Positions 1 through 64,000 of a stretch of DNA of 64,000 nt are shown here, one piece after another. The position numbers and the translations under genes were made by a program. Source of the DNA: Alphaproteobacteria bacterium 65-37 (GTDB taxonomy: Bacteria > Pseudomonadota > Alphaproteobacteria > Reyranellales > Reyranellaceae); NCBI GenBank assembly GCA_001897995.1, contig MKRV01000286.1:62001-126000 (forward strand), given 5' to 3'. The notes beneath the pieces are model-generated. The model worked only from the letters and a program-made list of their open reading frames with translations, did not search any database and had not been told where the DNA came from. The stretch's first letter is position 1; the number at the start of each line of letters is the position of its first letter.

Positions 1-429
1 GCGCAGCAGGGCGAGGTCGAAGCGCTCGTCCTGCGTCACCAGCTTGGCCTCGAACTCGCGGCGATCGGCCAGCACGACCCGGATCTCGTCGGCGCCACGC
101 ACGACATGGGCGTTGGTCACGATCAGCCCGTCGGCCTTCACCAGCACGCCCGACCCCAGCGAGTTCTGTAGCCGCTCGCCGGCCTGCGGCGGAACCGGCA
201 TGCCCGGAAACGGGAATGTCAGGCGGCGCTGCACGCGCGCCGTGGTGGTCGTGTAGATGTTGACCACGGCTGGCGACACGCGCTTGACCAGCGGCGCATA
301 GGAATAAGCGAGATCTGCCCGCGAGCTGGGCAGCGGCTGCGCCAGAATCGCCGGTGAATAGGCAAGTGCCGCACCGCTCCCGAGAACAGCCGCCGCCAGG
401 ACTACCCGCCGCATTGCCCGCTGCATCAT
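1..429 (-). CDS. DegP/HtrA-type periplasmic serine protease (5' part, cut by window edge)
   Basis: Only the first 143 codons lie in the window; the gene runs off the left end. The product begins with a signal peptide of about 30 residues ending near AILAQ. It continues into a trypsin-like fold: the catalytic His sits in NAHVV (His108) and the catalytic Asp in ERFDLALL (Asp138). The active-site Ser and any PDZ domains would lie outside. This pattern is typical of the Deg family of periplasmic quality-control proteases. Two adjacent ATG codons (429 and 426) are possible starts; GAGGAG about 8 bases upstream favours the first. It diverges from the Bug protein gene at 598. Confidence 0.85.
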   Translation of the reverse strand, partial: MMQRAMRRVVLAAAVLGSGAALAYSPAILAQPLPSSRADLAYSYAPLVKRVSPAVVNIYTTTTARVQRRLTFPFPGMPVPPQAGERLQNSLGSGVLVKADGLIVTNAHVVRGADEIRVVLADRREFEAKLVTQDERFDLALLR

Positions 430-597
430 CCACTCGTCTCCTCAGTTGGGCCGGATTTGCGGTCAGTCATATGGCAAATCAAGGGCCGAATCACGCGGCT
501 GGCATATCGCTTGCAGGGCTTCGGACAGAACGCGCCCCTCGTCGGGTCCAGAATGGACCGTTCGAAATGCGGCGCGCCCGAGGAAACGGAGCGCCTC

Positions 598-1599
598 ATG
601 AAACTCACCCGTCGCACAGTTCTCGCCGGTTCGGCCGCCTTGCTGGGAGGCTCACTTGCCGCACCCGCCGTGAAGGCAAGCCCCGGCTGGCCGGCCAAGG
701 GTCCGATCAAGCTGATCGCCACCTTTCCGCCCGGCGGCACCGCCGACACGATCTCGCGCATCCTGGCGCCCAAGCTCGCCGCAGCGCTCGGCACCCAGGT
801 CGTGGTCGAGAACAAGCCTGGCGCCGGCGGCACGATCGGCTCGGACCTCGCCGCCAAGTCGGCGCCCGACGGCTACACGCTGGTGATCTCCCACGCCTCG
901 CCACTGGGCATCGCGCCCGGCATCTATCCCAAGCTGCCCTACAACGTCGTGACCGACTTCACCCACGTGACCTTGATCGGCCATACGCCCAACGTGCTGA
1001 TCGTCCCGGCGGCCGCCCCCTACAAGACCCTGGCCGACTACATCGCCGACGCGAAGGCGCGGCCCGACCAGGTGGCGTTCGGCAGCTCGGGCATCGGCTC
1101 CAACACCCATCTGATGGGCGAGCTGCTGTCGAGCCTCGCCGGCATCCGCCTGAAGCATGTCCCCTATCGCGGCTCGGCGCCGTCCCTGCAGGACATGCTG
1201 GCTGGTGCCATTCCATCGATGTTCGACCCGATCACCACCAACGTGCCGCATATCAATTCCGGCAAGGTGCGCCTGCTCGCGGTCAGCTCGGAGAAGCGGC
1301 TCGACCTGTATCCCGATGCGCCGACCTTCGCCGAGCAGGGTTTTCCCAGGATGACGACGTCGACCTGGGTCGGCGTCTCCGGCCCCAAGGGCATGTCCCC
1401 GGAAATCGTGACGCGTCTCTATGAGGAACTGCAGAAGGCCTACAGGGCGCCCGACATCATCGAGCGCTTCAAGGAAGTCGTTCTGCTGCCGGGCGACGAG
1501 CCGATGACTCCCGCCGACTACACGCGCTTTGTCGGCGACTTCGCCACGCTGTGGGCCGGCGTCAGCAAGTCGGCCGGCATCGAGCTTGAGTTGGGCTGA
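598..1599 (+). CDS. Bug-family (TctC-like) periplasmic solute-binding protein
   Basis: This 333-residue protein has a twin-arginine-like leader (MKLTRRTVLAGSAAL, cleavage near residue 27). The body matches the Bug/TctC receptors of tripartite tricarboxylate transport systems, with IATFPPGGTADTISR, VVENKPGAGGTIGS and HVPYRGSAPSLQDMLAG. Such proteins bind small carboxylates in the periplasm. The ATG at 598 was chosen because GAGGAAACGGAG precedes it and the leader begins there, although the frame is open upstream to 457. No TctA or TctB membrane gene is nearby, so it is an orphan receptor whose ligand cannot be inferred. Confidence 0.9.
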   Translation: MKLTRRTVLAGSAALLGGSLAAPAVKASPGWPAKGPIKLIATFPPGGTADTISRILAPKLAAALGTQVVVENKPGAGGTIGSDLAAKSAPDGYTLVISHASPLGIAPGIYPKLPYNVVTDFTHVTLIGHTPNVLIVPAAAPYKTLADYIADAKARPDQVAFGSSGIGSNTHLMGELLSSLAGIRLKHVPYRGSAPSLQDMLAGAIPSMFDPITTNVPHINSGKVRLLAVSSEKRLDLYPDAPTFAEQGFPRMTTSTWVGVSGPKGMSPEIVTRLYEELQKAYRAPDIIERFKEVVLLPGDEPMTPADYTRFVGDFATLWAGVSKSAGIELELG

Positions 1600-1606
1600 G
1601 GGGGCG

Positions 1607-1638
1607 TTGGACCGCGGAGTTCCAGCTCCGCGGTCCAA
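1607..1638. terminator. Perfect 13-bp hairpin between convergent genes; copy 1 of a dispersed repeat
   Basis: TTGGACCGCGGAG and CTCCGCGGTCCAA form perfect arms around a 6-base loop in the gap between the Bug gene and nrdJ, which converge here. There is no T-run on either side, so a simple intrinsic terminator is not certain. A related element lies at 36993-37047. Confidence 0.6.
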
Positions 1639-1643
1639 TGATC

Positions 1644-4007
1644 TCACCCGCAGCGGGAATAGCCGCAGTTGAGGCAGACGTCGCAACCTTCCTGGTGCGT
1701 GAGCGCCGCGGCGCCGCAGTTGGGGCATTGCCCCATCGCCGCCGTCGGCACCGCACCCTCACCGCCACCGGCCGCCTCGCGCGTACCGGCCGCGAGGCGC
1801 ATTTTTTGCTCGACGACGTCGGTCAGGCGCGGAGATTCGGCCGGCGTCAGGAAGCCGATCTCGATCAGGTGGCGCTCGATCACGCCACCGATCGCCGCCA
1901 GCAGCGACGGCACGTAGCGGCCTTCCATCCACTGGCCGCCGCGCGGGTCGAACACCGCCTTCAGTTCCTCGACCACGAACGACACGTCGCCACCGCGCCG
2001 GAACACGGCTGAGATCATGCGCGTCAGCGCCACGGTCCAGGCGTAGTGTTCCATGTTCTTGGAGTTGATGAAGATCTCGAACGGCCTACGGCGGCCATCC
2101 TGCATCACGTCGTTGACGGTGATGTAGATCGCATGGTCGCTGCCCGGCCATTTGATCTTGTAAGTACGGCCCGGCAGTTCCTCCGGCCGATCGAGCGGCT
2201 GGGCGATATAGACGACGGCAGGATCGCGCGACGGTGCCGGCACCAGCGCCTTGGGTGCCTCGTCCACCGGGATCAAGGTGGCGGCCCGCGGCTCGGTCGG
2301 CACAGCCGCTTCGGCCGGCCGCACTTCGAGCACTGCACCGGTCACGTCGTTCGGCCGGTAGGTCGTGCAGCCCTTGCAGCCCTGCGCGTAGGCCTCCTCG
2401 TAGACCGTCTTGAAGGCCTCGAAGGAGATGTCGCGCGGCAGGTTGATGGTTTTGGAGATCGAGCTGTCGACGAAGGCCTGCGCCGCCGCCTGCATCGCCA
2501 GATGATCGGCGGGCGTGAGCGTCTGGGCATCGACGAACACCTCGGCCGGCGGCGCCTCGTTGCCACGCAAGGCGCGCCAGGTGCGGAAGGCGTGATCCTC
2601 GACCTTCTCCTCGCGCTTGGAGCCGTCGGGCTGCAGCACATGGCGGACATGGCTGAAGGCGAAGACCGGCTCGATGCCGGAGGAGACATTGTCGGCGAGC
2701 AGCGAGATCGTGCCGGTGGGTGCGATCGAGTTCAGCAGCGCGTTGCGGATGCCGTAGCGGCCGATCGCCGTGCGCACCTCCTCCGGCAGGCCCCGCACGG
2801 TCTCGCCCGAGAGGAAGCGCGTGCGTTCGTAGAGCGGGAAGAAGCCCTTCTCGGCGGCGATGTCGGCCGAGGCGAGATAGGAGAAACGCTGCACCGCCCC
2901 CAGCCATTCGCGGGTCAGCCGCACCGCGTCGGGCGAACCGTAGCGCACGCCGCAGAAGATCAGCGCATCGGCGAGGCCGGTGACGCCGAGCCCGATGCGG
3001 CGCTTGGCCTTGGCCTCCTTCTCCTGCTGCGGCAGCGGGAAGCGCGACACGTCGATGACATTGTCGAGCATGCGCACCGCCGTCGGCACCAGACGCTCCA
3101 GTGCCTCGAGATCGAGTTGCGCGTCGGCCGCGAACGGGTTCTTCACCAGCGCGGCGAGATTGATCGAGCCCAGGAGGCAGGCGCCGTAGGGTGGCAACGG
3201 CTGCTCGCCGCATGGATTCGTAGCCTGGATGTCCTCGCAGTAATGCAGGTTGTTCCGGCGGTTCACCCGGTCGATGAAGATCACACCGGGCTCGGCAACT
3301 TCGTAGGTGGCGCGCATGATGCGCTCCCACAGCGCGCGCGCCTTCACTGTCTTGAAGGTCTGGCCGCCGAAGACGAGGTTCCAGTCGGCATCGTCCTTCA
3401 CTGCCTGCATGAAGGCATCGGTGACCAGCACCGAGACATTGAACATGCGCAGCCGTCTCGGGTCGCGCTTGGCATCGATGAAGGCTTCGATGTCGGGATG
3501 GTCGCAGCGCATCGTCGCCATCATGGCGCCGCGGCGCGAGCCGGCGCTCATGATGGTGCGGCACATGGCGTCCCACACATCCATGAAGGAGAGCGGCCCG
3601 GAAGCGTCGGCGCCGACGCCCTTCACCGGGGCGCCCTGCGGACGCAGGGTCGAGAAATCGTGCCCGATGCCGCCGCCCTGCTGCATGGTGAGGGCGGCCT
3701 CGCGCAGGTTTTCGAAGATGCCCGACATGTCGTCGGGGATGGCGCCCATGACGAAGCAGTTGAACAGCGTCACGGTGCGGCCGGTGCCGGCGCCGGCGAT
3801 CACCCGGCCAGCCGGCAGGAACTTGAAATCAGCCAGCGCCTCGTGGAAGCGCTTGGCCCAGCGCTCGGGGTCGCGCTCCGGCGCCGCCAAGGCGCGGGCA
3901 ACCCGCCACCAGGTCGCGTCGAGGTCGGCATCCAGCGGCCCCGAAACATTGCGATAGCGGTATTTCATGTCCCAGATTCGCTGGGAGACCGGAGCCCATT
4001 CCATCAT
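1644..4007 (-). CDS. nrdJ: Adenosylcobalamin-dependent (class II) ribonucleotide reductase
   Basis: This enzyme reduces ribonucleotides to deoxyribonucleotides with an adenosylcobalamin-generated thiyl radical. The 787-residue protein shows the class II active site: NPCGE at 264-268 (radical Cys266 with Asn264 and Glu268) and the redox pair Cys84 (NCFVM) and Cys277 (YGACLLGS). The 11-residue step from radical Cys to redox Cys equals that of the Lactobacillus enzyme. A SLLADNVSSGIEPVF segment follows. The C-terminus is a Cys-rich tail (CPNC...CDVCLNC...C, residues 761-786) of the kind that re-reduces the active site. The two ATGs at 4007 and 4004 lack a strong ribosome binding site; MKYRYR at 3968 is an alternative. 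It lies 54 bases downstream of the acyltransferase on the same strand. The cobalamin adenosyltransferase gene at 42.9 kb would supply its cofactor. Confidence 0.95.
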   Translation of the reverse strand: MMEWAPVSQRIWDMKYRYRNVSGPLDADLDATWWRVARALAAPERDPERWAKRFHEALADFKFLPAGRVIAGAGTGRTVTLFNCFVMGAIPDDMSGIFENLREAALTMQQGGGIGHDFSTLRPQGAPVKGVGADASGPLSFMDVWDAMCRTIMSAGSRRGAMMATMRCDHPDIEAFIDAKRDPRRLRMFNVSVLVTDAFMQAVKDDADWNLVFGGQTFKTVKARALWERIMRATYEVAEPGVIFIDRVNRRNNLHYCEDIQATNPCGEQPLPPYGACLLGSINLAALVKNPFAADAQLDLEALERLVPTAVRMLDNVIDVSRFPLPQQEKEAKAKRRIGLGVTGLADALIFCGVRYGSPDAVRLTREWLGAVQRFSYLASADIAAEKGFFPLYERTRFLSGETVRGLPEEVRTAIGRYGIRNALLNSIAPTGTISLLADNVSSGIEPVFAFSHVRHVLQPDGSKREEKVEDHAFRTWRALRGNEAPPAEVFVDAQTLTPADHLAMQAAAQAFVDSSISKTINLPRDISFEAFKTVYEEAYAQGCKGCTTYRPNDVTGAVLEVRPAEAAVPTEPRAATLIPVDEAPKALVPAPSRDPAVVYIAQPLDRPEELPGRTYKIKWPGSDHAIYITVNDVMQDGRRRPFEIFINSKNMEHYAWTVALTRMISAVFRRGGDVSFVVEELKAVFDPRGGQWMEGRYVPSLLAAIGGVIERHLIEIGFLTPAESPRLTDVVEQKMRLAAGTREAAGGGEGAVPTAAMGQCPNCGAAALTHQEGCDVCLNCGYSRCG

Positions 4008-4061
4008 CGAAAAGTAGGCGTCACGCCCTTCGATATCAACAAAATTGTTCTTTATTTGTTC

Positions 4062-4808
4062 TTATCCTGCAGGATCTTGGCCACGATCTCGATGGGCCAT
4101 CTTCACCAGCCGATTCGTGGCTTCTTCGATATGACTACGCAACGTCGTCATGAAGGTTTCGCGGTCGAGCCCCGGCGGAATGGGCGGCAGCATCTCGACG
4201 TCGATGATGCCCGGCCACTTGATGAACCTGCGGCGGCCCCAGAAGACCCCCGAATTGAGTGCCACCGGCACGACCGGCACGCCGAGCTGTCGATAGAGCG
4301 CGGCCGTACCGACCTGGTAGGGCCTCTCCGCACCCGGCGCCACCCGCGTGCCTTCCGGAAAGATCAGGATCGAGCGGCCCTCGGCCAAGGTCTGCTTGGC
4401 CTGGCGCACCAGGCCACGCAGCGCCGTCGCGCCCTCGCCGCGTTCGACGGCGATGTTGCCGACGCGCGCCATCGCCCAGCCGACGACGGGGATGAAAAGG
4501 AGCTCGCGTTTCAACACCGTGGCGCTTCTTGGAAAGATCCGTGAAAAGGCCAGGGTCTCCCACGAGGATTGGTGCTTGCAGGCAATGATCACCGGCCCGG
4601 CCGGCAGATTCTCCAGGCCGCTCACGCGATGGGTCAATCGACAGGTGAGCTTGAGCCAGCCCAGGCAGAAATCGATCCAGAACAGCGACCACGCCACGAC
4701 GTAGCGCCGCGGCAACAGCAGGATTGGAGCACCCACGATGGCGATGATCGTGGTGCCGGCATACCAGCCGACATTGAAGAGGAAGGAGCGCAGCCCGAGG
4801 CCAATCAT
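4062..4808 (-). CDS. plsC: 1-acyl-sn-glycerol-3-phosphate acyltransferase
   Basis: This is a 248-residue inner-membrane enzyme of phosphatidic acid synthesis, placing the second acyl chain on lysophosphatidate. An N-terminal hydrophobic segment (about residues 12-35) precedes motif I, KHQSSWE (His79, Glu84). Glu here replaces the Asp of the textbook HX4D box. Motif III FPEGTR is at 150-155 and VPVVPVALNSG near 177-187. Size and motif order fit PlsC. It diverges from the zinc-ribbon protein at 4909 and may be co-transcribed with nrdJ. Confidence 0.88.
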   Translation of the reverse strand: MIGLGLRSFLFNVGWYAGTTIIAIVGAPILLLPRRYVVAWSLFWIDFCLGWLKLTCRLTHRVSGLENLPAGPVIIACKHQSSWETLAFSRIFPRSATVLKRELLFIPVVGWAMARVGNIAVERGEGATALRGLVRQAKQTLAEGRSILIFPEGTRVAPGAERPYQVGTAALYRQLGVPVVPVALNSGVFWGRRRFIKWPGIIDVEMLPPIPPGLDRETFMTTLRSHIEEATNRLVKMAHRDRGQDPAG

Positions 4809-4889
4809 CGATTAAGAGTCTGTCGGCAAGTGGTGTTGCTTGTAACCCAAGTTTTAGTAGCCTAATGTCCGCCCGCAAGCACATCTGGT

Positions 4890-4901
4890 GGGGAATTCCC
4901 C
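4890..4901. other. 12-bp palindrome over the ribosome-binding region
   Basis: GGGGAATTCCCC ends 7 bases before the preferred ATG (4909) of the zinc-ribbon protein gene. Its first half contains the only G-rich stretch that could pair with the ribosome. It may be chance in GC-rich DNA. Confidence 0.3.
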
Positions 4902-4908
4902 GCTCATC

Positions 4909-5598
4909 ATGCACGTTTCCTGTTCGAACTGCGGCGCGCGGTATGCCGTCGATCCGACGGCGATCGGCCCGACCGGCCGCACCGTCCAATGCGCTCGCTG
5001 CAATCATCGCTGGTTCCAGAAAATCGAGCCGCCGATCCCGCGGCCCGAGACGCCCGAGGTCGTTCCCGAGCCGGCGCCCGATGTCATGATCCAGCCCACG
5101 ACGCCCGGCTCCGGCTTGCCGGTGCCGGCGCCGCCGCGCCGCAAGCCGCTCCTGGGGAGACTGCGGGAAAGGCTGGGCAATCTCTCCGCCGGCACCTGGT
5201 TCGGTCTCGCCGCCAGCCTGATCGTGCTGCTGGGGGCCGTCGCCTTTGTCTATCGCGGCGAACTTCGCGACCGGCTGCCGCCGCAATGGCGGACGGTGTT
5301 GGGGTTCGAGGGGCTGGGTCTCAATGGCCGCGCCAAGCTCGCCCTCGATCTCGCGGCGAGCCGCATCGACTTCGTCGACGGCCGTTACGTCGTGACCGGC
5401 CAGATCGTCAACAACGGCACCGCAGCGGGTTCGACCCGCAGCCTGCGCCTCACCTTTCGGGCCGGCGAGCAGGTCGTCGGCGAGCGCACGGTGCCGCTGG
5501 CGGAGGGCCCGATCGCGCCGGGCGCACGGGCACGCTTCAGCTTGCCGCTTGACGATCCCCCCGCCGGCACGACCAACATCGTGCCGACCATCGACTAG
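4909..5598 (+). CDS. MJ0042-type zinc-ribbon membrane protein
   Basis: The 229-residue protein opens with a zinc ribbon (Cys5-x2-Cys8 and Cys28-x2-Cys31, SCSNCGARY and QCARCNHRW) of the MJ0042 family. A Pro-rich linker (40-80) and a single membrane span (about 97-115) follow, then an extracytoplasmic domain of about 110 residues resembling the DUF3426 type. Such proteins are widespread in proteobacteria; their role is not established. ATG 4909 places the start directly before the ribbon; GTG 4888 in the same frame is an alternative. The phosphoribosyltransferase gene starts 10 bases after the stop, suggesting co-transcription. Confidence 0.8.
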   Translation: MHVSCSNCGARYAVDPTAIGPTGRTVQCARCNHRWFQKIEPPIPRPETPEVVPEPAPDVMIQPTTPGSGLPVPAPPRRKPLLGRLRERLGNLSAGTWFGLAASLIVLLGAVAFVYRGELRDRLPPQWRTVLGFEGLGLNGRAKLALDLAASRIDFVDGRYVVTGQIVNNGTAAGSTRSLRLTFRAGEQVVGERTVPLAEGPIAPGARARFSLPLDDPPAGTTNIVPTID

Positions 5599-5608
5599 CG
5601 AGCCTTCC

Positions 5609-6148
5609 ATGCCGAACCGTCCGACCGTCTCCATCCGCTTTTCCGCCGCCGAGATCGCGACCCGCGTCGACGAAATGGCGACCGAGCTCGCAGGCAAGCT
5701 GGCGCCCGACACCTTGGTGGTCTCGGTGCTGAAGGGCAGCTTTGTCTTCGCCGCCGACCTGATCCGCGCGCTCAGCCGCGCCGGCGCCGACTGGTCGATG
5801 GATTTCGTCACGCTCTCGAGCTACGGCACCGCCACCGAAACCACCGGCAGCGTGAAAGTCGTGCGCGACATCATCGACGACGTGCGCGACCGCGACGTGC
5901 TGCTGGTCGACGACATCCTCGAGTCCGGATACACGCTGAGCTTCGCCAAGAACCTCCTGCTCGAGCGCGGCGCCAAGCGGGTTTCGGTCTGCACCCTGCT
6001 CGACAAGCCGGGCAAGCGCCGCACCAAGCTCGATGCCGATTTCGTGGGCTTCCAGGCCGGCGACGAATTCCTGGTCGGCTACGGCCTCGACTGGGCGCAT
6101 CGTTTCCGCGGATTGCCCTATATCGGCGTGGTCGAGAAAGCGGCCTGA
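5609..6148 (+). CDS. hpt: Hypoxanthine phosphoribosyltransferase
   Basis: This 179-residue purine salvage enzyme transfers the phosphoribosyl group of PRPP to hypoxanthine or guanine. The PRPP-binding signature VLLVDDILESGYTL occupies residues 97-110, preceded by VLKGSFVFAADL (the PPi-binding loop, about 40-51). FVGFQAGDEFLVGYGLDWAHRFRGLPYIGV near the C-terminus is also typical of HPRT. ATG 5609 directly follows the upstream gene; the upstream in-frame extension has no support. Hypoxanthine versus xanthine or guanine preference cannot be told from sequence. Confidence 0.9.
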   Translation: MPNRPTVSIRFSAAEIATRVDEMATELAGKLAPDTLVVSVLKGSFVFAADLIRALSRAGADWSMDFVTLSSYGTATETTGSVKVVRDIIDDVRDRDVLLVDDILESGYTLSFAKNLLLERGAKRVSVCTLLDKPGKRRTKLDADFVGFQAGDEFLVGYGLDWAHRFRGLPYIGVVEKAA

Positions 6149-6178
6149 CGCTTCCCGATTGCCGGGACGAGGTGTCGG

Positions 6179-7243
6179 TCAGGGCCCGGCACAGGGTGCC
6201 TGTCGGGCTCCGCTTTCGACGAATGCCGAAAGACAGGCGCCGTAGCTCCGCGCGAAGGCAAAGTCCGAGCCACCGAAGTGTCCCTTGAAGCCCGGCGGGC
6301 GGTCGATCACCTCGGCCTGCACGCCGGACTGCGCGAAAGCCGCACGGGCATCGTCACCCCGACCGCCGACGTCGTAATCGTCGCCGTCGAAGAACGCCAC
6401 AACGATGCGCGATCCTGGTTTGAGTCCGCGCACGATCTGCTGCCATTCAGCGCGTGCCACCGTGCTGTCGCGCATGCTTCGGACCTCGCCATGATGTGCC
6501 GGCGACACCGCCATGACGCCATCGGCCGGAGCGCCACGCAGCGCGGCTGCCATCGAGACCCACGCGCCAGCCGACTGACCGGCCAGGATCACGCGGCGAT
6601 ACCCCAACGCCTTGGCCTGGCGAACGGCGTCGGCCAGCGCCGTCGCGTCGCCCGGCCAGTCGCGAATCCACTCGCGGTCGAAGCGGTAGAGGTCGTATCC
6701 CCTGGCCAGGAACTGGCCCACCCAGGCTTGTGGCGGCGTCAGCGTCGAGTCCTTGCCGGCCATGTAGCCGTGGCTCCAGACGATCAGGCCCGCGGCGGCC
6801 TGGGGGCCGGCGTTCTGCCAGAAGGGCTGGGCGCGCAGCCTGCCGATCGGTGGCAGCACCACCGGCGCAGTGCTGCGCCAGTCACGTCCCGCCAGCACGA
6901 TGTTGTTCACGGCCCACAGGCTGCAGGCTGACCGGCCTTGCGCTGTGCAGCGGCTCAGCGCCTGCTCGGCGGCCTTGCCGGGATCTTCACCGCCGGCTGC
7001 CGCCCACCATTGCGAGGCCTCGCCGTCTGCAGAGACGGCAAAGGCGCGCTGTGGGGCGAAAAGCTGGTACTCGGCCCAGGCCCGTTGCGCCTTGCCCGGC
7101 GGCTGCTGCGCCTGGGCGAGCGATGGAAACAACAGGGCGACGAAGCCCAGAACGACGAGTCGCACGGCAAATTGCTTCTTCGCCGCGCTGGCCGACAGGA
7201 AATGCTCATCGGGCCTGCTCGGATCGCCCTCTCCGTGGTCCAT
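6179..7243 (-). CDS. Secreted alpha/beta hydrolase
   Basis: The 354-residue protein has an N-terminal signal segment (RLVVLGFVALLFPSLAQAQ, about residues 28-46) after an unusually long polar lead. A domain of about 100 residues precedes the hydrolase core. The core has LIVWSHGY (oxyanion region, about 153-160), the nucleophile elbow GQSAGAW (Ser224) and a late GHFGGSDFA that may hold the catalytic His. Start 7243 was chosen because GGAGGGAGCAAGAG precedes it; an ATG at 7270 lacks such a site. The substrate is unknown. It is convergent with hpt. Confidence 0.7.
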   Translation of the reverse strand: MDHGEGDPSRPDEHFLSASAAKKQFAVRLVVLGFVALLFPSLAQAQQPPGKAQRAWAEYQLFAPQRAFAVSADGEASQWWAAAGGEDPGKAAEQALSRCTAQGRSACSLWAVNNIVLAGRDWRSTAPVVLPPIGRLRAQPFWQNAGPQAAAGLIVWSHGYMAGKDSTLTPPQAWVGQFLARGYDLYRFDREWIRDWPGDATALADAVRQAKALGYRRVILAGQSAGAWVSMAAALRGAPADGVMAVSPAHHGEVRSMRDSTVARAEWQQIVRGLKPGSRIVVAFFDGDDYDVGGRGDDARAAFAQSGVQAEVIDRPPGFKGHFGGSDFAFARSYGACLSAFVESGARQAPCAGP

Positions 7244-7348
7244 TCTCTTGCTCCCTCCAGCGTTTCCCATCGAACACCGGAATATGCGGGAGAGTTTCTT
7301 GCCGCGTCCTTACAGATCGAAGCGATCTCGCCGCAAGGCCCGCCCCCG

Positions 7349-8470
7349 TCAGGCTGCCTTCTTCTCGACCATGTCGATGACGCGGGCGCGCTGGGTGCGG
7401 GCGTTGCCGAACAGCTCGGCATTGGCGCGGGCGCGCTTGAAATAGAGATGGTTGGCCATCTCCCAGGTGAAGCCGATGGCACCGAAGATCTGGATGCTGC
7501 GCTGGGCGATCGCCATGTACGCGTCGCTGGTGTAGGCCTTGGCCATCGCCGCCGCCAGCGGACCGCGCGCATCGCCCTCGGACAGCGCCCAGGCGGCATA
7601 GAGGACGGCGGCATTGCAGCATTCGACCTGGCCCAGCATGTCGGCCAGCGAATGCTTGATCGCCTGATAGGAGCCGATCTGCCGGCCGAAGGCGGTGCGC
7701 TCCTTCGCATAGTCGACCGTCATCTCCATCACGCGCTGGGCACCCGCACTGCTTTCCGTCGCCAGGGCAAACAGCACGCGATCGCGCAGCCACGGCCATA
7801 GCTCGGCATCGGCCGCCGCCAGCTTCTCGCCGACGGCGTTCTTCAGGCGCAGATCGGCCACCTGGCGTGTCACGTCGCGCCACGGCAGCAGATCCACCTC
7901 CACGCCGGGCTGATGGGCCTCGACGAGGAAAAACGCTCGGCTGCCGGCTTGTTCGTCGTGTGCTGCGACGATCAGCCAATCGGCCGAGGCGGCATCGATC
8001 ACGAACGACTTCACGCCAGTGAGGCGCCAGGAGACGCCCTGCTTGCGTGCCGAGGCCTCGCGGCAAGGGCCATCGGTGGCGCCATGCGATTCGGCAACAG
8101 CGAGCGCACACTTCACCGCGCCGGCGGCGATGCCGGGCAGCAGGTTCTTCTTCTGTGTGTCCGAGCCGCCGCGCTGCAGCGCCCAGGCACCGAACAGCGT
8201 GCCGAGGAACGGGCTCGGCGCCAGAGACCGCCCCATCTCGCCCAGGATCATGGCGAGGTCGATGCAGGAAAGCCCGAGGCCGTCATAGGCTTCGTCGATC
8301 ACCAGGCCGGGCCAGCCCATAGCGGCGATCTTGCTCCAGTTCGCCTCGTAACCGGCGTCGTCGACGGTGGCGCCCGGCACCAGCACACGGGCCAGCGAGA
8401 TCTCCTTCTCGAGGAAAGTGCGTGCCGACTGGCGCAGCACGAGATGGTCGTCGGCGAGGGCAAAGTTCAT
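7349..8470 (-). CDS. Acyl-CoA dehydrogenase (short form)
   Basis: This 373-residue FAD enzyme is the last gene of a minus-strand operon with the dehydrogenase at 8474, the acyl-CoA ligase and a TetR regulator. Family features include an N-terminal helical domain (LADDHLVLRQSARTFLEKEI), GVKSFVIDAASADWLIVAA in the middle domain, and a C-terminal region with TAFGRQIGSYQAIKHSLADM and AIQIFGAIGFTWE-like sequence. Paired dehydrogenases of unequal length, as here, often form alpha2beta2 enzymes in steroid or side-chain degradation, where one partner lacks part of the active site. That arrangement is an inference. Confidence 0.85.
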   Translation of the reverse strand: MNFALADDHLVLRQSARTFLEKEISLARVLVPGATVDDAGYEANWSKIAAMGWPGLVIDEAYDGLGLSCIDLAMILGEMGRSLAPSPFLGTLFGAWALQRGGSDTQKKNLLPGIAAGAVKCALAVAESHGATDGPCREASARKQGVSWRLTGVKSFVIDAASADWLIVAAHDEQAGSRAFFLVEAHQPGVEVDLLPWRDVTRQVADLRLKNAVGEKLAAADAELWPWLRDRVLFALATESSAGAQRVMEMTVDYAKERTAFGRQIGSYQAIKHSLADMLGQVECCNAAVLYAAWALSEGDARGPLAAAMAKAYTSDAYMAIAQRSIQIFGAIGFTWEMANHLYFKRARANAELFGNARTQRARVIDMVEKKAA

Positions 8471-8473
8471 GGC

Positions 8474-9664
8474 TCATCCCATCTGCTGCTTGCGGCGGGC
8501 TTCCGACCAAGGCTGCCTGGCCGTCGGGTCGAGGTCGCGCGGCAAGCCGAGCATGCGTTCGGCGACGACGTTCTTCAGAACCTCCTGCGTGCCGACGCCC
8601 AGGGTGACCGCCTGGCTGAACCAGAAAGCGTGATCCCAATCGTCGTAGGGATCGTCGCCGGCGAGCTGCGAGGGAAATGGCTTTTCGCCGGCGATCATGC
8701 CGCGCGCGCCCTGGGAACGCTTGGCGAGATCGACGACGCGCTGGCCGTGCGGCGCTGCCAGCATCTTGTGAATGGCGCCTTCGGGTCCCGGTGCCTGGGC
8801 GTTCATGCGGTCGCTTAGCGCGCGATAGGCCAGCAGTCGCAGGATCTCGCCCTCGACATAGACCTGGGCGGCCTCGTCGCGCAGCGCACCGTCCTGGAGG
8901 GCGCCGACCTCGGCAAGACCTTCGATCAGCTCGCGCGCCGACGGACCATGGCCCCAGATGGCGCCGGGTCGCGACAGCGCCACGCGCTCGGTCTGGAGCT
9001 GTGTGGTGCAGAGAGCCCAGCCGTCGCCTTCCCGGCCGAGAAGACGGTCGGCCGGGATGCGCACGTCTTCGAGAAAGACTTCATTGTACTCGTTCTCGTG
9101 CGCCGACATGTCGATGATCGGCCGTATGCGGATGCCCGGCATGTCCATGTCGACCAGGAACTCCGAGAGGCCCTTGTGCTTGGGCTGGTCGGGATCGGTG
9201 CGGGCCACGAGCACGCCGACCTTCGCCTTGTGCGCCAGCGAGGTCCAGATCTTGTGGCCTTTCACGACGTAGTGGTCACCGTCGCGGCGCGCCACCGTAC
9301 GCAGGGCGCCGAGATCGGAGCCGCCCGACGGTTCGCTGAACAGCATGCACCAGACATGCTCGCCCGACAGCGCCGGCCACAGGAAGTCCCGGCGCTGCGC
9401 CTCGGTGCCGTGCGTCAACAGCGACTGCGCGCAGTTGTTGATCGCGACCGGATTGCGCGGGACATGCACTCCGGCCCGCTTGATCTCCTGGTCGATGATG
9501 AGCTGCAGCTCGGCGTCGGCTTCCAGCCCCCAGGGCTTCGGCCAGTGCGGCACCACGAAACCGGCCTGCGCCAGCGCGAGGCCGGACGGATGGGGATTGG
9601 CCTCGAACCACGCCCGTATCGGGCCGCGGCGGGGATGGTCTTCACCCGGCAACTCGAAATCCAT
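8474..9664 (-). CDS. Acyl-CoA dehydrogenase (long form)
   Basis: This is a 396-residue FAD-dependent dehydrogenase. It shows the flavin-contact segment MLFSEPSGGSDLGALRT, KIWTSLAHKAKVGVLVARTD in the beta domain and NEVFLEDVRIPADRLLG. It lies 3 bases upstream of the second dehydrogenase gene and 10 bases downstream of the acyl-CoA ligase. The two products probably act together on a CoA-activated acid made by that ligase. The C-terminal LDPTARQPWSEARRKQQMG tail is typical of many such paired dehydrogenases. Confidence 0.87.
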   Translation of the reverse strand: MDFELPGEDHPRRGPIRAWFEANPHPSGLALAQAGFVVPHWPKPWGLEADAELQLIIDQEIKRAGVHVPRNPVAINNCAQSLLTHGTEAQRRDFLWPALSGEHVWCMLFSEPSGGSDLGALRTVARRDGDHYVVKGHKIWTSLAHKAKVGVLVARTDPDQPKHKGLSEFLVDMDMPGIRIRPIIDMSAHENEYNEVFLEDVRIPADRLLGREGDGWALCTTQLQTERVALSRPGAIWGHGPSARELIEGLAEVGALQDGALRDEAAQVYVEGEILRLLAYRALSDRMNAQAPGPEGAIHKMLAAPHGQRVVDLAKRSQGARGMIAGEKPFPSQLAGDDPYDDWDHAFWFSQAVTLGVGTQEVLKNVVAERMLGLPRDLDPTARQPWSEARRKQQMG

Positions 9665-9674
9665 CGCCTTCTCC

Positions 9675-11297
9675 CTAGGCTGCCACGGAGACGTAATCCT
9701 TGAACTGCCGGCGCAGGGTCACCTTGTGGACCTTGCCCGTCGCCGTCATCGGCAGCGCCTCGACGAACGCCACGTCGGCCGGCAGCCACCACGACGCCAT
9801 CCTGGGACGCAGGAACTCGATCAGCTCGGCCGCCGCCACTTGGCTGTCGGACCGGCGGACGACGACCAGCAGCGGCCGTTCCTGCCAGCGCGGATGGGCG
9901 ACGCCGATCACCGCAGCCTGAGCCACGGCGGGATGGCCCATGGCGGCGCCTTCGATGGCGGCGCTGCTGATCCATTCGCCGCCGGACTTGATGACGTCCT
10001 TGGAGCGGTCGACCAGCTCGACCGTGCCGTCGCGGTGGAGCTTCGCCACGTCGCCGGTCTGCAGCCAGCCATCGACAACCGATGCTTCCTGCTTCAGGTA
10101 GGCGCCGGTCACCAGCGGGCCGCGCGCCTGGAGGTGACCGAACGCCACGCCGTCATTGGGCAATACCGTGCCGTCGTCGTCGACGATGCGCAGCCGGGTG
10201 CCGAAGGCGACCCTGCCCTGGCGCAGCTTCTGGTCGATGCGCGTGTCGAAGGGCGCCTCGGCGAGACCGGGCGGCATCGAGCATTTGGTGACGCCGAGCG
10301 CCTCCGTCATGCCCCAGCAATGCGCCACCTCGATGCCGTGGCGCTGCTCCAGGGCCTCGACCAGCGAACGCGGCGGCGTCGTGCCGGCGACCAGCGCGGC
10401 ACGCATCGACGGCAGTTTCAGGCCGTTGCGATCGAGATGATCGACCAAGGTCATCCACACGGTCGGCACACAGGCCGCCATGGTGACGCGCTCCGCCGCC
10501 ATCAGCTCGTAGAGCTTGTCGGGCTCGAAATTGCGGCCGGGCAGCACCAGGGCGTGCCCGCTGAGCGGCGCGGTATAGACCATCTGCCAGCCGTTGCCAT
10601 GGAACATCGGTGCGATCGGCATCACCGCCTCGCGCGCGCCGGACCGGTAACCGCCGATCATGTCGGCCGTGCTCATCACCAGGGCGCTCAGGATCGTCGA
10701 GCGATGGGTGTTGACCACGCCCTTGGGCTGGCCAGTGGTGCCCGAGGTGTAGCAGATCACCGAGGCCTGGCGTTCGTCGAAGCTCGGCCAGGCATAGTCG
10801 TCGTCCTCGGCCGCCAGCAGCGCCTCGTAGGACAGGAGATCTAGACTCGATCGCGGCGGAACGGGATCGACACTCATGTAGATCCAGCCTTTCACGCGCG
10901 GCGTGCGTGGCGCCAGCTTTTCGGCGATCGCCAGCGTGCCGGCGTCGAGGCAGATCCAGGAATCCTCGGCATGGTCGACGATGTAGGCGAGCTGGTCCTC
11001 GAACAGTCGGGGATTGATGGTGTGCAGGACCGCGCCCGTCCCGGACACGCCGTAGAACAGCTCGAAGTGATGGTGGGTGTTCCAAGCCAGCGAGCCGACG
11101 CGATCGCCCGGCCGGACACCCAGCGTCGCCAGAGCCTTGGCCAGCCGCTTGGCGCGGCTGTGGGCCTCGCCGTAGGTGGTGCGATGGATACCCCCCTCGG
11201 CCGTGCGTGCCACGATCTCGACCGTGCCGTGGATGCGCGCCGCATGCTCGATGATCGAGGTCACCAGCAAGGGTTCGTCCATCATCAATCCGCGCAT
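9675..11297 (-). CDS. AMP-forming acyl-CoA ligase (fatty acid or aryl acid)
   Basis: This 540-residue ANL-superfamily enzyme activates a carboxylic acid with ATP and CoA. The P-loop-like motif [12 protein letters not shown] is at 183-194. HCWGMTE (A5 region), [21 protein letters not shown] (hinge region) and a C-terminal [13 protein letters not shown] with the catalytic Lys are all present. Overall it resembles AlkK-like medium or long-chain acyl-CoA synthetases. GGAGGAGACAGCC precedes ATG 11297; ATG 11285 is an alternative. Its place between TetR and two acyl-CoA dehydrogenases suggests beta-oxidation of a side chain or ring-derived acid. Confidence 0.88.
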
Positions 11298-11315
11298 GGC
11301 TGTCTCCTCCGCCGG

Positions 11316-11987
11316 TTAGCGCGTCTTCCCGATGTAGTCCTCGATGATTCGCCGCCACAGTCCGAGCAGACGGTCGAACCGCGCTGGCTCGTTCTGCCAC
11401 AGCATGCGCACGGCGAGGCCGCGCACGAGACCGAGCGTCAGCCACAGCACGTCGTCGGCCGTCTGCTTCGGCATGCCATGCGCGATCAACGCCTGGCGCC
11501 AAGCCTGCTCGGCCGGCAGACGGGCATTGCGCACCATGTCCATGAGCTGTTCGCGGAAGCGCTTGCTGTTGATCGAGGTCGCGATGTCGAGCGAGATGAA
11601 GAACGCCGTGGAAAAGAAGAACTCCCGCGCGTCGTCGATCACCTTCTCCAGCAGATCGTCGCCCTTCTTGATGGCAAGCGCCCGGCTGCAGCTGGTTTCG
11701 AGCACGTTGTGGAAGACGTGCTCCATGGTGGCGTAGACCAGCTTCTCCTTGGTCCTGAAATGATGGAGCTGGGCGCCGCGCGATACCCCGGCCGCCTTCG
11801 CGACGTCGGCGGTGCGAAAATGGGCATAGCCCTTCTTGCGCAGCACCTCGACGGCGGCGTCGAGGACGCGGGTCCGCGTCTCCTCGGTCCGTTCGGCCTG
11901 CGTGCGCCGCTTGGCTCGCCGCACGCGCACGAGCCCGCCATTGCGCCTGCCCGTTCGCTCGCCGCCCGTCCGCTCGACCAGAGACAC
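11316..11987 (-). CDS. TetR-family transcriptional regulator
   Basis: The 223-residue protein has an N-terminal HTH domain (about residues 40-85: RVLDAAVEVLRKKGYAHFRTADVAKAAGVSRGAQLHHFRTKEKLV) after a basic, low-complexity lead of about 35 residues. An all-helical ligand domain follows. Lying 6 bases after the binding-protein gene and 18 before the ligase, it is embedded in the operon it probably controls. Its inducer may be a CoA thioester or the free acid. A start further inside the frame is possible. Confidence 0.88.
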   Translation of the reverse strand: MSLVERTGGERTGRRNGGLVRVRRAKRRTQAERTEETRTRVLDAAVEVLRKKGYAHFRTADVAKAAGVSRGAQLHHFRTKEKLVYATMEHVFHNVLETSCSRALAIKKGDDLLEKVIDDAREFFFSTAFFISLDIATSINSKRFREQLMDMVRNARLPAEQAWRQALIAHGMPKQTADDVLWLTLGLVRGLAVRMLWQNEPARFDRLLGLWRRIIEDYIGKTR

Positions 11988-11993
11988 GCCCGG

Positions 11994-13193
11994 CTACTCC
12001 GCCTTGATATATTCGACGGAACCCCAGCCCTTGCCGTCGAAGCGCGAGAGCTGGAAGCCATGATAGAGGCGATAATCCTCCGGCGTATTGCCGAGCTTGA
12101 TGCCGGGCAGCAGCAGCGACAGCGTGACGTCCTTCAAGGTGGTTGCCTTCTTGAGCAGGTTCTCGCGCGTGAGCTCGTTGCCGGCGGCCTTCAGCACGTG
12201 CTCGACCATCTGGGCATTGACGTAGCCCGACACGCCGATCGCGTCCAAGGCCGATTCGTTGGGCGCGTATTTCTTCATGAAGGCGAAGTAATCGAGCATT
12301 TCCTGGTCCTTGTCCCAGGTCGGATCGCCCGGCTCCTTAAAATACTGTGCCGTCATCACACCGACCGACTTGTCGAAGCCCGCGACCTTCAGCACGGCCT
12401 GCACCGAGCTGCCGGGGCTGGCGATGAACTGCATGGGCTTCCAATTGAGCTCGTTAGCCTTGCGGATCGCCTGAGCCGCAAACTTCGGCGTGCTGAAGTT
12501 CATGAAGACATTGGCGCCCGATCCGGCGAGCGAGATGATCTGCGAATCCACGGTCGGATCGGTGAGCTCGTAGCTCGCCTCGGCCACGATCAGTTTGGCA
12601 TTGGCCTCGCCCAGCGCCTTTTTCAATCCCTTGAGGAAGTCCTTACCGTAGTCGTCGCTCTGGTAGAGCACCGCGATCTTGGGTGCCGGCAGCGTCTTCT
12701 TGGCATAGCGGGCGAAGCCGATCGCTTCGGTCTCGAACGACGGATAGAACGGCACCGTCCAGGGATACTGCTTGGGATCGTTGAACTTGCTGCCGCCCGC
12801 CGAGATCAGGAGCTGCGGCACCTTCTTCGAATTGAGGTAACGCTGCGTGGCCGAGTTGGTCGGCGTGCCGACAGTGCCGACCTCGGCCAGAACATTGTCC
12901 TCCTCGACGAGCTTGCGCGACGCCTCCAGTGCCTTGGGCGGGCTGAAACCGTTGTCGAGCACGATGAACCGGATCTTGCGGCCGTTGATGCCGCCCCGCT
13001 CGTTGAGGGCGTTGAAGTAGGCACCCTCGACGCGGCTGTAGATACCGAAGGCCGAAGCCGGTCCGCTGAACGGCGCACTCTGGCCGATCTTGATCTCGCT
13101 GTCGGTGACGCCCGGCCCGTATTTCTTGTCCTGTGCGTGACCGGTCGATGTCACGAGCCCAGCCGCGAGCAGCGCCGCAATCAATGCGCGCAT
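11994..13193 (-). CDS. ABC-transporter periplasmic binding protein, branched-chain amino acid (LivK) type
   Basis: The 399-residue product has a signal peptide (MRALIAALLAAGLVTSTGHA). The periplasmic-binding type I fold begins GVTDSEIKIGQSAPFSGPASAFG. Many proteins of this type in catabolic clusters bind aromatic acids rather than amino acids. GGAGGGAACC upstream of ATG 13193 fixes the start, although the frame stays open far upstream. No permease or ATPase gene is in the window, so it must work with a transporter encoded elsewhere. It is the first gene of the minus-strand ligase and dehydrogenase operon and diverges from the LigB-type dioxygenase. Confidence 0.9.
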   Translation of the reverse strand: MRALIAALLAAGLVTSTGHAQDKKYGPGVTDSEIKIGQSAPFSGPASAFGIYSRVEGAYFNALNERGGINGRKIRFIVLDNGFSPPKALEASRKLVEEDNVLAEVGTVGTPTNSATQRYLNSKKVPQLLISAGGSKFNDPKQYPWTVPFYPSFETEAIGFARYAKKTLPAPKIAVLYQSDDYGKDFLKGLKKALGEANAKLIVAEASYELTDPTVDSQIISLAGSGANVFMNFSTPKFAAQAIRKANELNWKPMQFIASPGSSVQAVLKVAGFDKSVGVMTAQYFKEPGDPTWDKDQEMLDYFAFMKKYAPNESALDAIGVSGYVNAQMVEHVLKAAGNELTRENLLKKATTLKDVTLSLLLPGIKLGNTPEDYRLYHGFQLSRFDGKGWGSVEYIKAE

Positions 13194-13298
13194 GGTTCCC
13201 TCCTCTGCGCCAGCCTCTCGACGGGCCGGTCGCGATTCAGTTAAAAACAGTCCGTCCTGCTTGTAAACAAAAAATCTACCATTTGTTAGGAAACGCCC
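13194..13298. promoter_or_regulatory. Divergent promoter region with an AT-rich core
   Basis: These 105 bases separate the binding-protein operon (minus) from the LigB-type dioxygenase operon (plus). The segment 13245-13285 is strikingly AT-rich for this genome. CTACCATTTGTTAG at 13276-13289 matches CGAACAACTGTTAG in the other divergent promoter (17683-17696) at 10 of 14 positions, including TGTTAG. It may be a shared operator for one of the two TetR proteins. Confidence 0.45.
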
Positions 13299-14345
13299 AT
13301 GGCCGAGATTCTTGCTCTTGGTATTTCGCACTATCCGCCACTCTGGGGTCCGGACGAGCGCATGGCCTGGATCCTGAAGCGCATGCTGCAGAACCCGAAG
13401 CTGCCCGCAGCACTGCGAACGCCCGCAGGCTGGCCCGAGCCGATGCGCGTCGAATGGGGAGATGACGAAGGCAAGGCGGCGGCGGCACGTCATCGCGAGA
13501 CGCTGGTGACGTGGCTCGCCAAGACCCGCGCCGCGCTCGATGCCTTCAAGCCCGACTTCGTGCTGATGTGGGGCGACGACCAGTACGAGAACTTTCGGGA
13601 GGACGTCGTGCCGCCCTACTGCATCGCCGCCTACGACCGCTTCAAGTTCGCCACGCCGGCCGGCAATGTGTGGGGCGAGACGGACAAGATCTTCGACCTG
13701 CCGGGCCATCCCCGGGCCGCCAAGATGCTGGCGACGCAGTTGATCGAGGAAGGCTTCGACACGGCCTATGCCTACAAGCCGCTGCATCATCCGCTGGGGC
13801 ACGCCTTCACCAACGCGGTGCTCTACCTCGACTACGACCGTCGGGGCTTCGACTATCCGATCGTGCCGTTCGCGATCAATTGCTACGGCCGCAGGGTCCT
13901 GGCGCAGCGCGGCGGATTGCCGGTGTTCGATCGCGAGATCGCCGAAGCCGACCTCGATCCGCCGGCGCCGACACCCCGGCGTCTGTTCGACCTCGGGGCG
14001 GCGACGGCACGCATTCTGGCCCGCTCGCCGTGGCGTGTGGCGCTGCTGGCGTCGTCCGGCTGGAGCCACGCCTTCCTGACGGCCAAGAACAACTTCCTGT
14101 GGCCCGACACGCCGGCCGACCGCCGGATGTACGAGGCCCTGGCACGCGGCGACTGGCAGACCTGGCGTGAGATGACCGGCGTGGCGGTCGAGGACAGCGG
14201 CCAGCAGGAGATCCTGAACTGGTCATGCCTGGCCGGCGCGATGAGCGCACTGGAGCGCAAGCCGCGGGAGACCGGCTTCGTCGATACCTGGATCTTCAAC
14301 TCTTCCAAGGCCTTCCTGATCGCGCCGCCGGGAGGCCGGCCATGA
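13299..14345 (+). CDS. LigB-type (class III) extradiol ring-cleavage dioxygenase, catalytic subunit
   Basis: The 348-residue protein resembles the catalytic subunits of class III extradiol dioxygenases, non-haem Fe(II) enzymes that open catecholic rings. ILALGISHYPPL near the N-terminus carries a conserved His (His11). WGDDQYENF (91-99), PLHHPLGHAF (161-170) and ASSGWSHAF (251-259) supply further candidate His and acidic ligands. The next gene (SDR) overlaps its stop by four bases (ATGA), indicating translational coupling. The substrate may be the diol made by one of the Rieske systems. It could also be a non-catabolic member of the superfamily. Confidence 0.75.
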   Translation: MAEILALGISHYPPLWGPDERMAWILKRMLQNPKLPAALRTPAGWPEPMRVEWGDDEGKAAAARHRETLVTWLAKTRAALDAFKPDFVLMWGDDQYENFREDVVPPYCIAAYDRFKFATPAGNVWGETDKIFDLPGHPRAAKMLATQLIEEGFDTAYAYKPLHHPLGHAFTNAVLYLDYDRRGFDYPIVPFAINCYGRRVLAQRGGLPVFDREIAEADLDPPAPTPRRLFDLGAATARILARSPWRVALLASSGWSHAFLTAKNNFLWPDTPADRRMYEALARGDWQTWREMTGVAVEDSGQQEILNWSCLAGAMSALERKPRETGFVDTWIFNSSKAFLIAPPGGRP

Positions 14346-15184
14346 AGCCCGCCCCCAAGCTCGGAGGTCGGGTGGCGATCGTCACCGGCACCAGCCCGAA
14401 TATCGGCGGCGGCATCGCCGAAGGTCTGGCCGCCGAGGGCGCCATCGTCGTCGCCGTCGACAGCATCGCCGCCAATGCCCACGACTGCGCCGACTACATC
14501 GCGAAGAACGGTGGCCAGGCGCTTGGGCTGGTGTGCGATGTCACCGACGAGGCTCAGGTCGAGGTGACGATCGGGGCCGTTCTGAGGACATTCGGGCGCG
14601 TCGACATCCTCGTGAACAACGCCGCCTTCTTCAACAAGAAGGGCGTGCTCGACATGTCCTATGCTGAATTCGATAAGCAGAGCGGCGTGATTCTGGGCGG
14701 GGCATTCCTGTTCACCAAGCACGCCGCCCGGGCGATGATGGGCAGAAGCGGTGCGGCGCCGGGTGGCGTCGTCATCAACATCATCTCGACCGCAGGTCAC
14801 CAGGGCGAGCCGGGCAACATCGCCTACTCCACCGCCAAGGCGGGATTGCTGAACTTCACCCGTTCGGCGGCAATGGAGCTGGTCGGCCATGGCATCCGGG
14901 TCAACAGCCTGACGCCGACCGCCACCGACCCGTCGGAATCCTTCGAGCGCGCCCGGCGCTGGGGCCGCGCGGTGGAAAAGCCCCCCGGTATCGACAAGGT
15001 GATGCGGCCGTTCCGGGAGGGCATCCCGATGAAGAAGCTGCCGGTGCCCAGCGACTACGGCCGGGCGGTTGCCTTCCTCGCTTCGGACGATGCCGCGATG
15101 ATCACCGGGACGGACCTGCGGGTCGACGCCGGCGCCGTGGCCCGCTACTGGGCCTGGGATCCGAAAGCCGGCGCGACGGTTTGA
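14342..15184 (+). CDS. SDR-family dehydrogenase (twin of the gene at 21175)
   Basis: This 280-residue Rossmann-fold oxidoreductase has TGTSPNIGGGIAEG (residues 15-28) as a variant of the TGxxxGxG nucleotide loop, NNAA near 92-95, and catalytic Ser149, Tyr162 and Lys166 (YSTAK). The C-terminus ends in VARYWAWDP. By eye it is about 60 percent identical to the SDR at 21175, including long unbroken blocks, so the two are clear paralogues. Coupled to a ring-cleavage dioxygenase, it may oxidise a cis-dihydrodiol or a hydroxylated intermediate. That role is an inference. Confidence 0.85.
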   Translation: MKPAPKLGGRVAIVTGTSPNIGGGIAEGLAAEGAIVVAVDSIAANAHDCADYIAKNGGQALGLVCDVTDEAQVEVTIGAVLRTFGRVDILVNNAAFFNKKGVLDMSYAEFDKQSGVILGGAFLFTKHAARAMMGRSGAAPGGVVINIISTAGHQGEPGNIAYSTAKAGLLNFTRSAAMELVGHGIRVNSLTPTATDPSESFERARRWGRAVEKPPGIDKVMRPFREGIPMKKLPVPSDYGRAVAFLASDDAAMITGTDLRVDAGAVARYWAWDPKAGATV

Positions 15185-15206
15185 GACGTCGCTTCTGACG
15201 GAAGAC

Positions 15207-15824
15207 CTACGGTTTCACGATCCCGTTGGTCAGCACGCCCATCAGCTCGTCGGCGATCTCGTCGGGGGTCAGCGGGCCCTTGGGATCGTACCATTCGGCG
15301 ACCCAGGTCAGGGCCCCCATGGTGAGCATGCGCACGACCGAGGGATCGAAGCCGCCGCGCAGCAGGTCTTCACGCTGAGCCTCGCGCAGCAGCCGGGCGA
15401 AGATCGCGGCATAGTCGCGCTCCTGCTGCATGTGGTGGTCGCGCAAGCGCTTGGGCAGGCGACGAATCGCCTTGAGCCGCGACGAAAAGTGATGCCGTAG
15501 CGTGTATTTGAGATGGGCGCCGAGGGCGGCGCGCAGACGGACCAGCGCCGAGCTGTCGGCCCCGGCCTCGGCGATCGCCGCCATCACCTCCTCGCGTGCG
15601 CCACCGACGCCGCGCTCCAGGACGGCGCGCAGGATCTCGTCGCGCGAGGAGAAGTGATAGTAGATGCTGCCGGCTTCGATCTTCGCCGCCGCGGCGATGC
15701 GGCGGACCGTGACGTGGTCGGTGCCGTGTTCCTGAAACAGGCGGGTCGCGACCTCTATCAGCCGCGCCCGCGTCTTGTCTGCCTTGGTCAGCTTGCCATT
15801 GGCCGCCTGAACGCCCGTCTGCAT
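15207..15824 (-). CDS. TetR-family transcriptional regulator
   Basis: The 205-residue protein has an N-terminal HTH (LIEVATRLFQEHGTDHVTVRRIAAAAKIEAGSIYYHFSSRDEIL) and a helical C-terminal domain. Start 15824 was chosen because its ATG overlaps the stop of the oxygenase beta gene as TGATG, a re-initiation arrangement; the upstream open frame is not needed. It is the last gene of the operon alpha-beta-tetR and probably controls it from the divergent promoter near 17.65 kb. Confidence 0.88.
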   Translation of the reverse strand: MQTGVQAANGKLTKADKTRARLIEVATRLFQEHGTDHVTVRRIAAAAKIEAGSIYYHFSSRDEILRAVLERGVGGAREEVMAAIAEAGADSSALVRLRAALGAHLKYTLRHHFSSRLKAIRRLPKRLRDHHMQQERDYAAIFARLLREAQREDLLRGGFDPSVVRMLTMGALTWVAEWYDPKGPLTPDEIADELMGVLTNGIVKP

Positions 15825-16342
15825 CAGACGATGATAGTCAACTTCCCGGGGTAAAGCATGTCCATGCTGAGGATGGACCGCTTGGACCTGATCCGGAAGG
15901 GCTCGGTGCGGCAATCGATGCGGTAGAGGTGCTTACCGTAGTAGGTATCGACCACACCGCGCTTGGCGCGGTAGGTGACGAAATTGCAGGCGACATCTGC
16001 CACCCCGTCGGTGACGGCTATGACGCGCACGTTGCTGATCATGTGGCGCTGCTGGGAGCGCGGAAACTCCGAATGCGCCTCCTTCTTGGTGAGCCGCACC
16101 ACCCGCTCGCGCAGCCGTACATAGTCGTCGGCGATGTAAAAAAGCGACGAGGCCGAATCGCTCTCGTCCGAACCGGTCGGCGGCACCTCGTAGGTGGCGC
16201 CTTCGGCGAACAGGGCAAACCATTCCTCGACCTTCCACTCGTCGAGCAGGTCGGCCTCGAAATAGAGAAAATCCTCGATACGGCCGCGCAGTGCCGCCGG
16301 GTCGCTGCGCAAGGCGGGAGCCAGGCCCGCGTCGCCGTTCAC
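15824..16342 (-). CDS. Aromatic-ring-hydroxylating dioxygenase, beta (small) subunit
   Basis: This 172-residue NTF2-like subunit supports the alpha3beta3 oxygenase and carries no metal. Typical sequence: EDFLYFEADLLDEWKVEEWFALFAEGATYEVPP, then KKEAHSEFPRSQQRHMISNVRV and a C-terminal RIRSKRSILSMDM. A GTG at 16342 overlaps the alpha-subunit stop (GTGA) and is preceded by GGGAG; an in-frame ATG at 16369 lacks a binding site. It is a paralogue of the beta subunit at 25031, sharing AHSEFP and RHMISNV. Confidence 0.88.
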   Translation of the reverse strand: MNGDAGLAPALRSDPAALRGRIEDFLYFEADLLDEWKVEEWFALFAEGATYEVPPTGSDESDSASSLFYIADDYVRLRERVVRLTKKEAHSEFPRSQQRHMISNVRVIAVTDGVADVACNFVTYRAKRGVVDTYYGKHLYRIDCRTEPFRIRSKRSILSMDMLYPGKLTIIV

Positions 16343-17622
16343 AGACCGGCTCCCATGCGGCTGCGCCATTGGCGCCAGAAGCAGCGCATCTGCTCCTCGT
16401 CGTCGTTCATCGGCGGGCCCTGACGGGGCATGCCCTTGGAGATGTCGTTCCAGCCGACCTCGCGCATGTTGGAATAGCCGCGCTGACAGTTCTCCAGCGC
16501 CTCCTGGTCATCCGGCGTGGCGAAGCCGCCCGGCCCCAGGAATTCGAGGAAATTGAACAGGCGGAGCTTGCGCAGCTCGTGATCCTCGCCGCGCGGCCCC
16601 AGCGCCCAGGCGCTCACCGTCATCTTGTTCGGCGCCGAGGGCATGAAGGTTCGCACGGTGATCGCCATGATGTCGTTGATCACCAGATTGGGGAAAATCA
16701 GCATGTTGCGGCTGAACTCGGCGATGCGTGTGCCGCGCTCCTCCCCGAAGCGCTGGATCAGGCCGGCACGCAATCGCTCGACGACCTCGCGCTTCTCCTC
16801 GCCCCACGACGGCACCCAGCGCGCGACCGGCCGGCCCCACGGCGAGGCATACTCGATCACCGCGTGGCCGTTGCCGAGATCGGTCATGCCGCTGGCGCCG
16901 AAATGGCCGGCACCCGCCTCCATGCGCAGGCTGCCGATGTTCTTCAGGTAGTCGAAGTAGGTATTGTGCACCGGAAAGCCGTGGAACGCGTCGATGCTGT
17001 TCTCGGCCAGCAGCTTCCAGTTAGCGTTGATGACGTATTGCTGCCCCGATCCGACGATCTCCATGCCGGCCTCGGCATGGTCGGCCACCATGTCGATGTA
17101 GTCCTTGGCGCCGGCGAGGTAGTCCGATAGCGAGATCGCGTTCCTGTCGAAGTTCACGAACCAGAAGTCGCGATGGCTCTCCAGCCGCGGCACCTGGACG
17201 AGATCGGCGCAGCCGCCGCCATAATGTTCCTTGCCGTAATTGCCCTCGTCGAAGCGCGAGGCGAACCGGCCGTTCACGTTGAACGACCAGCCGTGATAAA
17301 AGCAGCGGAACGACAGCGCATTTCCCTTCTTCTCGCGCACCACCATGGCGCCACGATGCGGACAGGTGTTGAGGAAGGCGCGCACGACACCGGCGCGGTC
17401 GCGATTGAAGATCAGCTCGCGTGCGCCGACATTGCGGGTGACGAAGTCGCAATTATTGGCAATCTCCGAGCCATGTCCGACATAGAGCCAGCAACGGTCG
17501 AAGATGCCGCGGCGCTCGGCCTCGAGCACGGTCTCGTCGGTGAAAGCATGGCGTGAGACGCGGAACAGGTGCCGGGCGCGGTCTTCGACGACCATTTCCG
17601 GCGTCGTCAGGATGGTATCCAC
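16339..17622 (-). CDS. Rieske aromatic-ring-hydroxylating dioxygenase, alpha (large) subunit
   Basis: The 427-residue catalytic subunit has a Rieske [2Fe-2S] site CPHRGA...CFYHGW (Cys87, His89, Cys107, His110). The mononuclear iron motif is D-x2-H-x4-H in NSIDAFHGFPVHNTYFDY (bridging Asp211, His214, His219). The third, acidic ligand lies further along. With the beta subunit and the ferredoxin reductase and ferredoxin encoded divergently at 17707-19250 it forms a complete three-component dioxygenase. The closest recognisable group is the benzoate/p-cumate-like large subunits; the substrate is unknown. The second set at 23742 is a paralogue. Confidence 0.93.
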   Translation of the reverse strand: MDTILTTPEMVVEDRARHLFRVSRHAFTDETVLEAERRGIFDRCWLYVGHGSEIANNCDFVTRNVGARELIFNRDRAGVVRAFLNTCPHRGAMVVREKKGNALSFRCFYHGWSFNVNGRFASRFDEGNYGKEHYGGGCADLVQVPRLESHRDFWFVNFDRNAISLSDYLAGAKDYIDMVADHAEAGMEIVGSGQQYVINANWKLLAENSIDAFHGFPVHNTYFDYLKNIGSLRMEAGAGHFGASGMTDLGNGHAVIEYASPWGRPVARWVPSWGEEKREVVERLRAGLIQRFGEERGTRIAEFSRNMLIFPNLVINDIMAITVRTFMPSAPNKMTVSAWALGPRGEDHELRKLRLFNFLEFLGPGGFATPDDQEALENCQRGYSNMREVGWNDISKGMPRQGPPMNDDEEQMRCFWRQWRSRMGAGL

Positions 17623-17706
17623 CTTTTCCTCCCTTTTGCCGAACGACTAGACTTTCGCCGATTTTCGAGTCAACAACAATAACGAACAACTGTTAGATTT
17701 TCATCC
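17623..17706. promoter_or_regulatory. Divergent promoter between oxygenase and electron-transfer operons
   Basis: These 84 bases serve alpha-beta-tetR (minus) and reductase-ferredoxin (plus). An AT-rich stretch runs from about 17660 to 17702. AACAACTGTT (17685-17694) is an imperfect palindrome with AACA and TGTT half-sites, a plausible TetR operator. It resembles the element at 13276-13289. Confidence 0.45.
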
Positions 17707-18918
17707 ATGCCCGTCGCGAACTCCCTGGTGGTCGTCGGCGCGGGTCAAGCCGCCGCCCAGCTCGTTGCCAGCCTTTCACAGGACGGCTACGCAGGTGAGG
17801 TGACGCTGATCGGCGACGAGCCGCACCTGCCCTATCAGCGTCCGCCGCTCTCCAAGAAAGTCCTCACCGGCGAGCTCACGCCCGACCGGCTCAGCGTCAA
17901 GCCGGCGGCGTTCTACGACAAGATCGGCACCCGTCTGCGCCTCGATGCGCGGGTCGAGCGCATCGACCGGGCGACAAAGGAAGTGACGCTGTCCGACGGG
18001 TCGCGGATCGGCTTCACCACCCTGGTGCTGGCCACCGGCAGCCGGGCCCGCACCCTCCCCCTGCAGGGCACCGGCCGAACCGCCACCTTCGTCCTGCGGA
18101 GCATCGCCGACGTCGCAGCGTTGCGCGCCCAGTTCGCCCCCGGCAAAGCGCTCGTCGTGATCGGCGGCGGCTATATCGGCCTCGAGCTCGCCGCCGTGGC
18201 GGTCAAGCAGGAGCTCGAGGTGACGGTGCTCGAGCAGGCACCGCGGGTGATGGCGCGGGGCGTCGGGCCGGTGGTATCGCGCTTCTACGAGCGACTGCAC
18301 CACGAGGAAGGGGTCCGGCTCTGCATGGGCAGCGTCGTCCACGGTGTCGAGGATGGCTGCGTCGTCTGCGCCGGCAGCGAGCATCGTGCCGACCTCGTGC
18401 TGATCGGCGCCGGCGCCGTGCCCAATGCGGAACTGGCCCGCGAGTCGGGGCTTGCCACCGAGAACGGGATCGTGGTCGATGCCGAGTGCCGCACGTCCGA
18501 CCCGGTGATCTACGCCATCGGCGATTGCGCGACCCAGCATCATCCGCTGGTTGGCCGGCGCCTGCGGCTGGAATCGGTGCACAACGCGCTCGAGCAGGCC
18601 CGCATCGCCAGCGCGTCGATCTGCGGCAAGCCGGCGCCCGCGGCGCAGGTCCCCTGGTTCTGGTCCGACCAGTATGACGTCAAGCTGCAGATGGCCGGCC
18701 TGTCGGACGGATACGATCAGGCGGTCGTGCGCGGCGATCCTGACCGCGGCCGGTCATTCGCCGTTTTCTACCTGCGCGACGGTGTTCTGATCGCGGTCGA
18801 CGCCGTCAACCGTCTGCCGGAGTTCATGATGTCGAAGCAGCTCATCGCCGGCCGAGCCCGGATCGACCCGGCGCGGCTCGGCGACGAAAGCATCGCGGTG
18901 AAGGACCTGAAAGGTTGA
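17707..18918 (+). CDS. FAD-dependent NAD(P)H:ferredoxin reductase of the dioxygenase system
   Basis: The 403-residue pyridine nucleotide-disulphide oxidoreductase-like protein has an N-terminal FAD-binding GAGQAA (residues 11-16), LPYQRPPLSKK, TLVLATGSRARTLP, and a second Rossmann motif VVIGGGYIGLELAAVA for NAD(P)H. DPVIYAIGDCA is the FAD-contact motif. It is of the putidaredoxin or rhodocoxin reductase type and passes electrons to the [2Fe-2S] ferredoxin encoded 11 bases downstream. As the only reductase in the island it may serve both oxygenase sets. Confidence 0.92.
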   Translation: MPVANSLVVVGAGQAAAQLVASLSQDGYAGEVTLIGDEPHLPYQRPPLSKKVLTGELTPDRLSVKPAAFYDKIGTRLRLDARVERIDRATKEVTLSDGSRIGFTTLVLATGSRARTLPLQGTGRTATFVLRSIADVAALRAQFAPGKALVVIGGGYIGLELAAVAVKQELEVTVLEQAPRVMARGVGPVVSRFYERLHHEEGVRLCMGSVVHGVEDGCVVCAGSEHRADLVLIGAGAVPNAELARESGLATENGIVVDAECRTSDPVIYAIGDCATQHHPLVGRRLRLESVHNALEQARIASASICGKPAPAAQVPWFWSDQYDVKLQMAGLSDGYDQAVVRGDPDRGRSFAVFYLRDGVLIAVDAVNRLPEFMMSKQLIAGRARIDPARLGDESIAVKDLKG

Positions 18919-18929
18919 GGAAGAAAAGC

Positions 18930-19250
18930 ATGGCGACGATCACATTCGAGGAACCGGACGGCACTCTGCGCAAGGTCGACCTGGCCGGCGGTCAGTCGAT
19001 CATGGAGGGGGCCGTTCGGGCGTCGGTCGCCGGCATCGACGCCGACTGTGGCGGCGCCTGCTCCTGCGCGACCTGCATGGTCTACGTGGCCGATGAGTGG
19101 TGCGATCGGCTGCCGCCCAAGGACGCGGCCGAAACGCAGATGCTGGAATTCTGCCCCCACGTGCAGGAGAACTCGCGCCTCACCTGCCAGATCCCGGTGA
19201 CCGATGCGCTGGACGGGCTGCGGGTCAAGGTACCACCTAGCCAGCACTGA
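18930..19250 (+). CDS. [2Fe-2S] ferredoxin, adrenodoxin/putidaredoxin type
   Basis: This is a 106-residue plant/adrenodoxin-like ferredoxin with cluster ligands Cys40-x5-Cys46-x2-Cys49 and Cys86 (DCGGACSCATC...LTCQIP). It shuttles electrons from the upstream reductase to the Rieske oxygenase. ATG 18930 has a GAGGAAG site 6-12 bases ahead; a TTG at 18915 in frame is less likely. No Rieske-type ferredoxin is present, so the system combines a GR-type reductase with a putidaredoxin-type carrier. Confidence 0.93.
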   Translation: MATITFEEPDGTLRKVDLAGGQSIMEGAVRASVAGIDADCGGACSCATCMVYVADEWCDRLPPKDAAETQMLEFCPHVQENSRLTCQIPVTDALDGLRVKVPPSQH

Positions 19251-19252
19251 CG

Positions 19253-19274
19253 GAGCCCAAAAAAAGGGGGGCTC
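19253..19274. terminator. Short hairpin between convergent genes
   Basis: GAGCCC and GGGCTC flank an A/G-rich loop between the ferredoxin stop and the convergent SDR stop. Read on the minus strand, the loop is T-rich rather than the tail, so terminator function is weakly supported. Confidence 0.35.
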
Positions 19275-20121
19275 AGATCATGGCCATACCGCCGCTGACA
19301 CCGATATGCTGGCCGGTGACGAACGAGGCCTCCGGCGCACCGAAATAGGCGACGGCGGAAGCGACCTCGGTGGGATGCGACGGGCGGCCCATGCTGATGC
19401 CACGCTGTCCCACGATCTTTGCCAGCTCCTCCAGGACGCCCGGACCGGTCCAGCTCGGGTCGCGATAGCTCTCCGCGGGCGGATCGGGATCGCCGTCCGC
19501 TGCAGTCTCGATGCCGCCCGGCGAGACGCAGTTGACGGTGATGCCCTGTGCGATCGTTTCGCCCGCGAGCGTGACGGTCAGGCCGACCATCGAGCCCTTG
19601 CCGACGCCCGCCAGCAGGGTATGGAACGGTGCGCCGGTACGCCAGGCCTCGCCCGCGATATTGACGATGCGGCCATAGCGGCGCTCGATCATGTGCGGCA
19701 GCACCGCCTTGCAGCACCGCAAGGTGTTCCAGACATTCCAGTCGACCGCCTTCTGCAACAGGTCCTCGGTGAAATCGACGAGCCGCAGGCGGATGAGTGC
19801 AGCGGCGTTGTTGACCAGCGTATCGATCCGCCCAAACTCGCCAAGCGTGCGCGCCACCATATCGTCGGCCACACCTTCGCGGCTGAGATCACCGGCGACC
19901 GCGAGGAAAGACTGGCCCGTCTCCTCCTGCAAGAGCCGCGCGGTGCGCTTCACCCGCGCCTCCTGGATATCGGCCACGACGACCTTGGCCCCCTCCTCCG
20001 CCAGCCGCCGCGCGATCACGCGGCCAAGCCCCTGCGCTGCGCCGGTGACGATCGCCACTCGACCGTCGTAGCGGCGGCACTCGGTCTTCACGGCATAAGG
20101 CAGTGTCCTCAGGCCGGTCAT
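19273..20121 (-). CDS. SDR-family protein lacking the catalytic Ser and Tyr
   Basis: The 282-residue protein keeps the SDR nucleotide loop TGAAQGLG (26-33), NNAA (104-107) and the structural Asn129. At the active site VNIAGEAW replaces the usual Ser segment. LLAGVGKGS keeps Lys175 but has Ala171 where Tyr of YxxxK is expected. It ends in a normal substrate-loop and QHIGVSGGMAMI. It may bind a dinucleotide without classical dehydrogenase chemistry, or use another acid/base residue. Its start overlaps the stop of the amidohydrolase gene (ATGA), so the two are coupled. Confidence 0.75.
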   Translation of the reverse strand: MTGLRTLPYAVKTECRRYDGRVAIVTGAAQGLGRVIARRLAEEGAKVVVADIQEARVKRTARLLQEETGQSFLAVAGDLSREGVADDMVARTLGEFGRIDTLVNNAAALIRLRLVDFTEDLLQKAVDWNVWNTLRCCKAVLPHMIERRYGRIVNIAGEAWRTGAPFHTLLAGVGKGSMVGLTVTLAGETIAQGITVNCVSPGGIETAADGDPDPPAESYRDPSWTGPGVLEELAKIVGQRGISMGRPSHPTEVASAVAYFGAPEASFVTGQHIGVSGGMAMI

Positions 20122-21122
20122 GCCGTCTCGCCGAGGAAGCGCCGGGCATTGCCGGAGAGAACGAGGTCGCGATCGGCGGCCGACAGCCCCAGCCGCTCGA
20201 CCGCCGCCACCGGTTCGGTCTCCTCGATGGTGAACGGATGGTCGGTGCCGATGCAGAGCTGCGTCACGCCGAACCGCTCGACCAGGAAGCGCAGGGTGTC
20301 CGTGTCGTAGACCAGCGTGTCGTAATAGAGCCGCCGCGCCAGCTCGGCCGGCGAGCCACCGGTCGCGTCCCTCAGGCCGGGCATCATCTTCCAGCCGTGC
20401 AGGAAGCGCGGCAGCACCAGGGCGAACACGCCGCCACCATGGCTGAAGGCGATGCGCAGCCTCGGATGCCGGCCGATGATGCCGGCCATCATCAGCGACA
20501 CGATCGCGGTCGAGGTCTCGCACGGAAACAGCGCCAGCGCCGGCATGTTGGGTGGACCGACCAGCCGCTCCGTGCCTGCCGGATGCAGGGCGTGCACGAA
20601 GATCGCCGCCCCCAGCCGCTCGGCCGCCGCGAAGAACGCCGCATAGCGCTTGTCGCCGATCGACACGCCGTTGACGTTGGTGCCGATCTCCACGCCCTTG
20701 AAGCCCATCGCCATCAGCCGTTCGAGTTCGACGACCGCGCGATCGGGATCCTGCAGCGGTACCATGCCGAGGCCGGCAAACCGGCCCTTGCCGTCCGAGA
20801 CCATCGTCGCGATCGTGTCGTTGACGTGCCGACCGAGTGCTTCGGCGTCTTCCGGTTCGAGCCAGTAGGACAGCAGCTCCGGCATGGGCGACAGTACCTG
20901 GCACTCGACCCGCGCCGCCTCCATTGCCTCGAGGCGCCGCTCGAGACTCCAACTGTGGTCGCTTACGGTGCGGAACACCTTGCCGGCGATCATGACGTTG
21001 CAGTGGTGGCAGTCGTGTGCCGGTGCCATCGACGGCCAGCGTACATTGGCGTGGCGGCCGGCATAGGCGGGAAAGCTCGCCGGCACGATATGCGTATGGA
21101 TGTCGGTCGTGCCCGTCGTCAT
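20118..21122 (-). CDS. ACMSD-like amidohydrolase (metal-dependent decarboxylase or hydrolase)
   Basis: This 334-residue TIM-barrel amidohydrolase has the metal-binding HxH in TDIHTHIVP (His9, His11), FVHALHP, FSHGGG and GTDHPF, the layout of the aminocarboxymuconate-semialdehyde decarboxylase group. Relatives decarboxylate ring-cleavage products or aromatic acids, or hydrolyse lactones; all fit this island. GAGGGAACGA precedes ATG 21122; the upstream open frame has no such site. It is divergent from the SDR/GntR/Rieske operon at 21175. Confidence 0.85.
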   Translation of the reverse strand: MTTGTTDIHTHIVPASFPAYAGRHANVRWPSMAPAHDCHHCNVMIAGKVFRTVSDHSWSLERRLEAMEAARVECQVLSPMPELLSYWLEPEDAEALGRHVNDTIATMVSDGKGRFAGLGMVPLQDPDRAVVELERLMAMGFKGVEIGTNVNGVSIGDKRYAAFFAAAERLGAAIFVHALHPAGTERLVGPPNMPALALFPCETSTAIVSLMMAGIIGRHPRLRIAFSHGGGVFALVLPRFLHGWKMMPGLRDATGGSPAELARRLYYDTLVYDTDTLRFLVERFGVTQLCIGTDHPFTIEETEPVAAVERLGLSAADRDLVLSGNARRFLGETA

Positions 21123-21174
21123 TCGTTCCCTCGATATCTTTGCTGTATCGTGCGGCGACGTTATGGGAGTTCGG
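21123..21174. promoter_or_regulatory. Short divergent promoter region
   Basis: Fifty-two bases separate the amidohydrolase and SDR start codons. They must hold both ribosome-binding sites and either overlapping promoters or signals within the coding ends. I see no clear palindrome. Confidence 0.4.
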
Positions 21175-21987
21175 ATGAAACTCAAAGACAAAGTCGCCCT
21201 CGTCACCGGCACCAGTCCCAATATCGGCGGCGGCATCGCCGAAGGCCTCGCAGCGGAAGGCGCAGCGCTGGTCTGTGTCGATGCGATGGCGGCGAACGCC
21301 ACCGACTGCGCGAACTATCTGAAGAGCACCGGCGCCCAGGCGCTCGCCGTCACCTGCGACGTCACTGCCGAAGCCGAGGTCGCCGCCGCGGTGCAGAAGG
21401 CCTGCGATACCTTCGGCCGGATCGACGTGCTGGTGAACAACGCCGTCGTCTTCAACAAGAAAGGCGTGCTCACCATGCCGCTCGAGGATTGGCGCCGGCA
21501 GATCGACGTGATCCTGACCGGCGCCTTCCTGTTCACCAAGCATGCCGCACGTTCGATGATCGACCGCCAGGTGCGCGGCAGCATCCTCAACATCATCTCG
21601 ACCGCCGGCCACCAGGGCGAGCCCAACAATATCGGCTATTCGACGGCCAAAAGCGGCCTGATCAACTTCACCCGCTCCGCCGCGATGGAACTGGTCAAGC
21701 ACGGCATCCGGGTCAACAGCCTGACGCCGACCGCGACCGACCCGTCCGAATCGGCGGAGCGCGCCCAGCGCTGGGGCCGCGCGGCGCCCGATCTTTCGGC
21801 GGTGAAACCGATCTTCGAGATGTATCGCAGCCGCATCCCGATGCAGAAGTTGCCCAAGCCCAGTGACTATGGCCGCGCCGCCGCCTTCATCGTCTCGACG
21901 GAAGCCGAGATGATGACCGGCACTGACCTGCGCATCGATGCCGGCGCCATCGCCCGCTACTGGCCGTGGGATCCGGCCGCCTCGTGA
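21175..21987 (+). CDS. SDR-family dehydrogenase (twin of the gene at 14342)
   Basis: The 270-residue SDR shares with the protein at 14342 the loop TGTSPNIGGGIAEGLAAEGA, FNKKGVL, GAFLFTKHAAR, IISTAGHQGEP, YSTAK and the RYW.WDP C-terminus. The catalytic Ser, Tyr and Lys are all present. Start 21175 follows GGGAG; ATG 21163 in the same frame is possible. The GntR gene begins within its stop codon (GTGA), so it heads the operon SDR-gntR-bug-alpha-beta-VOC. Its probable role is rearomatising the diol from the second Rieske oxygenase. Confidence 0.85.
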   Translation: MKLKDKVALVTGTSPNIGGGIAEGLAAEGAALVCVDAMAANATDCANYLKSTGAQALAVTCDVTAEAEVAAAVQKACDTFGRIDVLVNNAVVFNKKGVLTMPLEDWRRQIDVILTGAFLFTKHAARSMIDRQVRGSILNIISTAGHQGEPNNIGYSTAKSGLINFTRSAAMELVKHGIRVNSLTPTATDPSESAERAQRWGRAAPDLSAVKPIFEMYRSRIPMQKLPKPSDYGRAAAFIVSTEAEMMTGTDLRIDAGAIARYWPWDPAAS

Positions 21988-22700
21988 CGCGCGCCGCCAA
22001 GCCGAAACCGCGCGCCTTCGAGGAGATCTGCGAGCGCATCCGCCGGCAACTCGCGACCGGCAGACTGAAGCCCGGCGACAAGCTGCCGGCCGAACGCGAG
22101 CTCGCCGAGCAGCTCAAGGTGAGCCGTGCGGCACTGCGCGAGGCGCTGCGCAGCCTGGAGATCGCCGGCGTGATCGCACTCAAGAAAGGCGTGAAAGGCG
22201 GCGCCTTCGTGCAGTCGGGCGATCCCGCCAACATGACGCGGGTCATGCAGGACCTTGTGCATCTCGGGGCGATCTCACTCGGCGACCTCACCGAGGCGCG
22301 ACTGCTGATCCAGAGCGGCGTCGTGTGGCTGGCCTGCGAGCGCGCCACCGAGGCCGACATCGACGCGATCGGCCGCAACATCGAACGCACGGCGGAGATG
22401 TCGCGACTGGGCCGCGGCGAGGAACGCCGCGCCGCCATCGCGGAGTTTTACCGGCTGCTGGCACTGGCGACACGCAACGAAGTGCTGAAGATCCTGGTCG
22501 ATTCCATCACCGACATTCTCGTCCGCTTCCTGCGCGGCGTGCCGGAGGATATCGAGCTGCCCGGCCTGATCGCTCATCGCCGCCGCTTCTTCCGATATCT
22601 CAAGGCACGCGATTCCGCCAATGCCACCAAGGAGTTGGAGCGCCATCTGAAAGAGCTGCACGATCATCTCGCCAGCCGGAGTCGACAAGAAATGGTCTGA
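21984..22700 (+). CDS. GntR-family (FadR subfamily) transcriptional regulator
   Basis: The 238-residue protein has a winged HTH (ICERIRRQLATGRLKPGDKLPAERELAEQLKVSRAALREALRSLEIAGVI) and a C-terminal all-helical FCD-type effector domain. The FCD domain usually binds carboxylic acids. The GTG at 21984 overlaps the SDR stop by four bases; another GTG at 21966 is in frame. A perfect 15-bp palindrome over its own 3' end (22691-22705) is the likely operator for the downstream transporter and oxygenase genes. Confidence 0.9.
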   Translation: MTRAAKPKPRAFEEICERIRRQLATGRLKPGDKLPAERELAEQLKVSRAALREALRSLEIAGVIALKKGVKGGAFVQSGDPANMTRVMQDLVHLGAISLGDLTEARLLIQSGVVWLACERATEADIDAIGRNIERTAEMSRLGRGEERRAAIAEFYRLLALATRNEVLKILVDSITDILVRFLRGVPEDIELPGLIAHRRRFFRYLKARDSANATKELERHLKELHDHLASRSRQEMV

Positions 22701-22705
22701 CCATT
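22691..22705. promoter_or_regulatory. Probable GntR/FadR-type operator
   Basis: AATGGTCTGACCATT is a perfect palindrome (7-bp arms, one central base). It spans the stop codon of the gntR gene and lies 31 bases before the Bug gene. The core TGGTCnGACCA matches the established operator form of FadR-subfamily regulators, so local control of the bug-Rieske genes by the adjacent regulator is likely. Confidence 0.75.
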
Positions 22706-22735
22706 ACAGTGGCGGGCAATAAGACGGAGGAAACG

Positions 22736-23701
22736 TTGCTCGCTCGCATTGCGCTGGGCCTTCTGGCCCTGCTGATCGGGCTGCCCGCTGCGGCGCAGGG
22801 ATGGCCAGACAAGCCGGTGAAGATTGTGCTGGGCGTTCCGCCGGGAGGCGGGCTGGACGTGCTGGTGCGCGGCATGGCCGCCGAGCTTTCGACCAAGTGG
22901 GGCAAGGCCGTCGTGGTCGACAACAAGCCCGGCGCCAGCGGCATGATCGCAGCCGAGAGCATCGCCAACGCCAGCCCCGACGGCTATTCGCTGCTGGCGA
23001 CGACCGACCAGATCTATCTCGGCAACCGCTTCGCGTTCAAGAGCCCGCCCTACGATCCCGACAAGAGCTTCGCCAACATCACCATCATGGCGCGGGCCGA
23101 GCAGTTCCTGCTCGCCAATCCCCAGGTCGAGGCCAGGACGCTCGCCGACCTGATCGCCGCCGGCAGGCAGAAGCCCGGGTCGCTCGCTTATGGCAGTTGG
23201 GGCGACGGCAGTCCGCCCCACCTCGTCTACGAGACGCTGAACCGGAACGCCGGCACCAAGTTCCTCCACGTGCCCTACAAGGGCGTGGCACCGGTGCTGA
23301 ACGCGCTCACCGGCAACGAAGTGCAGCTCTCGGTCGGCAGCAGCGGCGTCGCCGGCAGCCTGCTGCGAGCCGGCAAGCTGCAAGCGCTGGCAATCGCGGC
23401 CAAGCAGCGCTCGCCGCTTTTTCCCGAAGTGCCGACCACGGCCGAGCTCGGCCATGCCGACATCCAGGCTTTCATCTGGTTCGGCCTCGCGGCACCGGCC
23501 GGCACGCCGCGCCCGATCGTCGACAAGATCAGCGCCGACGTGCGCGAGGTGCTGAAACAGCCGGCCTTTACCGAACGCTTCATCACCACGCCGGGCTGGA
23601 CGGTGATCGGCACCGATCCGGCGGAAACCGACCAGACCATCCGCAACGAGCTGCCGATCATCCGTGAAATGACCGCAGCCGCCGGCGTCAAGCCTCAGTG
23701 A
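22736..23701 (+). CDS. Bug-family (TctC-like) periplasmic solute-binding protein
   Basis: The 321-residue receptor has a signal peptide (LARIALGLLALLIGLPAAAQ) and family blocks IVLGVPPGGGLDVLVRG, VVDNKPGASGMIAAE and HVPYKGVAPVLNALTG. The start is taken as TTG 22736 because GGAGGAAACG stands just before it and the signal peptide begins there. No ATG is available nearby. Between the GntR operator and the Rieske genes, it probably binds the aromatic acid that the operon degrades. No TctAB membrane partner is in the window. Confidence 0.88.
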   Translation: MLARIALGLLALLIGLPAAAQGWPDKPVKIVLGVPPGGGLDVLVRGMAAELSTKWGKAVVVDNKPGASGMIAAESIANASPDGYSLLATTDQIYLGNRFAFKSPPYDPDKSFANITIMARAEQFLLANPQVEARTLADLIAAGRQKPGSLAYGSWGDGSPPHLVYETLNRNAGTKFLHVPYKGVAPVLNALTGNEVQLSVGSSGVAGSLLRAGKLQALAIAAKQRSPLFPEVPTTAELGHADIQAFIWFGLAAPAGTPRPIVDKISADVREVLKQPAFTERFITTPGWTVIGTDPAETDQTIRNELPIIREMTAAAGVKPQ

Positions 23702-23741
23702 TGGGCCCAATGACGGGCACCAGCAAAGGAAGGAGCAGGCC

Positions 23742-25028
23742 ATGCAACTGTCCGACCTCATCATCGACGACCGACACCAGGCACGCTTCAAGGTCCATCG
23801 CAGCGCCTTCGTGTCCGACGAAATCCTGGCGCTGGAGCGCGAGCGCGTGTTCAGCAAGTGCTGGCTCTATCTCGGCCACAGTTCGGAGCTGAAGAAGCCC
23901 GGCGACTTCATCTCGCGGCGGGTCGGCGGCCGACCGCTGCTCTACACCCGCGGCAAGGACAACGCGCTGCACGCGCTCTACAACACCTGCCCGCATCGCG
24001 GCGCGCTGGTCTGCCGCGAGCGATCGGGCAACCGCCGCGCCTTTACCTGCGGCTACCACGCCTGGACGTTCGACGATTGCGGCCGCTTCCTCGGCATGCC
24101 CGGGCGCGAGGCGTTGCCGCCGGAGGCGACCGAGGATGGCAAGCTCGACCTCGTCGAGGTCGAACGCATGGAGGAGTTCCGCGGCTTCGTCTTCGTCTGC
24201 TTCGACAGGAACGCGATGCCGCTACGCGACTATCTCGCCGGCGCGGCCGAATATCTCGAATACGTCGCCGACCAGGGCCGCGACGGTATGGAGATCGTGA
24301 CCGGCACGCAGGACTACTGCGTAAACGCCAACTGGAAGCTGCTGCAGGAGAATTCGGCAGACGGCTATCACGGCGTGCCGACCCATTCGACCTACTTCGA
24401 CTACATCCGCTCGCGCGACAACTCCAACTTCGGCGGCATGAATGCCAAGGGATGGGTGAAGAATCTCGGCAATGGCCATGCCGTGTCGGAATCGATCGGC
24501 CTGCTGCCCTGGGGCCGGCCTTACGCCCGCTGGGCGCCGGGTTGGGGCGAGGAGGCGAAGGCCGAGGTCGAAACCCTGAACAGGGAGATCATGCAGCGGC
24601 TGGGCCCGGAGCGCGGCAACGTCGTCGCCAACGGCGACCGCAATCTCCTGATCTTCCCCAACCTCGTCGTCAACGACGTGATGGCGACGACCATCCGCAC
24701 CTTCTATCCGGTACGGCCGGACCACATGGAGGTGAGTGCCTGGTGCATTGCGCCAACCGGCGAATCCGAAAGCTCGCGCGACCGACGCCTGCGCAACTTC
24801 GTGGAGTTCCTCGGGCCGGCCGGCTTCGCCACGCCCGACGATGTCGAGATGCTGGAACTCTGCCAGCGCGGCTATGCCAATGCGGCATCCGCCCCCTACA
24901 ACGACCTGTCGCGCGGCATGCTGAGCAACGCCCCGACCAAGACCGACGAGCTGCAGATGCGCACGTTCTGGCGGCGCTGGCACCAGCTCGTGGCCGACGA
25001 CGCCGCCCGCGAGCTGACAGGACCGTGA
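23742..25028 (+). CDS. Rieske aromatic-ring-hydroxylating dioxygenase, alpha subunit (second set)
   Basis: The 428-residue catalytic subunit has the Rieske site CPHRGA...CGYHAW (Cys83, His85, Cys103, His106) and the iron motif NSADGYHGVPTHSTYFDY (Asp207, His210, His215). It is a paralogue of the alpha subunit at 16339, sharing LGNGHAV, WGRP and GPxGFATPDD blocks. GGAAGGAGCAGGCC precedes ATG 23742. No electron-transfer genes accompany this set; the reductase and ferredoxin at 17707-19250 are the nearest candidates. Confidence 0.93.
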   Translation: MQLSDLIIDDRHQARFKVHRSAFVSDEILALERERVFSKCWLYLGHSSELKKPGDFISRRVGGRPLLYTRGKDNALHALYNTCPHRGALVCRERSGNRRAFTCGYHAWTFDDCGRFLGMPGREALPPEATEDGKLDLVEVERMEEFRGFVFVCFDRNAMPLRDYLAGAAEYLEYVADQGRDGMEIVTGTQDYCVNANWKLLQENSADGYHGVPTHSTYFDYIRSRDNSNFGGMNAKGWVKNLGNGHAVSESIGLLPWGRPYARWAPGWGEEAKAEVETLNREIMQRLGPERGNVVANGDRNLLIFPNLVVNDVMATTIRTFYPVRPDHMEVSAWCIAPTGESESSRDRRLRNFVEFLGPAGFATPDDVEMLELCQRGYANAASAPYNDLSRGMLSNAPTKTDELQMRTFWRRWHQLVADDAARELTGP

Positions 25029-25030
25029 CG

Positions 25031-25510
25031 ATGAAACTCTCCCGATCCGACGCCGAAGATTTCCTCATCCGGGAAACCGCGTTGCTCGATTCCTGGAAGC
25101 TGATGGAATGGGCCGACCTCTTCACGGAGGACGGCGAATACCTGGTGCCGGCGACCGACGATCCCGAAGGCAAGGCGGGAAAGTCGCTGTTCCTGATCTA
25201 CGACGACCGCCACCGGCTGGGCGAGCGCGCCAAGCGGCTCCTGAAGCCGACGGCGCATTCGGAGTTCCCCCATTCGCGGACCCGCCACATGATCAGCAAC
25301 GTGACGACGGCGGAGGGCGACAACGGAGCCATCCCGGTGAGCTGCAACTTCGTGGTCTTCCGCAGCCGCATGGAAGTGACCAACATCTATCCCGGCCACG
25401 CCGAATACCTGCTGGTGCAGGGAGGCGACGGGCTCAGGATCAGAAGCAAAAAGGCCGTGCTCGACGTCGACGCACTGCGGCCGCACGGCAAGATCAGCAT
25501 CATCCTCTGA
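25031..25510 (+). CDS. Aromatic-ring-hydroxylating dioxygenase, beta subunit (second set)
   Basis: The 159-residue NTF2-like subunit has DFLIRETALLDSWKLMEWADLFTEDGEYLVPATDD, TAHSEFPHSRTRHMISNV and a C-terminal RIRSKKAVLDVDAL. It is paralogous to the beta subunit at 15824 and partner of the alpha subunit 2 bases upstream. A GTG at 25025 overlapping the alpha stop is an alternative start adding two residues. The small gap indicates co-translation and fixed stoichiometry. Confidence 0.9.
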   Translation: MKLSRSDAEDFLIRETALLDSWKLMEWADLFTEDGEYLVPATDDPEGKAGKSLFLIYDDRHRLGERAKRLLKPTAHSEFPHSRTRHMISNVTTAEGDNGAIPVSCNFVVFRSRMEVTNIYPGHAEYLLVQGGDGLRIRSKKAVLDVDALRPHGKISIIL

Positions 25511-25520
25511 GGAGGCCACC

Positions 25521-26447
25521 ATGGAAGGCTACGAGAAGCTGGGATACATGGCGCTGAACGTCGCCGATGTCGGCCGCAGCTGCGACTTCTACGAACGGCA
25601 GGTCGGCCTGCAAGCGAGCGGCGACGCCGAGGGCGTAGCCTTCCTCCGCTGCAGCGAGGACCATCACAACATTTCTTTGCATGCCGCCGACAAGCCGGGC
25701 CTCAAGCGGGCCGGCTTCGAGATGAAGAGCGCGAAGGCACTGGACGAGCTGGCCGCGCGGCTGGCGGGCGAAGGGATCGCGGTGGTTGAGGTGCCGGTGG
25801 CGGAGCGCAAGCTTCTGGGCCTCGGCCGCGCCTTCCGCATCACCGAACCCCATACCGGCGCGACCTACGAATTCTACGACCACATGCGCCAGTGGGGCGG
25901 CCAGCCCTTCCAGCCGACCGTCGCCAAGATCCAACGGCTCGGCCATTTCGTGCTGAAGGTAGCGGCGTTCGAGGCGGCCTGCCGGTTCCACACCGATGTG
26001 CTGGGCTTCCGCGTGTCCGACGAGATCGACGGCACGATCTGCTTCATGCGCTGCCATCCCAATCCCTATCATCACGGCGTTGGGCTCGGCCGCGCCAACG
26101 AGACCCTGCTGCATCACGTGAATTTCATGGTTACCGAAGTCGACGATATCGGCCGGGCGATCTCGCGCTTTGCCAAGGCGCAGGTGCCGATCGTCAACGG
26201 CCCGGGCCGCCACCCGCCCTCCGGCAGCATGTTCCTCTACTATCTCGATCCCGACGGTATCACGGTCGAGTACAGCTTCGGCATGGAGGAGTTTCCCGTC
26301 GAGGGCGCGCGCAAGCCGAGGGTCATGGAGCCCATCAAGGCATCGATCGACTACTGGGACAGTTTCCTCGATCCCCGCAAGGCCACCGTAGGGGCAGTCG
26401 AGCGGATGTCCCCGACGACAAAGGCAACCGAGGCGGCGGCGGAATAG
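25521..26447 (+). CDS. VOC-superfamily (type I) extradiol dioxygenase, catechol 2,3-dioxygenase-like
   Basis: The 308-residue protein has two VOC modules. The C-terminal one carries the Fe(II) triad: His142 in LGHFVLKV, His198 or His199 in LLHHVNFMV, and Glu250 in DPDGITVEYSFG. LDPDGITVEY is close to the extradiol signature. It should open the ring of a catechol made by the second Rieske oxygenase and SDR. It closes the operon, 10 bases after the beta subunit. The island thus holds two unrelated extradiol enzymes, this one and the LigB type at 13299. Confidence 0.88.
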   Translation: MEGYEKLGYMALNVADVGRSCDFYERQVGLQASGDAEGVAFLRCSEDHHNISLHAADKPGLKRAGFEMKSAKALDELAARLAGEGIAVVEVPVAERKLLGLGRAFRITEPHTGATYEFYDHMRQWGGQPFQPTVAKIQRLGHFVLKVAAFEAACRFHTDVLGFRVSDEIDGTICFMRCHPNPYHHGVGLGRANETLLHHVNFMVTEVDDIGRAISRFAKAQVPIVNGPGRHPPSGSMFLYYLDPDGITVEYSFGMEEFPVEGARKPRVMEPIKASIDYWDSFLDPRKATVGAVERMSPTTKATEAAAE

Positions 26448-26453
26448 CGCCGG

Positions 26454-29072
26454 TCAATAGGTCCGCAGCAGGCGGTCGATGTAGTCGAGTTCGTCCTTCG
26501 GCCGGGCCTGCTCGCCGGCACGGCGGCGCAACTCGTCGAGGATCTCGCGGCTGCGCTGGCGCTCGAGCTCGAGCGGTACCTTGTCGACGCCGGTGTCGAC
26601 GGAGTCGCCGTAGTTGCCGTCGGAGCGGCCGAGCGGATCGCGATCCTCGCTGCGGCGCTCGCGTTCTTCGATCTCGGCGATGTCCTGGTTATTGCCGGGC
26701 CCGCGCTGCTGGCGCATCTGCTCGGCCATGTCGCCCATGCCCTGCTGCAGGTTGTCGAGCGCGCGGCGCTGGGAGCGCGAGGCCTCGCGCGGGTCGCCGC
26801 GGCGCAGCGCATCCTCGGCCTCGCGCATCGAACGCTCGGCACGGCCGAGCGATTCGGGCATCGGCATGCCGTTCTCGTCGAGCTTGTTCATGAACTCGCC
26901 GAGCTGGCGCCGCAGATTCTCCTGCTGGCCGCGCTGCTGATCGCCCCATTGGCCATCGCCGGGCTGGTTGCCGCCGGGCTGATTGCCCTGGCCCTGCTGC
27001 CCCTGCTGGCCGCGTTGTCCCTGCTGGCCTTGCTGACCTTGCTGGCCCTGCTGACCGCGTTGGCCCTGCTGTTGCTGCTGACGGCCCTCCCGCTCGGACT
27101 CACCCAGCAACTGGTTCTGCCGCCGCGACAGCCGGTCGAGCTGGTTCATCATCTCGCGGCCCTGCTGGCTGCCCTGCCCTTGCTGGCCGCGCTGGCCCTG
27201 CTGCTGGCGCTGCTGCCCGTTGGGGTTCGCCATCATCGGTGTGGCGTTCTCCATCATCTTGCGCAGCTCTTCCAGCATGCGCTTGGCTTCCTCGCGCTGG
27301 CCGTTCTTCGCCATCTCGCGAATCTTGTCGAGCATCTTCTGCAGGTCGTCGCCGGTGATGGTGTTGTTGGGATCCATCTTCTCCGCCTGCTCCTGCATGC
27401 GGCGGCGCTCTTCGGGATCCTTCATCTTCTCGGCCAGTTCCTGCTGCCATCGGCCCATCGCGTCATAGAGCTGTTGGATCAGGCGCTCGATCTCCTCGTC
27501 GCCGGCCTGGCGCTGCATGGCATCACGCAGCTCCTGGCGGGCCTGCTCGACGGCCCGCTCGGCGTCGGAGAGCGCCCCGCCTTCGAGGCGCATGGCGAGG
27601 TCCCACAGGAGCTTCTGCGTGTCGACGATCGTCGGCTTGTCGCCGTTGCTGGCCAGACGCGCCGCGCCGATGCGCAGGCCGAGCTGCACCACCGGATCCT
27701 GGCGGTAGGTCTCCGGCTTGGCGTGGATCATGCGCATGCCGTCGGCCACGTCGGCACGATAGCCCTTGGGGTCGCGGGTCAGCGCCTTGCGCAGCACGAT
27801 CAGCGCCCGCGCCGTCGGGTCGTTGAACACGCGCTCGGGCAGCAGGAAGGTCTCGACCGAGCTGCGGCCCTTCTGGCCCAGCGCGTCGGTGGCAAACAGC
27901 ATCACCGTGACCTTGAGGCCGGCCCAGGGATGGCTGGTCAGGTCGCGCACGAAGGTGTCGGCCACCTTCTTGGTATTGCCGGCGACCGGCAGGTCGATAC
28001 GCAGGACTTCCGGTTCCTCGTCGTCGCTCAGCGCATCGTCGCCCAGCACGCTGCCGTGCAGACGGACCTGGAGCTGAACACCGGTCACGCCGAAATCGTC
28101 ACCGGCCACGTATTCGATCTTGGTCGACCATTTGTCGACGCCGATCGGGCGCGCGAAGTCGATGGTCGGCGGCAGATCGGGGATGACATGCAGCTTCCAG
28201 CGCGCCTGCTCGTCGCCACGTGCCTGCAGGGTGATCGTGTTGCCCTGGGTGATGGTCTGTTCGACCTGATACTTGCCCTTGCTGACCGTCGAGAAGTCGG
28301 TCTTGGCGGCCGGGCCCTCGCCGCCGTCGATCACGAGCTGCGGCGGCCGGCGGCCGCGCACGTCGTCGACGAAGCCCGCGATCTTGCTGCCGACCGGTAC
28401 GCGCAGCAGCTTGTCCTTGTCGGCCATGTCGAGATAGATCGGCGGCTTGCCGGTATAGGCCGGCGGTGCGATCCACAGATTGGCGACGACCGGCGGTGGC
28501 GGCGGAAAGGCCGGCGTGACGGCAGCAGCCATCCGGTCGCTGCGCCAGCCGCCAGCCGCGGCGATCGCCACGACCAGCGCCAGGATCGGCACAAAACGCA
28601 GCGCCCACTTGTCGAGATTGGCGAGGCCCGGATGGGCCGGTCCGTTGGACAGGCCGGCCAGGCGGGCGGCCTCGCGGCGACGATGGGCTTCCCACAGGGC
28701 CGTCGCCATGGGGTCGGCTTCGCCGGTGGCCAGGCGATCCTGCACGGCGACCAGCGGGCGATGCGGTATGCCGCTGTCGCGCTCGAGACGGCGGACCGCC
28801 TCTTCGCGCGCGGGCCACGCGAAATTCCGGAGTTGCCACCAGGCAAGACCGGCAAAACCGGCCGCCAGGGCGATCAGGAGGCCGGTATGCACCCAGGGGT
28901 CGAGCCCCGAGAAAAAGTCGAGGTGAGCTGCCGCAATGAACAGCGCGACGAAGGAGAGCAATGGGACGAGCCGTGGCCAAAGCCCTTCCCAAGCTAGGGC
29001 CATCCACGCCAAGCCGACTTTGCGCCCCAAGCCGGGCGCCTGAAAGGTCGGGGGGGTCTGGCTCGCGTCCAT
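26454..29072 (-). CDS. TIGR02302/DUF4175-family membrane protein
   Basis: The 872-residue protein has two N-terminal membrane spans (about residues 33-55 and 63-81) and a third near 155-172. A long periplasmic-type region with beta-rich character (about 190-400) follows, then a long helical coiled-coil-like part rich in Glu, Gln and Met. A Gln/Gly low-complexity stretch (GQQ repeats, roughly residues 610-710) precedes a charged C-terminus. This layout matches the alphaproteobacterial TIGR02302 family of unknown function. It is convergent with the VOC dioxygenase and lies 18 bases upstream of lysA on the same strand. Confidence 0.85.
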   Translation of the reverse strand: MDASQTPPTFQAPGLGRKVGLAWMALAWEGLWPRLVPLLSFVALFIAAAHLDFFSGLDPWVHTGLLIALAAGFAGLAWWQLRNFAWPAREEAVRRLERDSGIPHRPLVAVQDRLATGEADPMATALWEAHRRREAARLAGLSNGPAHPGLANLDKWALRFVPILALVVAIAAAGGWRSDRMAAAVTPAFPPPPPVVANLWIAPPAYTGKPPIYLDMADKDKLLRVPVGSKIAGFVDDVRGRRPPQLVIDGGEGPAAKTDFSTVSKGKYQVEQTITQGNTITLQARGDEQARWKLHVIPDLPPTIDFARPIGVDKWSTKIEYVAGDDFGVTGVQLQVRLHGSVLGDDALSDDEEPEVLRIDLPVAGNTKKVADTFVRDLTSHPWAGLKVTVMLFATDALGQKGRSSVETFLLPERVFNDPTARALIVLRKALTRDPKGYRADVADGMRMIHAKPETYRQDPVVQLGLRIGAARLASNGDKPTIVDTQKLLWDLAMRLEGGALSDAERAVEQARQELRDAMQRQAGDEEIERLIQQLYDAMGRWQQELAEKMKDPEERRRMQEQAEKMDPNNTITGDDLQKMLDKIREMAKNGQREEAKRMLEELRKMMENATPMMANPNGQQRQQQGQRGQQGQGSQQGREMMNQLDRLSRRQNQLLGESEREGRQQQQQGQRGQQGQQGQQGQQGQRGQQGQQGQGNQPGGNQPGDGQWGDQQRGQQENLRRQLGEFMNKLDENGMPMPESLGRAERSMREAEDALRRGDPREASRSQRRALDNLQQGMGDMAEQMRQQRGPGNNQDIAEIEERERRSEDRDPLGRSDGNYGDSVDTGVDKVPLELERQRSREILDELRRRAGEQARPKDELDYIDRLLRTY
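26984..27082. repeat. Short tandem coding repeat (GQQ units)
   Basis: On the plus strand the sequence is a run of variants of CTGCTGGCC and TTGCTGACC 9-mers, encoding GQQ and RGQQ on the minus strand within the DUF4175 gene. A second, shorter run lies at about 27159-27222. Such tracts are prone to slippage in multiples of three and can vary between strains. Confidence 0.75.
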
Positions 29073-29090
29073 CGCTTCCTTTCGCTACGC

Positions 29091-30365
29091 CTACGCTTTG
29101 CTTTTCTCCATCCAGGGCGGGAACCGCTCGGCGGAGAGCATCTCCTCGATCGTCGGCCGCGGTCGAGTCACCGCAAACCGTGTGCCATCGACCATCACTT
29201 CCGGGGCCAGTGGTCGCGTATTGTAACTCGACCCCATCACCGCCCCGTAGGCTCCGGCCGAGCGTACCATGATGAGATCGCCGGCAGCCAGCGGCGGCAA
29301 ATCACGGTTCTGTGCCAGGAAATCCCCCGATTCACAGATCGGCCCGACAATGTCGCAACGGATCGTGGCGGCTTCGGGGCGCGCCTGGCGCACCGGCAGG
29401 ATGTCGTGCCAGGCTTCGTACAGGGTCGGACGAATGAGATCGTTCATCGCCGCGTCCACGATGACAAAAGTCTTGGCTGAGCCCGGCTTCACCAGGATCA
29501 CCTCGCCGACCAGGACGCCCGCCTCGCCGACCAGGCGACGGCCGGGCTCGAAGGTCAGCTCGCATCCCAGGCCGTCGGTTTCGCGGGCGACCACAGCCAT
29601 GAACTCGGCGATCGAGGGCGGCCTCTCGTCGGCATAAACAATCCCCAGGCCGCCGCCGATGTCGAAGCGATCGATCTTGTGGCCGTCGGCGCGCAACTGC
29701 CCGATCAGCTCGCGCACCCGCACGATGGCGTCGCGATAGGGGGTGACGGTCGTGAGCTGCGAGCCGATATGCATCGCCACGCCGACGACCTTGAGGTTGG
29801 GCAGGCGACCGGCCAGCGCAAAGGCTTCGCGCGCGAGGTCGAGGTCGATGCCGAACTTGTTCTCCTTGCGGCCCGTGGTGATCTTGGCGTGCGTCTTGGC
29901 GTCGACGTCCGGATTCACTCGGATGGTGATGTCGGCCTTGACGCCGAGCTGACCCGCCACGGCATTCAGCGTCTCGAGCTCGGCCGAGCTCTCGATATTG
30001 ATCTGGCCGACGCCCGCCTCCAGCGCCGCCATCAACTCCGACGGCTTCTTGCCGACGCCGGAATAGATGATGCGGCCGGCCGGAATGCCGGCGGCCAGCG
30101 CACGGTGCATCTCGCCGACCGACACGATGTCGGCACCTGCCCCCATGTCGCCGAACAGGCGAACGACGGCGAGGTTGCTGTTGGCCTTCATGGCGTAGCA
30201 GACGCTCGCATTGAGGCCCTTGATGCCGTCGGCGAATTCCTTCCAGGCGGCGCGCAGCGCGCCGGCCGAATAGCAGTAGAAAGGCGTGCCGACCTGGGTC
30301 GCGATCGTGGCCAGCGCCACGCCCTCGGCGTGCATCTCGCCGTTCTTGTAGGTGAAGAAACTCAT
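29091..30365 (-). CDS. lysA: Diaminopimelate decarboxylase
   Basis: This enzyme converts meso-diaminopimelate to L-lysine and CO2, the last lysine step. It is a 424-residue fold-III PLP enzyme with Lys60 in [14 protein letters not shown] as the probable Schiff-base lysine. HIGSQLT near the middle, [12 protein letters not shown] and [14 protein letters not shown] bind PLP phosphate. [11 protein letters not shown] near residue 340 holds the active-site Cys. Its ATG overlaps the argH stop by four bases, so argH and lysA are co-transcribed. Confidence 0.95.
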
Positions 30366-31831
30366 CGCCCGCCCTTCTTTGCGCGCCGCGGCGCAGCCTT
30401 GAGGAAGCGCTGGCGCGCTTCGCCGACGGCACGCGTCACGTTGGCCGGCGCGGTGCCGCCCAGGCTCTTGCGCGCATTGACCGAAGCTTCGACGGTGAGC
30501 ACCTTGAACACATCGCGATTGATCTGCGGCTCGACTGCCTGCATCTCGGCGAGTGAGAGCTGATCGAGATCGATCCCCTTGTCAGCCGCGATTCCCACCA
30601 GCCGGCCGGTGACATGGTGAGCCTGGCGGAACGGCAGGCCGATCTTGCGCACCAGCCAGTCCGCGAGATCGGTCGCCACGGAATAGTCGGCCGAGGCGAC
30701 CGCACGCATGCGCTGCGGGTTGGCCTTGAGGTCGCGCACCATGCCGGTCATCGCCGCGATGCCGAGCTCCAGCGAGTCGGCGGCGTCGAACAGCGGCTCC
30801 TTGTCCTCCTGCATGTCCTTGCCGTAGGTCAGCGGCAGTCCCTTCAGGATGGTGCAGAGCGCCACGAACGCCCCCATGATGCGTCCGACCTTGGCGCGGG
30901 TGAGTTCGGCCGCGTCGGGATTGCGCTTCTGCGGCATGATCGAGCTGCCGGTGGTGAAGGCGTCCGACAGCGCAATGAAGCGGAACGGCGCCGAGCACCA
31001 GATCACGATCTCTTCGGAGAGACGCGACAGATGCACGGCCGTCAACGAGGCCGCGGCGATGAACTCCACGACATAGTCGCGGTCGGACACGGCATCGAGC
31101 GAATTGGCCATCGGCCGGTCGAAGCCCAGCGCCTTGGCCGTCTTGCGCGGATCAATGGGATGGGGAGAGCCCGCGAGCGCCGCCGCGCCGAGCGGTGATT
31201 CGTTCAGGCGGGCGCGGCAGTCGGCAAACCGGCTACGGTCGCGGCCGAACATCTCGACATAGGCCAGCAGGTGATGGCCGAAAGTGATGGGCTGCGCGGT
31301 CTGCAGGTGCGTGAAGCCCGGCATGATCGTGGCGGCGTATTCCTCGGCGCGATCGATCAGCGCGGCCTGCAGGTCGGCCAGCATCGCCTCGAAGCGGTCG
31401 ATCGTGTCACGCACCCAAAGGCGCACATCGAGCGCAATCTGGTCGTTGCGCGAGCGGGCGGTATGCAGGCGGCCGCCGGCCGGGCCGATCAGCTCGGTCA
31501 AGCGCGCTTCGACGTTGAAATGGATGTCCTCGAGCTTGGTCGAGAACTTGAAGCGGCCGGTCTCGATCTCCTCACGCACCTTGGCGAGGCCGCGCTTGAT
31601 GGCGACGCCGTCCTTGGCCGTCAGGATGCCCTGGGCCACCAGCATGTCGCAGTGCGCGATGGAGCCCGCGATGTCCTGCGCATAGAGCCGCCGGTCGAAA
31701 CCGATCGAGGCGTTGATCTTCTCCATGATCTCCGCCGGGCCGAGCTTGTAGCGGCCTCCCCACATCGTGTTGGCCCGCTTCGTATTGGAGCGACTCTTCG
31801 GCGCTCGCGCCGCCCTGTTCTTCCGTGCCAT
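30362..31831 (-). CDS. argH: Argininosuccinate lyase
   Basis: This enzyme cleaves argininosuccinate to arginine and fumarate, the last step of arginine synthesis. The 489-residue protein carries the fumarase/aspartase-superfamily signature [12 protein letters not shown] and the N-terminal [38 protein letters not shown] and [11 protein letters not shown] follow in the expected order. A basic lead of about 22 residues precedes MWGGR; MWGGR at 31765 is an alternative start. It is divergent from the TlpA-like gene and coupled to lysA. Confidence 0.95.
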
Positions 31832-31866
31832 GAATAAACGCCACTTGTGCTTTAGGATCGCGGCTT

Positions 31867-32463
31867 ATGGCATATCCCGAACGAGATTTCCTCCCCGGCA
31901 AAAGGCCTGGCCGGCGGCTGCTGCTGTCCGCCGGCCTGGCGGCGCTGGCGCTGCCCGCCATGGCGCGCCGCAGCCTGGCCGGCCTCAACCCCGATCTGGC
32001 GCGCGGCGCCATGGAGCGGTTCGTACCGGCCCGCACGCCCAAGCCGCTGCCCAACGTCGAATTCCAAGACGCCAACGACAAGCCGATGAACCTGGCGGCC
32101 TTGCGCGGCCGTGCCGTGCTGCTGAATTTCTGGGCGACCTGGTGTGCGCCCTGCGTGAAGGAAATGCCGAGCCTCGACCGCCTGCAGGCCGCTCTCCCGA
32201 AAGACCGCTTCATCATCGTGCCGCTGTCGATCGATGGGCCGACCAAGCCCAAGGTCGTGCCCTTCTACAAGGACCAGAAGCTCAGCCGGCTCGGCATCTA
32301 TTTCGACAAAGGCCGCAAGGCGATGCAGGGCCTCGACGTCACCCTGCTGCCGACCTCGATCCTGATCGATCCCACCGGCCGCGAACTGGGCCGCATCGAG
32401 GGCGATGCCGACTGGGACACGCCCGAGTCGATCGAGCTGATGAAGGCGGCGATCGCTGCCTGA
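31867..32463 (+). CDS. TlpA-like thioredoxin-fold protein
   Basis: The 198-residue protein has a signal or anchor (RRLLLSAGLAALALPAMA, about 16-33) with an Arg pair. An extracytoplasmic thioredoxin domain follows, with LLNFWATWCAPCVKEMP and redox Cys93-x2-Cys96. Later LPTSILIDPTGRELGRIEGDADWD carries the cis-Pro region. Proteins of this type reduce disulphides in the periplasm, for example during cytochrome c or copper-site assembly. Placement next to argH is conserved in many alphaproteobacteria as far as I know. The particular partner is unknown. Confidence 0.88.
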   Translation: MAYPERDFLPGKRPGRRLLLSAGLAALALPAMARRSLAGLNPDLARGAMERFVPARTPKPLPNVEFQDANDKPMNLAALRGRAVLLNFWATWCAPCVKEMPSLDRLQAALPKDRFIIVPLSIDGPTKPKVVPFYKDQKLSRLGIYFDKGRKAMQGLDVTLLPTSILIDPTGRELGRIEGDADWDTPESIELMKAAIAA

Positions 32464-32523
32464 CCGGCCGCCGTCAGACCAGTCGGGGCGCGACGGCGCG
32501 ACGTCGTGCATAATGCCGTCGAC

Positions 32524-33492
32524 ATGACGCCACCGCCCGTCCTCTCTGATGCCGTTACGATCGAGCTGAACGCGGTCCTCGTCGCCCTCACGGAAAATCA
32601 GCCGCTGGTGCTGACCTTGGAGGACGGAACCCTTCTGCCGTCGGGCCCCTTCGCCACCGAACACCCGACCCTGCAAATTGGCGTGCGAGCCTGGGTCGAG
32701 CGACAGACCCAGCACCCGCTGGGCTATGTCGAGCAGCTCTACACCTTTGCCGATCGCAACCGCCCCGCCTCCGACGGCCAGCGGCGGGTGGTGTCGATCA
32801 GCTATCTCGGCCTGACCCGCGAGCGCCTGTCGGCCGGGGCACGCGATCCCGAATGGCGCAGCTGGTATCGCTACTTTCCATGGGAGGACTGGCGCTCGGG
32901 CCCCTCGCCGCTGGTGGCCGAGACGATCCTGCCGCAACTGGCAGCCTGGGCCGACGCCGTGAGCGACCCCGTCCTGCAGCGCGAGCGGCGGCAGCGGATC
33001 GAGGTTCGGTTCGGCGACGGCACGGAAAACTGGAACGAGGAGCTGATCCTGCAGCGCTACGAGCTGCTCTACGAGGCCGGCCTGGTGCCCGAAGCGCGAC
33101 AGGCGACGGACCGCGTGGTGCCGGCGACGGGGACGAACGGGCAGCTCGTCCCAGTGCCGGGCATGCCGATGCGGCACGACCATCGCCGCATCCTCGCCAC
33201 CGGCATCGCGCGGCTGCGCGCCAAGATCAAATACCGGCCGGTGTTCTTCGAGCTGATGCCACCTGAATTCACCCTGCTGCAGCTGCAGCGCGCGATCGAG
33301 GCGCTGGCGGGACGCGCCATGCACAAACAGAACTTCCGTCGGCTGATCGATCAACAGGGCCTCGTCGAGCCCACCGGGGCCTCGACCTCGGAAACCCGCG
33401 GCCGGCCTGCCAAGCTTTTCCGCTTCCGCCGTGAGGTCGTGCTCGAACGGGCGGTCGCCGGCACCAAACTCCCCCTCTCCCGGCCGATCTGA
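32524..33492 (+). CDS. nadQ: NadQ-type regulator of NAD biosynthesis (degenerate Nudix plus winged helix)
   Basis: The 322-residue protein has an N-terminal Nudix-like domain (TIELNAVLVALTENQPLVLTLED...) in which no Nudix box can be found, so pyrophosphatase activity is unlikely. The C-terminal region (about 220-300: YRPVFFELMPPEFTLLQLQRAIEALAGRAMHKQNFRRLIDQQGLVEPTG) resembles the winged-helix part of NrtR-like regulators. NadQ proteins are known predicted repressors of nadABC in alphaproteobacteria. The gene stands directly before nadA, whose promoter has a perfect inverted repeat. The ATG at 32524 was preferred to one at 32506. Confidence 0.8.
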   Translation: MTPPPVLSDAVTIELNAVLVALTENQPLVLTLEDGTLLPSGPFATEHPTLQIGVRAWVERQTQHPLGYVEQLYTFADRNRPASDGQRRVVSISYLGLTRERLSAGARDPEWRSWYRYFPWEDWRSGPSPLVAETILPQLAAWADAVSDPVLQRERRQRIEVRFGDGTENWNEELILQRYELLYEAGLVPEARQATDRVVPATGTNGQLVPVPGMPMRHDHRRILATGIARLRAKIKYRPVFFELMPPEFTLLQLQRAIEALAGRAMHKQNFRRLIDQQGLVEPTGASTSETRGRPAKLFRFRREVVLERAVAGTKLPLSRPI

Positions 33493-33530
33493 CCATCTGA
33501 CGGCCCCTCCCATTCTGCGAAATAGGCCGC

Positions 33531-33559
33531 TTGACCCTCATTATGCTCATTCTTAGTAT
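33531..33559 (+). promoter_or_regulatory. Candidate sigma-70 promoter of nadABC
   Basis: TTGACC (33531-33536) and TAGTAT (33554-33559) are spaced by 17 bases in the only AT-rich part of the gap. TATAAA at 33557 is an alternative -10 with a longer spacer. The left operator arm fills the spacer. Confidence 0.55.
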
Positions 33560-33593
33560 AAATATCTAAATGCTCCTTTTGAGCATAATGAGG
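33536..33593. promoter_or_regulatory. Inverted-repeat operator of nadABC, probably bound by NadQ
   Basis: CCTCATTATGCTCA (33536-33549) and TGAGCATAATGAGG (33580-33593) are perfect 14-bp inverted repeats separated by 30 bases. A third ATGCTC at 33570-33575 forms a tighter palindrome with GAGCAT at 33581-33586. The left arm overlaps the promoter spacer and the right arm overlaps the ribosome-binding region of nadA, fitting repression when NAD is plentiful. Confidence 0.8.
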
Positions 33594-33599
33594 TGTCCG

Positions 33600-34592
33600 A
33601 TGTCCTTATCCACTGCCCCGGACCTGATGGCCCGTACCGCCCCCCTCTATGACCGCGTGAAGTCGGTGATCCTGCCGTCGGAATGGTCGACCTTTGCCCC
33701 CGACGTCGAGGCGATCCTTGCGCTGAAGCGCGAGCGCAACGCCGTGATCCTGGCGCACAACTACCAGACGCCGGAAATCTTCCATGGCGTCGCCGACATC
33801 GTGGGCGACAGCCTGGCGCTGGCGCGCGAAGCCATGAAGTCGGATGCCGACGTGATCGTGCTGGCGGGCGTGCACTTCATGGCCGAGACCGCCAAGCTGC
33901 TGAACCCGTCACGCACCGTCCTCATCCCCGATCTCAAGGCGGGCTGCTCGCTCGCCGAATCGATCACGGCAGCCGATGTCCGCCTGCTGCGCGAGCGCTG
34001 GCCCGGTGTACCGATCGTCACCTACGTGAACACCTCGGCCGCGGTGAAGGCCGAAAGCGACATCTGCTGCACCTCCGGCAACGCGCGAAAGATCGTCGAG
34101 AGCCTCGGAGTCCCGAAGGTGATCATGCTGCCCGACGAGTATCTGGCGCAGAACATCGCGCGCGAAACCGATGTCGAGGTGATCACCTGGGCCGGCCACT
34201 GCGAAGTCCATGAGCGCTTCTCGGCCAGGGACGTGCAACAACTGCGCGCCGGTAATCCCGGCGTGGTCGTGCTGGCTCATCCCGAATGTCCGCCGGAGGT
34301 GGTGGCCGAAGCCGACTTCGCGGGCTCCACAGCGGCCATGGCCGACTATGTCGCGCGCGAGCGGCCAGCCCGCGTCGTGCTGATGACCGAATGCTCGATG
34401 AGCGACAACATCGCCGCCCTCAACCCCGACCTCGAATTCGTGCGACCCTGCAACCTCTGCCCGCACATGAAGCGGATCACCTTGCCCAAGATCCGCCGTG
34501 CGCTCGAGACCATGCAGCACGAAGTGACGATCGACCCAGCCGTCGCGGCCGGTGCGCGACGCGCCGTCGAACGCATGCTGGCGATCTCCTAG
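33600..34592 (+). CDS. nadA: Quinolinate synthase
   Basis: This enzyme condenses iminoaspartate with dihydroxyacetone phosphate to quinolinate. The 330-residue protein has AHNYQTPEI near the N-terminus. The three expected [4Fe-4S] ligands are Cys116 (KAGCSLAES), Cys201 (GHCEVHE) and Cys284 or Cys287 (PCNLCPHM). TSGN, HPEC and MTECSMSDN blocks are also typical. ATG 33600 follows GAGG, part of the right operator arm. It is the first gene of nadA-nadB-nadC. Confidence 0.96.
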
Positions 34593-34603
34593 GAGGCCGG
34601 ACG

Positions 34604-36169
34604 GTGGAAACCCTCCCTCGCGATCTTGCGAGCGCAGCGGGCGCGCCGATCATCATCGGCGGCGGCCTCGCCGGCCTGATGACGGCACTGCGGCTCGCGC
34701 CACGGCCGGTGATCCTGCTGGCCAGGATGCCGCTGGCCGAAGGCGCCGCTTCGGCCTGGGCACAAGGCGGCGTCGCCGCCGCCCTGGGCGACGACGACAG
34801 GCCTTCACTGCATGCCGACGACACGCTCGCCGCCGGCGACGGCCTCACCGACCCAGCCGTCGCCCGGCGCATCGCCGCAGCGGCGCCCGACGCGATCGCC
34901 ACTCTCGAACGCCTGGGCGTCGTCTTCGATCGCGACACCAGCGGCCGGCTGGCGCTCGGCCTCGAAGCGGCACATGCGCGCCGCCGCATCGTCCATGCCG
35001 CAGGCGACGGTACGGGGGCTGCGATCATGCGTGCCCTGATCGCCGCGGTGCGCGCCACGCCCTCGATCACGGTGATCGAGGGCCTCGAAGCGCGCCGCCT
35101 GCTGGTCGACGACCGAGGCATCTCGGGCGTTCTGGCAGCGGGACCGCACAGCGCCTGCCTGCTGTCGAGCCGCACGGTCGTGCTGGCCACCGGCGGACTG
35201 GGCGGGCTCTTTGCCCACACCACCAATCCGCTGGGCGCCATCGGCCAGGGCATCGCGCTGGCTGCCCGCGCCGGTGCAACGCTCACCGACATGGAATTCG
35301 TGCAGTTCCATCCGACCGCACTCGATGTCGGGCTCGATCCCATGCCGCTGGTCAGCGAAGCCGTCCGCGGCGAGGGCGCAGTGCTGATCGACGAGACCGG
35401 CACACGCTTCATGGAGGGGAAAGGTCGCGCCGAACTCGAGCCGCGCGACGTCGTCTCGCGCGCCGTGGCCGCGCATATCGGCCGCGGCCACAAGGTCTTC
35501 CTCGATGCCCGCTCCTCGCTGGGCGCGGACTTCGCCGCGCACTTCCCCGCCATCACCGCACGCTGCCGGGCTGCCGGGATCGATCCCGCGCGGCAGGCGA
35601 TCCCGGTGCGCCCCGCGGTGCACTACCACATGGGTGGCGTGGCCGTGGACGCCGCGGGCCGCAGCACTGTCGAGGGGCTCTGGGCCTGCGGCGAAGTCTC
35701 GGCAACCGGGCTGCATGGCGCCAACCGGCTCGCGAGCAATTCGCTGCTCGAGGCCGTGGTCGGTGCGGGCTGCGTCGCCGAGAGCATCAGCGGCATGGCG
35801 GCTGCGTCGCTGCCGGCACCGCGACCGACAGCCCTGCCGGCCGCCCCCGACGTGACGGTCTTGCGCACACTGGTCAGCGACACCTTGGGCGTAGTGCGCG
35901 ATCGCGCTGGCCTGCAAACCGCGATCGCCGGACTGCAGCCGATCGCCTTCACCGACGATGCCGCCGCCGATCCCGCACTCGTGGCGCTCGCAATCGCGAC
36001 GGCGGCGCTCGCCCGCGAGGAAAGCCGTGGTGGCCATTGGCGCTGCGACTTCCCACACCCCTCACCCGCCTGGGCCTGCCGCCAGGCGCAGCATCTCGAA
36101 AACAACCGCATCGTCTGCAAACGGAACCCCTCTCATGACCATCCCGTCGCTTCCCACGCTCATGCTTGA
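34604..36169 (+). CDS. nadB: L-aspartate oxidase
   Basis: This FAD enzyme oxidises L-aspartate to iminoaspartate, the substrate of NadA. The 521-residue protein has IIGGGLAGLMTALRL for FAD, ASAWAQGGVAAALG, VVLATGGLGGLFAHTTNP, FVQFHPTAL and HYHMGGVAVD...ACGEVSATGLHGANRLASNSLLE, the succinate dehydrogenase/fumarate reductase flavoprotein pattern. The start is GTG 34604 behind AGGAGG; no better ATG exists. Its 3' end runs 35 bases into nadC, an unusually long overlap. Confidence 0.95.
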   Translation: METLPRDLASAAGAPIIIGGGLAGLMTALRLAPRPVILLARMPLAEGAASAWAQGGVAAALGDDDRPSLHADDTLAAGDGLTDPAVARRIAAAAPDAIATLERLGVVFDRDTSGRLALGLEAAHARRRIVHAAGDGTGAAIMRALIAAVRATPSITVIEGLEARRLLVDDRGISGVLAAGPHSACLLSSRTVVLATGGLGGLFAHTTNPLGAIGQGIALAARAGATLTDMEFVQFHPTALDVGLDPMPLVSEAVRGEGAVLIDETGTRFMEGKGRAELEPRDVVSRAVAAHIGRGHKVFLDARSSLGADFAAHFPAITARCRAAGIDPARQAIPVRPAVHYHMGGVAVDAAGRSTVEGLWACGEVSATGLHGANRLASNSLLEAVVGAGCVAESISGMAAASLPAPRPTALPAAPDVTVLRTLVSDTLGVVRDRAGLQTAIAGLQPIAFTDDAAADPALVALAIATAALAREESRGGHWRCDFPHPSPAWACRQAQHLENNRIVCKRNPSHDHPVASHAHA

Positions 36170-36986
36170 ACCGGTCGTCCGGGCGGCCCTGCTGGAAGAT
36201 CTCGGCCGCGCCGGCGACATCACCACTGACGCCATCGTGCCGGCCACGGCACAGGCGGAGACCGTGCTGGCGGCGCGCCAGCCCGGTGTCGTGGCCGGCC
36301 TCGACCTTGCCGCACTTGCCTTCAGGCTGATCGATCCGGCGATCCGCATCGAGATCGAGCGGCCGGACGGCACGCAGCTCGCCAAGGGCGATCGCATCGC
36401 GACCATCGCCGGTCCGGTGCGCGGCATGCTGACCGCCGAGCGGGTGGCGTTGAACTTCCTCGGGCACTTGAGCGGCGTCGCCACGGCTGCGTCGACCCTG
36501 GTCGAGGCGGTGAAAGGCCATAAGGCGCGTATCTGCTGCACGCGCAAGACCATGCCCGGTCTGCGCGCCCTGCAGAAATACGCCGTTCGCGTCGGCGGTG
36601 GCTCAAATCACCGTTTCGGGCTCGACGATGCCGTGCTCATCAAGGACAACCACGTCGCGATGGCCGGCGGCATTTCCCCGGCGATACGCCGGGCCCGCGA
36701 CGGCGTCGGCCATCTGGTGAAGATCGAAGTCGAAGTCGACACGCTCGCCCAGCTCGACGAAGCGCTCGCCGAGGGTGTCGACGCGGTGCTGCTCGACAAC
36801 ATGACACCCGAACAACTCGGCCAGGCGGTGCGTACCATCGATGGCCGCGCGATCGCCGAAGCCTCCGGACGCATCACGCCGCAGACCGCGCCCGCCATCG
36901 CCGCCAGCGGCGTCGATCTCATCTCCGCCGGCTGGCTCACCCATTCGGCCACCGTGCTCGATATCGGTTTGGACTGGCGGCACTGA
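36135..36986 (+). CDS. nadC: Nicotinate-nucleotide pyrophosphorylase (quinolinate phosphoribosyltransferase)
   Basis: This enzyme converts quinolinate and PRPP to nicotinate mononucleotide and CO2. The 283-residue protein shows EDLGRAGDITTDAI, LNFLGHLSGVAT, CTRKTMPGLRALQKYAVRVGGGSNHRFGL, LIKDNH and IEVEVDTLAQLDEAL, all hallmark NadC segments with the basic quinolinate pocket. ATG 36135 lies inside the end of nadB, so expression is likely by coupling. With NadA and NadB it completes de novo NAD synthesis from aspartate. Confidence 0.96.
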   Translation: MTIPSLPTLMLEPVVRAALLEDLGRAGDITTDAIVPATAQAETVLAARQPGVVAGLDLAALAFRLIDPAIRIEIERPDGTQLAKGDRIATIAGPVRGMLTAERVALNFLGHLSGVATAASTLVEAVKGHKARICCTRKTMPGLRALQKYAVRVGGGSNHRFGLDDAVLIKDNHVAMAGGISPAIRRARDGVGHLVKIEVEVDTLAQLDEALAEGVDAVLLDNMTPEQLGQAVRTIDGRAIAEASGRITPQTAPAIAASGVDLISAGWLTHSATVLDIGLDWRH

Positions 36987-36992
36987 CCTTTG

Positions 36993-37047
36993 TCGGACCG
37001 CGGGCTCTGCGCGAGGGAACCCTCCCGCTTTGAGGCTCGCGGTCCGA
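36993..37047. repeat. Hairpin repeat copy 2 at the 3' end of nadC
   Basis: TCGGACCGCG (36993-37002) pairs with CGCGGTCCGA (37038-37047). A second small hairpin, GAGGG-AA-CCCTC at 37013-37024, lies inside. The outer arm is a relative of the element at 1607-1638. In both places it separates convergent genes and is followed by ATGA-N-CTCA containing the stop of the minus-strand gene. Confidence 0.6.
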
Positions 37048-37052
37048 TGAAC

Positions 37053-37517
37053 TCAGCCGCCCACTTCGCAGTGCTTGTTCATTTCCTTGCAGACGCGCAG
37101 GACGGCCTGCACGACCATCGAGGCGGTTCCGCTTTCGCCATGCCCGGCATGGCCCGCGATAAGGATCTGCGCGACGTCCTCGTTGAACGGCACGACATTC
37201 AGGGTCGCCGTGCGGTCGCCCTCGGCGATCTGCAGGCGGCGGGCGGCGGCATCGTGCATCAGGATGCGTACCGACTTGTTCTTGCGGGCGAGTTCATAGG
37301 CGGTGGCATAGACCTTGTCGGCCGAAGCATCGAGCAGGACCGTCGCGAAATCGTAGCCCGGCCGGCCGTTCTGCGCGCCTTCGGTCATCTGGTGAATCCG
37401 GCCCAGCGCCTTGCGCGCCAGGAACACCCACTGCGCCTCGGCCGCGCCGAACGGCACGGCGGCAAGACCAACGCCCGCGAGCACGGCCATGGTCGTCAAT
37501 CGGTTGAACATTTTCAT
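37053..37517 (-). CDS. Small secreted protein of unknown function
   Basis: The 154-residue product has a signal peptide (LTTMAVLAGVGLAAVPFGAAEAQ) and a mature part of about 125 residues with alternating helix and strand character and one Cys near the C-terminus. The sequence DKVYATAYELARKNKSVRILMHDAAARRLQIAEGD recalls small DUF3568-like periplasmic proteins, but I do not recognise it firmly. It is the last gene of a minus-strand run after the Old Yellow Enzyme gene. Confidence 0.65.
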   Translation of the reverse strand: MKMFNRLTTMAVLAGVGLAAVPFGAAEAQWVFLARKALGRIHQMTEGAQNGRPGYDFATVLLDASADKVYATAYELARKNKSVRILMHDAAARRLQIAEGDRTATLNVVPFNEDVAQILIAGHAGHGESGTASMVVQAVLRVCKEMNKHCEVGG

Positions 37518-37545
37518 CGATGCCTCCCTTCAGCGGGGGCGCATC

Positions 37546-38646
37546 TTACGCAAGCGTGGCCAGCGACGAAGCGGAAAACGGCGCCAGCTCGCCGAAGCGA
37601 CCGTCGCGCACCTTGACGGCCCACGCCGCATCCGCCAGCAGCGCCCGACCGACCGCCACGAGGTCGAACTCGTCACGCTCCAGCCGCGCCTCGAGCTCGC
37701 CCAGCTCGCCGACGTCGGAGGCCTCGCGCGTGCGGAAGGTCTGGACGAAATCGGCCCCCTTGAGACCGACCGAGCCCACGGTGATGGTCGGCTTGCCGGT
37801 AAGCTTCTTGGTCCAGCCCGCGAGATTGAGCGTCGAGCCTTCGAACTCGGGCTCCCAGAAACGGCGGGTCGAGCAGTGGAAGATGTCGGTACCGGCCGCG
37901 GCCAACGGCTCGAGGAAAGCCGCCAGCTCATCCGGCGTCTGGGCGAGGCGCGCGCCGTAATCCTGCTGCTTCCACTGCGAGAAGCGCAGGATGATCGGAT
38001 AGGCCTCGCCGACGCGCGCGCGGATCGCCCGCACGATCTCGGCGGCAAACCGTGTCCGCTTCACATAATCGCCACCCCAGGAATCGTCGCGCTGGTTGGC
38101 GCCTTCCCAGAAAAACTGGTCGATCAGATAGCCGTGCGCGCCGTGGATCTCGACGGCATCGAAGCCGATCTCCTGGGCCGCCGCCGCGGCCTTGGCGAAG
38201 GCGTCGATCGTATCGGCGATATCGGCCTCGCTCATCGGCTGGCCGACCAGCTTGCCGGACGCCGACAATCCCGACGGACCGTCCGACGCGGCATCGGGAT
38301 GGGGCCCGGTTCCGGGCTTGCGTAGCATGCCCTGATGCCAGAGCTGCGGGGCGATCCGCCCGCCCGCAGCATGCACTTCCTCCACGACGCGCCGCCAACC
38401 GGCGAGGCTGGCCGGCGCATGGAAGTTCGGCACGTTGGCGTCGTTGGTCGCCGCCGGCCGGTCGACCGTCGTCCCCTCGGTCACGATCAACCCGACGCCG
38501 CCCTCGGCGCGGCGACGATAATAGGCCGCCACGTCGGGACCGGGGATGCTCTGCGGGCTCTTGGACCGAGTCATCGGCGCCATCACCAGGCGATTGGCGA
38601 GCGACAGCGACTTGCAGGCGAAGGGGCGGAAAAGCGGACTGGTCAT
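37546..38646 (-). CDS. NADH:flavin oxidoreductase (Old Yellow Enzyme family)
   Basis: This 366-residue FMN TIM-barrel enzyme has LANRLVMAPMTRSKS near the N-terminus, APQLWHQGM, FDAVEIHGAHGYLIDQFFWEGANQRDDSWGGD and FDLVAVGRALLADAAW at the FMN phosphate site. It lacks the iron-sulphur and second flavin domains of 2,4-dienoyl-CoA reductases, so it belongs to the short, OYE-like class that reduces activated alkenes. It lies 13 bases downstream of the M81 peptidase gene. The physiological substrate is unknown. Confidence 0.88.
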   Translation of the reverse strand: MTSPLFRPFACKSLSLANRLVMAPMTRSKSPQSIPGPDVAAYYRRRAEGGVGLIVTEGTTVDRPAATNDANVPNFHAPASLAGWRRVVEEVHAAGGRIAPQLWHQGMLRKPGTGPHPDAASDGPSGLSASGKLVGQPMSEADIADTIDAFAKAAAAAQEIGFDAVEIHGAHGYLIDQFFWEGANQRDDSWGGDYVKRTRFAAEIVRAIRARVGEAYPIILRFSQWKQQDYGARLAQTPDELAAFLEPLAAAGTDIFHCSTRRFWEPEFEGSTLNLAGWTKKLTGKPTITVGSVGLKGADFVQTFRTREASDVGELGELEARLERDEFDLVAVGRALLADAAWAVKVRDGRFGELAPFSASSLATLA

Positions 38647-38659
38647 CGGTGTCTCGATC

Positions 38660-40129
38660 TCAGGGAAAGGTGACGTCGCCGTAGGGAAAGAATTTCCTCA
38701 AGTCGACGTTGCGGTACGGCAGGCCGTCGAGATGGACGGTGCCGAGGAAGGGCTGGTCCGGCTCGACCAGAAGGATGGTCCTGGCGAAGCCCGAATCGTC
38801 GAAGCCGCGACGGAAATGGACGCGCGACTTGATGGCGAAGGCCTTGAAGGACGTCACGTCGAGGCCGAGCGCCTTCAGCGACCAGGGTTCCTGCACCTGG
38901 ATGAGATAGCGGCTCAGCACCAGCACATTGCCGCGGCCGAACTGCACTACGGTCCAGAGCTGGCCGTAGCCTTCGACGGCATTGAGCACGGTGCCGGTGA
39001 TGCGCACCGGCGCACCCGCCGACTCGTCGACCAGACCGCCGACCTCCATGTCGAAGGGATCGCCGGCTTTCACGCCGCGCGCCTTGAGCGTGTCGTGCGC
39101 CCGGGCGTCGGCAATGGTCGCGACCAGCACGCCCGACAGGTCCTGCGCCAGGATCTCCTTCAAGAGCCAGGTTGCCGAACCCGAGCGGTCGCTGTGATCG
39201 GCCAGGACCACCGGCCCCTCGCCGCGCGCGATCGCCTCCTTGGCGAGGCGCACGCCGTCGGCGATGGCATGCACCTTGGTCGAGGTCAGCAGGGCCTCGC
39301 GCTGGCGCCACGCCCAACCGGCGAGGTCGTCGGCCGCCTTGCGGGCCAAGGTCTCGTTGCCGTTGGTCATGACCTGGACCGTCATGCCGACGTCGGGCAC
39401 GTCGGCGAAGGGAAAGCCGAAGAACACGTTGGCGTAGAGATCGGGTTCGCGCGCCTCCCAGGTGAGCGCGCGCTGCACCAGATCCATCCACGGCGACGCG
39501 CCGGTCCATTGCAGCACCGTGGGCGAGATGATCGGCACCTTCACCGTGACGGTCTTGGGCGCATAGTCCCCGCGCACGGCGCGTACCAGCATGCGCGCCG
39601 CCCGCTCGCCCTGCAGGTAGCTGTCGTAATGCGGGAAGTACTTCACCGTGAACGCCATGTCGGCATGGCGCAGGAATTCCTCGTCCTCGTTGCCGTGCGG
39701 ATCGAAGGTGCCGACGATGAACGCTCCGGGGCCGACGACCGCGCGCACGCGCCGGGCGATGTCGGCTTCGGGCCGCGCCACGCCATGCACGCCCATCGCG
39801 CCGTGCAGGGCGAGGTAGACGCCGTCGAACCGGCCGTTTGCTTCGAGGTCGGCGATCATGCGGCCGAGCAGGGTTTCGTAGGCCTCCGTCGTGATCCAGC
39901 CGGAGCCGGTGCCGGTCCGGGGCCACAGCGGCGATTCGATGCCGACCAGTTCGACGTCGGCATGCTCGCGCGCCACCTTCACGAAGCCGCCCATGTAAGA
40001 GCGGGCGTCGTGCGCCAGCAGCGCCTCTCGGCGCGCGGGCGATCCCTCATATGTGAAATCGGCGAGCGTGGTGTCGTTCCGGAGGAACGTCACCGTCTCG
40101 TGGGCAAAATAGAGGACGGCGATACGCAT
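38660..40129 (-). CDS. M81-family metallopeptidase (MlrC-like)
   Basis: The 489-residue protein matches the MlrC/DUF1485 family: RIAVLYFAHETVTF at the N-terminus, VYLALHGAMGV, VGTFDPHGNEDEEF with candidate metal ligands, and a C-terminal MlrC domain with VVLADHSDRSGSATWLL and FGRGNVLVLSRYLIQVQEPWSLKALGLD. The founding member linearises or degrades microcystin-derived peptides. Most homologues, like this one, occur without the other mlr genes and have unknown substrates. ATG 40129 was preferred over the open upstream frame because the conserved MRIAVLYF begins there. It lies 19 bases after the hydroxyacyl-CoA dehydrogenase gene. Confidence 0.85.
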   Translation of the reverse strand: MRIAVLYFAHETVTFLRNDTTLADFTYEGSPARREALLAHDARSYMGGFVKVAREHADVELVGIESPLWPRTGTGSGWITTEAYETLLGRMIADLEANGRFDGVYLALHGAMGVHGVARPEADIARRVRAVVGPGAFIVGTFDPHGNEDEEFLRHADMAFTVKYFPHYDSYLQGERAARMLVRAVRGDYAPKTVTVKVPIISPTVLQWTGASPWMDLVQRALTWEAREPDLYANVFFGFPFADVPDVGMTVQVMTNGNETLARKAADDLAGWAWRQREALLTSTKVHAIADGVRLAKEAIARGEGPVVLADHSDRSGSATWLLKEILAQDLSGVLVATIADARAHDTLKARGVKAGDPFDMEVGGLVDESAGAPVRITGTVLNAVEGYGQLWTVVQFGRGNVLVLSRYLIQVQEPWSLKALGLDVTSFKAFAIKSRVHFRRGFDDSGFARTILLVEPDQPFLGTVHLDGLPYRNVDLRKFFPYGDVTFP

Positions 40130-40148
40130 CGACGCCGCCCTCCCGCCG

Positions 40149-41021
40149 TCAGCGCGTCGGAACCGGACGTTCGCCGGAATAATCGTAGAAGCCGCGCTTG
40201 ACCTTGCGGCCGATCCAGCCCGCTTCGACATACTTCACGAGCAGCGGACAGGGACGATACTTGGAATCGGCCAGGCCCTCGTGCAGCACCTGCATCACCG
40301 ACAGGCAGGTGTCGAGGCCGATGAAGTCGGCGAGCTCGAGCGGGCCCATCGGATGGTTGGCGCCGAGCTTCATGCCGGTGTCGATCGCCTCGACATTGCC
40401 CACGCCCTCGTAGAGGGCATAGACCGCCTCGTTGATCATCGGCAGCAGGATGCGATTCACGATGAAAGCCGGGAAGTCCTCGGCATTGACCGGCTTCTTC
40501 TCGAGCTTGATCACGACCTCACGCACGGTGCGGAAGGTCTCCTCCTCCGTGGCGATGCCGCGGATCAGTTCGACCAGCCCCATCATCGGCACGGGGTTCA
40601 TGAAGTGCATGCCCATGAACTTGCCCGGCCGGTCGGTGACCGACGCGAGCCGCGTCACCGAGATCGACGAGGTGTTGGTGGCGAGCAGCACGTTGGGCGG
40701 CAGGTCGATGCAGACCTTCTTGAAGATCTCGCGCTTGACCGCCTCGTTCTCCGTCGCCGCCTCGACGATCAGGTCGCAGTCGGCGAAAGCCTTGTAGTCG
40801 GTGGCCCCTGAGATCCGCTTCAGCGCCGAGTCCCTCTCCTCGGGCCGGATCATACCGCGGCCGATCTGGCGGTCCATGTTGCGGCCGATATTGTCGATGC
40901 CCTTGTCGACGTGCGCCTGGTCGACATCCGCGAGACGGATGTCGAAGCCCTTGAGCGCGCAGACATGGGCGATGCCGCTGCCCATCTGGCCGGCACCGAT
41001 GACGCCGATGCGCTTGATCAT
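40149..41021 (-). CDS. hbdA: 3-hydroxybutyryl-CoA dehydrogenase
   Basis: The 290-residue NAD(P)-dependent enzyme has the Rossmann start IKRIGVIGAGQMGSGIAHVCA, LIVEAATENEAVKREIF, and GMHFMNPVPMMGLVELI with the catalytic His. The C-terminal domain has NHPMGPLELADFIGLDTCLSVMQVL. It interconverts acetoacetyl-CoA and 3-hydroxybutyryl-CoA in butyrate and polyhydroxybutyrate metabolism and feeds crotonyl-CoA to the ethylmalonyl-CoA pathway. It lies 23 bases downstream of etfA, an arrangement common in alphaproteobacteria. Confidence 0.92.
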   Translation of the reverse strand: MIKRIGVIGAGQMGSGIAHVCALKGFDIRLADVDQAHVDKGIDNIGRNMDRQIGRGMIRPEERDSALKRISGATDYKAFADCDLIVEAATENEAVKREIFKKVCIDLPPNVLLATNTSSISVTRLASVTDRPGKFMGMHFMNPVPMMGLVELIRGIATEEETFRTVREVVIKLEKKPVNAEDFPAFIVNRILLPMINEAVYALYEGVGNVEAIDTGMKLGANHPMGPLELADFIGLDTCLSVMQVLHEGLADSKYRPCPLLVKYVEAGWIGRKVKRGFYDYSGERPVPTR

Positions 41022-41044
41022 GATGGGTACCTCGAAGTTCTGGC

Positions 41045-41980
41045 CTACTTCTTCTCGACCGCGGCCGTCAGCTCCGGAACGATCTGGAACAGATCCCCCA
41101 CGATGCCGTAGTCGGCCACCTGGAAGATCGGTGCCTCTTCGTCCTTGTTGATCGCCACGATGGTCTTGCTGTCCTTCATGCCGGCGAGATGCTGGATCGC
41201 GCCGGAGATGCCGATGGCGATGTAGAGGTCGGGCGCCACCACCTTGCCGGTCTGGCCGACCTGGTAGTCGTTCGGCACGTAGCCGGCGTCGACGGCGGCG
41301 CGGCTGGCGCCGAGGCCGGCACCGAGCTTGTCGGCCAGCGTCTCGAGCATCTTGAAGTTCTCGCCGCTCTGCAGGCCACGACCGCCGGAAACGACAATCT
41401 TGGCACTGGTCAGTTCAGGCCGCTCGCTCTTGGAAAGCTCGGCGCCGACATAGGACGAGAGGCCCTTGGCCCCCTCGCCGCCGATCTTCTCGATCGCCGC
41501 CGAGCCGCCGGTCGCAGCCGCCTTGAAGTTGGTCGGACGGACGGTCACGACCTTGATCTTGTCGGCGCTCTGCACGGTCGCCATGGCGTTGCCGGCGTAG
41601 ATCGGGCGCACGAAGGTGTCGGGCGAGACGACCTGGATCGCCTCGGAGACCTGCGCCACGTCGAGCAGTGCTGCGACGCGCGGCGCAACGTTCTTGCCGA
41701 CCGAGTCGGCCGCCATCACGATGTGGCTGTAGTTCGGCGCCAGCTTGACGACCAGCGGGGCGACGTCCTCGGCCAGCCAGTTGGCATAGGCGGCATCGTC
41801 GGCCTGCAGCACCTTGGCGACGCCCTGGATCGCGGCGGCCGACTTGGCGGCTTCGTCGGCTCCCGAGCCCGCCACCAGCACGGTGACGTCGGAGCCCATC
41901 TGCCCGGCAGCCGCCACAGCGTTGGCGACGTTGGCGCGGACCGTTTTGCCGTCATGCGCGGCAACGACGAGAATGGCCAT
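41045..41980 (-). CDS. etfA: Electron transfer flavoprotein, alpha subunit
   Basis: The 311-residue subunit binds FAD through the C-terminal domain: [52 protein letters not shown] and the following [13 protein letters not shown] are the signature. With EtfB it collects electrons from acyl-CoA dehydrogenases (several are encoded in this window, including Mcd) and passes them to ETF:ubiquinone oxidoreductase. It begins 1 base after etfB. Confidence 0.96.
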
Positions 41981-41981
41981 G

Positions 41982-42731
41982 TCAGATGACTCCCGCTTCG
42001 TTCTTCAGCTTCTCGACGAGCTCGGCGACGGTCTTCACCTTGATGCCGGCCTTGCGCTTGGGCGGCTCCTCGACCTTCAGGGTCTTGAGGCGCGGCGCGA
42101 CGTCGACGCCCAGCGCATCCGGCGCCAGCGTCTCGATCGGCTTCTTCTTCGCCTTCATGATGTTCGGCAGCGAGGCGTAGCGCGGCTCGTTCAGGCGCAG
42201 GTCGGTGGTGATCACCGCCGGCATCTTGAGCTTGATGTTCTCGAGGCCGCCATCGACCTCGCGCTTCACCTCAACCGAGCCGTCGGCGACGTTCAGCTTG
42301 TTGGCGAACGTGCCCTGCGACCAGCCGAGCAGCGCGGCCAGCATCTGGCCGGTCTGATTGGAGTCGTCGTCGATCGCCTGCTTGCCGACGATGACCAGGC
42401 CGGGCTGCTCCTTGTCGACCACGGCCTTCAACAGCTTGGCGACGGCCAGCGGCTGCAGCTCGGCATCGGTCTGGACCAGCACGCCGCGATCGGCGCCCAT
42501 GGCGAGCGCCGTACGAATCGTCTCCTGGCACTGGGCCGGGCCGGCAGAAAAGGCGATGATTTCGGTCGCGGCGCCCTTCTCTTTCATGCGGATCGCCTCT
42601 TCCACGGCGATCTCGTCGAAGGGATTCATGGACATCTTGACGTTTGCCGTCTCGACACCCGTGTTGTCGGCCTTGACGCGGATCTTGACGTTGTAGTCGA
42701 TGACCCGCTTGACCGCGACCAGCACTTTCAT
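41982..42731 (-). CDS. etfB: Electron transfer flavoprotein, beta subunit
   Basis: The 249-residue AMP-binding subunit has [38 protein letters not shown], and [34 protein letters not shown], the last being the ETF beta signature. It pairs with EtfA downstream. The 157-base gap upstream (42732-42888) probably carries the etfBA-hbd promoter. Confidence 0.96.
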
Positions 42732-42888
42732 CGCGTTGCGCCTATCGGTGAGTTACCGCCCGGCTCGAACGCCTGGCGAAGGGGTTTTCGTGTAGGGGTG
42801 TTCAGCCGACTATGTCAAGGCTATGGCGCACTGCACAAAATCGCAGGGTGGAAGCCTTTTGCCTCGATCTTTCAACAAGTTGGAGGCG
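42732..42888. promoter_or_regulatory. Gap upstream of etfB
   Basis: These 157 bases separate etfB from the adenosyltransferase gene on the same strand. They are less GC-rich near 42810-42870 but show no clear -35/-10 pair or palindrome. A promoter for etfB is assumed from position only. Confidence 0.3.
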
Positions 42889-43485
42889 CTAGCGCGCCCC
42901 ACCGGGCACCCAGAGCACGTCTGTCGCGCCATTGTCGTTCAGCCGGCGTGCAAGCACGAACAGGTGGTCCGACAAGCGATTGACGTATTTGATGGCCTCG
43001 GGATTGATCGGTTGCTCGGCCGCGAGCCGCGTCATGCAGCGCTCGGCACGGCGCGCCACGGTCCGCGCCAGATGCAGCCAGGACGCCGCTTCGCTGCCGC
43101 CCGGCAGGATGAACGACTTCAAGGGTTGAAGTTCGGCGTTCATGGCGTCGATCTCGCGCTCCAGCCGCTCGACCTGCGAGGGCACGATGCGCAGCGCCTG
43201 CTCATCGCGCTTGGTCTTGCCCTCCGGCGTGCAGAGGTCGGCGCCGAGATCGAAGAGATCGTTCTGGATGCGGCCGAGCATCGCATCGGCCTCGGCCAGG
43301 CGAGGATCGGTCGACGGCGTGCGCGCGATGGCGTTGCGGGCGAGGCCAATCACCGAATTGGCTTCGTCGGTCGTGCCGTAGGCCTCAACGCGGATGTCGT
43401 GCTTGGCAACGCGCTCGCCGCGGCCGAGTGAGGTCTCGCCGGCATCGCCGCCGCGCGTGTAGATGCGTGTCAGGCTGACGGCCAT
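42889..43485 (-). CDS. PduO-type ATP:cob(I)alamin adenosyltransferase
   Basis: The 198-residue enzyme attaches the 5'-deoxyadenosyl group to cob(I)alamin. Family features are an N-terminal IYTRGGDAGETSLGRGERVAKHDIRVEAYGTTDEANSVIG (ATP and trimer contacts), FILPGGSEAASWLHLARTVARRAER and KYVNRLSDHLFVLAR near the C-terminus. It supplies adenosylcobalamin for NrdJ in this window and for acyl-CoA mutases elsewhere. It starts 3 bases after the HIG1-like gene, at the end of the minus-strand operon beginning near 47.7 kb. Confidence 0.93.
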   Translation of the reverse strand: MAVSLTRIYTRGGDAGETSLGRGERVAKHDIRVEAYGTTDEANSVIGLARNAIARTPSTDPRLAEADAMLGRIQNDLFDLGADLCTPEGKTKRDEQALRIVPSQVERLEREIDAMNAELQPLKSFILPGGSEAASWLHLARTVARRAERCMTRLAAEQPINPEAIKYVNRLSDHLFVLARRLNDNGATDVLWVPGGAR

Positions 43486-43488
43486 CGG

Positions 43489-43701
43489 CTAGCCCCGGCT
43501 CGCAAGATACCAGAGCAGGATCAGCACGATCGTCAGAAGCTGCAGGCGCACGCGCCACCACATCAGACGGTTGCTGCGGCGGCTGCCGTCGATGCCACCG
43601 TCCTGGTTGCGGCTCATGCTGATAAGACCGGCGAACAAGGTGCCGAGCGTGGCCAGCGCCGATACCAGCACCAGGACAAACAGGATGTTGGCGAGGGTCA
43701 T
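43489..43701 (-). CDS. Twin-transmembrane HIG1-domain protein
   Basis: This 70-residue membrane protein has two spans (about residues 4-27 and 47-68) separated by a polar, positively charged loop, SRNQDGGIDGSRRSNRLMWWRVR. This is the pattern of bacterial HIG1-like proteins often encoded beside cob(I)alamin adenosyltransferase in alphaproteobacteria. Eukaryotic HIG1 proteins associate with cytochrome oxidase; the bacterial role is not established. Confidence 0.8.
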   Translation of the reverse strand: MTLANILFVLVLVSALATLGTLFAGLISMSRNQDGGIDGSRRSNRLMWWRVRLQLLTIVLILLWYLASRG

Positions 43702-43707
43702 ACGGGC

Positions 43708-45129
43708 TTATCCCGCATTGTGCCGGCCCGCGCCAGTACGGGCGGCCGCCCAGGGCCGCGCGTCGCGCGAAGCTGCCGTGTTGGTGGCGCGACGGAAGAT
43801 CGCCTCGGCCGTCTGCTCAGCCGACCACAAAGCGGCATGGACGGTGCCGTACTCGACAGGTTCGGTCGCCTCGCCGGCGAAGAACACGCGGTCACCCAGG
43901 GGACGGGCATGGGTCGTGCAATCCTCGGGATCGCTGCCGACGCCGGGATAGGAATAGCCGCCGCGCGACCAGGGATCGCTCAGCCAGCGCGGAAAGACCA
44001 TCGCCTTCGGCGCCGGGATGTCGTCCCCGAACATGGCGCGCAGCGATTTCATCGCCACGGCGGTCACTTCCGCGTCGGAGGCATGACGGTCGAATTGGAT
44101 CGCCGTCTCGCCGTTGGCGAAGCCCAGCAGGATCGGGGCGCCGGTCTCTTCCTCGTGGTTCACCCAGCTGTTGAAGGTGCCACGCCGCTGCGGCGAGTCG
44201 GCCAGCCGGCCGAACCACTTGGGACGCTCCGGCCAGAAACGCCTCGGAAAGCGAAGGTAGATCTTGCCCAGAATGCCGGCGCCGTAGCCCAGACGGCCAA
44301 TGGCGATCCGCTGCAGTTCGGGCGGCGCCGGGTCCAGCGCCGGAAGGCCGGCCCGCAACAGGCCGACGGGAACTGCGACCACGACGCGGTCGGCGTCGAG
44401 CCGCTCGCCGCCCTGAAGATGGACGGCGGCTCCCTGCCCCGTCCAGACGACACGCTCGGCGACCGCGCCATGGCGGATCCGCAGCCCGCGCATCGCATCC
44501 TCGATCAGCGCATGGAAGCCGCCCTTGGGTTGGGCATTGCGATCCAGGCCTTCGGTGGGAAACCATTCCTCCGCCGCGACGGTGTCCCAGGTCGCGCTCT
44601 GCACGCCTTCGCTCATCTCGACGAAACCCGCCACGACCAGGCGGTCGATCTCCGGCAGCCAGGGCGCGGAAAGCAACGGCTCGACCGCCTCGCGCACCGA
44701 GACGGAGCGCGGGCCGCGCACCCGCGCCATCGCCTGACTCTTCCAGGTCGCCCATTCGATCGCAGCCCTGAACGCGAGCCGTCCCTTCACGGCGCGGCGG
44801 CGCTGGCCCTCGCGCGTCGAGGCCGTGGCGCGCTTGTCGATCAGGAGACTGTCGCCATGAGATTCGATCAGCGGGATGCCGAGCTTGTCGCACCACAGCG
44901 CCAGTGGATTACCCTCGATGCCATGCACCCACGAGCCGCCGAGATCGACCGGTGCGCCCAGCCGGTTGTCGGTCCAGACGCGGCCGCCGGTCCGTTCGCG
45001 CGCCTCGAGCACGGTGACATCGAACCCCGAATCGTGAAGCAGGCGCGCGGCGACGAGGCCCGCCATGCCGGCGCCGACCACCACGACCGTTTCCGGCCGG
45101 CCGCCGCCCATCGACCAGGAGCCGGTCAT
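43708..45129 (-). CDS. Flavin-containing amine oxidase family protein
   Basis: The 473-residue FAD enzyme has an N-terminal dinucleotide fold VVVVGAGMAGLVAARLLHDSGFDVTVLEARERTGGRVWT. A substrate domain follows, then a C-terminal FAD contact GDRVFFAGEATEPVEYGTVHAALWSAEQTAEAI typical of monoamine and polyamine oxidases. The start at 45129 overlaps the HAD gene stop (ATGA); 45111 is an alternative. It could oxidise an amine or act as a protoporphyrinogen- or carotenoid-type oxidase. Its neighbours (TauD dioxygenase, Bug receptor) favour catabolism. Confidence 0.85.
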   Translation of the reverse strand: MTGSWSMGGGRPETVVVVGAGMAGLVAARLLHDSGFDVTVLEARERTGGRVWTDNRLGAPVDLGGSWVHGIEGNPLALWCDKLGIPLIESHGDSLLIDKRATASTREGQRRRAVKGRLAFRAAIEWATWKSQAMARVRGPRSVSVREAVEPLLSAPWLPEIDRLVVAGFVEMSEGVQSATWDTVAAEEWFPTEGLDRNAQPKGGFHALIEDAMRGLRIRHGAVAERVVWTGQGAAVHLQGGERLDADRVVVAVPVGLLRAGLPALDPAPPELQRIAIGRLGYGAGILGKIYLRFPRRFWPERPKWFGRLADSPQRRGTFNSWVNHEEETGAPILLGFANGETAIQFDRHASDAEVTAVAMKSLRAMFGDDIPAPKAMVFPRWLSDPWSRGGYSYPGVGSDPEDCTTHARPLGDRVFFAGEATEPVEYGTVHAALWSAEQTAEAIFRRATNTAASRDARPWAAARTGAGRHNAG

Positions 45130-45773
45130 GAACCGACCAGGGCGGGCAGCTTCGCCATCGCGTCGAACGGCCGGCCGCCGGCCGTCATCAACGCCGCGCC
45201 ATCGGTATGGGCAGCGCCGACATAGGCCATGGCCCGCATGCCTGCAGCCCGCGCCGCCTGGATGCCCGGCAGCGAGTCCTCGACGACGGTGCAGTCGACG
45301 GGCTGGCGGTTCATGCGCAGCGCGGCATGCAGGAAGAGATCGGGAAACGGCTTGCCGCGCGACACTTCGGTGGCGCTGAAGATGCGGCCCTCGAAACGGT
45401 CCCACAGCCCGGTGAGACCCAAAGTGACCCGCATCTTGTCGAGGCCGCCCGAGCTTGCCACGCAGGTGGTGGCTCCCGCCGCCTCAATGGCGTCGATTGC
45501 TGCCGCGACGCCCGGCACCGGCTGGAGCGGCGCGTCGCAGAAAATCTGCATGGTATCGGCCTGCAGCTTTTCGACGAAGTCGGCCGGCAGGCTGCGCCCG
45601 AGCTCGCCCTCGACGATCTCCACGCAGGATTTCATCGAGCGGCCCATCAGCCGGCGCATCGTCTCTTCGACGCTCCAGTCGAGGCCCTCGCGCCGAAGCG
45701 CGCGGGCAAAACAGGTGTTGGAGAGCGGCTCGCTGTCGACCAGCACGCCGTCGCAATCGAAGATTACAAGCAC
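45126..45773 (-). CDS. HAD-superfamily phosphatase
   Basis: This 215-residue HAD IA hydrolase has motif I FDCDGVLVDSEP (nucleophile Asp6, acid/base Asp8), motif II VASSGG and motif IV VVEDSLPGIQAARAAGM. The helical cap between motifs I and II suggests small sugar- or glycolate-phosphate-like substrates. The gene overlaps the amine oxidase start and follows the TauD-like gene by 13 bases. Confidence 0.87.
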   Translation of the reverse strand: MLVIFDCDGVLVDSEPLSNTCFARALRREGLDWSVEETMRRLMGRSMKSCVEIVEGELGRSLPADFVEKLQADTMQIFCDAPLQPVPGVAAAIDAIEAAGATTCVASSGGLDKMRVTLGLTGLWDRFEGRIFSATEVSRGKPFPDLFLHAALRMNRQPVDCTVVEDSLPGIQAARAAGMRAMAYVGAAHTDGAALMTAGGRPFDAMAKLPALVGS

Positions 45774-45786
45774 GTCCTACTGAGTA

Positions 45787-46668
45787 TCAGTAAGGCTTGT
45801 CGCCCGCCACCGTGACCCGGTTTCCACTGCGCGTGTGCGGCCAGTAGTCCCACATCGCCCGGTGCTGGACGCAGCGATTGTCCCAGAAGGCGATCGAGTT
45901 GGGCTGCCAGCGGAAGCGGCATTGGAACAGCGGGTTCTCCATGTGCTCGAACAGGTAACGCAGGATGCCGTCGCTCTCGTCGCGCGGCACGCCGGCCAGG
46001 CGCTTGGTGAAGCCGCGATTGACGTAGAGCGACTTGCGGTTGGTCACCGGATGGGTGCGCACCACCGGATGCTCGGCACGCGGATAGACCGGCTTGTCCT
46101 TGACGCCGAGGTTGGCGTAGGTGCCGCGATAGGCGTCCTCGCCGTCGTGGATCGCCGTCAGGCCCTCGAGATAGGCCTTCATGCGGTCCGACAACGCCTC
46201 GTAGGCGGCGTACATGTTGGCGAACAGCGTGTCGCCGCCCTTGGGCGGGCATTGCTTGATGTAGAGGATGCTGCCCATCGGCGGCTCGAGGTCGCAGCTC
46301 ACGTCGCTGTGCCAGCCCTCGCCGTTGGCGCGCGGCGAATCCTTGTCGGCGCGGATGATCATCAGCTCGGGCTTGCCGGGCTCCGCCGGCGCCGCGGGAT
46401 GGATATGCAGGTCGCCGAACAGGCGGCCGAACGCGAGATGCTGGTCCTGGCTGATGTGCTGGTCACGGAAGAAGATCACGCAGTTCTCGGCCAGCGCCCG
46501 ATGCAGCTCGTCGACCTGCCGGTTGCCCAGCGGCTTGGAGAGATCGATGTTGCCCACTTCCGCGCCGATGATCGGCGTGAGCTTGTCGATCGTCAGGGTT
46601 TCGTAGGGCGCCGCCTCGTCGACGACATGGCGATAGCGGGGGCCTTTGTTGCCACGCAGGCTACTCAT
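45787..46668 (-). CDS. TauD/TfdA-family Fe(II)/2-oxoglutarate dioxygenase
   Basis: The 293-residue enzyme has the iron-binding HxD in GEGWHSDVSC, the distal His in CVQHRAMWDYWPHTRSGNRVTV and the following Arg for 2-oxoglutarate. VIFFRDQHISQDQHLAFGRLFGD and HPVVRTHPVTNRKSLYVN are family blocks. Relatives release sulphite from taurine or cleave aryloxyalkanoate ethers; which applies is open. AAGGAG precedes ATG 46668. It lies 11 bases downstream of a Bug receptor gene, so the transported compound is probably its substrate. Confidence 0.92.
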   Translation of the reverse strand: MSSLRGNKGPRYRHVVDEAAPYETLTIDKLTPIIGAEVGNIDLSKPLGNRQVDELHRALAENCVIFFRDQHISQDQHLAFGRLFGDLHIHPAAPAEPGKPELMIIRADKDSPRANGEGWHSDVSCDLEPPMGSILYIKQCPPKGGDTLFANMYAAYEALSDRMKAYLEGLTAIHDGEDAYRGTYANLGVKDKPVYPRAEHPVVRTHPVTNRKSLYVNRGFTKRLAGVPRDESDGILRYLFEHMENPLFQCRFRWQPNSIAFWDNRCVQHRAMWDYWPHTRSGNRVTVAGDKPY

Positions 46669-46679
46669 GAGACGTCTCC

Positions 46680-47663
46680 TTATTCGACCTTGATGTTGGC
46701 ACGGCGGATGATGTCGCCCCAGCGCTGCTTCTCGGTGCGGCCGAAGGCGGCGAACTCGTCCGGACTCATCAGCCGCGGCACCACGCCCATCGCTTCGAGC
46801 TTGGCGAGGGTTTCCGGCATGGCGGCGACGGTACGGATGTCGGCGTTTATCTTGTCCACGATCTCACGCGGCGTGCCCTTGGGCACATAGTAGCCCGTCC
46901 ACGTCGTGAGCAGCAGGTCGGGCAGGCCCGCCTCGGCCGCCGTCGGCACGTCGCCGAGCGGCGCGTAGCGTTCCGTGTCGGTCAGCAGCAGGCCCTTCAA
47001 CGCGCCGCGATCGATGGCGATCTTGGCGTTGGTCGTGTCGATCATCATGAAAGTGAGAAGCCCGCTCTGCACGTCGGGAATGGCCTGCGGGTTGCTCTTG
47101 TAGCCGACATAGACCGCCTCGACGCCGGCCGACATCTTGTAGAGTTCCGACGCCACGCGCGCGGGCAACGCGCCGGCGCCGAAATTGTACTTGCCCGGTT
47201 CGGCTTTGAGCTTGGCGGTCAACTCCGCCGCGCTGTTGATCGGGCTGTTCTTGTCGACCAGCAGCACGAAGGGCGACATGCCCATGCGCGTGACCGGCTC
47301 GAAGCTCTCGATCGGATCGTAAGGCAGCTTGTCGTAGATCGCGGGATTGACCGCCTGGGTCATCGCCGAGGTCGCGAAGATCGTGAGCCCGTCCGGCTTG
47401 GCGCGGGCCACCGACTCGGCCGCGGGAATGCCGTTGCCGCCGCCCTTGTTGTCGACGACGACGGGCTGTCCCCACAGAACCGACAGACGCTCCGAGTAGA
47501 CTCGCGCCCCGAGATCGGTCGCCGCCCCGGCCGGGAACGGTACGACCATGGTCACCCGCCCGGCAGGAAACTTCTGCGCCCGCGCGATGGCGGGCGCACC
47601 AAGCGTCGGCGCGCCGAGCGATAGAGCGGCGCCTGTCAGGACAAGGCGTCGTCGATTGAGCAT
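46680..47663 (-). CDS. Bug-family (TctC-like) periplasmic solute-binding protein
   Basis: The 327-residue receptor has an Arg-rich leader (MLNRRRLVLTGAALSLG, cleavage near ARAQ) followed by VTMVVPFPAGAATDLGAR, VVVDNKGGGNGIPAAES and a typical C-terminus. The usual HVPYKG block is changed to AVYVGYKSNPQAIPDV, hinting at a different ligand. GAGAGGAAAC precedes ATG 47663; an upstream ATG at 47708 has no support. It heads the TauD/HAD/amine oxidase operon and diverges from the IclR regulator. Confidence 0.88.
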   Translation of the reverse strand: MLNRRRLVLTGAALSLGAPTLGAPAIARAQKFPAGRVTMVVPFPAGAATDLGARVYSERLSVLWGQPVVVDNKGGGNGIPAAESVARAKPDGLTIFATSAMTQAVNPAIYDKLPYDPIESFEPVTRMGMSPFVLLVDKNSPINSAAELTAKLKAEPGKYNFGAGALPARVASELYKMSAGVEAVYVGYKSNPQAIPDVQSGLLTFMMIDTTNAKIAIDRGALKGLLLTDTERYAPLGDVPTAAEAGLPDLLLTTWTGYYVPKGTPREIVDKINADIRTVAAMPETLAKLEAMGVVPRLMSPDEFAAFGRTEKQRWGDIIRRANIKVE

Positions 47664-47734
47664 GTTTCCTCTCGTCTTGCTTGCCTGAAGGTTAGCGCAG
47701 CCGGCCAAGGGTTTCTCCGGCCGCGTCGACAGAG

Positions 47735-47747
47735 TCCGTAATACGGA
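47735..47747. promoter_or_regulatory. Probable IclR operator
   Basis: TCCGTA-A-TACGGA is a perfect 13-bp palindrome 14 bases before the IclR start codon, in the 98-base divergent gap with the Bug/TauD operon. TCCG...CGGA half-sites are common for IclR-family proteins, so auto-control and control of the divergent operon are likely. Confidence 0.65.
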
Positions 47748-47761
47748 ATAGGCTCGGCCGC

Positions 47762-48496
47762 ATGATCGAGCCGGTCCGCCGCAGCTTTGCCGTTCTCGAG
47801 GCGCTGAGCCGCCGCCCGCACGGCACCATCGCCCTGCTGGCCGAGGAGACCGGCCTGCCGCGCCCCACGGTCGTGCGGCTGCTCCAGACCCTGGTCGAGC
47901 TGGGCTACGCGACCCAGGTTTCGCGTCACATCGGCTATCGCCTGACCGACCGCGTGCTTGGCCTCGCCCAGGGAATTCGTTTCGTCGATCATTTCGTCGA
48001 CGTTGCCGCGCCGCACATGCGCCGCTTCACGCAGGAGCACGGCTGGCCGCTTTATCTCGGCACGATCAGCCATCGCGCCATCACCATCCGCCATTCGACG
48101 GCACCGGAGAGCCCGATGTCGTTCGAGCGATCGGCCTTGCAGCGCCGCAGCCCGATCCTCGCCGGCGCGCTCGGCCGCGCCTGGCTCGCCTTCTGTCCGG
48201 ACGAGGAGCGTCGCACCGTGCTGCGCGAACTGGGCGTCCGGCGTGACGCAAGTCTCGTAGCCGCCTTGGCCCGCATCCGGCGCGACGGCCATGCCTTCTC
48301 GACCATGCCTGGCCGCCTGCAGGGCATTGCGGTGCCGATCCGCACCGGCCCGCGCGTGCTCGGCTGCATCTCGATGCGCTTCACGCGCTCGTCGATGACG
48401 GATACGGCGGCGGGCGAGCGCTACGGCGGTCCGCTCACTGCCCTCGCCCAAGCGATCGCCGGCGACCTCTCCGACAAGGAGCGGTCGCCGGGCTGA
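47762..48496 (+). CDS. IclR-family transcriptional regulator
   Basis: The 244-residue protein has an N-terminal winged HTH (VRRSFAVLEALSRRPHGTIALLAEETGLPRPTVVRLLQTLVELGYATQ) and a C-terminal GAF-like effector domain of the IclR type, with GRAWLAF and GIAVPIRTGPRVLGCISMRF. It is transcribed away from the Bug/TauD operon, which it probably controls through the palindrome at 47735. Confidence 0.92.
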   Translation: MIEPVRRSFAVLEALSRRPHGTIALLAEETGLPRPTVVRLLQTLVELGYATQVSRHIGYRLTDRVLGLAQGIRFVDHFVDVAAPHMRRFTQEHGWPLYLGTISHRAITIRHSTAPESPMSFERSALQRRSPILAGALGRAWLAFCPDEERRTVLRELGVRRDASLVAALARIRRDGHAFSTMPGRLQGIAVPIRTGPRVLGCISMRFTRSSMTDTAAGERYGGPLTALAQAIAGDLSDKERSPG

Positions 48497-48500
48497 AAGC

Positions 48501-48950
48501 TCAGATGTTCGCCGCGTCGATGATCTTGCACATGTTGCGCCGGACCAAGGCCGAGTCGGTCGTCTGGCCCGGCAGGATCATGAAGATGGCATCGACACGC
48601 GTGCCGTTACCGATGCGCCGCGCCGTGACGCGGAGCGTTGGCGCCCGGCTGGGGATCGAATGGACTTGAACGGCAGTGAGTGCGCCGGCGGCGGCATCGA
48701 CGCCGATGTTGCTGAAGCCCTCCGCCATCATCGCGGCGCGGAGATTGTTGAGTGCGCGCTGCTGGTCGACGAGACCGGGGAAATCACGCCAGCTCCGGTA
48801 ATTGGCGTTCGTGACGGTCGGCGTGCCTTCGACGGTATAGTTCTGGTAGCACGCGCTTTGCGCTTCGGCGGCCGTCGGCGGCGGTGCCGACGCATCAGCG
48901 CAGGCGGCCAGCGTGGACAGGGCGGCGACAGCGACAACAATCCGCTTCAT
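48501..48950 (-). CDS. Small lipoprotein of unknown function
   Basis: The 149-residue product has a lipoprotein signal with lipobox LAAC (Cys17) after MKRIVVAVAALSTLAAC. The mature part has three further Cys-free strands and a C-terminal MCKIIDA. A YRSWRDFPGLVDQQRALNNLRAAM segment suggests a small alpha/beta domain. I do not recognise a family. It is convergent with iclR, 4 bases apart. Confidence 0.65.
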   Translation of the reverse strand: MKRIVVAVAALSTLAACADASAPPPTAAEAQSACYQNYTVEGTPTVTNANYRSWRDFPGLVDQQRALNNLRAAMMAEGFSNIGVDAAAGALTAVQVHSIPSRAPTLRVTARRIGNGTRVDAIFMILPGQTTDSALVRRNMCKIIDAANI

Positions 48951-50025
<1,075 letters not shown>

Positions 50026-50046
50026 CGGCGAGGCCTTCGGGCCGCG

Positions 50047-50436
50047 TCAGATCTCGGCGTAGATCTCGAGCACGTTGCCGTCGGGGTCGCGAAAGAAGAT
50101 CGTGCGATGGCCGAACGAATGGTCCGTCAGCGGCGTGACGAGCTCGACGCCCTTGGCTTGGAGCGCCGCCGCACAGGCGGCCACGGCCGGCGGCGATACG
50201 CGGAACGCCAGTTGCAGGGAAGCGGCCCCCTGTGGCGGGGGCGGATCGCCGAAACGGCCGCCGCCTGGCGTCAGCGCCAAGGTCAGGGAGCCGACGCGGT
50301 ACTCGACCCAGCGTTCGCTGAGCACGCGCTGCAGCGGAAACTCCATGACGGTCTCATAGAAGTGCCGCATCGCCGGCATATCGCGGGCGTAGATGACCGT
50401 GTAGTCGATCTGCCGGATTTCACCGAGCGCTGTCAT
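50047..50436 (-). CDS. VOC-superfamily (glyoxalase-like) protein
   Basis: This is a single-module 129-residue VOC protein: IDYTVIYARDMPAMRHFYETVMEFPLQRVL at the N-terminus and FGHRTIFFRDPDGNVLEIYAEI at the C-terminus, the latter with a candidate metal-binding Glu. Proteins of this kind include glyoxalases, resistance proteins and isomerases. The substrate is unknown. It lies 40 bases downstream of mcd on the same strand. Confidence 0.82.
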   Translation of the reverse strand: MTALGEIRQIDYTVIYARDMPAMRHFYETVMEFPLQRVLSERWVEYRVGSLTLALTPGGGRFGDPPPPQGAASLQLAFRVSPPAVAACAAALQAKGVELVTPLTDHSFGHRTIFFRDPDGNVLEIYAEI

Positions 50437-50476
50437 GGCGACTCCTGAGCTTCTAGGCGCCGCCGTCCCGAGCCGC

Positions 50477-52117
50477 CTAGTTGCGGCCCTCGATCAGGCC
50501 ACGACAGACGACCTGAGCCTGAATCTCGGCAGCGCCCTCGAAGATGTTGAGGATGCGAGCATCGCATAGCACGCGGCTCACCGGATACTCCATGGCGTAG
50601 CCGTTGCCGCCATGGATCTGCAAGGCGTTGTCGGCATTGCTCCAGGCCACGCGCGCGGCCAGCAGCTTGGCCATGCCGGCCTCGATATCGCAGCGCCGGT
50701 CGGAGTCCTTCTCACGGGCAGCAAAGTAGGTGAGCTGGCGCGCGATCATGGTTTCGACCGCCATCCAGGCGACCTTGCCGGCAACGCGGGGGAAAGCATA
50801 GAGCGGCTTGGCGAACTGGATGCGCTCCTTGGCGTAGCGCAGGCCGAGCTCCAGCGCGTTCTGCGCCACGCCGACGGCGCGCGCCGCGGTCTGGATGCGC
50901 GCGCTCTCGAAGGTCGCCATCAGCTGCTTGAAGCCCTGGCCCTCCTTCTCGCCCAGCAGGTTGGCCGCCGGCACCTCGAAACCGTCGAAGCCGATCTCGT
51001 ATTCCTTCATGCCGCGATAGCCCAGCACGCGGATCTCGCCGCCCGACATGCCCTTGGCCGGGAACGGCTCGGCATCGCTGCCCCTGGGCTTTTCGGCGAG
51101 GAACATCGAAAGGCCCTGATAGCCGGGCTTCGAGGCATCGCTGCGCGCCAGCAGGGTCATGATGTCGGCGCGGGCGGCGTGGGTGATCCAGGTCTTGTTA
51201 CCGTTGATCTTGTAGGTATCACCCTCGCGCACGGCGCGCGTGCGCAGGCTGGCGAGATCCGAGCCGGTGTTGGGCTCGGTGAAGACCGCGGTCGGCAGCA
51301 GCTCGCCGGAGGCGATGCGCGACAGGTACTTCTTCTTCTGCGCCTCGGTGCCGCCCGACCGGATCAGCTCGGCGGCGATCTCGGACCGGGTGCCGAGCGA
51401 GCCGACACCGATATAGCCGCGCGACAGCTCTTCGGTGACGACGCACATGGCGAGCTTGCCCATGCCGAGGCCGCCCCATTCCTCGGGGACGGTGAGGCCG
51501 AACACGCCGAGCTCGGCCATCTTCTCGACCACCGGCAGCGGGATCAGTTCGTCGCGCAGGTGCCAGCCATGGGCGTGCGGCCCGACCTCGGAGTCCACGA
51601 AGCGACGGAACTGGCGGCGCACCTCTTCCAGTGCCTCGTCGTCGAGGCCGAGCGCACCGAAGCCGCCGGTCTCCAACCCGTCGGCGATCAGCTCGGCGAT
51701 ACGGCCGCGCACCGCCGAGGTGTTGGCCGCGATCAGCCTGGCGACGGCCGGCGTCTCGAGCAGTGTGTCGTCGACGCCGAGATCGCCCGGTCGCACGATC
51801 TCGACCTGGCTGATGGCGATGCCACCCTTCAGCTGGGCGAGATATTCGCCGAAAGCCGACTGCAGGATCAGCTTCTCGAGTTCGCCGTCGTGCCCGGCCT
51901 CGGCCCAGCGCCGCATCTGGCGCAGCGCCGCGACATAGGTCGCGATCCAGGCAAAGCCGTGGGCCGCGAACTGCTCGCGCTCCAGCAGAGCCGGATCGAC
52001 CTTGCCCTTGGGCGCCACCAGCTTGCGCACCGCTTCGCGGGACGCGGTCTCGTAACGGTCGGCGGCGCTTTCAGCCTCGGCGCAGAGGGCGAGGAGGTCG
52101 TTCAGGATCAGAGACAT
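50477..52117 (-). CDS. mcd: Methylsuccinyl-CoA dehydrogenase
   Basis: This 546-residue flavoprotein is about 150 residues longer than ordinary acyl-CoA dehydrogenases. The extra N-terminal helical region (residues 1-150) is characteristic of Mcd, which oxidises (2S)-methylsuccinyl-CoA to mesaconyl-C1-CoA. The core has FGLTVPEEWGGLGMGKLAMCVVTEELSRGYIGVGSLGTRSEIA, VFTEPNTGSDLASLRTRAV and IHGGNGYAMEYPVSRVLCDARILNIFEGAAEIQ. The position 113 bases downstream of ccr supports the ethylmalonyl-CoA assignment. Electrons leave via EtfAB. Confidence 0.85.
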   Translation of the reverse strand: MSLILNDLLALCAEAESAADRYETASREAVRKLVAPKGKVDPALLEREQFAAHGFAWIATYVAALRQMRRWAEAGHDGELEKLILQSAFGEYLAQLKGGIAISQVEIVRPGDLGVDDTLLETPAVARLIAANTSAVRGRIAELIADGLETGGFGALGLDDEALEEVRRQFRRFVDSEVGPHAHGWHLRDELIPLPVVEKMAELGVFGLTVPEEWGGLGMGKLAMCVVTEELSRGYIGVGSLGTRSEIAAELIRSGGTEAQKKKYLSRIASGELLPTAVFTEPNTGSDLASLRTRAVREGDTYKINGNKTWITHAARADIMTLLARSDASKPGYQGLSMFLAEKPRGSDAEPFPAKGMSGGEIRVLGYRGMKEYEIGFDGFEVPAANLLGEKEGQGFKQLMATFESARIQTAARAVGVAQNALELGLRYAKERIQFAKPLYAFPRVAGKVAWMAVETMIARQLTYFAAREKDSDRRCDIEAGMAKLLAARVAWSNADNALQIHGGNGYAMEYPVSRVLCDARILNIFEGAAEIQAQVVCRGLIEGRN

Positions 52118-52150
52118 ATGTCGGAACTCGGATAGGCGGTTTTTGAGACG

Positions 52151-52199
52151 AGCGCCCCCTCACCCGGCCTCTCCCTGAGGAGGGAGAGGGGGTTGGGGC
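52151..52199. repeat. GC-rich hairpin repeat (CTCTCCC type) between ccr and mcd
   Basis: CCTCTCCCT (52168-52176) and AGGGAGAGG (52181-52189) form a perfect 9-bp stem, flanked by C-runs on the left and G-runs on the right. This resembles the abundant CCCTCACCC...CTCTCCC...GGGAGAGGG intergenic repeats known from many alphaproteobacteria. It may act as a partial terminator or mRNA stabiliser between the two genes. Confidence 0.6.
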
Positions 52200-52230
52200 A
52201 GATGAAGGCGATGTCGCTTGCGCGACGCGC

Positions 52231-53520
52231 CTAGTCGTCGATTGCGTCTTCGAGGGTGCGCAGCCCCGGGCGCTTGGCCGAGACCAGCACTGCCATGTTT
52301 CCGGGCTTGTGCTGGTTCTTCCACATCTTGGTGTGGGCCTTGGGGATGTCGGACCAGTCGAACACTTCGCTCATGCAGGGATCGATGCGACGCTCGATCA
52401 CCAGCTGGTTGGCCTGGCTCGCCTGCAGCAGGTTGGCGAAGTGGCTGCCCTGGATGCGCTTCTGGCGCATCCACACGAAGCGGGCGTCCATGGTCAGGTT
52501 GTAGCCGGTGGTGCCGGCGCAGAAGACCACCATGCCGCCGCGCTTCACGATGAAGCAGGAGACCGGGAAGGTCTGCTCGCCGGGATGCTCAAACACGAAG
52601 TCGACGTCGTTGCCCTTGCCGGTGTGTTCCCAGATCGCCGCGCCGAACTTGCGGCACTTCTTCATGTACTCGGCATAGCCTGCCTGGTCGTCGACGTCGG
52701 GGAGCTGGCCCCAGCAGTCGAAGTCGTTGCGGTTGATGACGCCGCGCGCACCGAGCGACATCACGAAGTCCTTCTTCGACGGATCGGAGATCACGCCGAT
52801 AGCGTTGGCGCCGGCGGTGGCGATGAGCTGCACCGCCATCGAGCCGATGCCGCCGGCCGCGCCCCACACCAGCACGTTGTGGCCCGGCCGCAGGATGTGC
52901 GGGCGATGGCCGAACAGCATGCGATAGGCCGTGGCGAGCGTGAGCGTGTAGCAGGCGCTCTCTTCCCAGGTGAGATGCTGGGCGCGCTTCATGAGCTGGC
53001 GTGCCTGCACCTTGCAGAACTGGGCGAACGATCCGTCGGGTGTCTCGTAACCCCAGATGCGCTGGCTGGTGGAGAACATCGGATCGCCGCCGTTGCACTC
53101 CTCGTCGTCGCCGTCGTCCTGGTTACAATGGATGACGACTTCGTCACCGACCTTCCAGCGCTTCACCTTGGCGCCGACGGCCCAGACGATGCCCGAGGCA
53201 TCGGAGCCCGCGATGTGGAACGGCTGCTTGTGTACGTCGAACGGCGAGATCGGCAGGCCGAGCCCGGCCCACACGCCGTTGTAATTGACACCGGCGGCCA
53301 TCACGAGCACCAGCACTTCGTCTTCGCCGATCGTATGCGTCGGCACGACTTCGAGCTGCATGGACTGCTCGGGCGGACCATGGCGGTCGCGCCGGATCAC
53401 CCAGGCGTACATGTTCTTCGGCACGTGTCCCAGCGGCGGGATTTCCCCGATCTCGTAGAGATCCTTCTTCGGCTGGTTGGCCGTGGGATGCTGGCGAGCC
53501 GCAAAAGCGACAACGGTCAT
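52231..53520 (-). CDS. ccr: Crotonyl-CoA carboxylase/reductase
   Basis: This enzyme reductively carboxylates crotonyl-CoA to (2S)-ethylmalonyl-CoA with NADPH and CO2, the key step of the ethylmalonyl-CoA pathway. The 429-residue medium-chain dehydrogenase/reductase has AGVNYNGVWAGLGLPISPFD, HIAGSDASGIVWAVG, NVLVWGAAGGIGSMAVQLIATAGANAIGVISD and VDFVFEHPGEQTFPVSCFIVKRGGMVVFCAGTTG, closely matching Ccr of other alphaproteobacteria. Upstream, 53521-53728 is a 208-base divergent regulatory region. Confidence 0.95.
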   Translation of the reverse strand: MTVVAFAARQHPTANQPKKDLYEIGEIPPLGHVPKNMYAWVIRRDRHGPPEQSMQLEVVPTHTIGEDEVLVLVMAAGVNYNGVWAGLGLPISPFDVHKQPFHIAGSDASGIVWAVGAKVKRWKVGDEVVIHCNQDDGDDEECNGGDPMFSTSQRIWGYETPDGSFAQFCKVQARQLMKRAQHLTWEESACYTLTLATAYRMLFGHRPHILRPGHNVLVWGAAGGIGSMAVQLIATAGANAIGVISDPSKKDFVMSLGARGVINRNDFDCWGQLPDVDDQAGYAEYMKKCRKFGAAIWEHTGKGNDVDFVFEHPGEQTFPVSCFIVKRGGMVVFCAGTTGYNLTMDARFVWMRQKRIQGSHFANLLQASQANQLVIERRIDPCMSEVFDWSDIPKAHTKMWKNQHKPGNMAVLVSAKRPGLRTLEDAIDD

Positions 53521-53552
53521 GGCTAAGCCTCCTGCGATGCAGCAAAGCTATT

Positions 53553-53574
53553 GTTGCGAATGCGAGAACGCAAC
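53553..53574. promoter_or_regulatory. Inverted repeat upstream of ccr
   Basis: GTTGCG and CGCAAC flank a 10-base spacer, 33 bases upstream of the ccr start. TTGCG/CGCAA-like half-sites recall sites of short-chain acyl-CoA regulators (PccR/RamB type) in alphaproteobacteria. A second small repeat, ATTCG-GAA-CGAAT, lies at 53587-53599. Confidence 0.4.
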
Positions 53575-53682
53575 GCACAAAATTCGATTCGGAACGAATG
53601 TCACAGGGGAAAAACAATAAAATTACCAGCGCTCTGCGGAAATCCCACATTGCACGCGGATTCCTCGCGGGTCAGGCTCGGA

Positions 53683-53700
53683 GGTAAACGTACGTTTACC
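53683..53700. promoter_or_regulatory. Perfect 18-bp palindrome upstream of the flavin monooxygenase
   Basis: GGTAAACGTACGTTTACC is fully self-complementary and ends 28 bases before the start codon of the luciferase-like gene. Size and symmetry fit a TetR-type operator. No TetR gene adjoins it, so the regulator would be encoded elsewhere. Confidence 0.7.
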
Positions 53701-53728
53701 AAGCTGTCCCAGTCAGGGAGAAAACCCG

Positions 53729-55003
53729 ATGAAGCTCATGTGGTTCCACCTGATGCCCTACACGGAGCTGCCCGAGGACTTTAACCAGAAGCATCCCAGC
53801 GTCTGGGTCGACATCCATTCCTCGCTCTTCGATCCCAAACGCGCACACCACATGTACAACGACTTCATGGACGAGCTCGAATACGCTGCCGAGCTCGGCT
53901 ACGACGCGGTGTGCGTGAACGAGCATCACTCCAACGGCTACGGCCTGATGCCGTCACCCAACCTGATCGCCTCCTCGCTGGCCCGCCGCACCACCGACAC
54001 TGCCCTTTGCGTCATGGGAAACTCGCTGGCGCTCTACAATCCGCCGACCCGAGTGGCCGAAGAATTCGCCATGATCGACTGCATCTCGGGTGGCCGGCTG
54101 ATCGCGGGCTTCCCGGTCGGTTCGCCGATGGACACCTGCTATGCCTACGGCCAGAACCCGAGTCTGCTGCGCGAGCGTTATTACGAGGCGCACGATCTGG
54201 TGAAAAAGGCCTGGACCGAGAAGGATACTTTCGCCTTCTCCGGCCGCTACAACCAGCAGCGCTACGTCAACATCTGGCCGCGGCCGATCCAGAACGATCC
54301 GCATCCGCCGATCTGGATCCCGGGCGGCGGCTCGGTCGAGACCTGGCGCTGGTGCGCGGAGATGGACTACGTCTACTGCTACCTCTCCTACTACGGCTAC
54401 AAGGCCGGGCTCAGCACGATGCAGGGCTTCTGGACGGAGATGGAGAAGCTCGGCAAGGATCGTAACCCCTACCGTGCCGGCTTCCTGCAGTTCGTCGGCG
54501 TCGCCGAGAGCCGACAGCAGGCACTCGACCTCTATACCGAGCCCGCCGAGTACTTCTACGGCCGCTGCCTGCATGTCGACGCGCGCTTCGCGACGCCACC
54601 CGGCTACACGACGGAGGCCACGCAGCGCGCCGGCATCGAGAGCATGGTCGCCAAGGCCGCCAATACGGCGAGCTACTCGAACAAGCTCAGTCTCAAGGCC
54701 ACCAACATGAAGGACATCGTCGACGGCGGCTATGTCATCATCGGCTCGCCTGACGAAGTGGTGGAGCAGATCCGCCACGTCGCCACGAGCCTCAATGTCG
54801 GCCATCTCATGCTGCTGCTGCAGTACGGCAACATGAGCAAGCAGACGACCAAGTACAACACGCGGCTGTTCGCCGAGCAGGTCATGCCGAAGGTCAAGGA
54901 CCTGTTCGGCGATTGGGAAGACAAATGGTGGCCCAAGCCGCTGGCCAAGGGCCAGCGCGCCGCTGTCCCCGCCTTCCGTCCCCAGACCGTCGCCGCGGAG
55001 TAG
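53729..55003 (+). CDS. Luciferase-like (LLM class) flavin-dependent monooxygenase
   Basis: The 424-residue enzyme belongs to the bacterial luciferase superfamily using reduced FMN and O2. Recognisable parts are LGYDAVCVNEHHSNGYGLMPSPNLIASSLARRT, VMGNSLALYNPPTRVAEEFAMIDCISGGRLIAGFPVG and HPPIWIPGGGSVETWRWCAE. The protein is longer than the usual 330-360 residues. GGGAG precedes ATG 53729. The alpha/beta hydrolase gene follows by 4 bases, suggesting a Baeyer-Villiger-like oxidation followed by ester hydrolysis. That pairing is an inference. Confidence 0.87.
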   Translation: MKLMWFHLMPYTELPEDFNQKHPSVWVDIHSSLFDPKRAHHMYNDFMDELEYAAELGYDAVCVNEHHSNGYGLMPSPNLIASSLARRTTDTALCVMGNSLALYNPPTRVAEEFAMIDCISGGRLIAGFPVGSPMDTCYAYGQNPSLLRERYYEAHDLVKKAWTEKDTFAFSGRYNQQRYVNIWPRPIQNDPHPPIWIPGGGSVETWRWCAEMDYVYCYLSYYGYKAGLSTMQGFWTEMEKLGKDRNPYRAGFLQFVGVAESRQQALDLYTEPAEYFYGRCLHVDARFATPPGYTTEATQRAGIESMVAKAANTASYSNKLSLKATNMKDIVDGGYVIIGSPDEVVEQIRHVATSLNVGHLMLLLQYGNMSKQTTKYNTRLFAEQVMPKVKDLFGDWEDKWWPKPLAKGQRAAVPAFRPQTVAAE

Positions 55004-55007
55004 TCAC

Positions 55008-55799
55008 GTGTCCCAGCCTGCCACGACGACCGTCGAGATCAACGGCTTCCCCTGCCGCGTCTGGACGAAGGGCCAGGGCCCCAAGCTCGGCTTCCTGGCC
55101 GGCCTCGGCGGCCTGCCGCGCTGGCTGCCCTTCCTCGACAAGCTGGCCGAGACGCGCACCGTGGTGGCGCCGTCGCTGCCGGGATATCCCGGAGCGACCG
55201 GCCACACCGAGCTCGACAGCCATCTCGACTGGGTGCTGACGGTGCGCCAGTTGCTCGACAAGGCAGGGCTCGCCGGCGCCGACCTGGTCGGGGCTTCCGT
55301 GGGCGGCGCCTTCGCGGCGGAAATGGCGGCGATCTTCCCCGCCCATGTCGCCCGGCTGATCCTGATCGCGCCGTTCGGCCTGTTCGACGACAAGGAGCCG
55401 GCCGCCGATCCGTGGGCGCAGCGCCGCGACGCGCTGCCCGGCCTGATGTGCGCCGACGGCGCCAACTGGACGGCGCTGGTAGCGCCCCCCGACGGCGCCA
55501 ACTCCGTGGAATGGCCGATCGAGATGAGCCGCGCCTCGGAAGCTGCGGCACGCGCCTTCTGGCCGCTCGGCAACACGCGGCTGGAAAAGCGTCTTGGCCT
55601 GATCGCGGCGCCCACCCTCGTCCTGTGGGGCGAGCACGATACGCTCCTGCCGCCGAGCTATGCCCAGAAATTCGCCAGAGGCATCGACCACGGGAACGGC
55701 GGGGCGACCCGGATCGAGACCATTCCGGGCGCTGGCCACCTCGCCTATCTCGACCAGCCCGACGCCGTTGCGAGAGCCGTCCTTGCCCATCTCGGTTGA
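55008..55799 (+). CDS. Alpha/beta hydrolase
   Basis: This 263-residue hydrolase has nucleophile elbow VGASVGGAF, acid segment LVLWGEHDTLLPPSY and GAGHLAYLDQPDAVARAVLAHL with the catalytic His. The start is GTG 55008, just after the previous stop and with GGAG inside the end of that gene. It resembles meta-cleavage or ester hydrolases and probably acts on the product of the flavin monooxygenase. Confidence 0.83.
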   Translation: MSQPATTTVEINGFPCRVWTKGQGPKLGFLAGLGGLPRWLPFLDKLAETRTVVAPSLPGYPGATGHTELDSHLDWVLTVRQLLDKAGLAGADLVGASVGGAFAAEMAAIFPAHVARLILIAPFGLFDDKEPAADPWAQRRDALPGLMCADGANWTALVAPPDGANSVEWPIEMSRASEAAARAFWPLGNTRLEKRLGLIAAPTLVLWGEHDTLLPPSYAQKFARGIDHGNGGATRIETIPGAGHLAYLDQPDAVARAVLAHLG

Positions 55800-55838
55800 C
55801 GACAACGTGATCGGCTGAAATCCCGCCGATGCGGGAAA

Positions 55839-55870
55839 AACCGGCGCCCTTCGAGGTTGCGTCGCCGGTT
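55839..55870 (+). terminator. Hairpin after the hydrolase gene
   Basis: AACCGGCG (55839-55846) and CGCCGGTT (55863-55870) form an 8-bp stem with a 16-base loop, preceded by a smaller CCCGC-CGAT-GCGGG hairpin at 55823-55836. Only a weak T-run follows. Confidence 0.4.
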
Positions 55871-55917
55871 CTGATCGCTATTGTCCGGCGCGTTAAGGTT
55901 TTGCGAGGTGCACGGCA

Positions 55918-56517
55918 ATGACGATCCGTTCGATGAAGTTGACCGCGGGGCTCTCCCTGTTTGCGGCGGTTCTGGCGGTCGGGACCGTCCTGCCCGAGCG
56001 GCAGGCGTCGGCCCAGGTCAAGCCCGTGCCGCGCGAGGGCGTGGCGTTCAACGATACGGTCACGCAGCAGGTCAAGATCGACATGGTCGATCCGGAGAGC
56101 CGCACCGTCGCCTTCACCTCGACGGCCGGCCAGCTCGTGATCCTGCCGGTGGCTGACGGCGTCACCAATCTCTCGGCGATCGCGGACAACTCGATGGCGA
56201 CCGTCACCTACACCGAGGTGATCACCATGCTGAACCTGCGCCAGAAGGGCCCGGGCTCGCAAGAAGCGCGCCGCGACCAGATGAACAAGAACCCCAACCC
56301 GACGGACGTCGAGGCCGGCCGCTTCACCCTCACCGTCGTCGGCGTCGACCTCACCAAGAACACCGTCTCGGTGATCGACGGTCGTGGCGGCGCGGTTCGC
56401 ACCTATGCGGCCAACACCATCGCCAAGCAGGACATGCTGAAGAAGATCAAGGTGGGCGATGTCGTGATCGGCATGACGACGCCGCTGATGGTCACGGCGA
56501 TCGCGCCGGCGCGCTGA
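55918..56517 (+). CDS. Secreted protein of unknown function
   Basis: The 199-residue product has a signal peptide (MKLTAGLSLFAAVLAVGTVLPERQASAQ) followed by a beta-rich domain. The lines VDPESRTVAFTSTAGQLVILPV and VVGVDLTKNTVSVIDGRGGAVRTYAAN suggest two related strand-rich repeats. ATG 55918 or ATG 55933 may be the start. It is a single gene with its own strong terminator at 56544. No family was recognised. Confidence 0.65.
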   Translation: MTIRSMKLTAGLSLFAAVLAVGTVLPERQASAQVKPVPREGVAFNDTVTQQVKIDMVDPESRTVAFTSTAGQLVILPVADGVTNLSAIADNSMATVTYTEVITMLNLRQKGPGSQEARRDQMNKNPNPTDVEAGRFTLTVVGVDLTKNTVSVIDGRGGAVRTYAANTIAKQDMLKKIKVGDVVIGMTTPLMVTAIAPAR

Positions 56518-56543
56518 TCGCCCCTCTCAGACGGAACACGAAG

Positions 56544-56573
56544 CGGCCGGCACTCGCCGGCCGTTTTCTTTTT
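56544..56573 (+). terminator. Strong intrinsic terminator
   Basis: CGGCCGGC-ACTC-GCCGGCCG is a perfect 8-bp GC stem with a 4-base loop, followed directly by TTTTCTTTTT. It ends the transcript of the secreted protein gene at 55918. Confidence 0.9.
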
Positions 56574-56583
56574 GGAGCCCCGC

Positions 56584-56868
56584 TCACGTCGCGACGCTGA
56601 CGTCTTCCCAGAATCCGATCCAGTGATCGACCGATTGCATGCGCGGCTGCGGTGCCTCGTACGACCACGCGGCACGCGGACTGCGCCGGTCGCCCTCGAT
56701 CACGTCGTAGAACTGGACGCCATGGGGGCACTTCAGGTCGTTTGCCGTCTTGGGCGTGATCTGCAGAAGCTCCATACGCACCGCGTCGCGCGGAAAATAG
56801 CGATAGCCGTCGACTTCCAGCGTCCGATCGCTCTCGGCGATCACCTTGCCGTGCCAAATAGCCTTCAT
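56584..56868 (-). CDS. DUF427-domain protein
   Basis: This 94-residue protein has the DUF427 layout: MKAIWHGKVIAESDRTLEVDGYRYFPRDAVRMELL, then CPHGVQFYDVIEGDRRSPRAAWSYEAPQP, with conserved aromatic and acidic residues. Function is unknown; the fold is a small beta barrel. GGAGG about 9 bases before 56868 supports that start over 56904. It is divergent from the hydrolase at 57074. Confidence 0.82.
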   Translation of the reverse strand: MKAIWHGKVIAESDRTLEVDGYRYFPRDAVRMELLQITPKTANDLKCPHGVQFYDVIEGDRRSPRAAWSYEAPQPRMQSVDHWIGFWEDVSVAT

Positions 56869-57073
56869 GGCGGCCGTCCTCCGGTCAGGGGCGAGATCCA
56901 GCATATGGGAACCGGCCCGGCTCCTGTCGAGGCGGGATCGGCGGCCCCATGGTCATCGGGCGATCACCGCCGGGTCAGCGCCCTCATTACCTCAGACGTC
57001 GTCGCCGAAACCTCCGCGGCAGCGCATTTCCAGGCACGGGCGGCCCCCGCCCCCTGTCCCTGAGGAGAATGTC

Positions 57074-57886
57074 ATGACCCGCCCGACCTTCGTCGAAAGC
57101 CGCGACGGCCACCTTCTCGCCTATCGCGACGAAGGCAGCGGCAGCCCGGTCGTCTTCGTCCATGGCTGGTCGCTGTCCGGCGATATCTGGCAGCCCCAGA
57201 TCGAGTTTCTCGTGGCCAACGCCCATCGTGCCATCGTCTACGACCGGCGCGGCCATGGCCATTCGGCCAAGCCCCCGGCCGGCTACGATTACGACACGCT
57301 GTCGGACGATCTGGCCGCGGTCCTCACCCATACCGGCGTCGACGACGCAACGTTGGTCGTCCATTCCATGGCGAGCGGCGAAGCCGTGCGCTACTTCAGC
57401 CGGCATGGCGGCAAGCGGATTGCCCGCCTCCTGTTCGTCGCGCCGACCACGCCGTTTGCCCTGAAGACCGCCGACAATCCGGATGGGCTACCCGGCGAGA
57501 TCTGGGACGGCATGGTCGCTGCGTTGACGAACGATCGAAAGGCCTATCTCACGAACGGTGCGCCGAGCCTGGTCGGCCAGAACGCGACAGCCGAAACGAC
57601 CCGATGGGCGCTCGACATGGCGCTTCGGGCGGCCCCCAACGCCCTGGTGCAGTGCATGCGCGCCTTCACCGAAACCGACTTCCGCGGCGAGATGGCCGCG
57701 ATCAAGGTGCCGAGCCTGATCCTCTACGGCACCGGCGACCTGCCGTTGATCGCGAGCAACGCGGCCCGCACGCGCGCGGCGATTGCCGGCAGCAGCATCG
57801 ACGCCTATGAAGGCGCTCCCCACGGTATCTTCATCACCGACCGCGAGCGCTTCGATGCCGATCTGCTCCGGTTCGCACGGAGCTGA
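57074..57886 (+). CDS. Alpha/beta hydrolase (haloperoxidase-like)
   Basis: The 270-residue protein begins TRPTFVESRDGHLLAYRDEGSGSPVVFVHGWSLSGDIW and has YDRRGHGHSAKP, typical of cofactor-free haloperoxidase-like esterases. The nucleophile elbow is VHSMAS (Ser98) instead of the usual GHSMGG. ILYGTGDLPLIAS gives the acid and GAPHGIFITDRERFDADLLRF the His. GAGGAG precedes ATG 57074. The thioesterase gene starts 2 bases after its stop. Confidence 0.82.
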   Translation: MTRPTFVESRDGHLLAYRDEGSGSPVVFVHGWSLSGDIWQPQIEFLVANAHRAIVYDRRGHGHSAKPPAGYDYDTLSDDLAAVLTHTGVDDATLVVHSMASGEAVRYFSRHGGKRIARLLFVAPTTPFALKTADNPDGLPGEIWDGMVAALTNDRKAYLTNGAPSLVGQNATAETTRWALDMALRAAPNALVQCMRAFTETDFRGEMAAIKVPSLILYGTGDLPLIASNAARTRAAIAGSSIDAYEGAPHGIFITDRERFDADLLRFARS

Positions 57887-57888
57887 GT

Positions 57889-58665
57889 TTGCTTGAGTCG
57901 ATCTATCGGGTCGAAGGGGCCGCCGCCGAAACCAGTGCTTTCGCCGGCGGTCCCTGGAGCCCGAAGCTGCAACACGGTGCGGCCCCCTCGTCCCTGATCT
58001 GCTGGGCCGTCGAGCAATTGCCCTCGCCGGTGCCGATGCGGGTGGTCCGGCTCACGGTCGATCTGATGCGGCCGGTACCGGTCGCTCCGCTCACCATCGA
58101 CACGGAAGTCGTCCGCGAAGGCCGCAAGATCCAGCTTCTGTCGATCCGTCTTCTGGCCGACGGCATCGAGGTCGTCCGCGCAAGTGCGCTGCGCATTCGC
58201 ATCGACGCCCAGGAACCGCCGGCCATCGCCCACGGTCCGGCAGTCGCCCTGCCGATGCCGGAACTCTGCGGCCCGCCGGACTTCTTCGCCACCGAGACGC
58301 CGTTCCTGAAAGGCATCGAGATGCGCGTGGCCCGCGGTGGCTTCCGTATCCCGGGACCGGCGGCGATCTGGTATCGGGCAACGCGGCCGATCGTGGCCGA
58401 TGCCTCGATCTCGCCGCTGATGCGCGCCGTGATCGCATCCGACTTCTGCAACGGCACCTCGTCGGTCTTCGACATGAAGGACTGGACCTTCATCAATGCC
58501 GACCTCTCGGTCAGTCTCGGCCGCGAACCGGTCGGCGAGTGGATCCTGCTCGACGCCGAGACCTGGGTCGGTCCCGACTGCGTGGGCATCGCCGCGGCAC
58601 GGCTCGCCGATACGAAAGGCTATTTCGGCCGCGCCGTGCAGAGTGTCATCTTCGAGAAGCGCTGA
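57889..58665 (+). CDS. Acyl-CoA thioesterase family protein (double hot-dog)
   Basis: The 258-residue protein has two hot-dog modules. The N-terminal one is SPKLQHGAAPSSLICWAVEQLPSPVPMRVVRLTVDLMRPVPVAPLTIDTEVVREGRKIQLLSIRLLADG. The C-terminal one is DFCNGTSSVFDMKDWTFINADLSVSLGREPVGEWILLDAETWVGPDCVGIAAARLAD. This fits TesB-like or 4HBT_3 thioesterases that hydrolyse acyl-CoA. The start is TTG 57889; the first in-frame ATG would remove the first 50 residues including conserved parts. Confidence 0.8.
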   Translation: MLESIYRVEGAAAETSAFAGGPWSPKLQHGAAPSSLICWAVEQLPSPVPMRVVRLTVDLMRPVPVAPLTIDTEVVREGRKIQLLSIRLLADGIEVVRASALRIRIDAQEPPAIAHGPAVALPMPELCGPPDFFATETPFLKGIEMRVARGGFRIPGPAAIWYRATRPIVADASISPLMRAVIASDFCNGTSSVFDMKDWTFINADLSVSLGREPVGEWILLDAETWVGPDCVGIAAARLADTKGYFGRAVQSVIFEKR

Positions 58666-58676
58666 GGGAGACCACG

Positions 58677-58988
58677 ATGCTGATTGTCCTCGCCGATGCC
58701 CGCTTCGATCCGGCGCAAGCCGATCAGGTCCGTGCCCTGGCCCGGCCGATGATCGAAGCCTCCCACGCCGAGCCGGGCTGCGCGGGCTACGACTATGCCT
58801 TCGACCTGCTCGAGCCCGACCTGATGCGGGTGCGCGAATGGTGGAAGGACGAACAGGCCCTGAAGGATCACTTCGCGACCCCGCATATGACAGCCTTCCT
58901 CAAGGGCCTGCACGCTCTCAGGCCCAAGTCGGTCTCGATCAAGTGCTACGAGCTCGGGCCCGAGCGCAAGATGCCCAACGCCGCCTAA
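58677..58988 (+). CDS. Antibiotic biosynthesis monooxygenase (ABM)-domain protein
   Basis: This 103-residue ferredoxin-like dimeric domain has [71 protein letters not shown], the usual ABM pattern with GCxxYxY and the W-HF segment. ABM proteins include quinol monooxygenases and many of unknown role. GAGGGAG precedes the ATG. Its stop overlaps the convergent cysS stop by 4 bases. Confidence 0.85.
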
Positions 58989-60316
58989 CCCCGCTTCCAG
59001 GTCGTGCCCTTCGGTCCGTCCTCGAGAATCACGCCCCTGGCCTTGAGCTCGTCGCGGATACGGTCGGACTCCTTGAAGTCCCTGGCCTTGCGCGCGGCCT
59101 GACGGGCCGCGATCGCCGCGTCGATTTCGGCGTCGGAGGGGCCGTCCGCCGCCGCGGCCGGCGTCCAGCGGAACCACGCCTCGGCGTCCTGCTGCAACAG
59201 GCCGAGCGCACCGGCGCCGGCCTTGAGCTCCGACGGATCGCGGAGCTGGTGGACGGCGCTGATGGCGAGCGGCGTGTTGAGGTCGTCCGACAGGGCATCC
59301 TCGACAGCCGGCGGCACCGGCACCGCCTTCAGCTCCTTGGCCCGCAAGGCGCCATACCAGCGATCGAGCGTGGCCTTGGCCTGCGTCAGCCCCTCGTGCG
59401 TGAAGTCGAGCGGCTGGCGATAATGCGCGGAGAGCAGCAGCAGGCGGATCGCCTCGCCGGGATACTGGTCGAGCAGCTCGTGCACGGTGAAGAAGTTGCC
59501 CAGCGACTTGCTCATCTTCTCGCCGGAGATGTTCAGGAAGCCGTTATGCATCCAGTACTTCGCCATGATGGCATGACCGAAGGCCGAACGGCTCTGCGCG
59601 ATCTCATTCTCGTGGTGCGGGAAGATGAGGTCGAGCCCACCGGCATGAATGTCGAAAGTCTCGCCGAGATGGGCGGCACTCATGGCCGAGCACTCGATGT
59701 GCCAGCCGGGACGGCCGCGGCCCCACGGGCTCGCCCAGCCCGCCTGTGCCTCGGTCGACGGCTTCCACAGCACGAAGTCGGCCGGATCCTTCTTGTAGGG
59801 GGCGACGTCGACGCGCGCCCCGGCGATCAGCTCGTCCCGCGAGCGCCGCGACAGCCGGCCGTAGTCGGACATGCTCGGCACGCTGAACAGCACATGGCCT
59901 TCCGCCGCATAGGCATGGCCGCGCTCGATCAGCCGCTCGATGATCGCCACCATCTGCCCGACATACTGTGTGGCGCGCGGCTCGACGTCTGGCGGCAGCG
60001 CGCCCAGCCGGACCATGTCACTCTGATAGGCCGCCGCCGTCCGATCCGTGAGCTGCTCGATCGGCTCCTTGTTCTCCGAGGCCCGCGTCATGATCTTGTC
60101 GTCGATGTCCGTGATGTTGCGGACATAGGTGACGCGCGGATAGCGCCGCTTCAGCAGGCGATAGAGGGTGTCGAACGCGACGACCGGCCGGGCATTGCCG
60201 ATATGGACATAGTCATAGACCGTCGGGCCGCAGACATAGAGCCGGATGTTGCCGGCATCGAGGGGCGCGAAGGCTTCTTTTTCGCGCGACAGCGTATTGT
60301 AGATGACGAGGGACAT
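58985..60316 (-). CDS. cysS: Cysteinyl-tRNA synthetase
   Basis: This 443-residue class I synthetase charges tRNA-Cys. The catalytic zinc Cys29 is in [18 protein letters not shown], which also holds the HIGH-like motif. [16 protein letters not shown] and [17 protein letters not shown] provide further zinc ligands. The KMSKS loop is [11 protein letters not shown], and the C-terminal DALR-type domain ends with [26 protein letters not shown]. It lies 176 bases downstream of gltX on the same strand. Confidence 0.97.
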
Positions 60317-60450
60317 CGCCCCTTCTCTCCCGAAATCACATGCGAACGAAGGCTGACCGGGCCCGGATGGGCCTCAGACCTCGATACATCGCGCGCCGAC
60401 CGCGCGGGGGAGAAAGAACAGCGACATGATGGCAACCTATACGAAGGGTT

Positions 60451-60480
60451 CTTGCCGCGCAAATAAGGCCCGGCGGCAAG
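60451..60480. other. Hairpin between gltX and cysS
   Basis: CTTGCCGC (60451-60458) and GCGGCAAG (60473-60480) form an 8-bp stem around a 14-base loop just after the gltX stop. No T-run follows on the minus strand. The rest of the 176-base gap (60317-60492) shows no clear promoter or T-box. Confidence 0.4.
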
Positions 60481-60492
60481 GGCTTTCCTTTC

Positions 60493-61845
60493 CTAGGCCG
60501 CCTGCCCGTTCAACCGCGCTTCCACCCGGCCGCGGCCGATCAGCGGCAGCAGCTTCGCCATCTCCGGCCCTTTTTCTTGGGCCGTCAGCGCCAGGCGCAG
60601 AGGATGAAAGAGCTGGCGGCCCTTGCGGCCGGTCGCGGTCGTGATCGCGCCCGTCCATGCCTTCCAGCTCGTCTCGTCCCAGGGATCGGCCGGCAACAGG
60701 CCGGCTGCTTCGGCCAGGAACGCCGGCTCCTCGAGAACCGGTGCAATCGGCCCCCTCACCACCTGCGCCCAGCCGGCGGCGTCTGCCAAGGTCGCAAGAT
60801 TGCCTCTGACGGCCAGCCAGAACGCCTCGCCGAGATCGGCGTCGATGCCGGCCAGTCGCTCTTTCACGTCGGCGTAGGGCAGCAGATGCAAGGTGCGGGC
60901 GCTGAGCTGCGCCAGTTCGTCTTCGGAGAAGCGCGCCGCAGCACGGCCCACGCGCGCGAAATCGACCGATGCGACGAGCGTATCGAGCGAGATCACCGGC
61001 TCGACGGCATCGGCGGTGCCGAGCCGCGCCAGCAGGGCCGAGATCGCCAACGCCTCGACCCCGCGTTCGCGCAGGTCGGCCACCGACAGCGAGCCGGTAC
61101 GCTTGCTGAGGCCGCCGCCCGCCGCATCCACCAGCAGCGGCAGGTGCGCGAAGACGGGCACCGGCCCCTCCAGGGCGCGGAACATCTGGATCTGCGCGCC
61201 GGTGTTGGTCACATGGTCTTCGCCGCGGAGGACATGCGTAATGCCGAAGCCGATGTCGTCGACCACCGACGTGAAGCTGTAGAGATAGGACCCGTCGGCC
61301 CGCACCAGTACGGGATCGCTCTGGCTCGCCTCATCGACATGCTGGGGCCCGCGCACCATGTCGTCCCAGGTCACCTCTTCGGCCACCAGCTTGAAGCGCC
61401 AATGCGGCCGGCGGCCCTCGCTCTCCAACCGGCGACGATCTTCGTCAGAGAGTTTCAGCGCCGCGCGGTCGTAGACCGGCGGACGGCCCTGCGCCAGCAA
61501 CCGCTTGCGCTTGAACTCGAGCTCCTCCGGCGTTTCATAGCAGGGATAGAGCCGGCCGACGGCGATCAACCGATCCCGCGCGACGTCATAATGCGCCAGG
61601 CGGTCCGACTGTTTCTCTTTGCGGTCCCAATCGAGACCGAGCCAGGCGAGGTCACGTTCGATCGCCTGCTCGAACTCGGGGCGGCTGCGCGCCCGATCGG
61701 TGTCGTCGAGCCGCAGGATGAAGGTACCGCCCAGGCGCCTCACGTAGAGCCAATTGAACAGGGCCGCGCGAATATTGCCGACATGCAGCAGCCCGGTGGG
61801 GCTCGGCGCAAATCGGACGACCGGCGGAGAGGCGGAGGAAGTCAT
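60493..61845 (-). CDS. gltX: Glutamyl-tRNA synthetase
   Basis: The 450-residue class I enzyme has RFAPSPTGLLHVGNIRAALFNWLYVRR (HIGH motif as HVGN, residues 21-24) and LRLDDTDRARSRPEFEQAIERDLAWLGLDWD. The KMSKS motif is varied to LSKRTGS. The protein belongs to the shorter, alphaproteobacterial form; the C-terminal anticodon domain ends with the LIGRGRVEARLNG region. Many alphaproteobacteria carry two GltX, one charging tRNA-Gln as well. Which one this is cannot be told here. Confidence 0.94.
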   Translation of the reverse strand: MTSSASPPVVRFAPSPTGLLHVGNIRAALFNWLYVRRLGGTFILRLDDTDRARSRPEFEQAIERDLAWLGLDWDRKEKQSDRLAHYDVARDRLIAVGRLYPCYETPEELEFKRKRLLAQGRPPVYDRAALKLSDEDRRRLESEGRRPHWRFKLVAEEVTWDDMVRGPQHVDEASQSDPVLVRADGSYLYSFTSVVDDIGFGITHVLRGEDHVTNTGAQIQMFRALEGPVPVFAHLPLLVDAAGGGLSKRTGSLSVADLRERGVEALAISALLARLGTADAVEPVISLDTLVASVDFARVGRAAARFSEDELAQLSARTLHLLPYADVKERLAGIDADLGEAFWLAVRGNLATLADAAGWAQVVRGPIAPVLEEPAFLAEAAGLLPADPWDETSWKAWTGAITTATGRKGRQLFHPLRLALTAQEKGPEMAKLLPLIGRGRVEARLNGQAA

Positions 61846-61930
61846 GTGAGGCGACTTGTGGCGAGCGCGTGTTGGCGGGTCAAGCCGGCTGCTTTAGTCT
61901 CCGCCGCAACTGTGGAGGAAGGTGACCAAG

Positions 61931-62647
61931 ATGCGCACCCAGGACATCGACTACACCGCCGACGGCGTCCGCATGATCGGCCAGTACGTCGTCGACGACA
62001 GCAAGCCCGGTCGTCGCGGTGGCGTGCTGGTCTGCCATGAAGGGCCGGGCCTGACCGACCATACCAAGAAGATCGCGGCGCGGCTGGCCGGTCTCGGCTA
62101 TGCCGCCTTCGCCATGGATTATCACGGCGACGGCAAGCCGCTGGCCGACATCACCCAGACGATGGCACGTCTCGCGCCCTGGATGGCCGATCCCACCGGC
62201 ATTCGCACACGGGCACGAGCCGCGCTTGACGTCCTGAAGGCACAAAAAGAGGTCGATCCGGCGAGGCTCGCCGCCATCGGCTACTGTTTCGGCGGCACGA
62301 CGGCGCTGGAGATCGGCCGCAGCGGCGCCGACGTGAAGGCGATCGTCGGCTTCCATTCCGGCCTGGCGACGGCGCGGCCTCAGGATGCGGCCAACATCAA
62401 AGGCAAGGTGCTGGTCTGCATCGGCACCGACGATCCGATCATTCCGCCGGCGCAGCGCGCCGCCTTCGAGGATGAGATGAAGGCCGCGGGGGCAGACTGG
62501 CGGCTGCAGCTTTATGGCGGCGCCGGCCACAGTTTCACCAATCCGGCGGCCGATTCGCGCGGCATGAAGGGCTTCTTCTATCATGAGGCTACAGATCGCC
62601 GGTCGTGGAATGCCATGATCGAACTGTTTGAAGAGACGTTGAACTAG
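61931..62647 (+). CDS. Dienelactone hydrolase family protein
   Basis: The 238-residue alpha/beta hydrolase has a Cys nucleophile in IGYCFGGTTALE (Cys119), the acid in CIGTDDPIIPP and the His in GGAGHSFTNP, the Cys-Asp-His triad of dienelactone hydrolases. The N-terminal GGVLVCHEGPGLTDHTKKIAARLAGLGYAAFAMDYHGDG is also typical. ATG 61931 was chosen; GTG 61922 sits too close to GGAGG. Broad ester or lactone hydrolysis is likely; a role in ring-cleavage pathways is possible but unlinked here. Confidence 0.87.
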   Translation: MRTQDIDYTADGVRMIGQYVVDDSKPGRRGGVLVCHEGPGLTDHTKKIAARLAGLGYAAFAMDYHGDGKPLADITQTMARLAPWMADPTGIRTRARAALDVLKAQKEVDPARLAAIGYCFGGTTALEIGRSGADVKAIVGFHSGLATARPQDAANIKGKVLVCIGTDDPIIPPAQRAAFEDEMKAAGADWRLQLYGGAGHSFTNPAADSRGMKGFFYHEATDRRSWNAMIELFEETLN

Positions 62648-62678
62648 AAGACAGAAGTTCCTGGGAGGATTTTCAGAG

Positions 62679-63653
62679 ATGAATCGCCGTCAGCTCATCG
62701 TGGCAGGTGCTGCCGCGTTGGCCATGCCTTCGATCGTACGCGCTCAAGCCAAGTATCCCGACCGCCCCGTGCGCCTCGTGGTGCCCTTCCCGCCGGCTGG
62801 TCCGACCGACATCATCGGCCGCATGGTCGCCGAGAAGATGACCGGCTTGCTCGGCCAGAACATGATGGTCGACAACAAGGCCGGCGCCGCCGGCTCGATC
62901 GGCGCGGTCGAGGTCAAGAACGCCAAGGCGGACGGCTACACGTTCCTGTTCGCGCCCTCCTCGACGCACGCGATCAATCCGACGGCCTTCGTGAAGCCGC
63001 TCTACGATCCCATCAAGGACTTCACGCCGATCTCCTCGATCTGCGTCAACCCGCTGGTGATCGTCGCCCATCCCTCGATGCCCGACACGTTGATGGGGCT
63101 GGTCGAGCTGATGAAGAAGAACCCCGGCAAGTATTCCTACGGCTCGTCGGGCGCCGGCGGCATCACGCACCTGGCCGGTGAATATCTCAAGATGTCGGTC
63201 GGCGGCATGAACGTCGAACACATCCCCTATCGCGGCTCGATGCCGGCGCTGCAGGATATGATGTCGGGCAATGTCGCCTGGATGTTCGAGACGATCAGCA
63301 CCACCCTGCAGTTCCATCGCCAGGGCCGCGTGCGCATTCTGGGTTACGCCCATGCCAAGCGCGCGCCGGCCGCGCCCGACATTCCCACCGTGATCGAAGC
63401 GGGCGTGCCGGGCTACGAGGCCTACACCTTCAACCTGATCCTCGGACCGGCCAACACGCCGAAGGACGTCGTCGACACGATCGACCAGGCCACGCGCAAG
63501 CTGATGACCGACGCGGCGTTCATCGAATCACTGGAAAAGATCGCCGCCGTCCCCGCGCTCGACACGACGCCCGCGCGCACGGAAAAGTTCATCAAGGACG
63601 AACTCGCCAAATGGGCGCCCGTGATCCGGGCGGCCGGCGTGAAGATCGAGTAG
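62679..63653 (+). CDS. Bug-family (TctC-like) periplasmic solute-binding protein
   Basis: The 324-residue receptor has a leader with Arg pair (MNRRQLIVAGAAALAMPSIVRAQ) and family blocks LVVPFPPAGPTDIIGRMVAEK, MVDNKAGAAGSIGAVEV and HIPYRGSMPALQDMMSG. It is the fourth Bug protein in this window, again without TctA or TctB. GGGAGG upstream of ATG 62679 supports the start. It may be co-transcribed with the dienelactone hydrolase, 31 bases upstream. Confidence 0.9.
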   Translation: MNRRQLIVAGAAALAMPSIVRAQAKYPDRPVRLVVPFPPAGPTDIIGRMVAEKMTGLLGQNMMVDNKAGAAGSIGAVEVKNAKADGYTFLFAPSSTHAINPTAFVKPLYDPIKDFTPISSICVNPLVIVAHPSMPDTLMGLVELMKKNPGKYSYGSSGAGGITHLAGEYLKMSVGGMNVEHIPYRGSMPALQDMMSGNVAWMFETISTTLQFHRQGRVRILGYAHAKRAPAAPDIPTVIEAGVPGYEAYTFNLILGPANTPKDVVDTIDQATRKLMTDAAFIESLEKIAAVPALDTTPARTEKFIKDELAKWAPVIRAAGVKIE

Positions 63654-63657
63654 GAAA

Positions 63658-63671
63658 CCGCCGATCGGCGG
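63658..63671. terminator. Palindrome between convergent genes
   Basis: CCGCCGATCGGCGG is a perfect 14-bp palindrome in the 33-base gap between the Bug gene and the convergent right-edge gene. With no loop and no T-run its terminator activity is uncertain. Confidence 0.35.
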
Positions 63672-63686
63672 AGACCGGCCGGCGGG

Positions 63687-64000
63687 TCAGCGATAGCCGG
63701 CGGGCGGCGGCACGTTGCCGGGCGCCGGTGCGATCGGCGCCTGCTGCGGCATCTGCGAGGGGGTCGGCAGGTTCATGCTGCCGACGCCGGCCCCGACACC
63801 CGCCCCGGCACCTTCGCTCGGCGTGGCGACACGGCCTGCCGCATCCTGGCCGGTGGAGCTGATGTAATACCCGGCAACGGCGTTCGAGTTGTCCCCGGCC
63901 GTCTTGGCCGGCACGTCGATCATGCCGATGCGTTCGCCCTGCTTGTCGACCCGATAGCCTTCGGCATCGAGCTGATAACCTTCATTGTCCACGCGGACAC
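63687..64000 (-). CDS. Gly/Pro-rich protein of unknown function (3' part, cut by window edge)
   Basis: The last 104 codons of a gene entering from the right edge. The visible part begins with repeated short units, NEGYQLDAEGYRVDKQGERIGMID. It continues into a low-complexity Gly/Ala-rich stretch (EGAGAGVGAGVGS) and a Pro/Gln-rich end, PTPSQMPQQAPIAPAPGNVPPPAGYR. A GTG at 63992 is in frame but the frame is open beyond, so the true start is probably outside. No family was recognised. Confidence 0.6.
   Translation of the reverse strand, partial: VRVDNEGYQLDAEGYRVDKQGERIGMIDVPAKTAGDNSNAVAGYYISSTGQDAAGRVATPSEGAGAGVGAGVGSMNLPTPSQMPQQAPIAPAPGNVPPPAGYR

What the first reader, a model, noticed from the sequence alone, without database searches (positions are those of the whole stretch)
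13194..26447. Two-branch Rieske dioxygenase island with one shared electron-transfer chain
The island holds two Rieske alpha/beta pairs (15824-17622 and 23742-25510), but only one ferredoxin reductase and one ferredoxin (17707-19250). Each pair sits near one of two twin SDRs and one of two unrelated extradiol dioxygenases (LigB type at 13299, VOC type at 25521). An ACMSD-like amidohydrolase, two binding proteins and three regulators (two TetR, one GntR) complete it. The composition suggests a pathway in which one aromatic acid is hydroxylated, rearomatised and ring-opened by two parallel or successive routes. I know of no described cluster with exactly this set; the substrate is unknown.
Basis: partly seen in the sequence, partly recalled or inferred. 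Interest (0 to 1): 0.72.

Follow-up and report, generated by a model that had tools for sequence, protein, structure and literature searches.

The report
Two joined aromatic-acid degradation cassettes
A soil-type bacterium carries two separately inherited gene sets for breaking aromatic rings side by side, probably sharing one electron supply, and one of them has a ring-opening-type protein whose iron-binding site holds an unusual amino acid.

Summary
The genes are real and mostly at the stated places. They form not one two-branch pathway but two cassettes, each found without the other beside it in relatives. Cassette A (7349-19250) runs past the stated left border: uptake protein, CoA ligase, two acyl-CoA dehydrogenases, LigB-SDR1, alpha1-beta1-TetR1, ferredoxin reductase-ferredoxin, tied together by a conserved 14-bp palindrome. 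Cassette B (19273-26447) is SDR2-amidohydrolase and SDR3-GntR-TctC-alpha2-beta2-VOC. In the island only A brings a reductase and ferredoxin and only B an ACMSD-like enzyme. The likely chemistry follows the published opa (o-phthalate/2,3-dihydroxybenzoate) logic; the substrate is unknown, and 4-hydroxy-2-oxovalerate aldolase was found in 0 of 26 carrier genomes. The most surprising part was not in the finding: the LigB-type protein has Gln95 where classical enzymes have the second iron-binding His (Gln in 249 of 249 aligned proteins) while the other active-site residues are kept. No other extradiol gene was detected beside it in 31 of 35 loci, but copies also stand without Rieske genes nearby. 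Its function is untested.

The parts
7349..8470 (-). cassette A: acyl-CoA dehydrogenase ACAD2 (resembles IpdE2 and PimD, far under their cut-offs)
   Evidence: Pfam, NCBIfam; order
8474..9664 (-). cassette A: acyl-CoA dehydrogenase ACAD1 (resembles PimC, under cut-off; best solved relatives Tcur3483 and 4x28)
9675..11297 (-). cassette A: acyl-CoA ligase FACL
11316..11987 (-). cassette A: TetR0 regulator
11994..13193 (-). cassette A: Peripla_BP_6 substrate-binding protein (SBP6)
13276..13289 (+). palindromic operator-like site CTAACANNTGTTAG (1 mismatch) between SBP6 and LigB
13299..14345 (+). cassette A: LigB-fold protein with Gln95 in place of the second iron-binding His (LigB-Q)
14342..15184 (+). 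cassette A: SDR1, likely cis-dihydrodiol dehydrogenase (inferred)
15207..15824 (-). cassette A: TetR1 regulator, last gene of the alpha1-beta1-TetR1 run
15824..16369 (-). cassette A: Rieske oxygenase beta1
16339..17622 (-). cassette A: Rieske oxygenase alpha1
17683..17696 (+). second operator-like site (1 mismatch) between alpha1 and FdR
17707..18918 (+). cassette A: GR-type ferredoxin reductase FdR
18930..19250 (+). cassette A: Fer2-type [2Fe-2S] ferredoxin
   Evidence: (ORF 18915-19250), start chosen
19273..20121 (-). cassette B: SDR2
   Evidence: (ORF 19273-21702)
20118..21122 (-). cassette B: ACMSD-like amidohydrolase, likely decarboxylase (inferred)
21175..21987 (+). cassette B: SDR3, twin of SDR1
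21984..22700 (+). cassette B: GntR/FCD regulator
22736..23701 (+). cassette B: TctC-type binding protein
   Evidence: ORF 21938-23701
23742..25028 (+). cassette B: Rieske oxygenase alpha2
25031..25510 (+). cassette B: Rieske oxygenase beta2
25521..26447 (+). cassette B: VOC-type extradiol dioxygenase with canonical H142-H199-E250

Best explanation
Two separately inherited catabolic cassettes joined end to end at about 19250/19273 in a Reyranella-like bacterium. In each, a Rieske oxygenase puts a cis-diol on an aromatic acid, an SDR restores the ring and an extradiol-type enzyme opens it: LigB-Q in A, a canonical VOC enzyme in B. The ACMSD-like amidohydrolase then removes the carboxyl group, possibly for both cassettes, as it is the only such gene in the island. 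A's GR-type reductase and Fer2 ferredoxin probably feed both oxygenases. Uptake differs (ABC-type binding protein for A, TctC-type for B), as does control (TetR type with a 14-bp palindrome for A, GntR for B). A's CoA ligase and paired acyl-CoA dehydrogenases probably process a side chain or the ring-opened product, since the usual 4-hydroxy-2-oxovalerate route is missing. Shown: genes, motifs, separate occurrence, joint palindrome, no aldolase found. Inferred: substrates, order of steps, sharing of parts, activity of LigB-Q.
For: Identity table: A genes match A loci L010, L011, L013, L022, for example alpha1 86-87%, LigB 82-83%, FACL 89%; B genes match B loci L107-L109, for example alpha2 90-92%, amidohydrolase 89-91%, VOC 86-89%. 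Those four A loci have an amidohydrolase only 52-54% identical. B is complete and in the same order in 5 of 5 loci (window, L107-L110). The palindrome (up to 2 mismatches) lies within 206 bp of the alpha1 or FdR start in 14 of 14 scanned loci that hold the 5' end of a close alpha1, and at the LigB start in 10 of 14, with 0 sites in the 3 B loci L107-L109. In L029 it also lies between FdR and ACAD1 and upstream of SBP6, which ties CoA genes to the regulon. One strong Reductase_C gene in the genome. OpaD of the opa cluster, an ACMSD relative, is reported to decarboxylate the ring-fission product of 2,3-dihydroxybenzoate (PMC6362003 passages). No 4-hydroxy-2-oxovalerate aldolase at E 1e-40 or better in 26 of 26 genomes (whose own controls gave no signal); the same search finds it in 6 of 9 other records.
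Against: No substrate or activity data. LigB-Q lacks a classical iron ligand, and copies 78-81% identical in L121-L125 have no close alpha gene in the held 20 kb (none in L121 and L124, a 28-34% match in L122, L123, L125), so its role may not depend on the oxygenase; in L116 LigB, TetR1, FdR, Fdx and an amidohydrolase are present but alpha1 and beta1 are not detected. Two LigB/alpha1 loci, L014 and L113, carry an amidohydrolase 79-80% and an SDR 70% identical to the window's B genes, so these two genes are not exclusive to B. FACL and the ACADs are not linked in L014, L016, L017 and L116. Reductase sharing is not shown: G258 has B without a GR-type reductase, and other reductase-type domains exist in the genome. 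No ring-fission hydrolase family appears among the island's genes. Which regulator binds the palindrome is unknown.
Confidence: 0.57

Rival explanations
1. One reading: one pathway in which one aromatic acid is processed by two successive or parallel routes sharing one electron-transfer chain.
For: Tight clustering in the window; twin SDRs; joined arrangement also in G243 (L110 = L015), where alpha1-beta1, FdR, Fdx and B lie together; amidohydrolase and SDR of B type beside alpha1 in L014 and L113.
Against: B without adjacent A in G242 and G258; A loci L010, L011, L013, L022 and others with no B in the held stretch, and alpha2 of 85% or more in only 5 of 61 family genomes; different regulator types; palindrome absent from B loci. 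SDR3 is 87-88% identical to B copies and 67-69% to A copies, so the twins are older than the junction.
Confidence: 0.2
2. LigB-Q is not an oxygenase: the His-to-Gln change made it a metal-dependent isomerase, lyase or hydrolase, or a partner without activity, and ring cleavage in A is done by a gene elsewhere.
For: Gln at the ligand position in all members examined; copies without Rieske genes nearby.
Against: The other active-site residues are kept: H168, H257 and E304 in 249 of 249 and H11 in 246 with 3 gaps. It is the only extradiol-type gene detected in 31 of 35 held loci, including meta-cleavage gene sets on plasmids of Mycobacterium paragordonae and Pseudonocardia.
Confidence: 0.35
3. 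Cassette A degrades an alicyclic or side-chain-bearing acid through CoA esters, and the Rieske oxygenase hydroxylates an aliphatic or partly aromatised ring, as in steroid-type catabolism.
For: ACAD pair resembling IpdE2 and 4x28; CoA ligase of 70% or more linked in 7 of 10 named loci with LigB and alpha1; no aldolase found.
Against: Both alphas score highest with BenA among NCBIfam models; related clusters in Hyphomonas and M. paragordonae carry the aromatic lower pathway.
Confidence: 0.25

Closest known systems
opa cluster of Pseudomonas sp. PTH10 (o-phthalate 2,3-dioxygenase, 2,3-dihydroxybenzoate meta-cleavage; PMC6362003, abstract and passages seen)
   Same: Alpha/beta oxygenase with ferredoxin and reductase, dihydrodiol dehydrogenase, type I (VOC) extradiol dioxygenase, ACMSD-related decarboxylase
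   Different: No LigB-Q, CoA ligase, acyl-CoA dehydrogenases, TctC or GntR named in the passages seen; opa carries hydratase, aldolase and acetaldehyde dehydrogenase, whereas no true 4-hydroxy-2-oxovalerate aldolase was found in this genome
cmt/psb p-cumate and dhb 2,3-dihydroxybenzoate pathways (named in passages of PMC6362003; further details recalled)
   Same: 2,3-dihydroxylated aromatic acid cleaved next to the carboxyl-bearing carbon, then decarboxylated
   Different: DhbB is a class II aldolase-type decarboxylase (PMC6362003 passage); CmtD of the same kind is recalled
LigAB, DesB, MhpB (LigB-superfamily extradiol dioxygenases)
   Different: Second iron ligand His is Gln95
Class IIA Rieske systems (dioxin dioxygenase type; recalled)
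   Same: GR-type reductase plus Fer2 ferredoxin
   Different: One chain beside two oxygenases from two cassettes

Membership tests
alpha/beta Rieske ring-hydroxylating oxygenase | Rieske C-x-H...C-x2-H and mononuclear D-x2-H-x4-H in alpha | tested here: met
   both alphas
alpha/beta Rieske ring-hydroxylating oxygenase | Ring_hydroxyl_B small subunit | tested here: met
   94.6 and 106.2 bits
BenA / AntA / AndAc / HcaE equivalogs | score above curated cut-off | tested here: not met
   BenA 257.8 and 295.7 against 780.95; the others lower, against 671.9-830
class IIA electron-transfer chain | GR-type reductase (Pyr_redox_2 + Reductase_C) and Fer2 ferredoxin | tested here: met
LigB-superfamily (class III) extradiol dioxygenase | LigB fold | tested here: met
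LigB-superfamily (class III) extradiol dioxygenase | 2-His-1-Glu iron site: His12, His61, Glu242 of LigB (numbers recalled) | tested here: not met
   H11 and E304 present, His61 equivalent is Gln95
LigB-superfamily (class III) extradiol dioxygenase | catalytic His195 equivalent (number recalled) | tested here: met
   H257, 249 of 249
LigB-superfamily (class III) extradiol dioxygenase | Fe(II)-dependent ring cleavage | not testable with these tools
   needs purified protein
VOC-type (class I) extradiol dioxygenase | H-H-E iron site | tested here: met
   H142, H199, E250 by position and alignment with other VOC proteins, one of which (L050a) lacks the two His
opa/cmt-type meta-cleavage pathway | oxygenase, SDR, extradiol enzyme and decarboxylase-type genes together | tested here: met
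opa/cmt-type meta-cleavage pathway | lower pathway with 4-hydroxy-2-oxovalerate aldolase | tested here: not met
   own genome only sub-cut-off matches, best 53.6 bits against 286; 0 of 26 genomes; positive in 6 of 9 other records
ACMSD-like decarboxylase | decarboxylates a ring-fission product | not testable with these tools
   sequence only: 200.7 bits to ACMSD chains 4igm and 2wm1

The most novel reading that the evidence does not exclude
LigB-Q belongs to a large, unrecognised clade of ring-cleaving dioxygenases that bind iron (or another metal) through His-Gln-Glu instead of two His and one Glu, and in Reyranella it feeds a ring-opened acid into CoA-dependent oxidation rather than the hydratase-aldolase route.
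Probability: 0.35. Interest if true: 0.75.

Novelty: new variant of a known kind. Interest (0 to 1): 0.5.

Why it matters
If LigB-Q is an active dioxygenase, a textbook iron site can work with glutamine, which bears on how metal choice and oxygen chemistry are set and on automatic annotation: records call such proteins 'hypothetical protein' or 'extradiol ring-cleavage dioxygenase'. If it is not, many predicted ring-cleavage steps are wrongly named. The cassette view shows how two pathways can meet and may pool an electron supply and a decarboxylase.

Tried and rejected
Recent local duplication as the source of the two sets: rejected, because each set is closer to its own kind elsewhere than to the other. 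Membership in BenA, AntA, AndAc or HcaE: rejected on curated cut-offs. LigJ-type hydratase for the amidohydrolase: weak, E about 3e-4 against 3e-58 for ACMSD. Misalignment as the cause of Gln95: rejected. Proteins annotated as gallate dioxygenase (L134), protocatechuate 4,5-dioxygenase (L133), class III extradiol dioxygenase (L138) and 2,3-dihydroxyphenylpropionate 1,2-dioxygenase (L137), the pCAR1 meta-cleavage protein (L132; CarBb is a recalled name, the record calls it AmrB) and L054 all show His there; a DNA motif open to His or Gln gave hits in 5 of 385 genomes, all with Gln codons. One weak candidate, L105, gave no protein passing the profile cut and was dropped.

Literature for a Gln-type LigB enzyme: searches gave no paper; others gave listings in which I saw none by title or abstract start. 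Of these I opened only PMC4250580, PMC6362003, PMC9836352, PMC10992316 and PMC4019311, as passages. The library holds open-licence papers only. The KA1 plasmid pCAR3 carries a Gln-type gene beside oxygenase genes; the review PMC10992316 names putative dbf/fln genes on this plasmid, but I could not tie this gene to a tested activity. LigB and DesB residue numbers and roles are recalled; the alignment gives H12, H59 and E240 for the annotated gallate dioxygenase. The fold search was a second look at Foldseek's list; distances in the model were not measured.

Full report
What is there. The window lies in a 7.15 Mb draft genome, about 91% complete; among named records the closest proteins are mostly from Reyranella and its family. 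Gene borders were set from ORFs, codon-position composition and protein families. Both oxygenase pairs, the reductase, the ferredoxin, the LigB and VOC proteins, the amidohydrolase and the binding proteins are present. The genome has 10 matches to the alpha-subunit catalytic domain, two of them these, and 3 to the beta subunit, two of them these.

Two cassettes. A scan with alpha1 gave 34 distinct named loci. Ten of them hold both LigB and an alpha1 of at least 80% identity (L010, L011, L013, L014, L016, L017, L019, L022, L029, L037); 7 of the 10 also hold the CoA ligase at 70% or more, and L014, L016 and L017 do not. None of the ten shows a complete cassette B in the held stretch; L014, like the unnamed L113, has an amidohydrolase 79-80% and an SDR 70% identical to the window's B genes. 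In 61 genomes of the family, counting the window's own, an alpha2 of at least 85% identity occurs in 5. In all 5 the eight-gene order SDR2-amidohydrolase / SDR3-GntR-TctC-alpha2-beta2-VOC is complete. It stands without adjacent cassette A in G242 (where A lies on another contig) and G258 (where LigB gives only a weak match), beside a different LigB and oxygenase set in G244, and joined to alpha1-beta1-FdR-Fdx in G243, as in the window. By its record title G243's assembly also holds a separate A locus, L013. The table otherwise separates A genes from B genes cleanly, so SDR1 and SDR3 are twins by older descent, not by recent local copying.

Regulation. A 14-bp palindrome CTAACANNTGTTAG with up to 2 mismatches occurs twice in the 64-kb window, at 13276 and 17683 (expected 0.18; 1 of 100 shuffles had 2 or more). 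The pattern was drawn from these two places, so the test is its conservation. In the loci scanned it lies within 206 bp of the alpha1 or FdR start in 14 of 14 that hold the 5' end of a close alpha1 (the window included), and at the LigB start in 10 of 14 (misses L014, L017, L109, L116). The three B loci L107-L109 have no site. Loci with more distant alphas, and L121-L125, were not scanned. In L029, where the genes are rearranged, sites lie before LigB, between FdR and ACAD1, before alpha1 and before SBP6. I infer TetR1 as the binding protein because its gene follows beta1; TetR0 is possible.

Electron transfer. The reductase is of the GR type with a Fer2 ferredoxin. It is the only strong Reductase_C match in the genome; the second scores 33.4 bits with a stop inside. 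Four FAD_binding_6 matches exist. Of 10 relatives searched for Reductase_C, 8 have one; G258, with cassette B, and G217 have none. In G203 and G209 the reductase lies away from the ferredoxin and alpha1. Sharing is thus likely here but not a rule.

Likely chemistry. Among NCBIfam models both alphas score highest with BenA but far under its cut-off. The amidohydrolase is nearest to ACMSD. In the opa cluster an ACMSD-related enzyme removes the carboxyl group after extradiol cleavage of 2,3-dihydroxybenzoate (PMC6362003). This suggests dioxygenation next to a ring carboxylate, rearomatisation, cleavage and decarboxylation. The 4-hydroxy-2-oxovalerate aldolase that ends such pathways was found in 0 of 26 genomes that carry LigB-Q or an alpha2 relative. 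That search had no signal in its own controls; the same query found the enzyme in 6 of 9 other records, and not in Reyranella soli, Vineibacter terrae or the genome of L041. CoA ligase and an acyl-CoA dehydrogenase pair resembling IpdE2, Tcur3483 and 4x28 proteins may take over. The substrate remains unknown.

Verdict. The island is real and of a known kind in its parts. As a two-cassette junction it is a new variant of moderate interest; the Gln-type LigB clade is the part that a specialist would want tested.

Noticed in passing
window 13299-14345; motif at residues 92-99: LigB-fold protein with GDDQYENF where classical enzymes have Asp-His; relatives with this Gln occur in Alphaproteobacteria and Actinomycetota
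   Followed up: yes
L050 (Pseudosulfitobacter plasmid): A related alpha/beta-SDR-ferredoxin set sits beside carboxyl transferase, crotonase and acyl-CoA dehydrogenase genes, two VOC proteins and lower-pathway genes, which may hint at a branched side chain on its substrate
   Followed up: no
L121 9845-10948, L122, L123, L124, L125: LigB-Q copies without close Rieske genes in other family genomes; in L121 beside BatA-type and pirin genes, and in L010 a pirin gene also lies near the amidohydrolase end of cassette A
   Followed up: partly
L116 (G227): Cassette A with LigB, TetR1, FdR, Fdx and amidohydrolase but no alpha1 or beta1 detected
   Followed up: no
L132 (pCAR1 2950-3759): A LigB-type protein next to a 'subunit of meta-cleavage enzyme' gene is named 'AmmeMemoRadiSam system protein B' in the record, apparently a wrong name
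   Followed up: no
window 26454-31831: DUF4175 (TIGR02302) protein, lysA and argH border the island on the right: ordinary chromosomal genes
   Followed up: no
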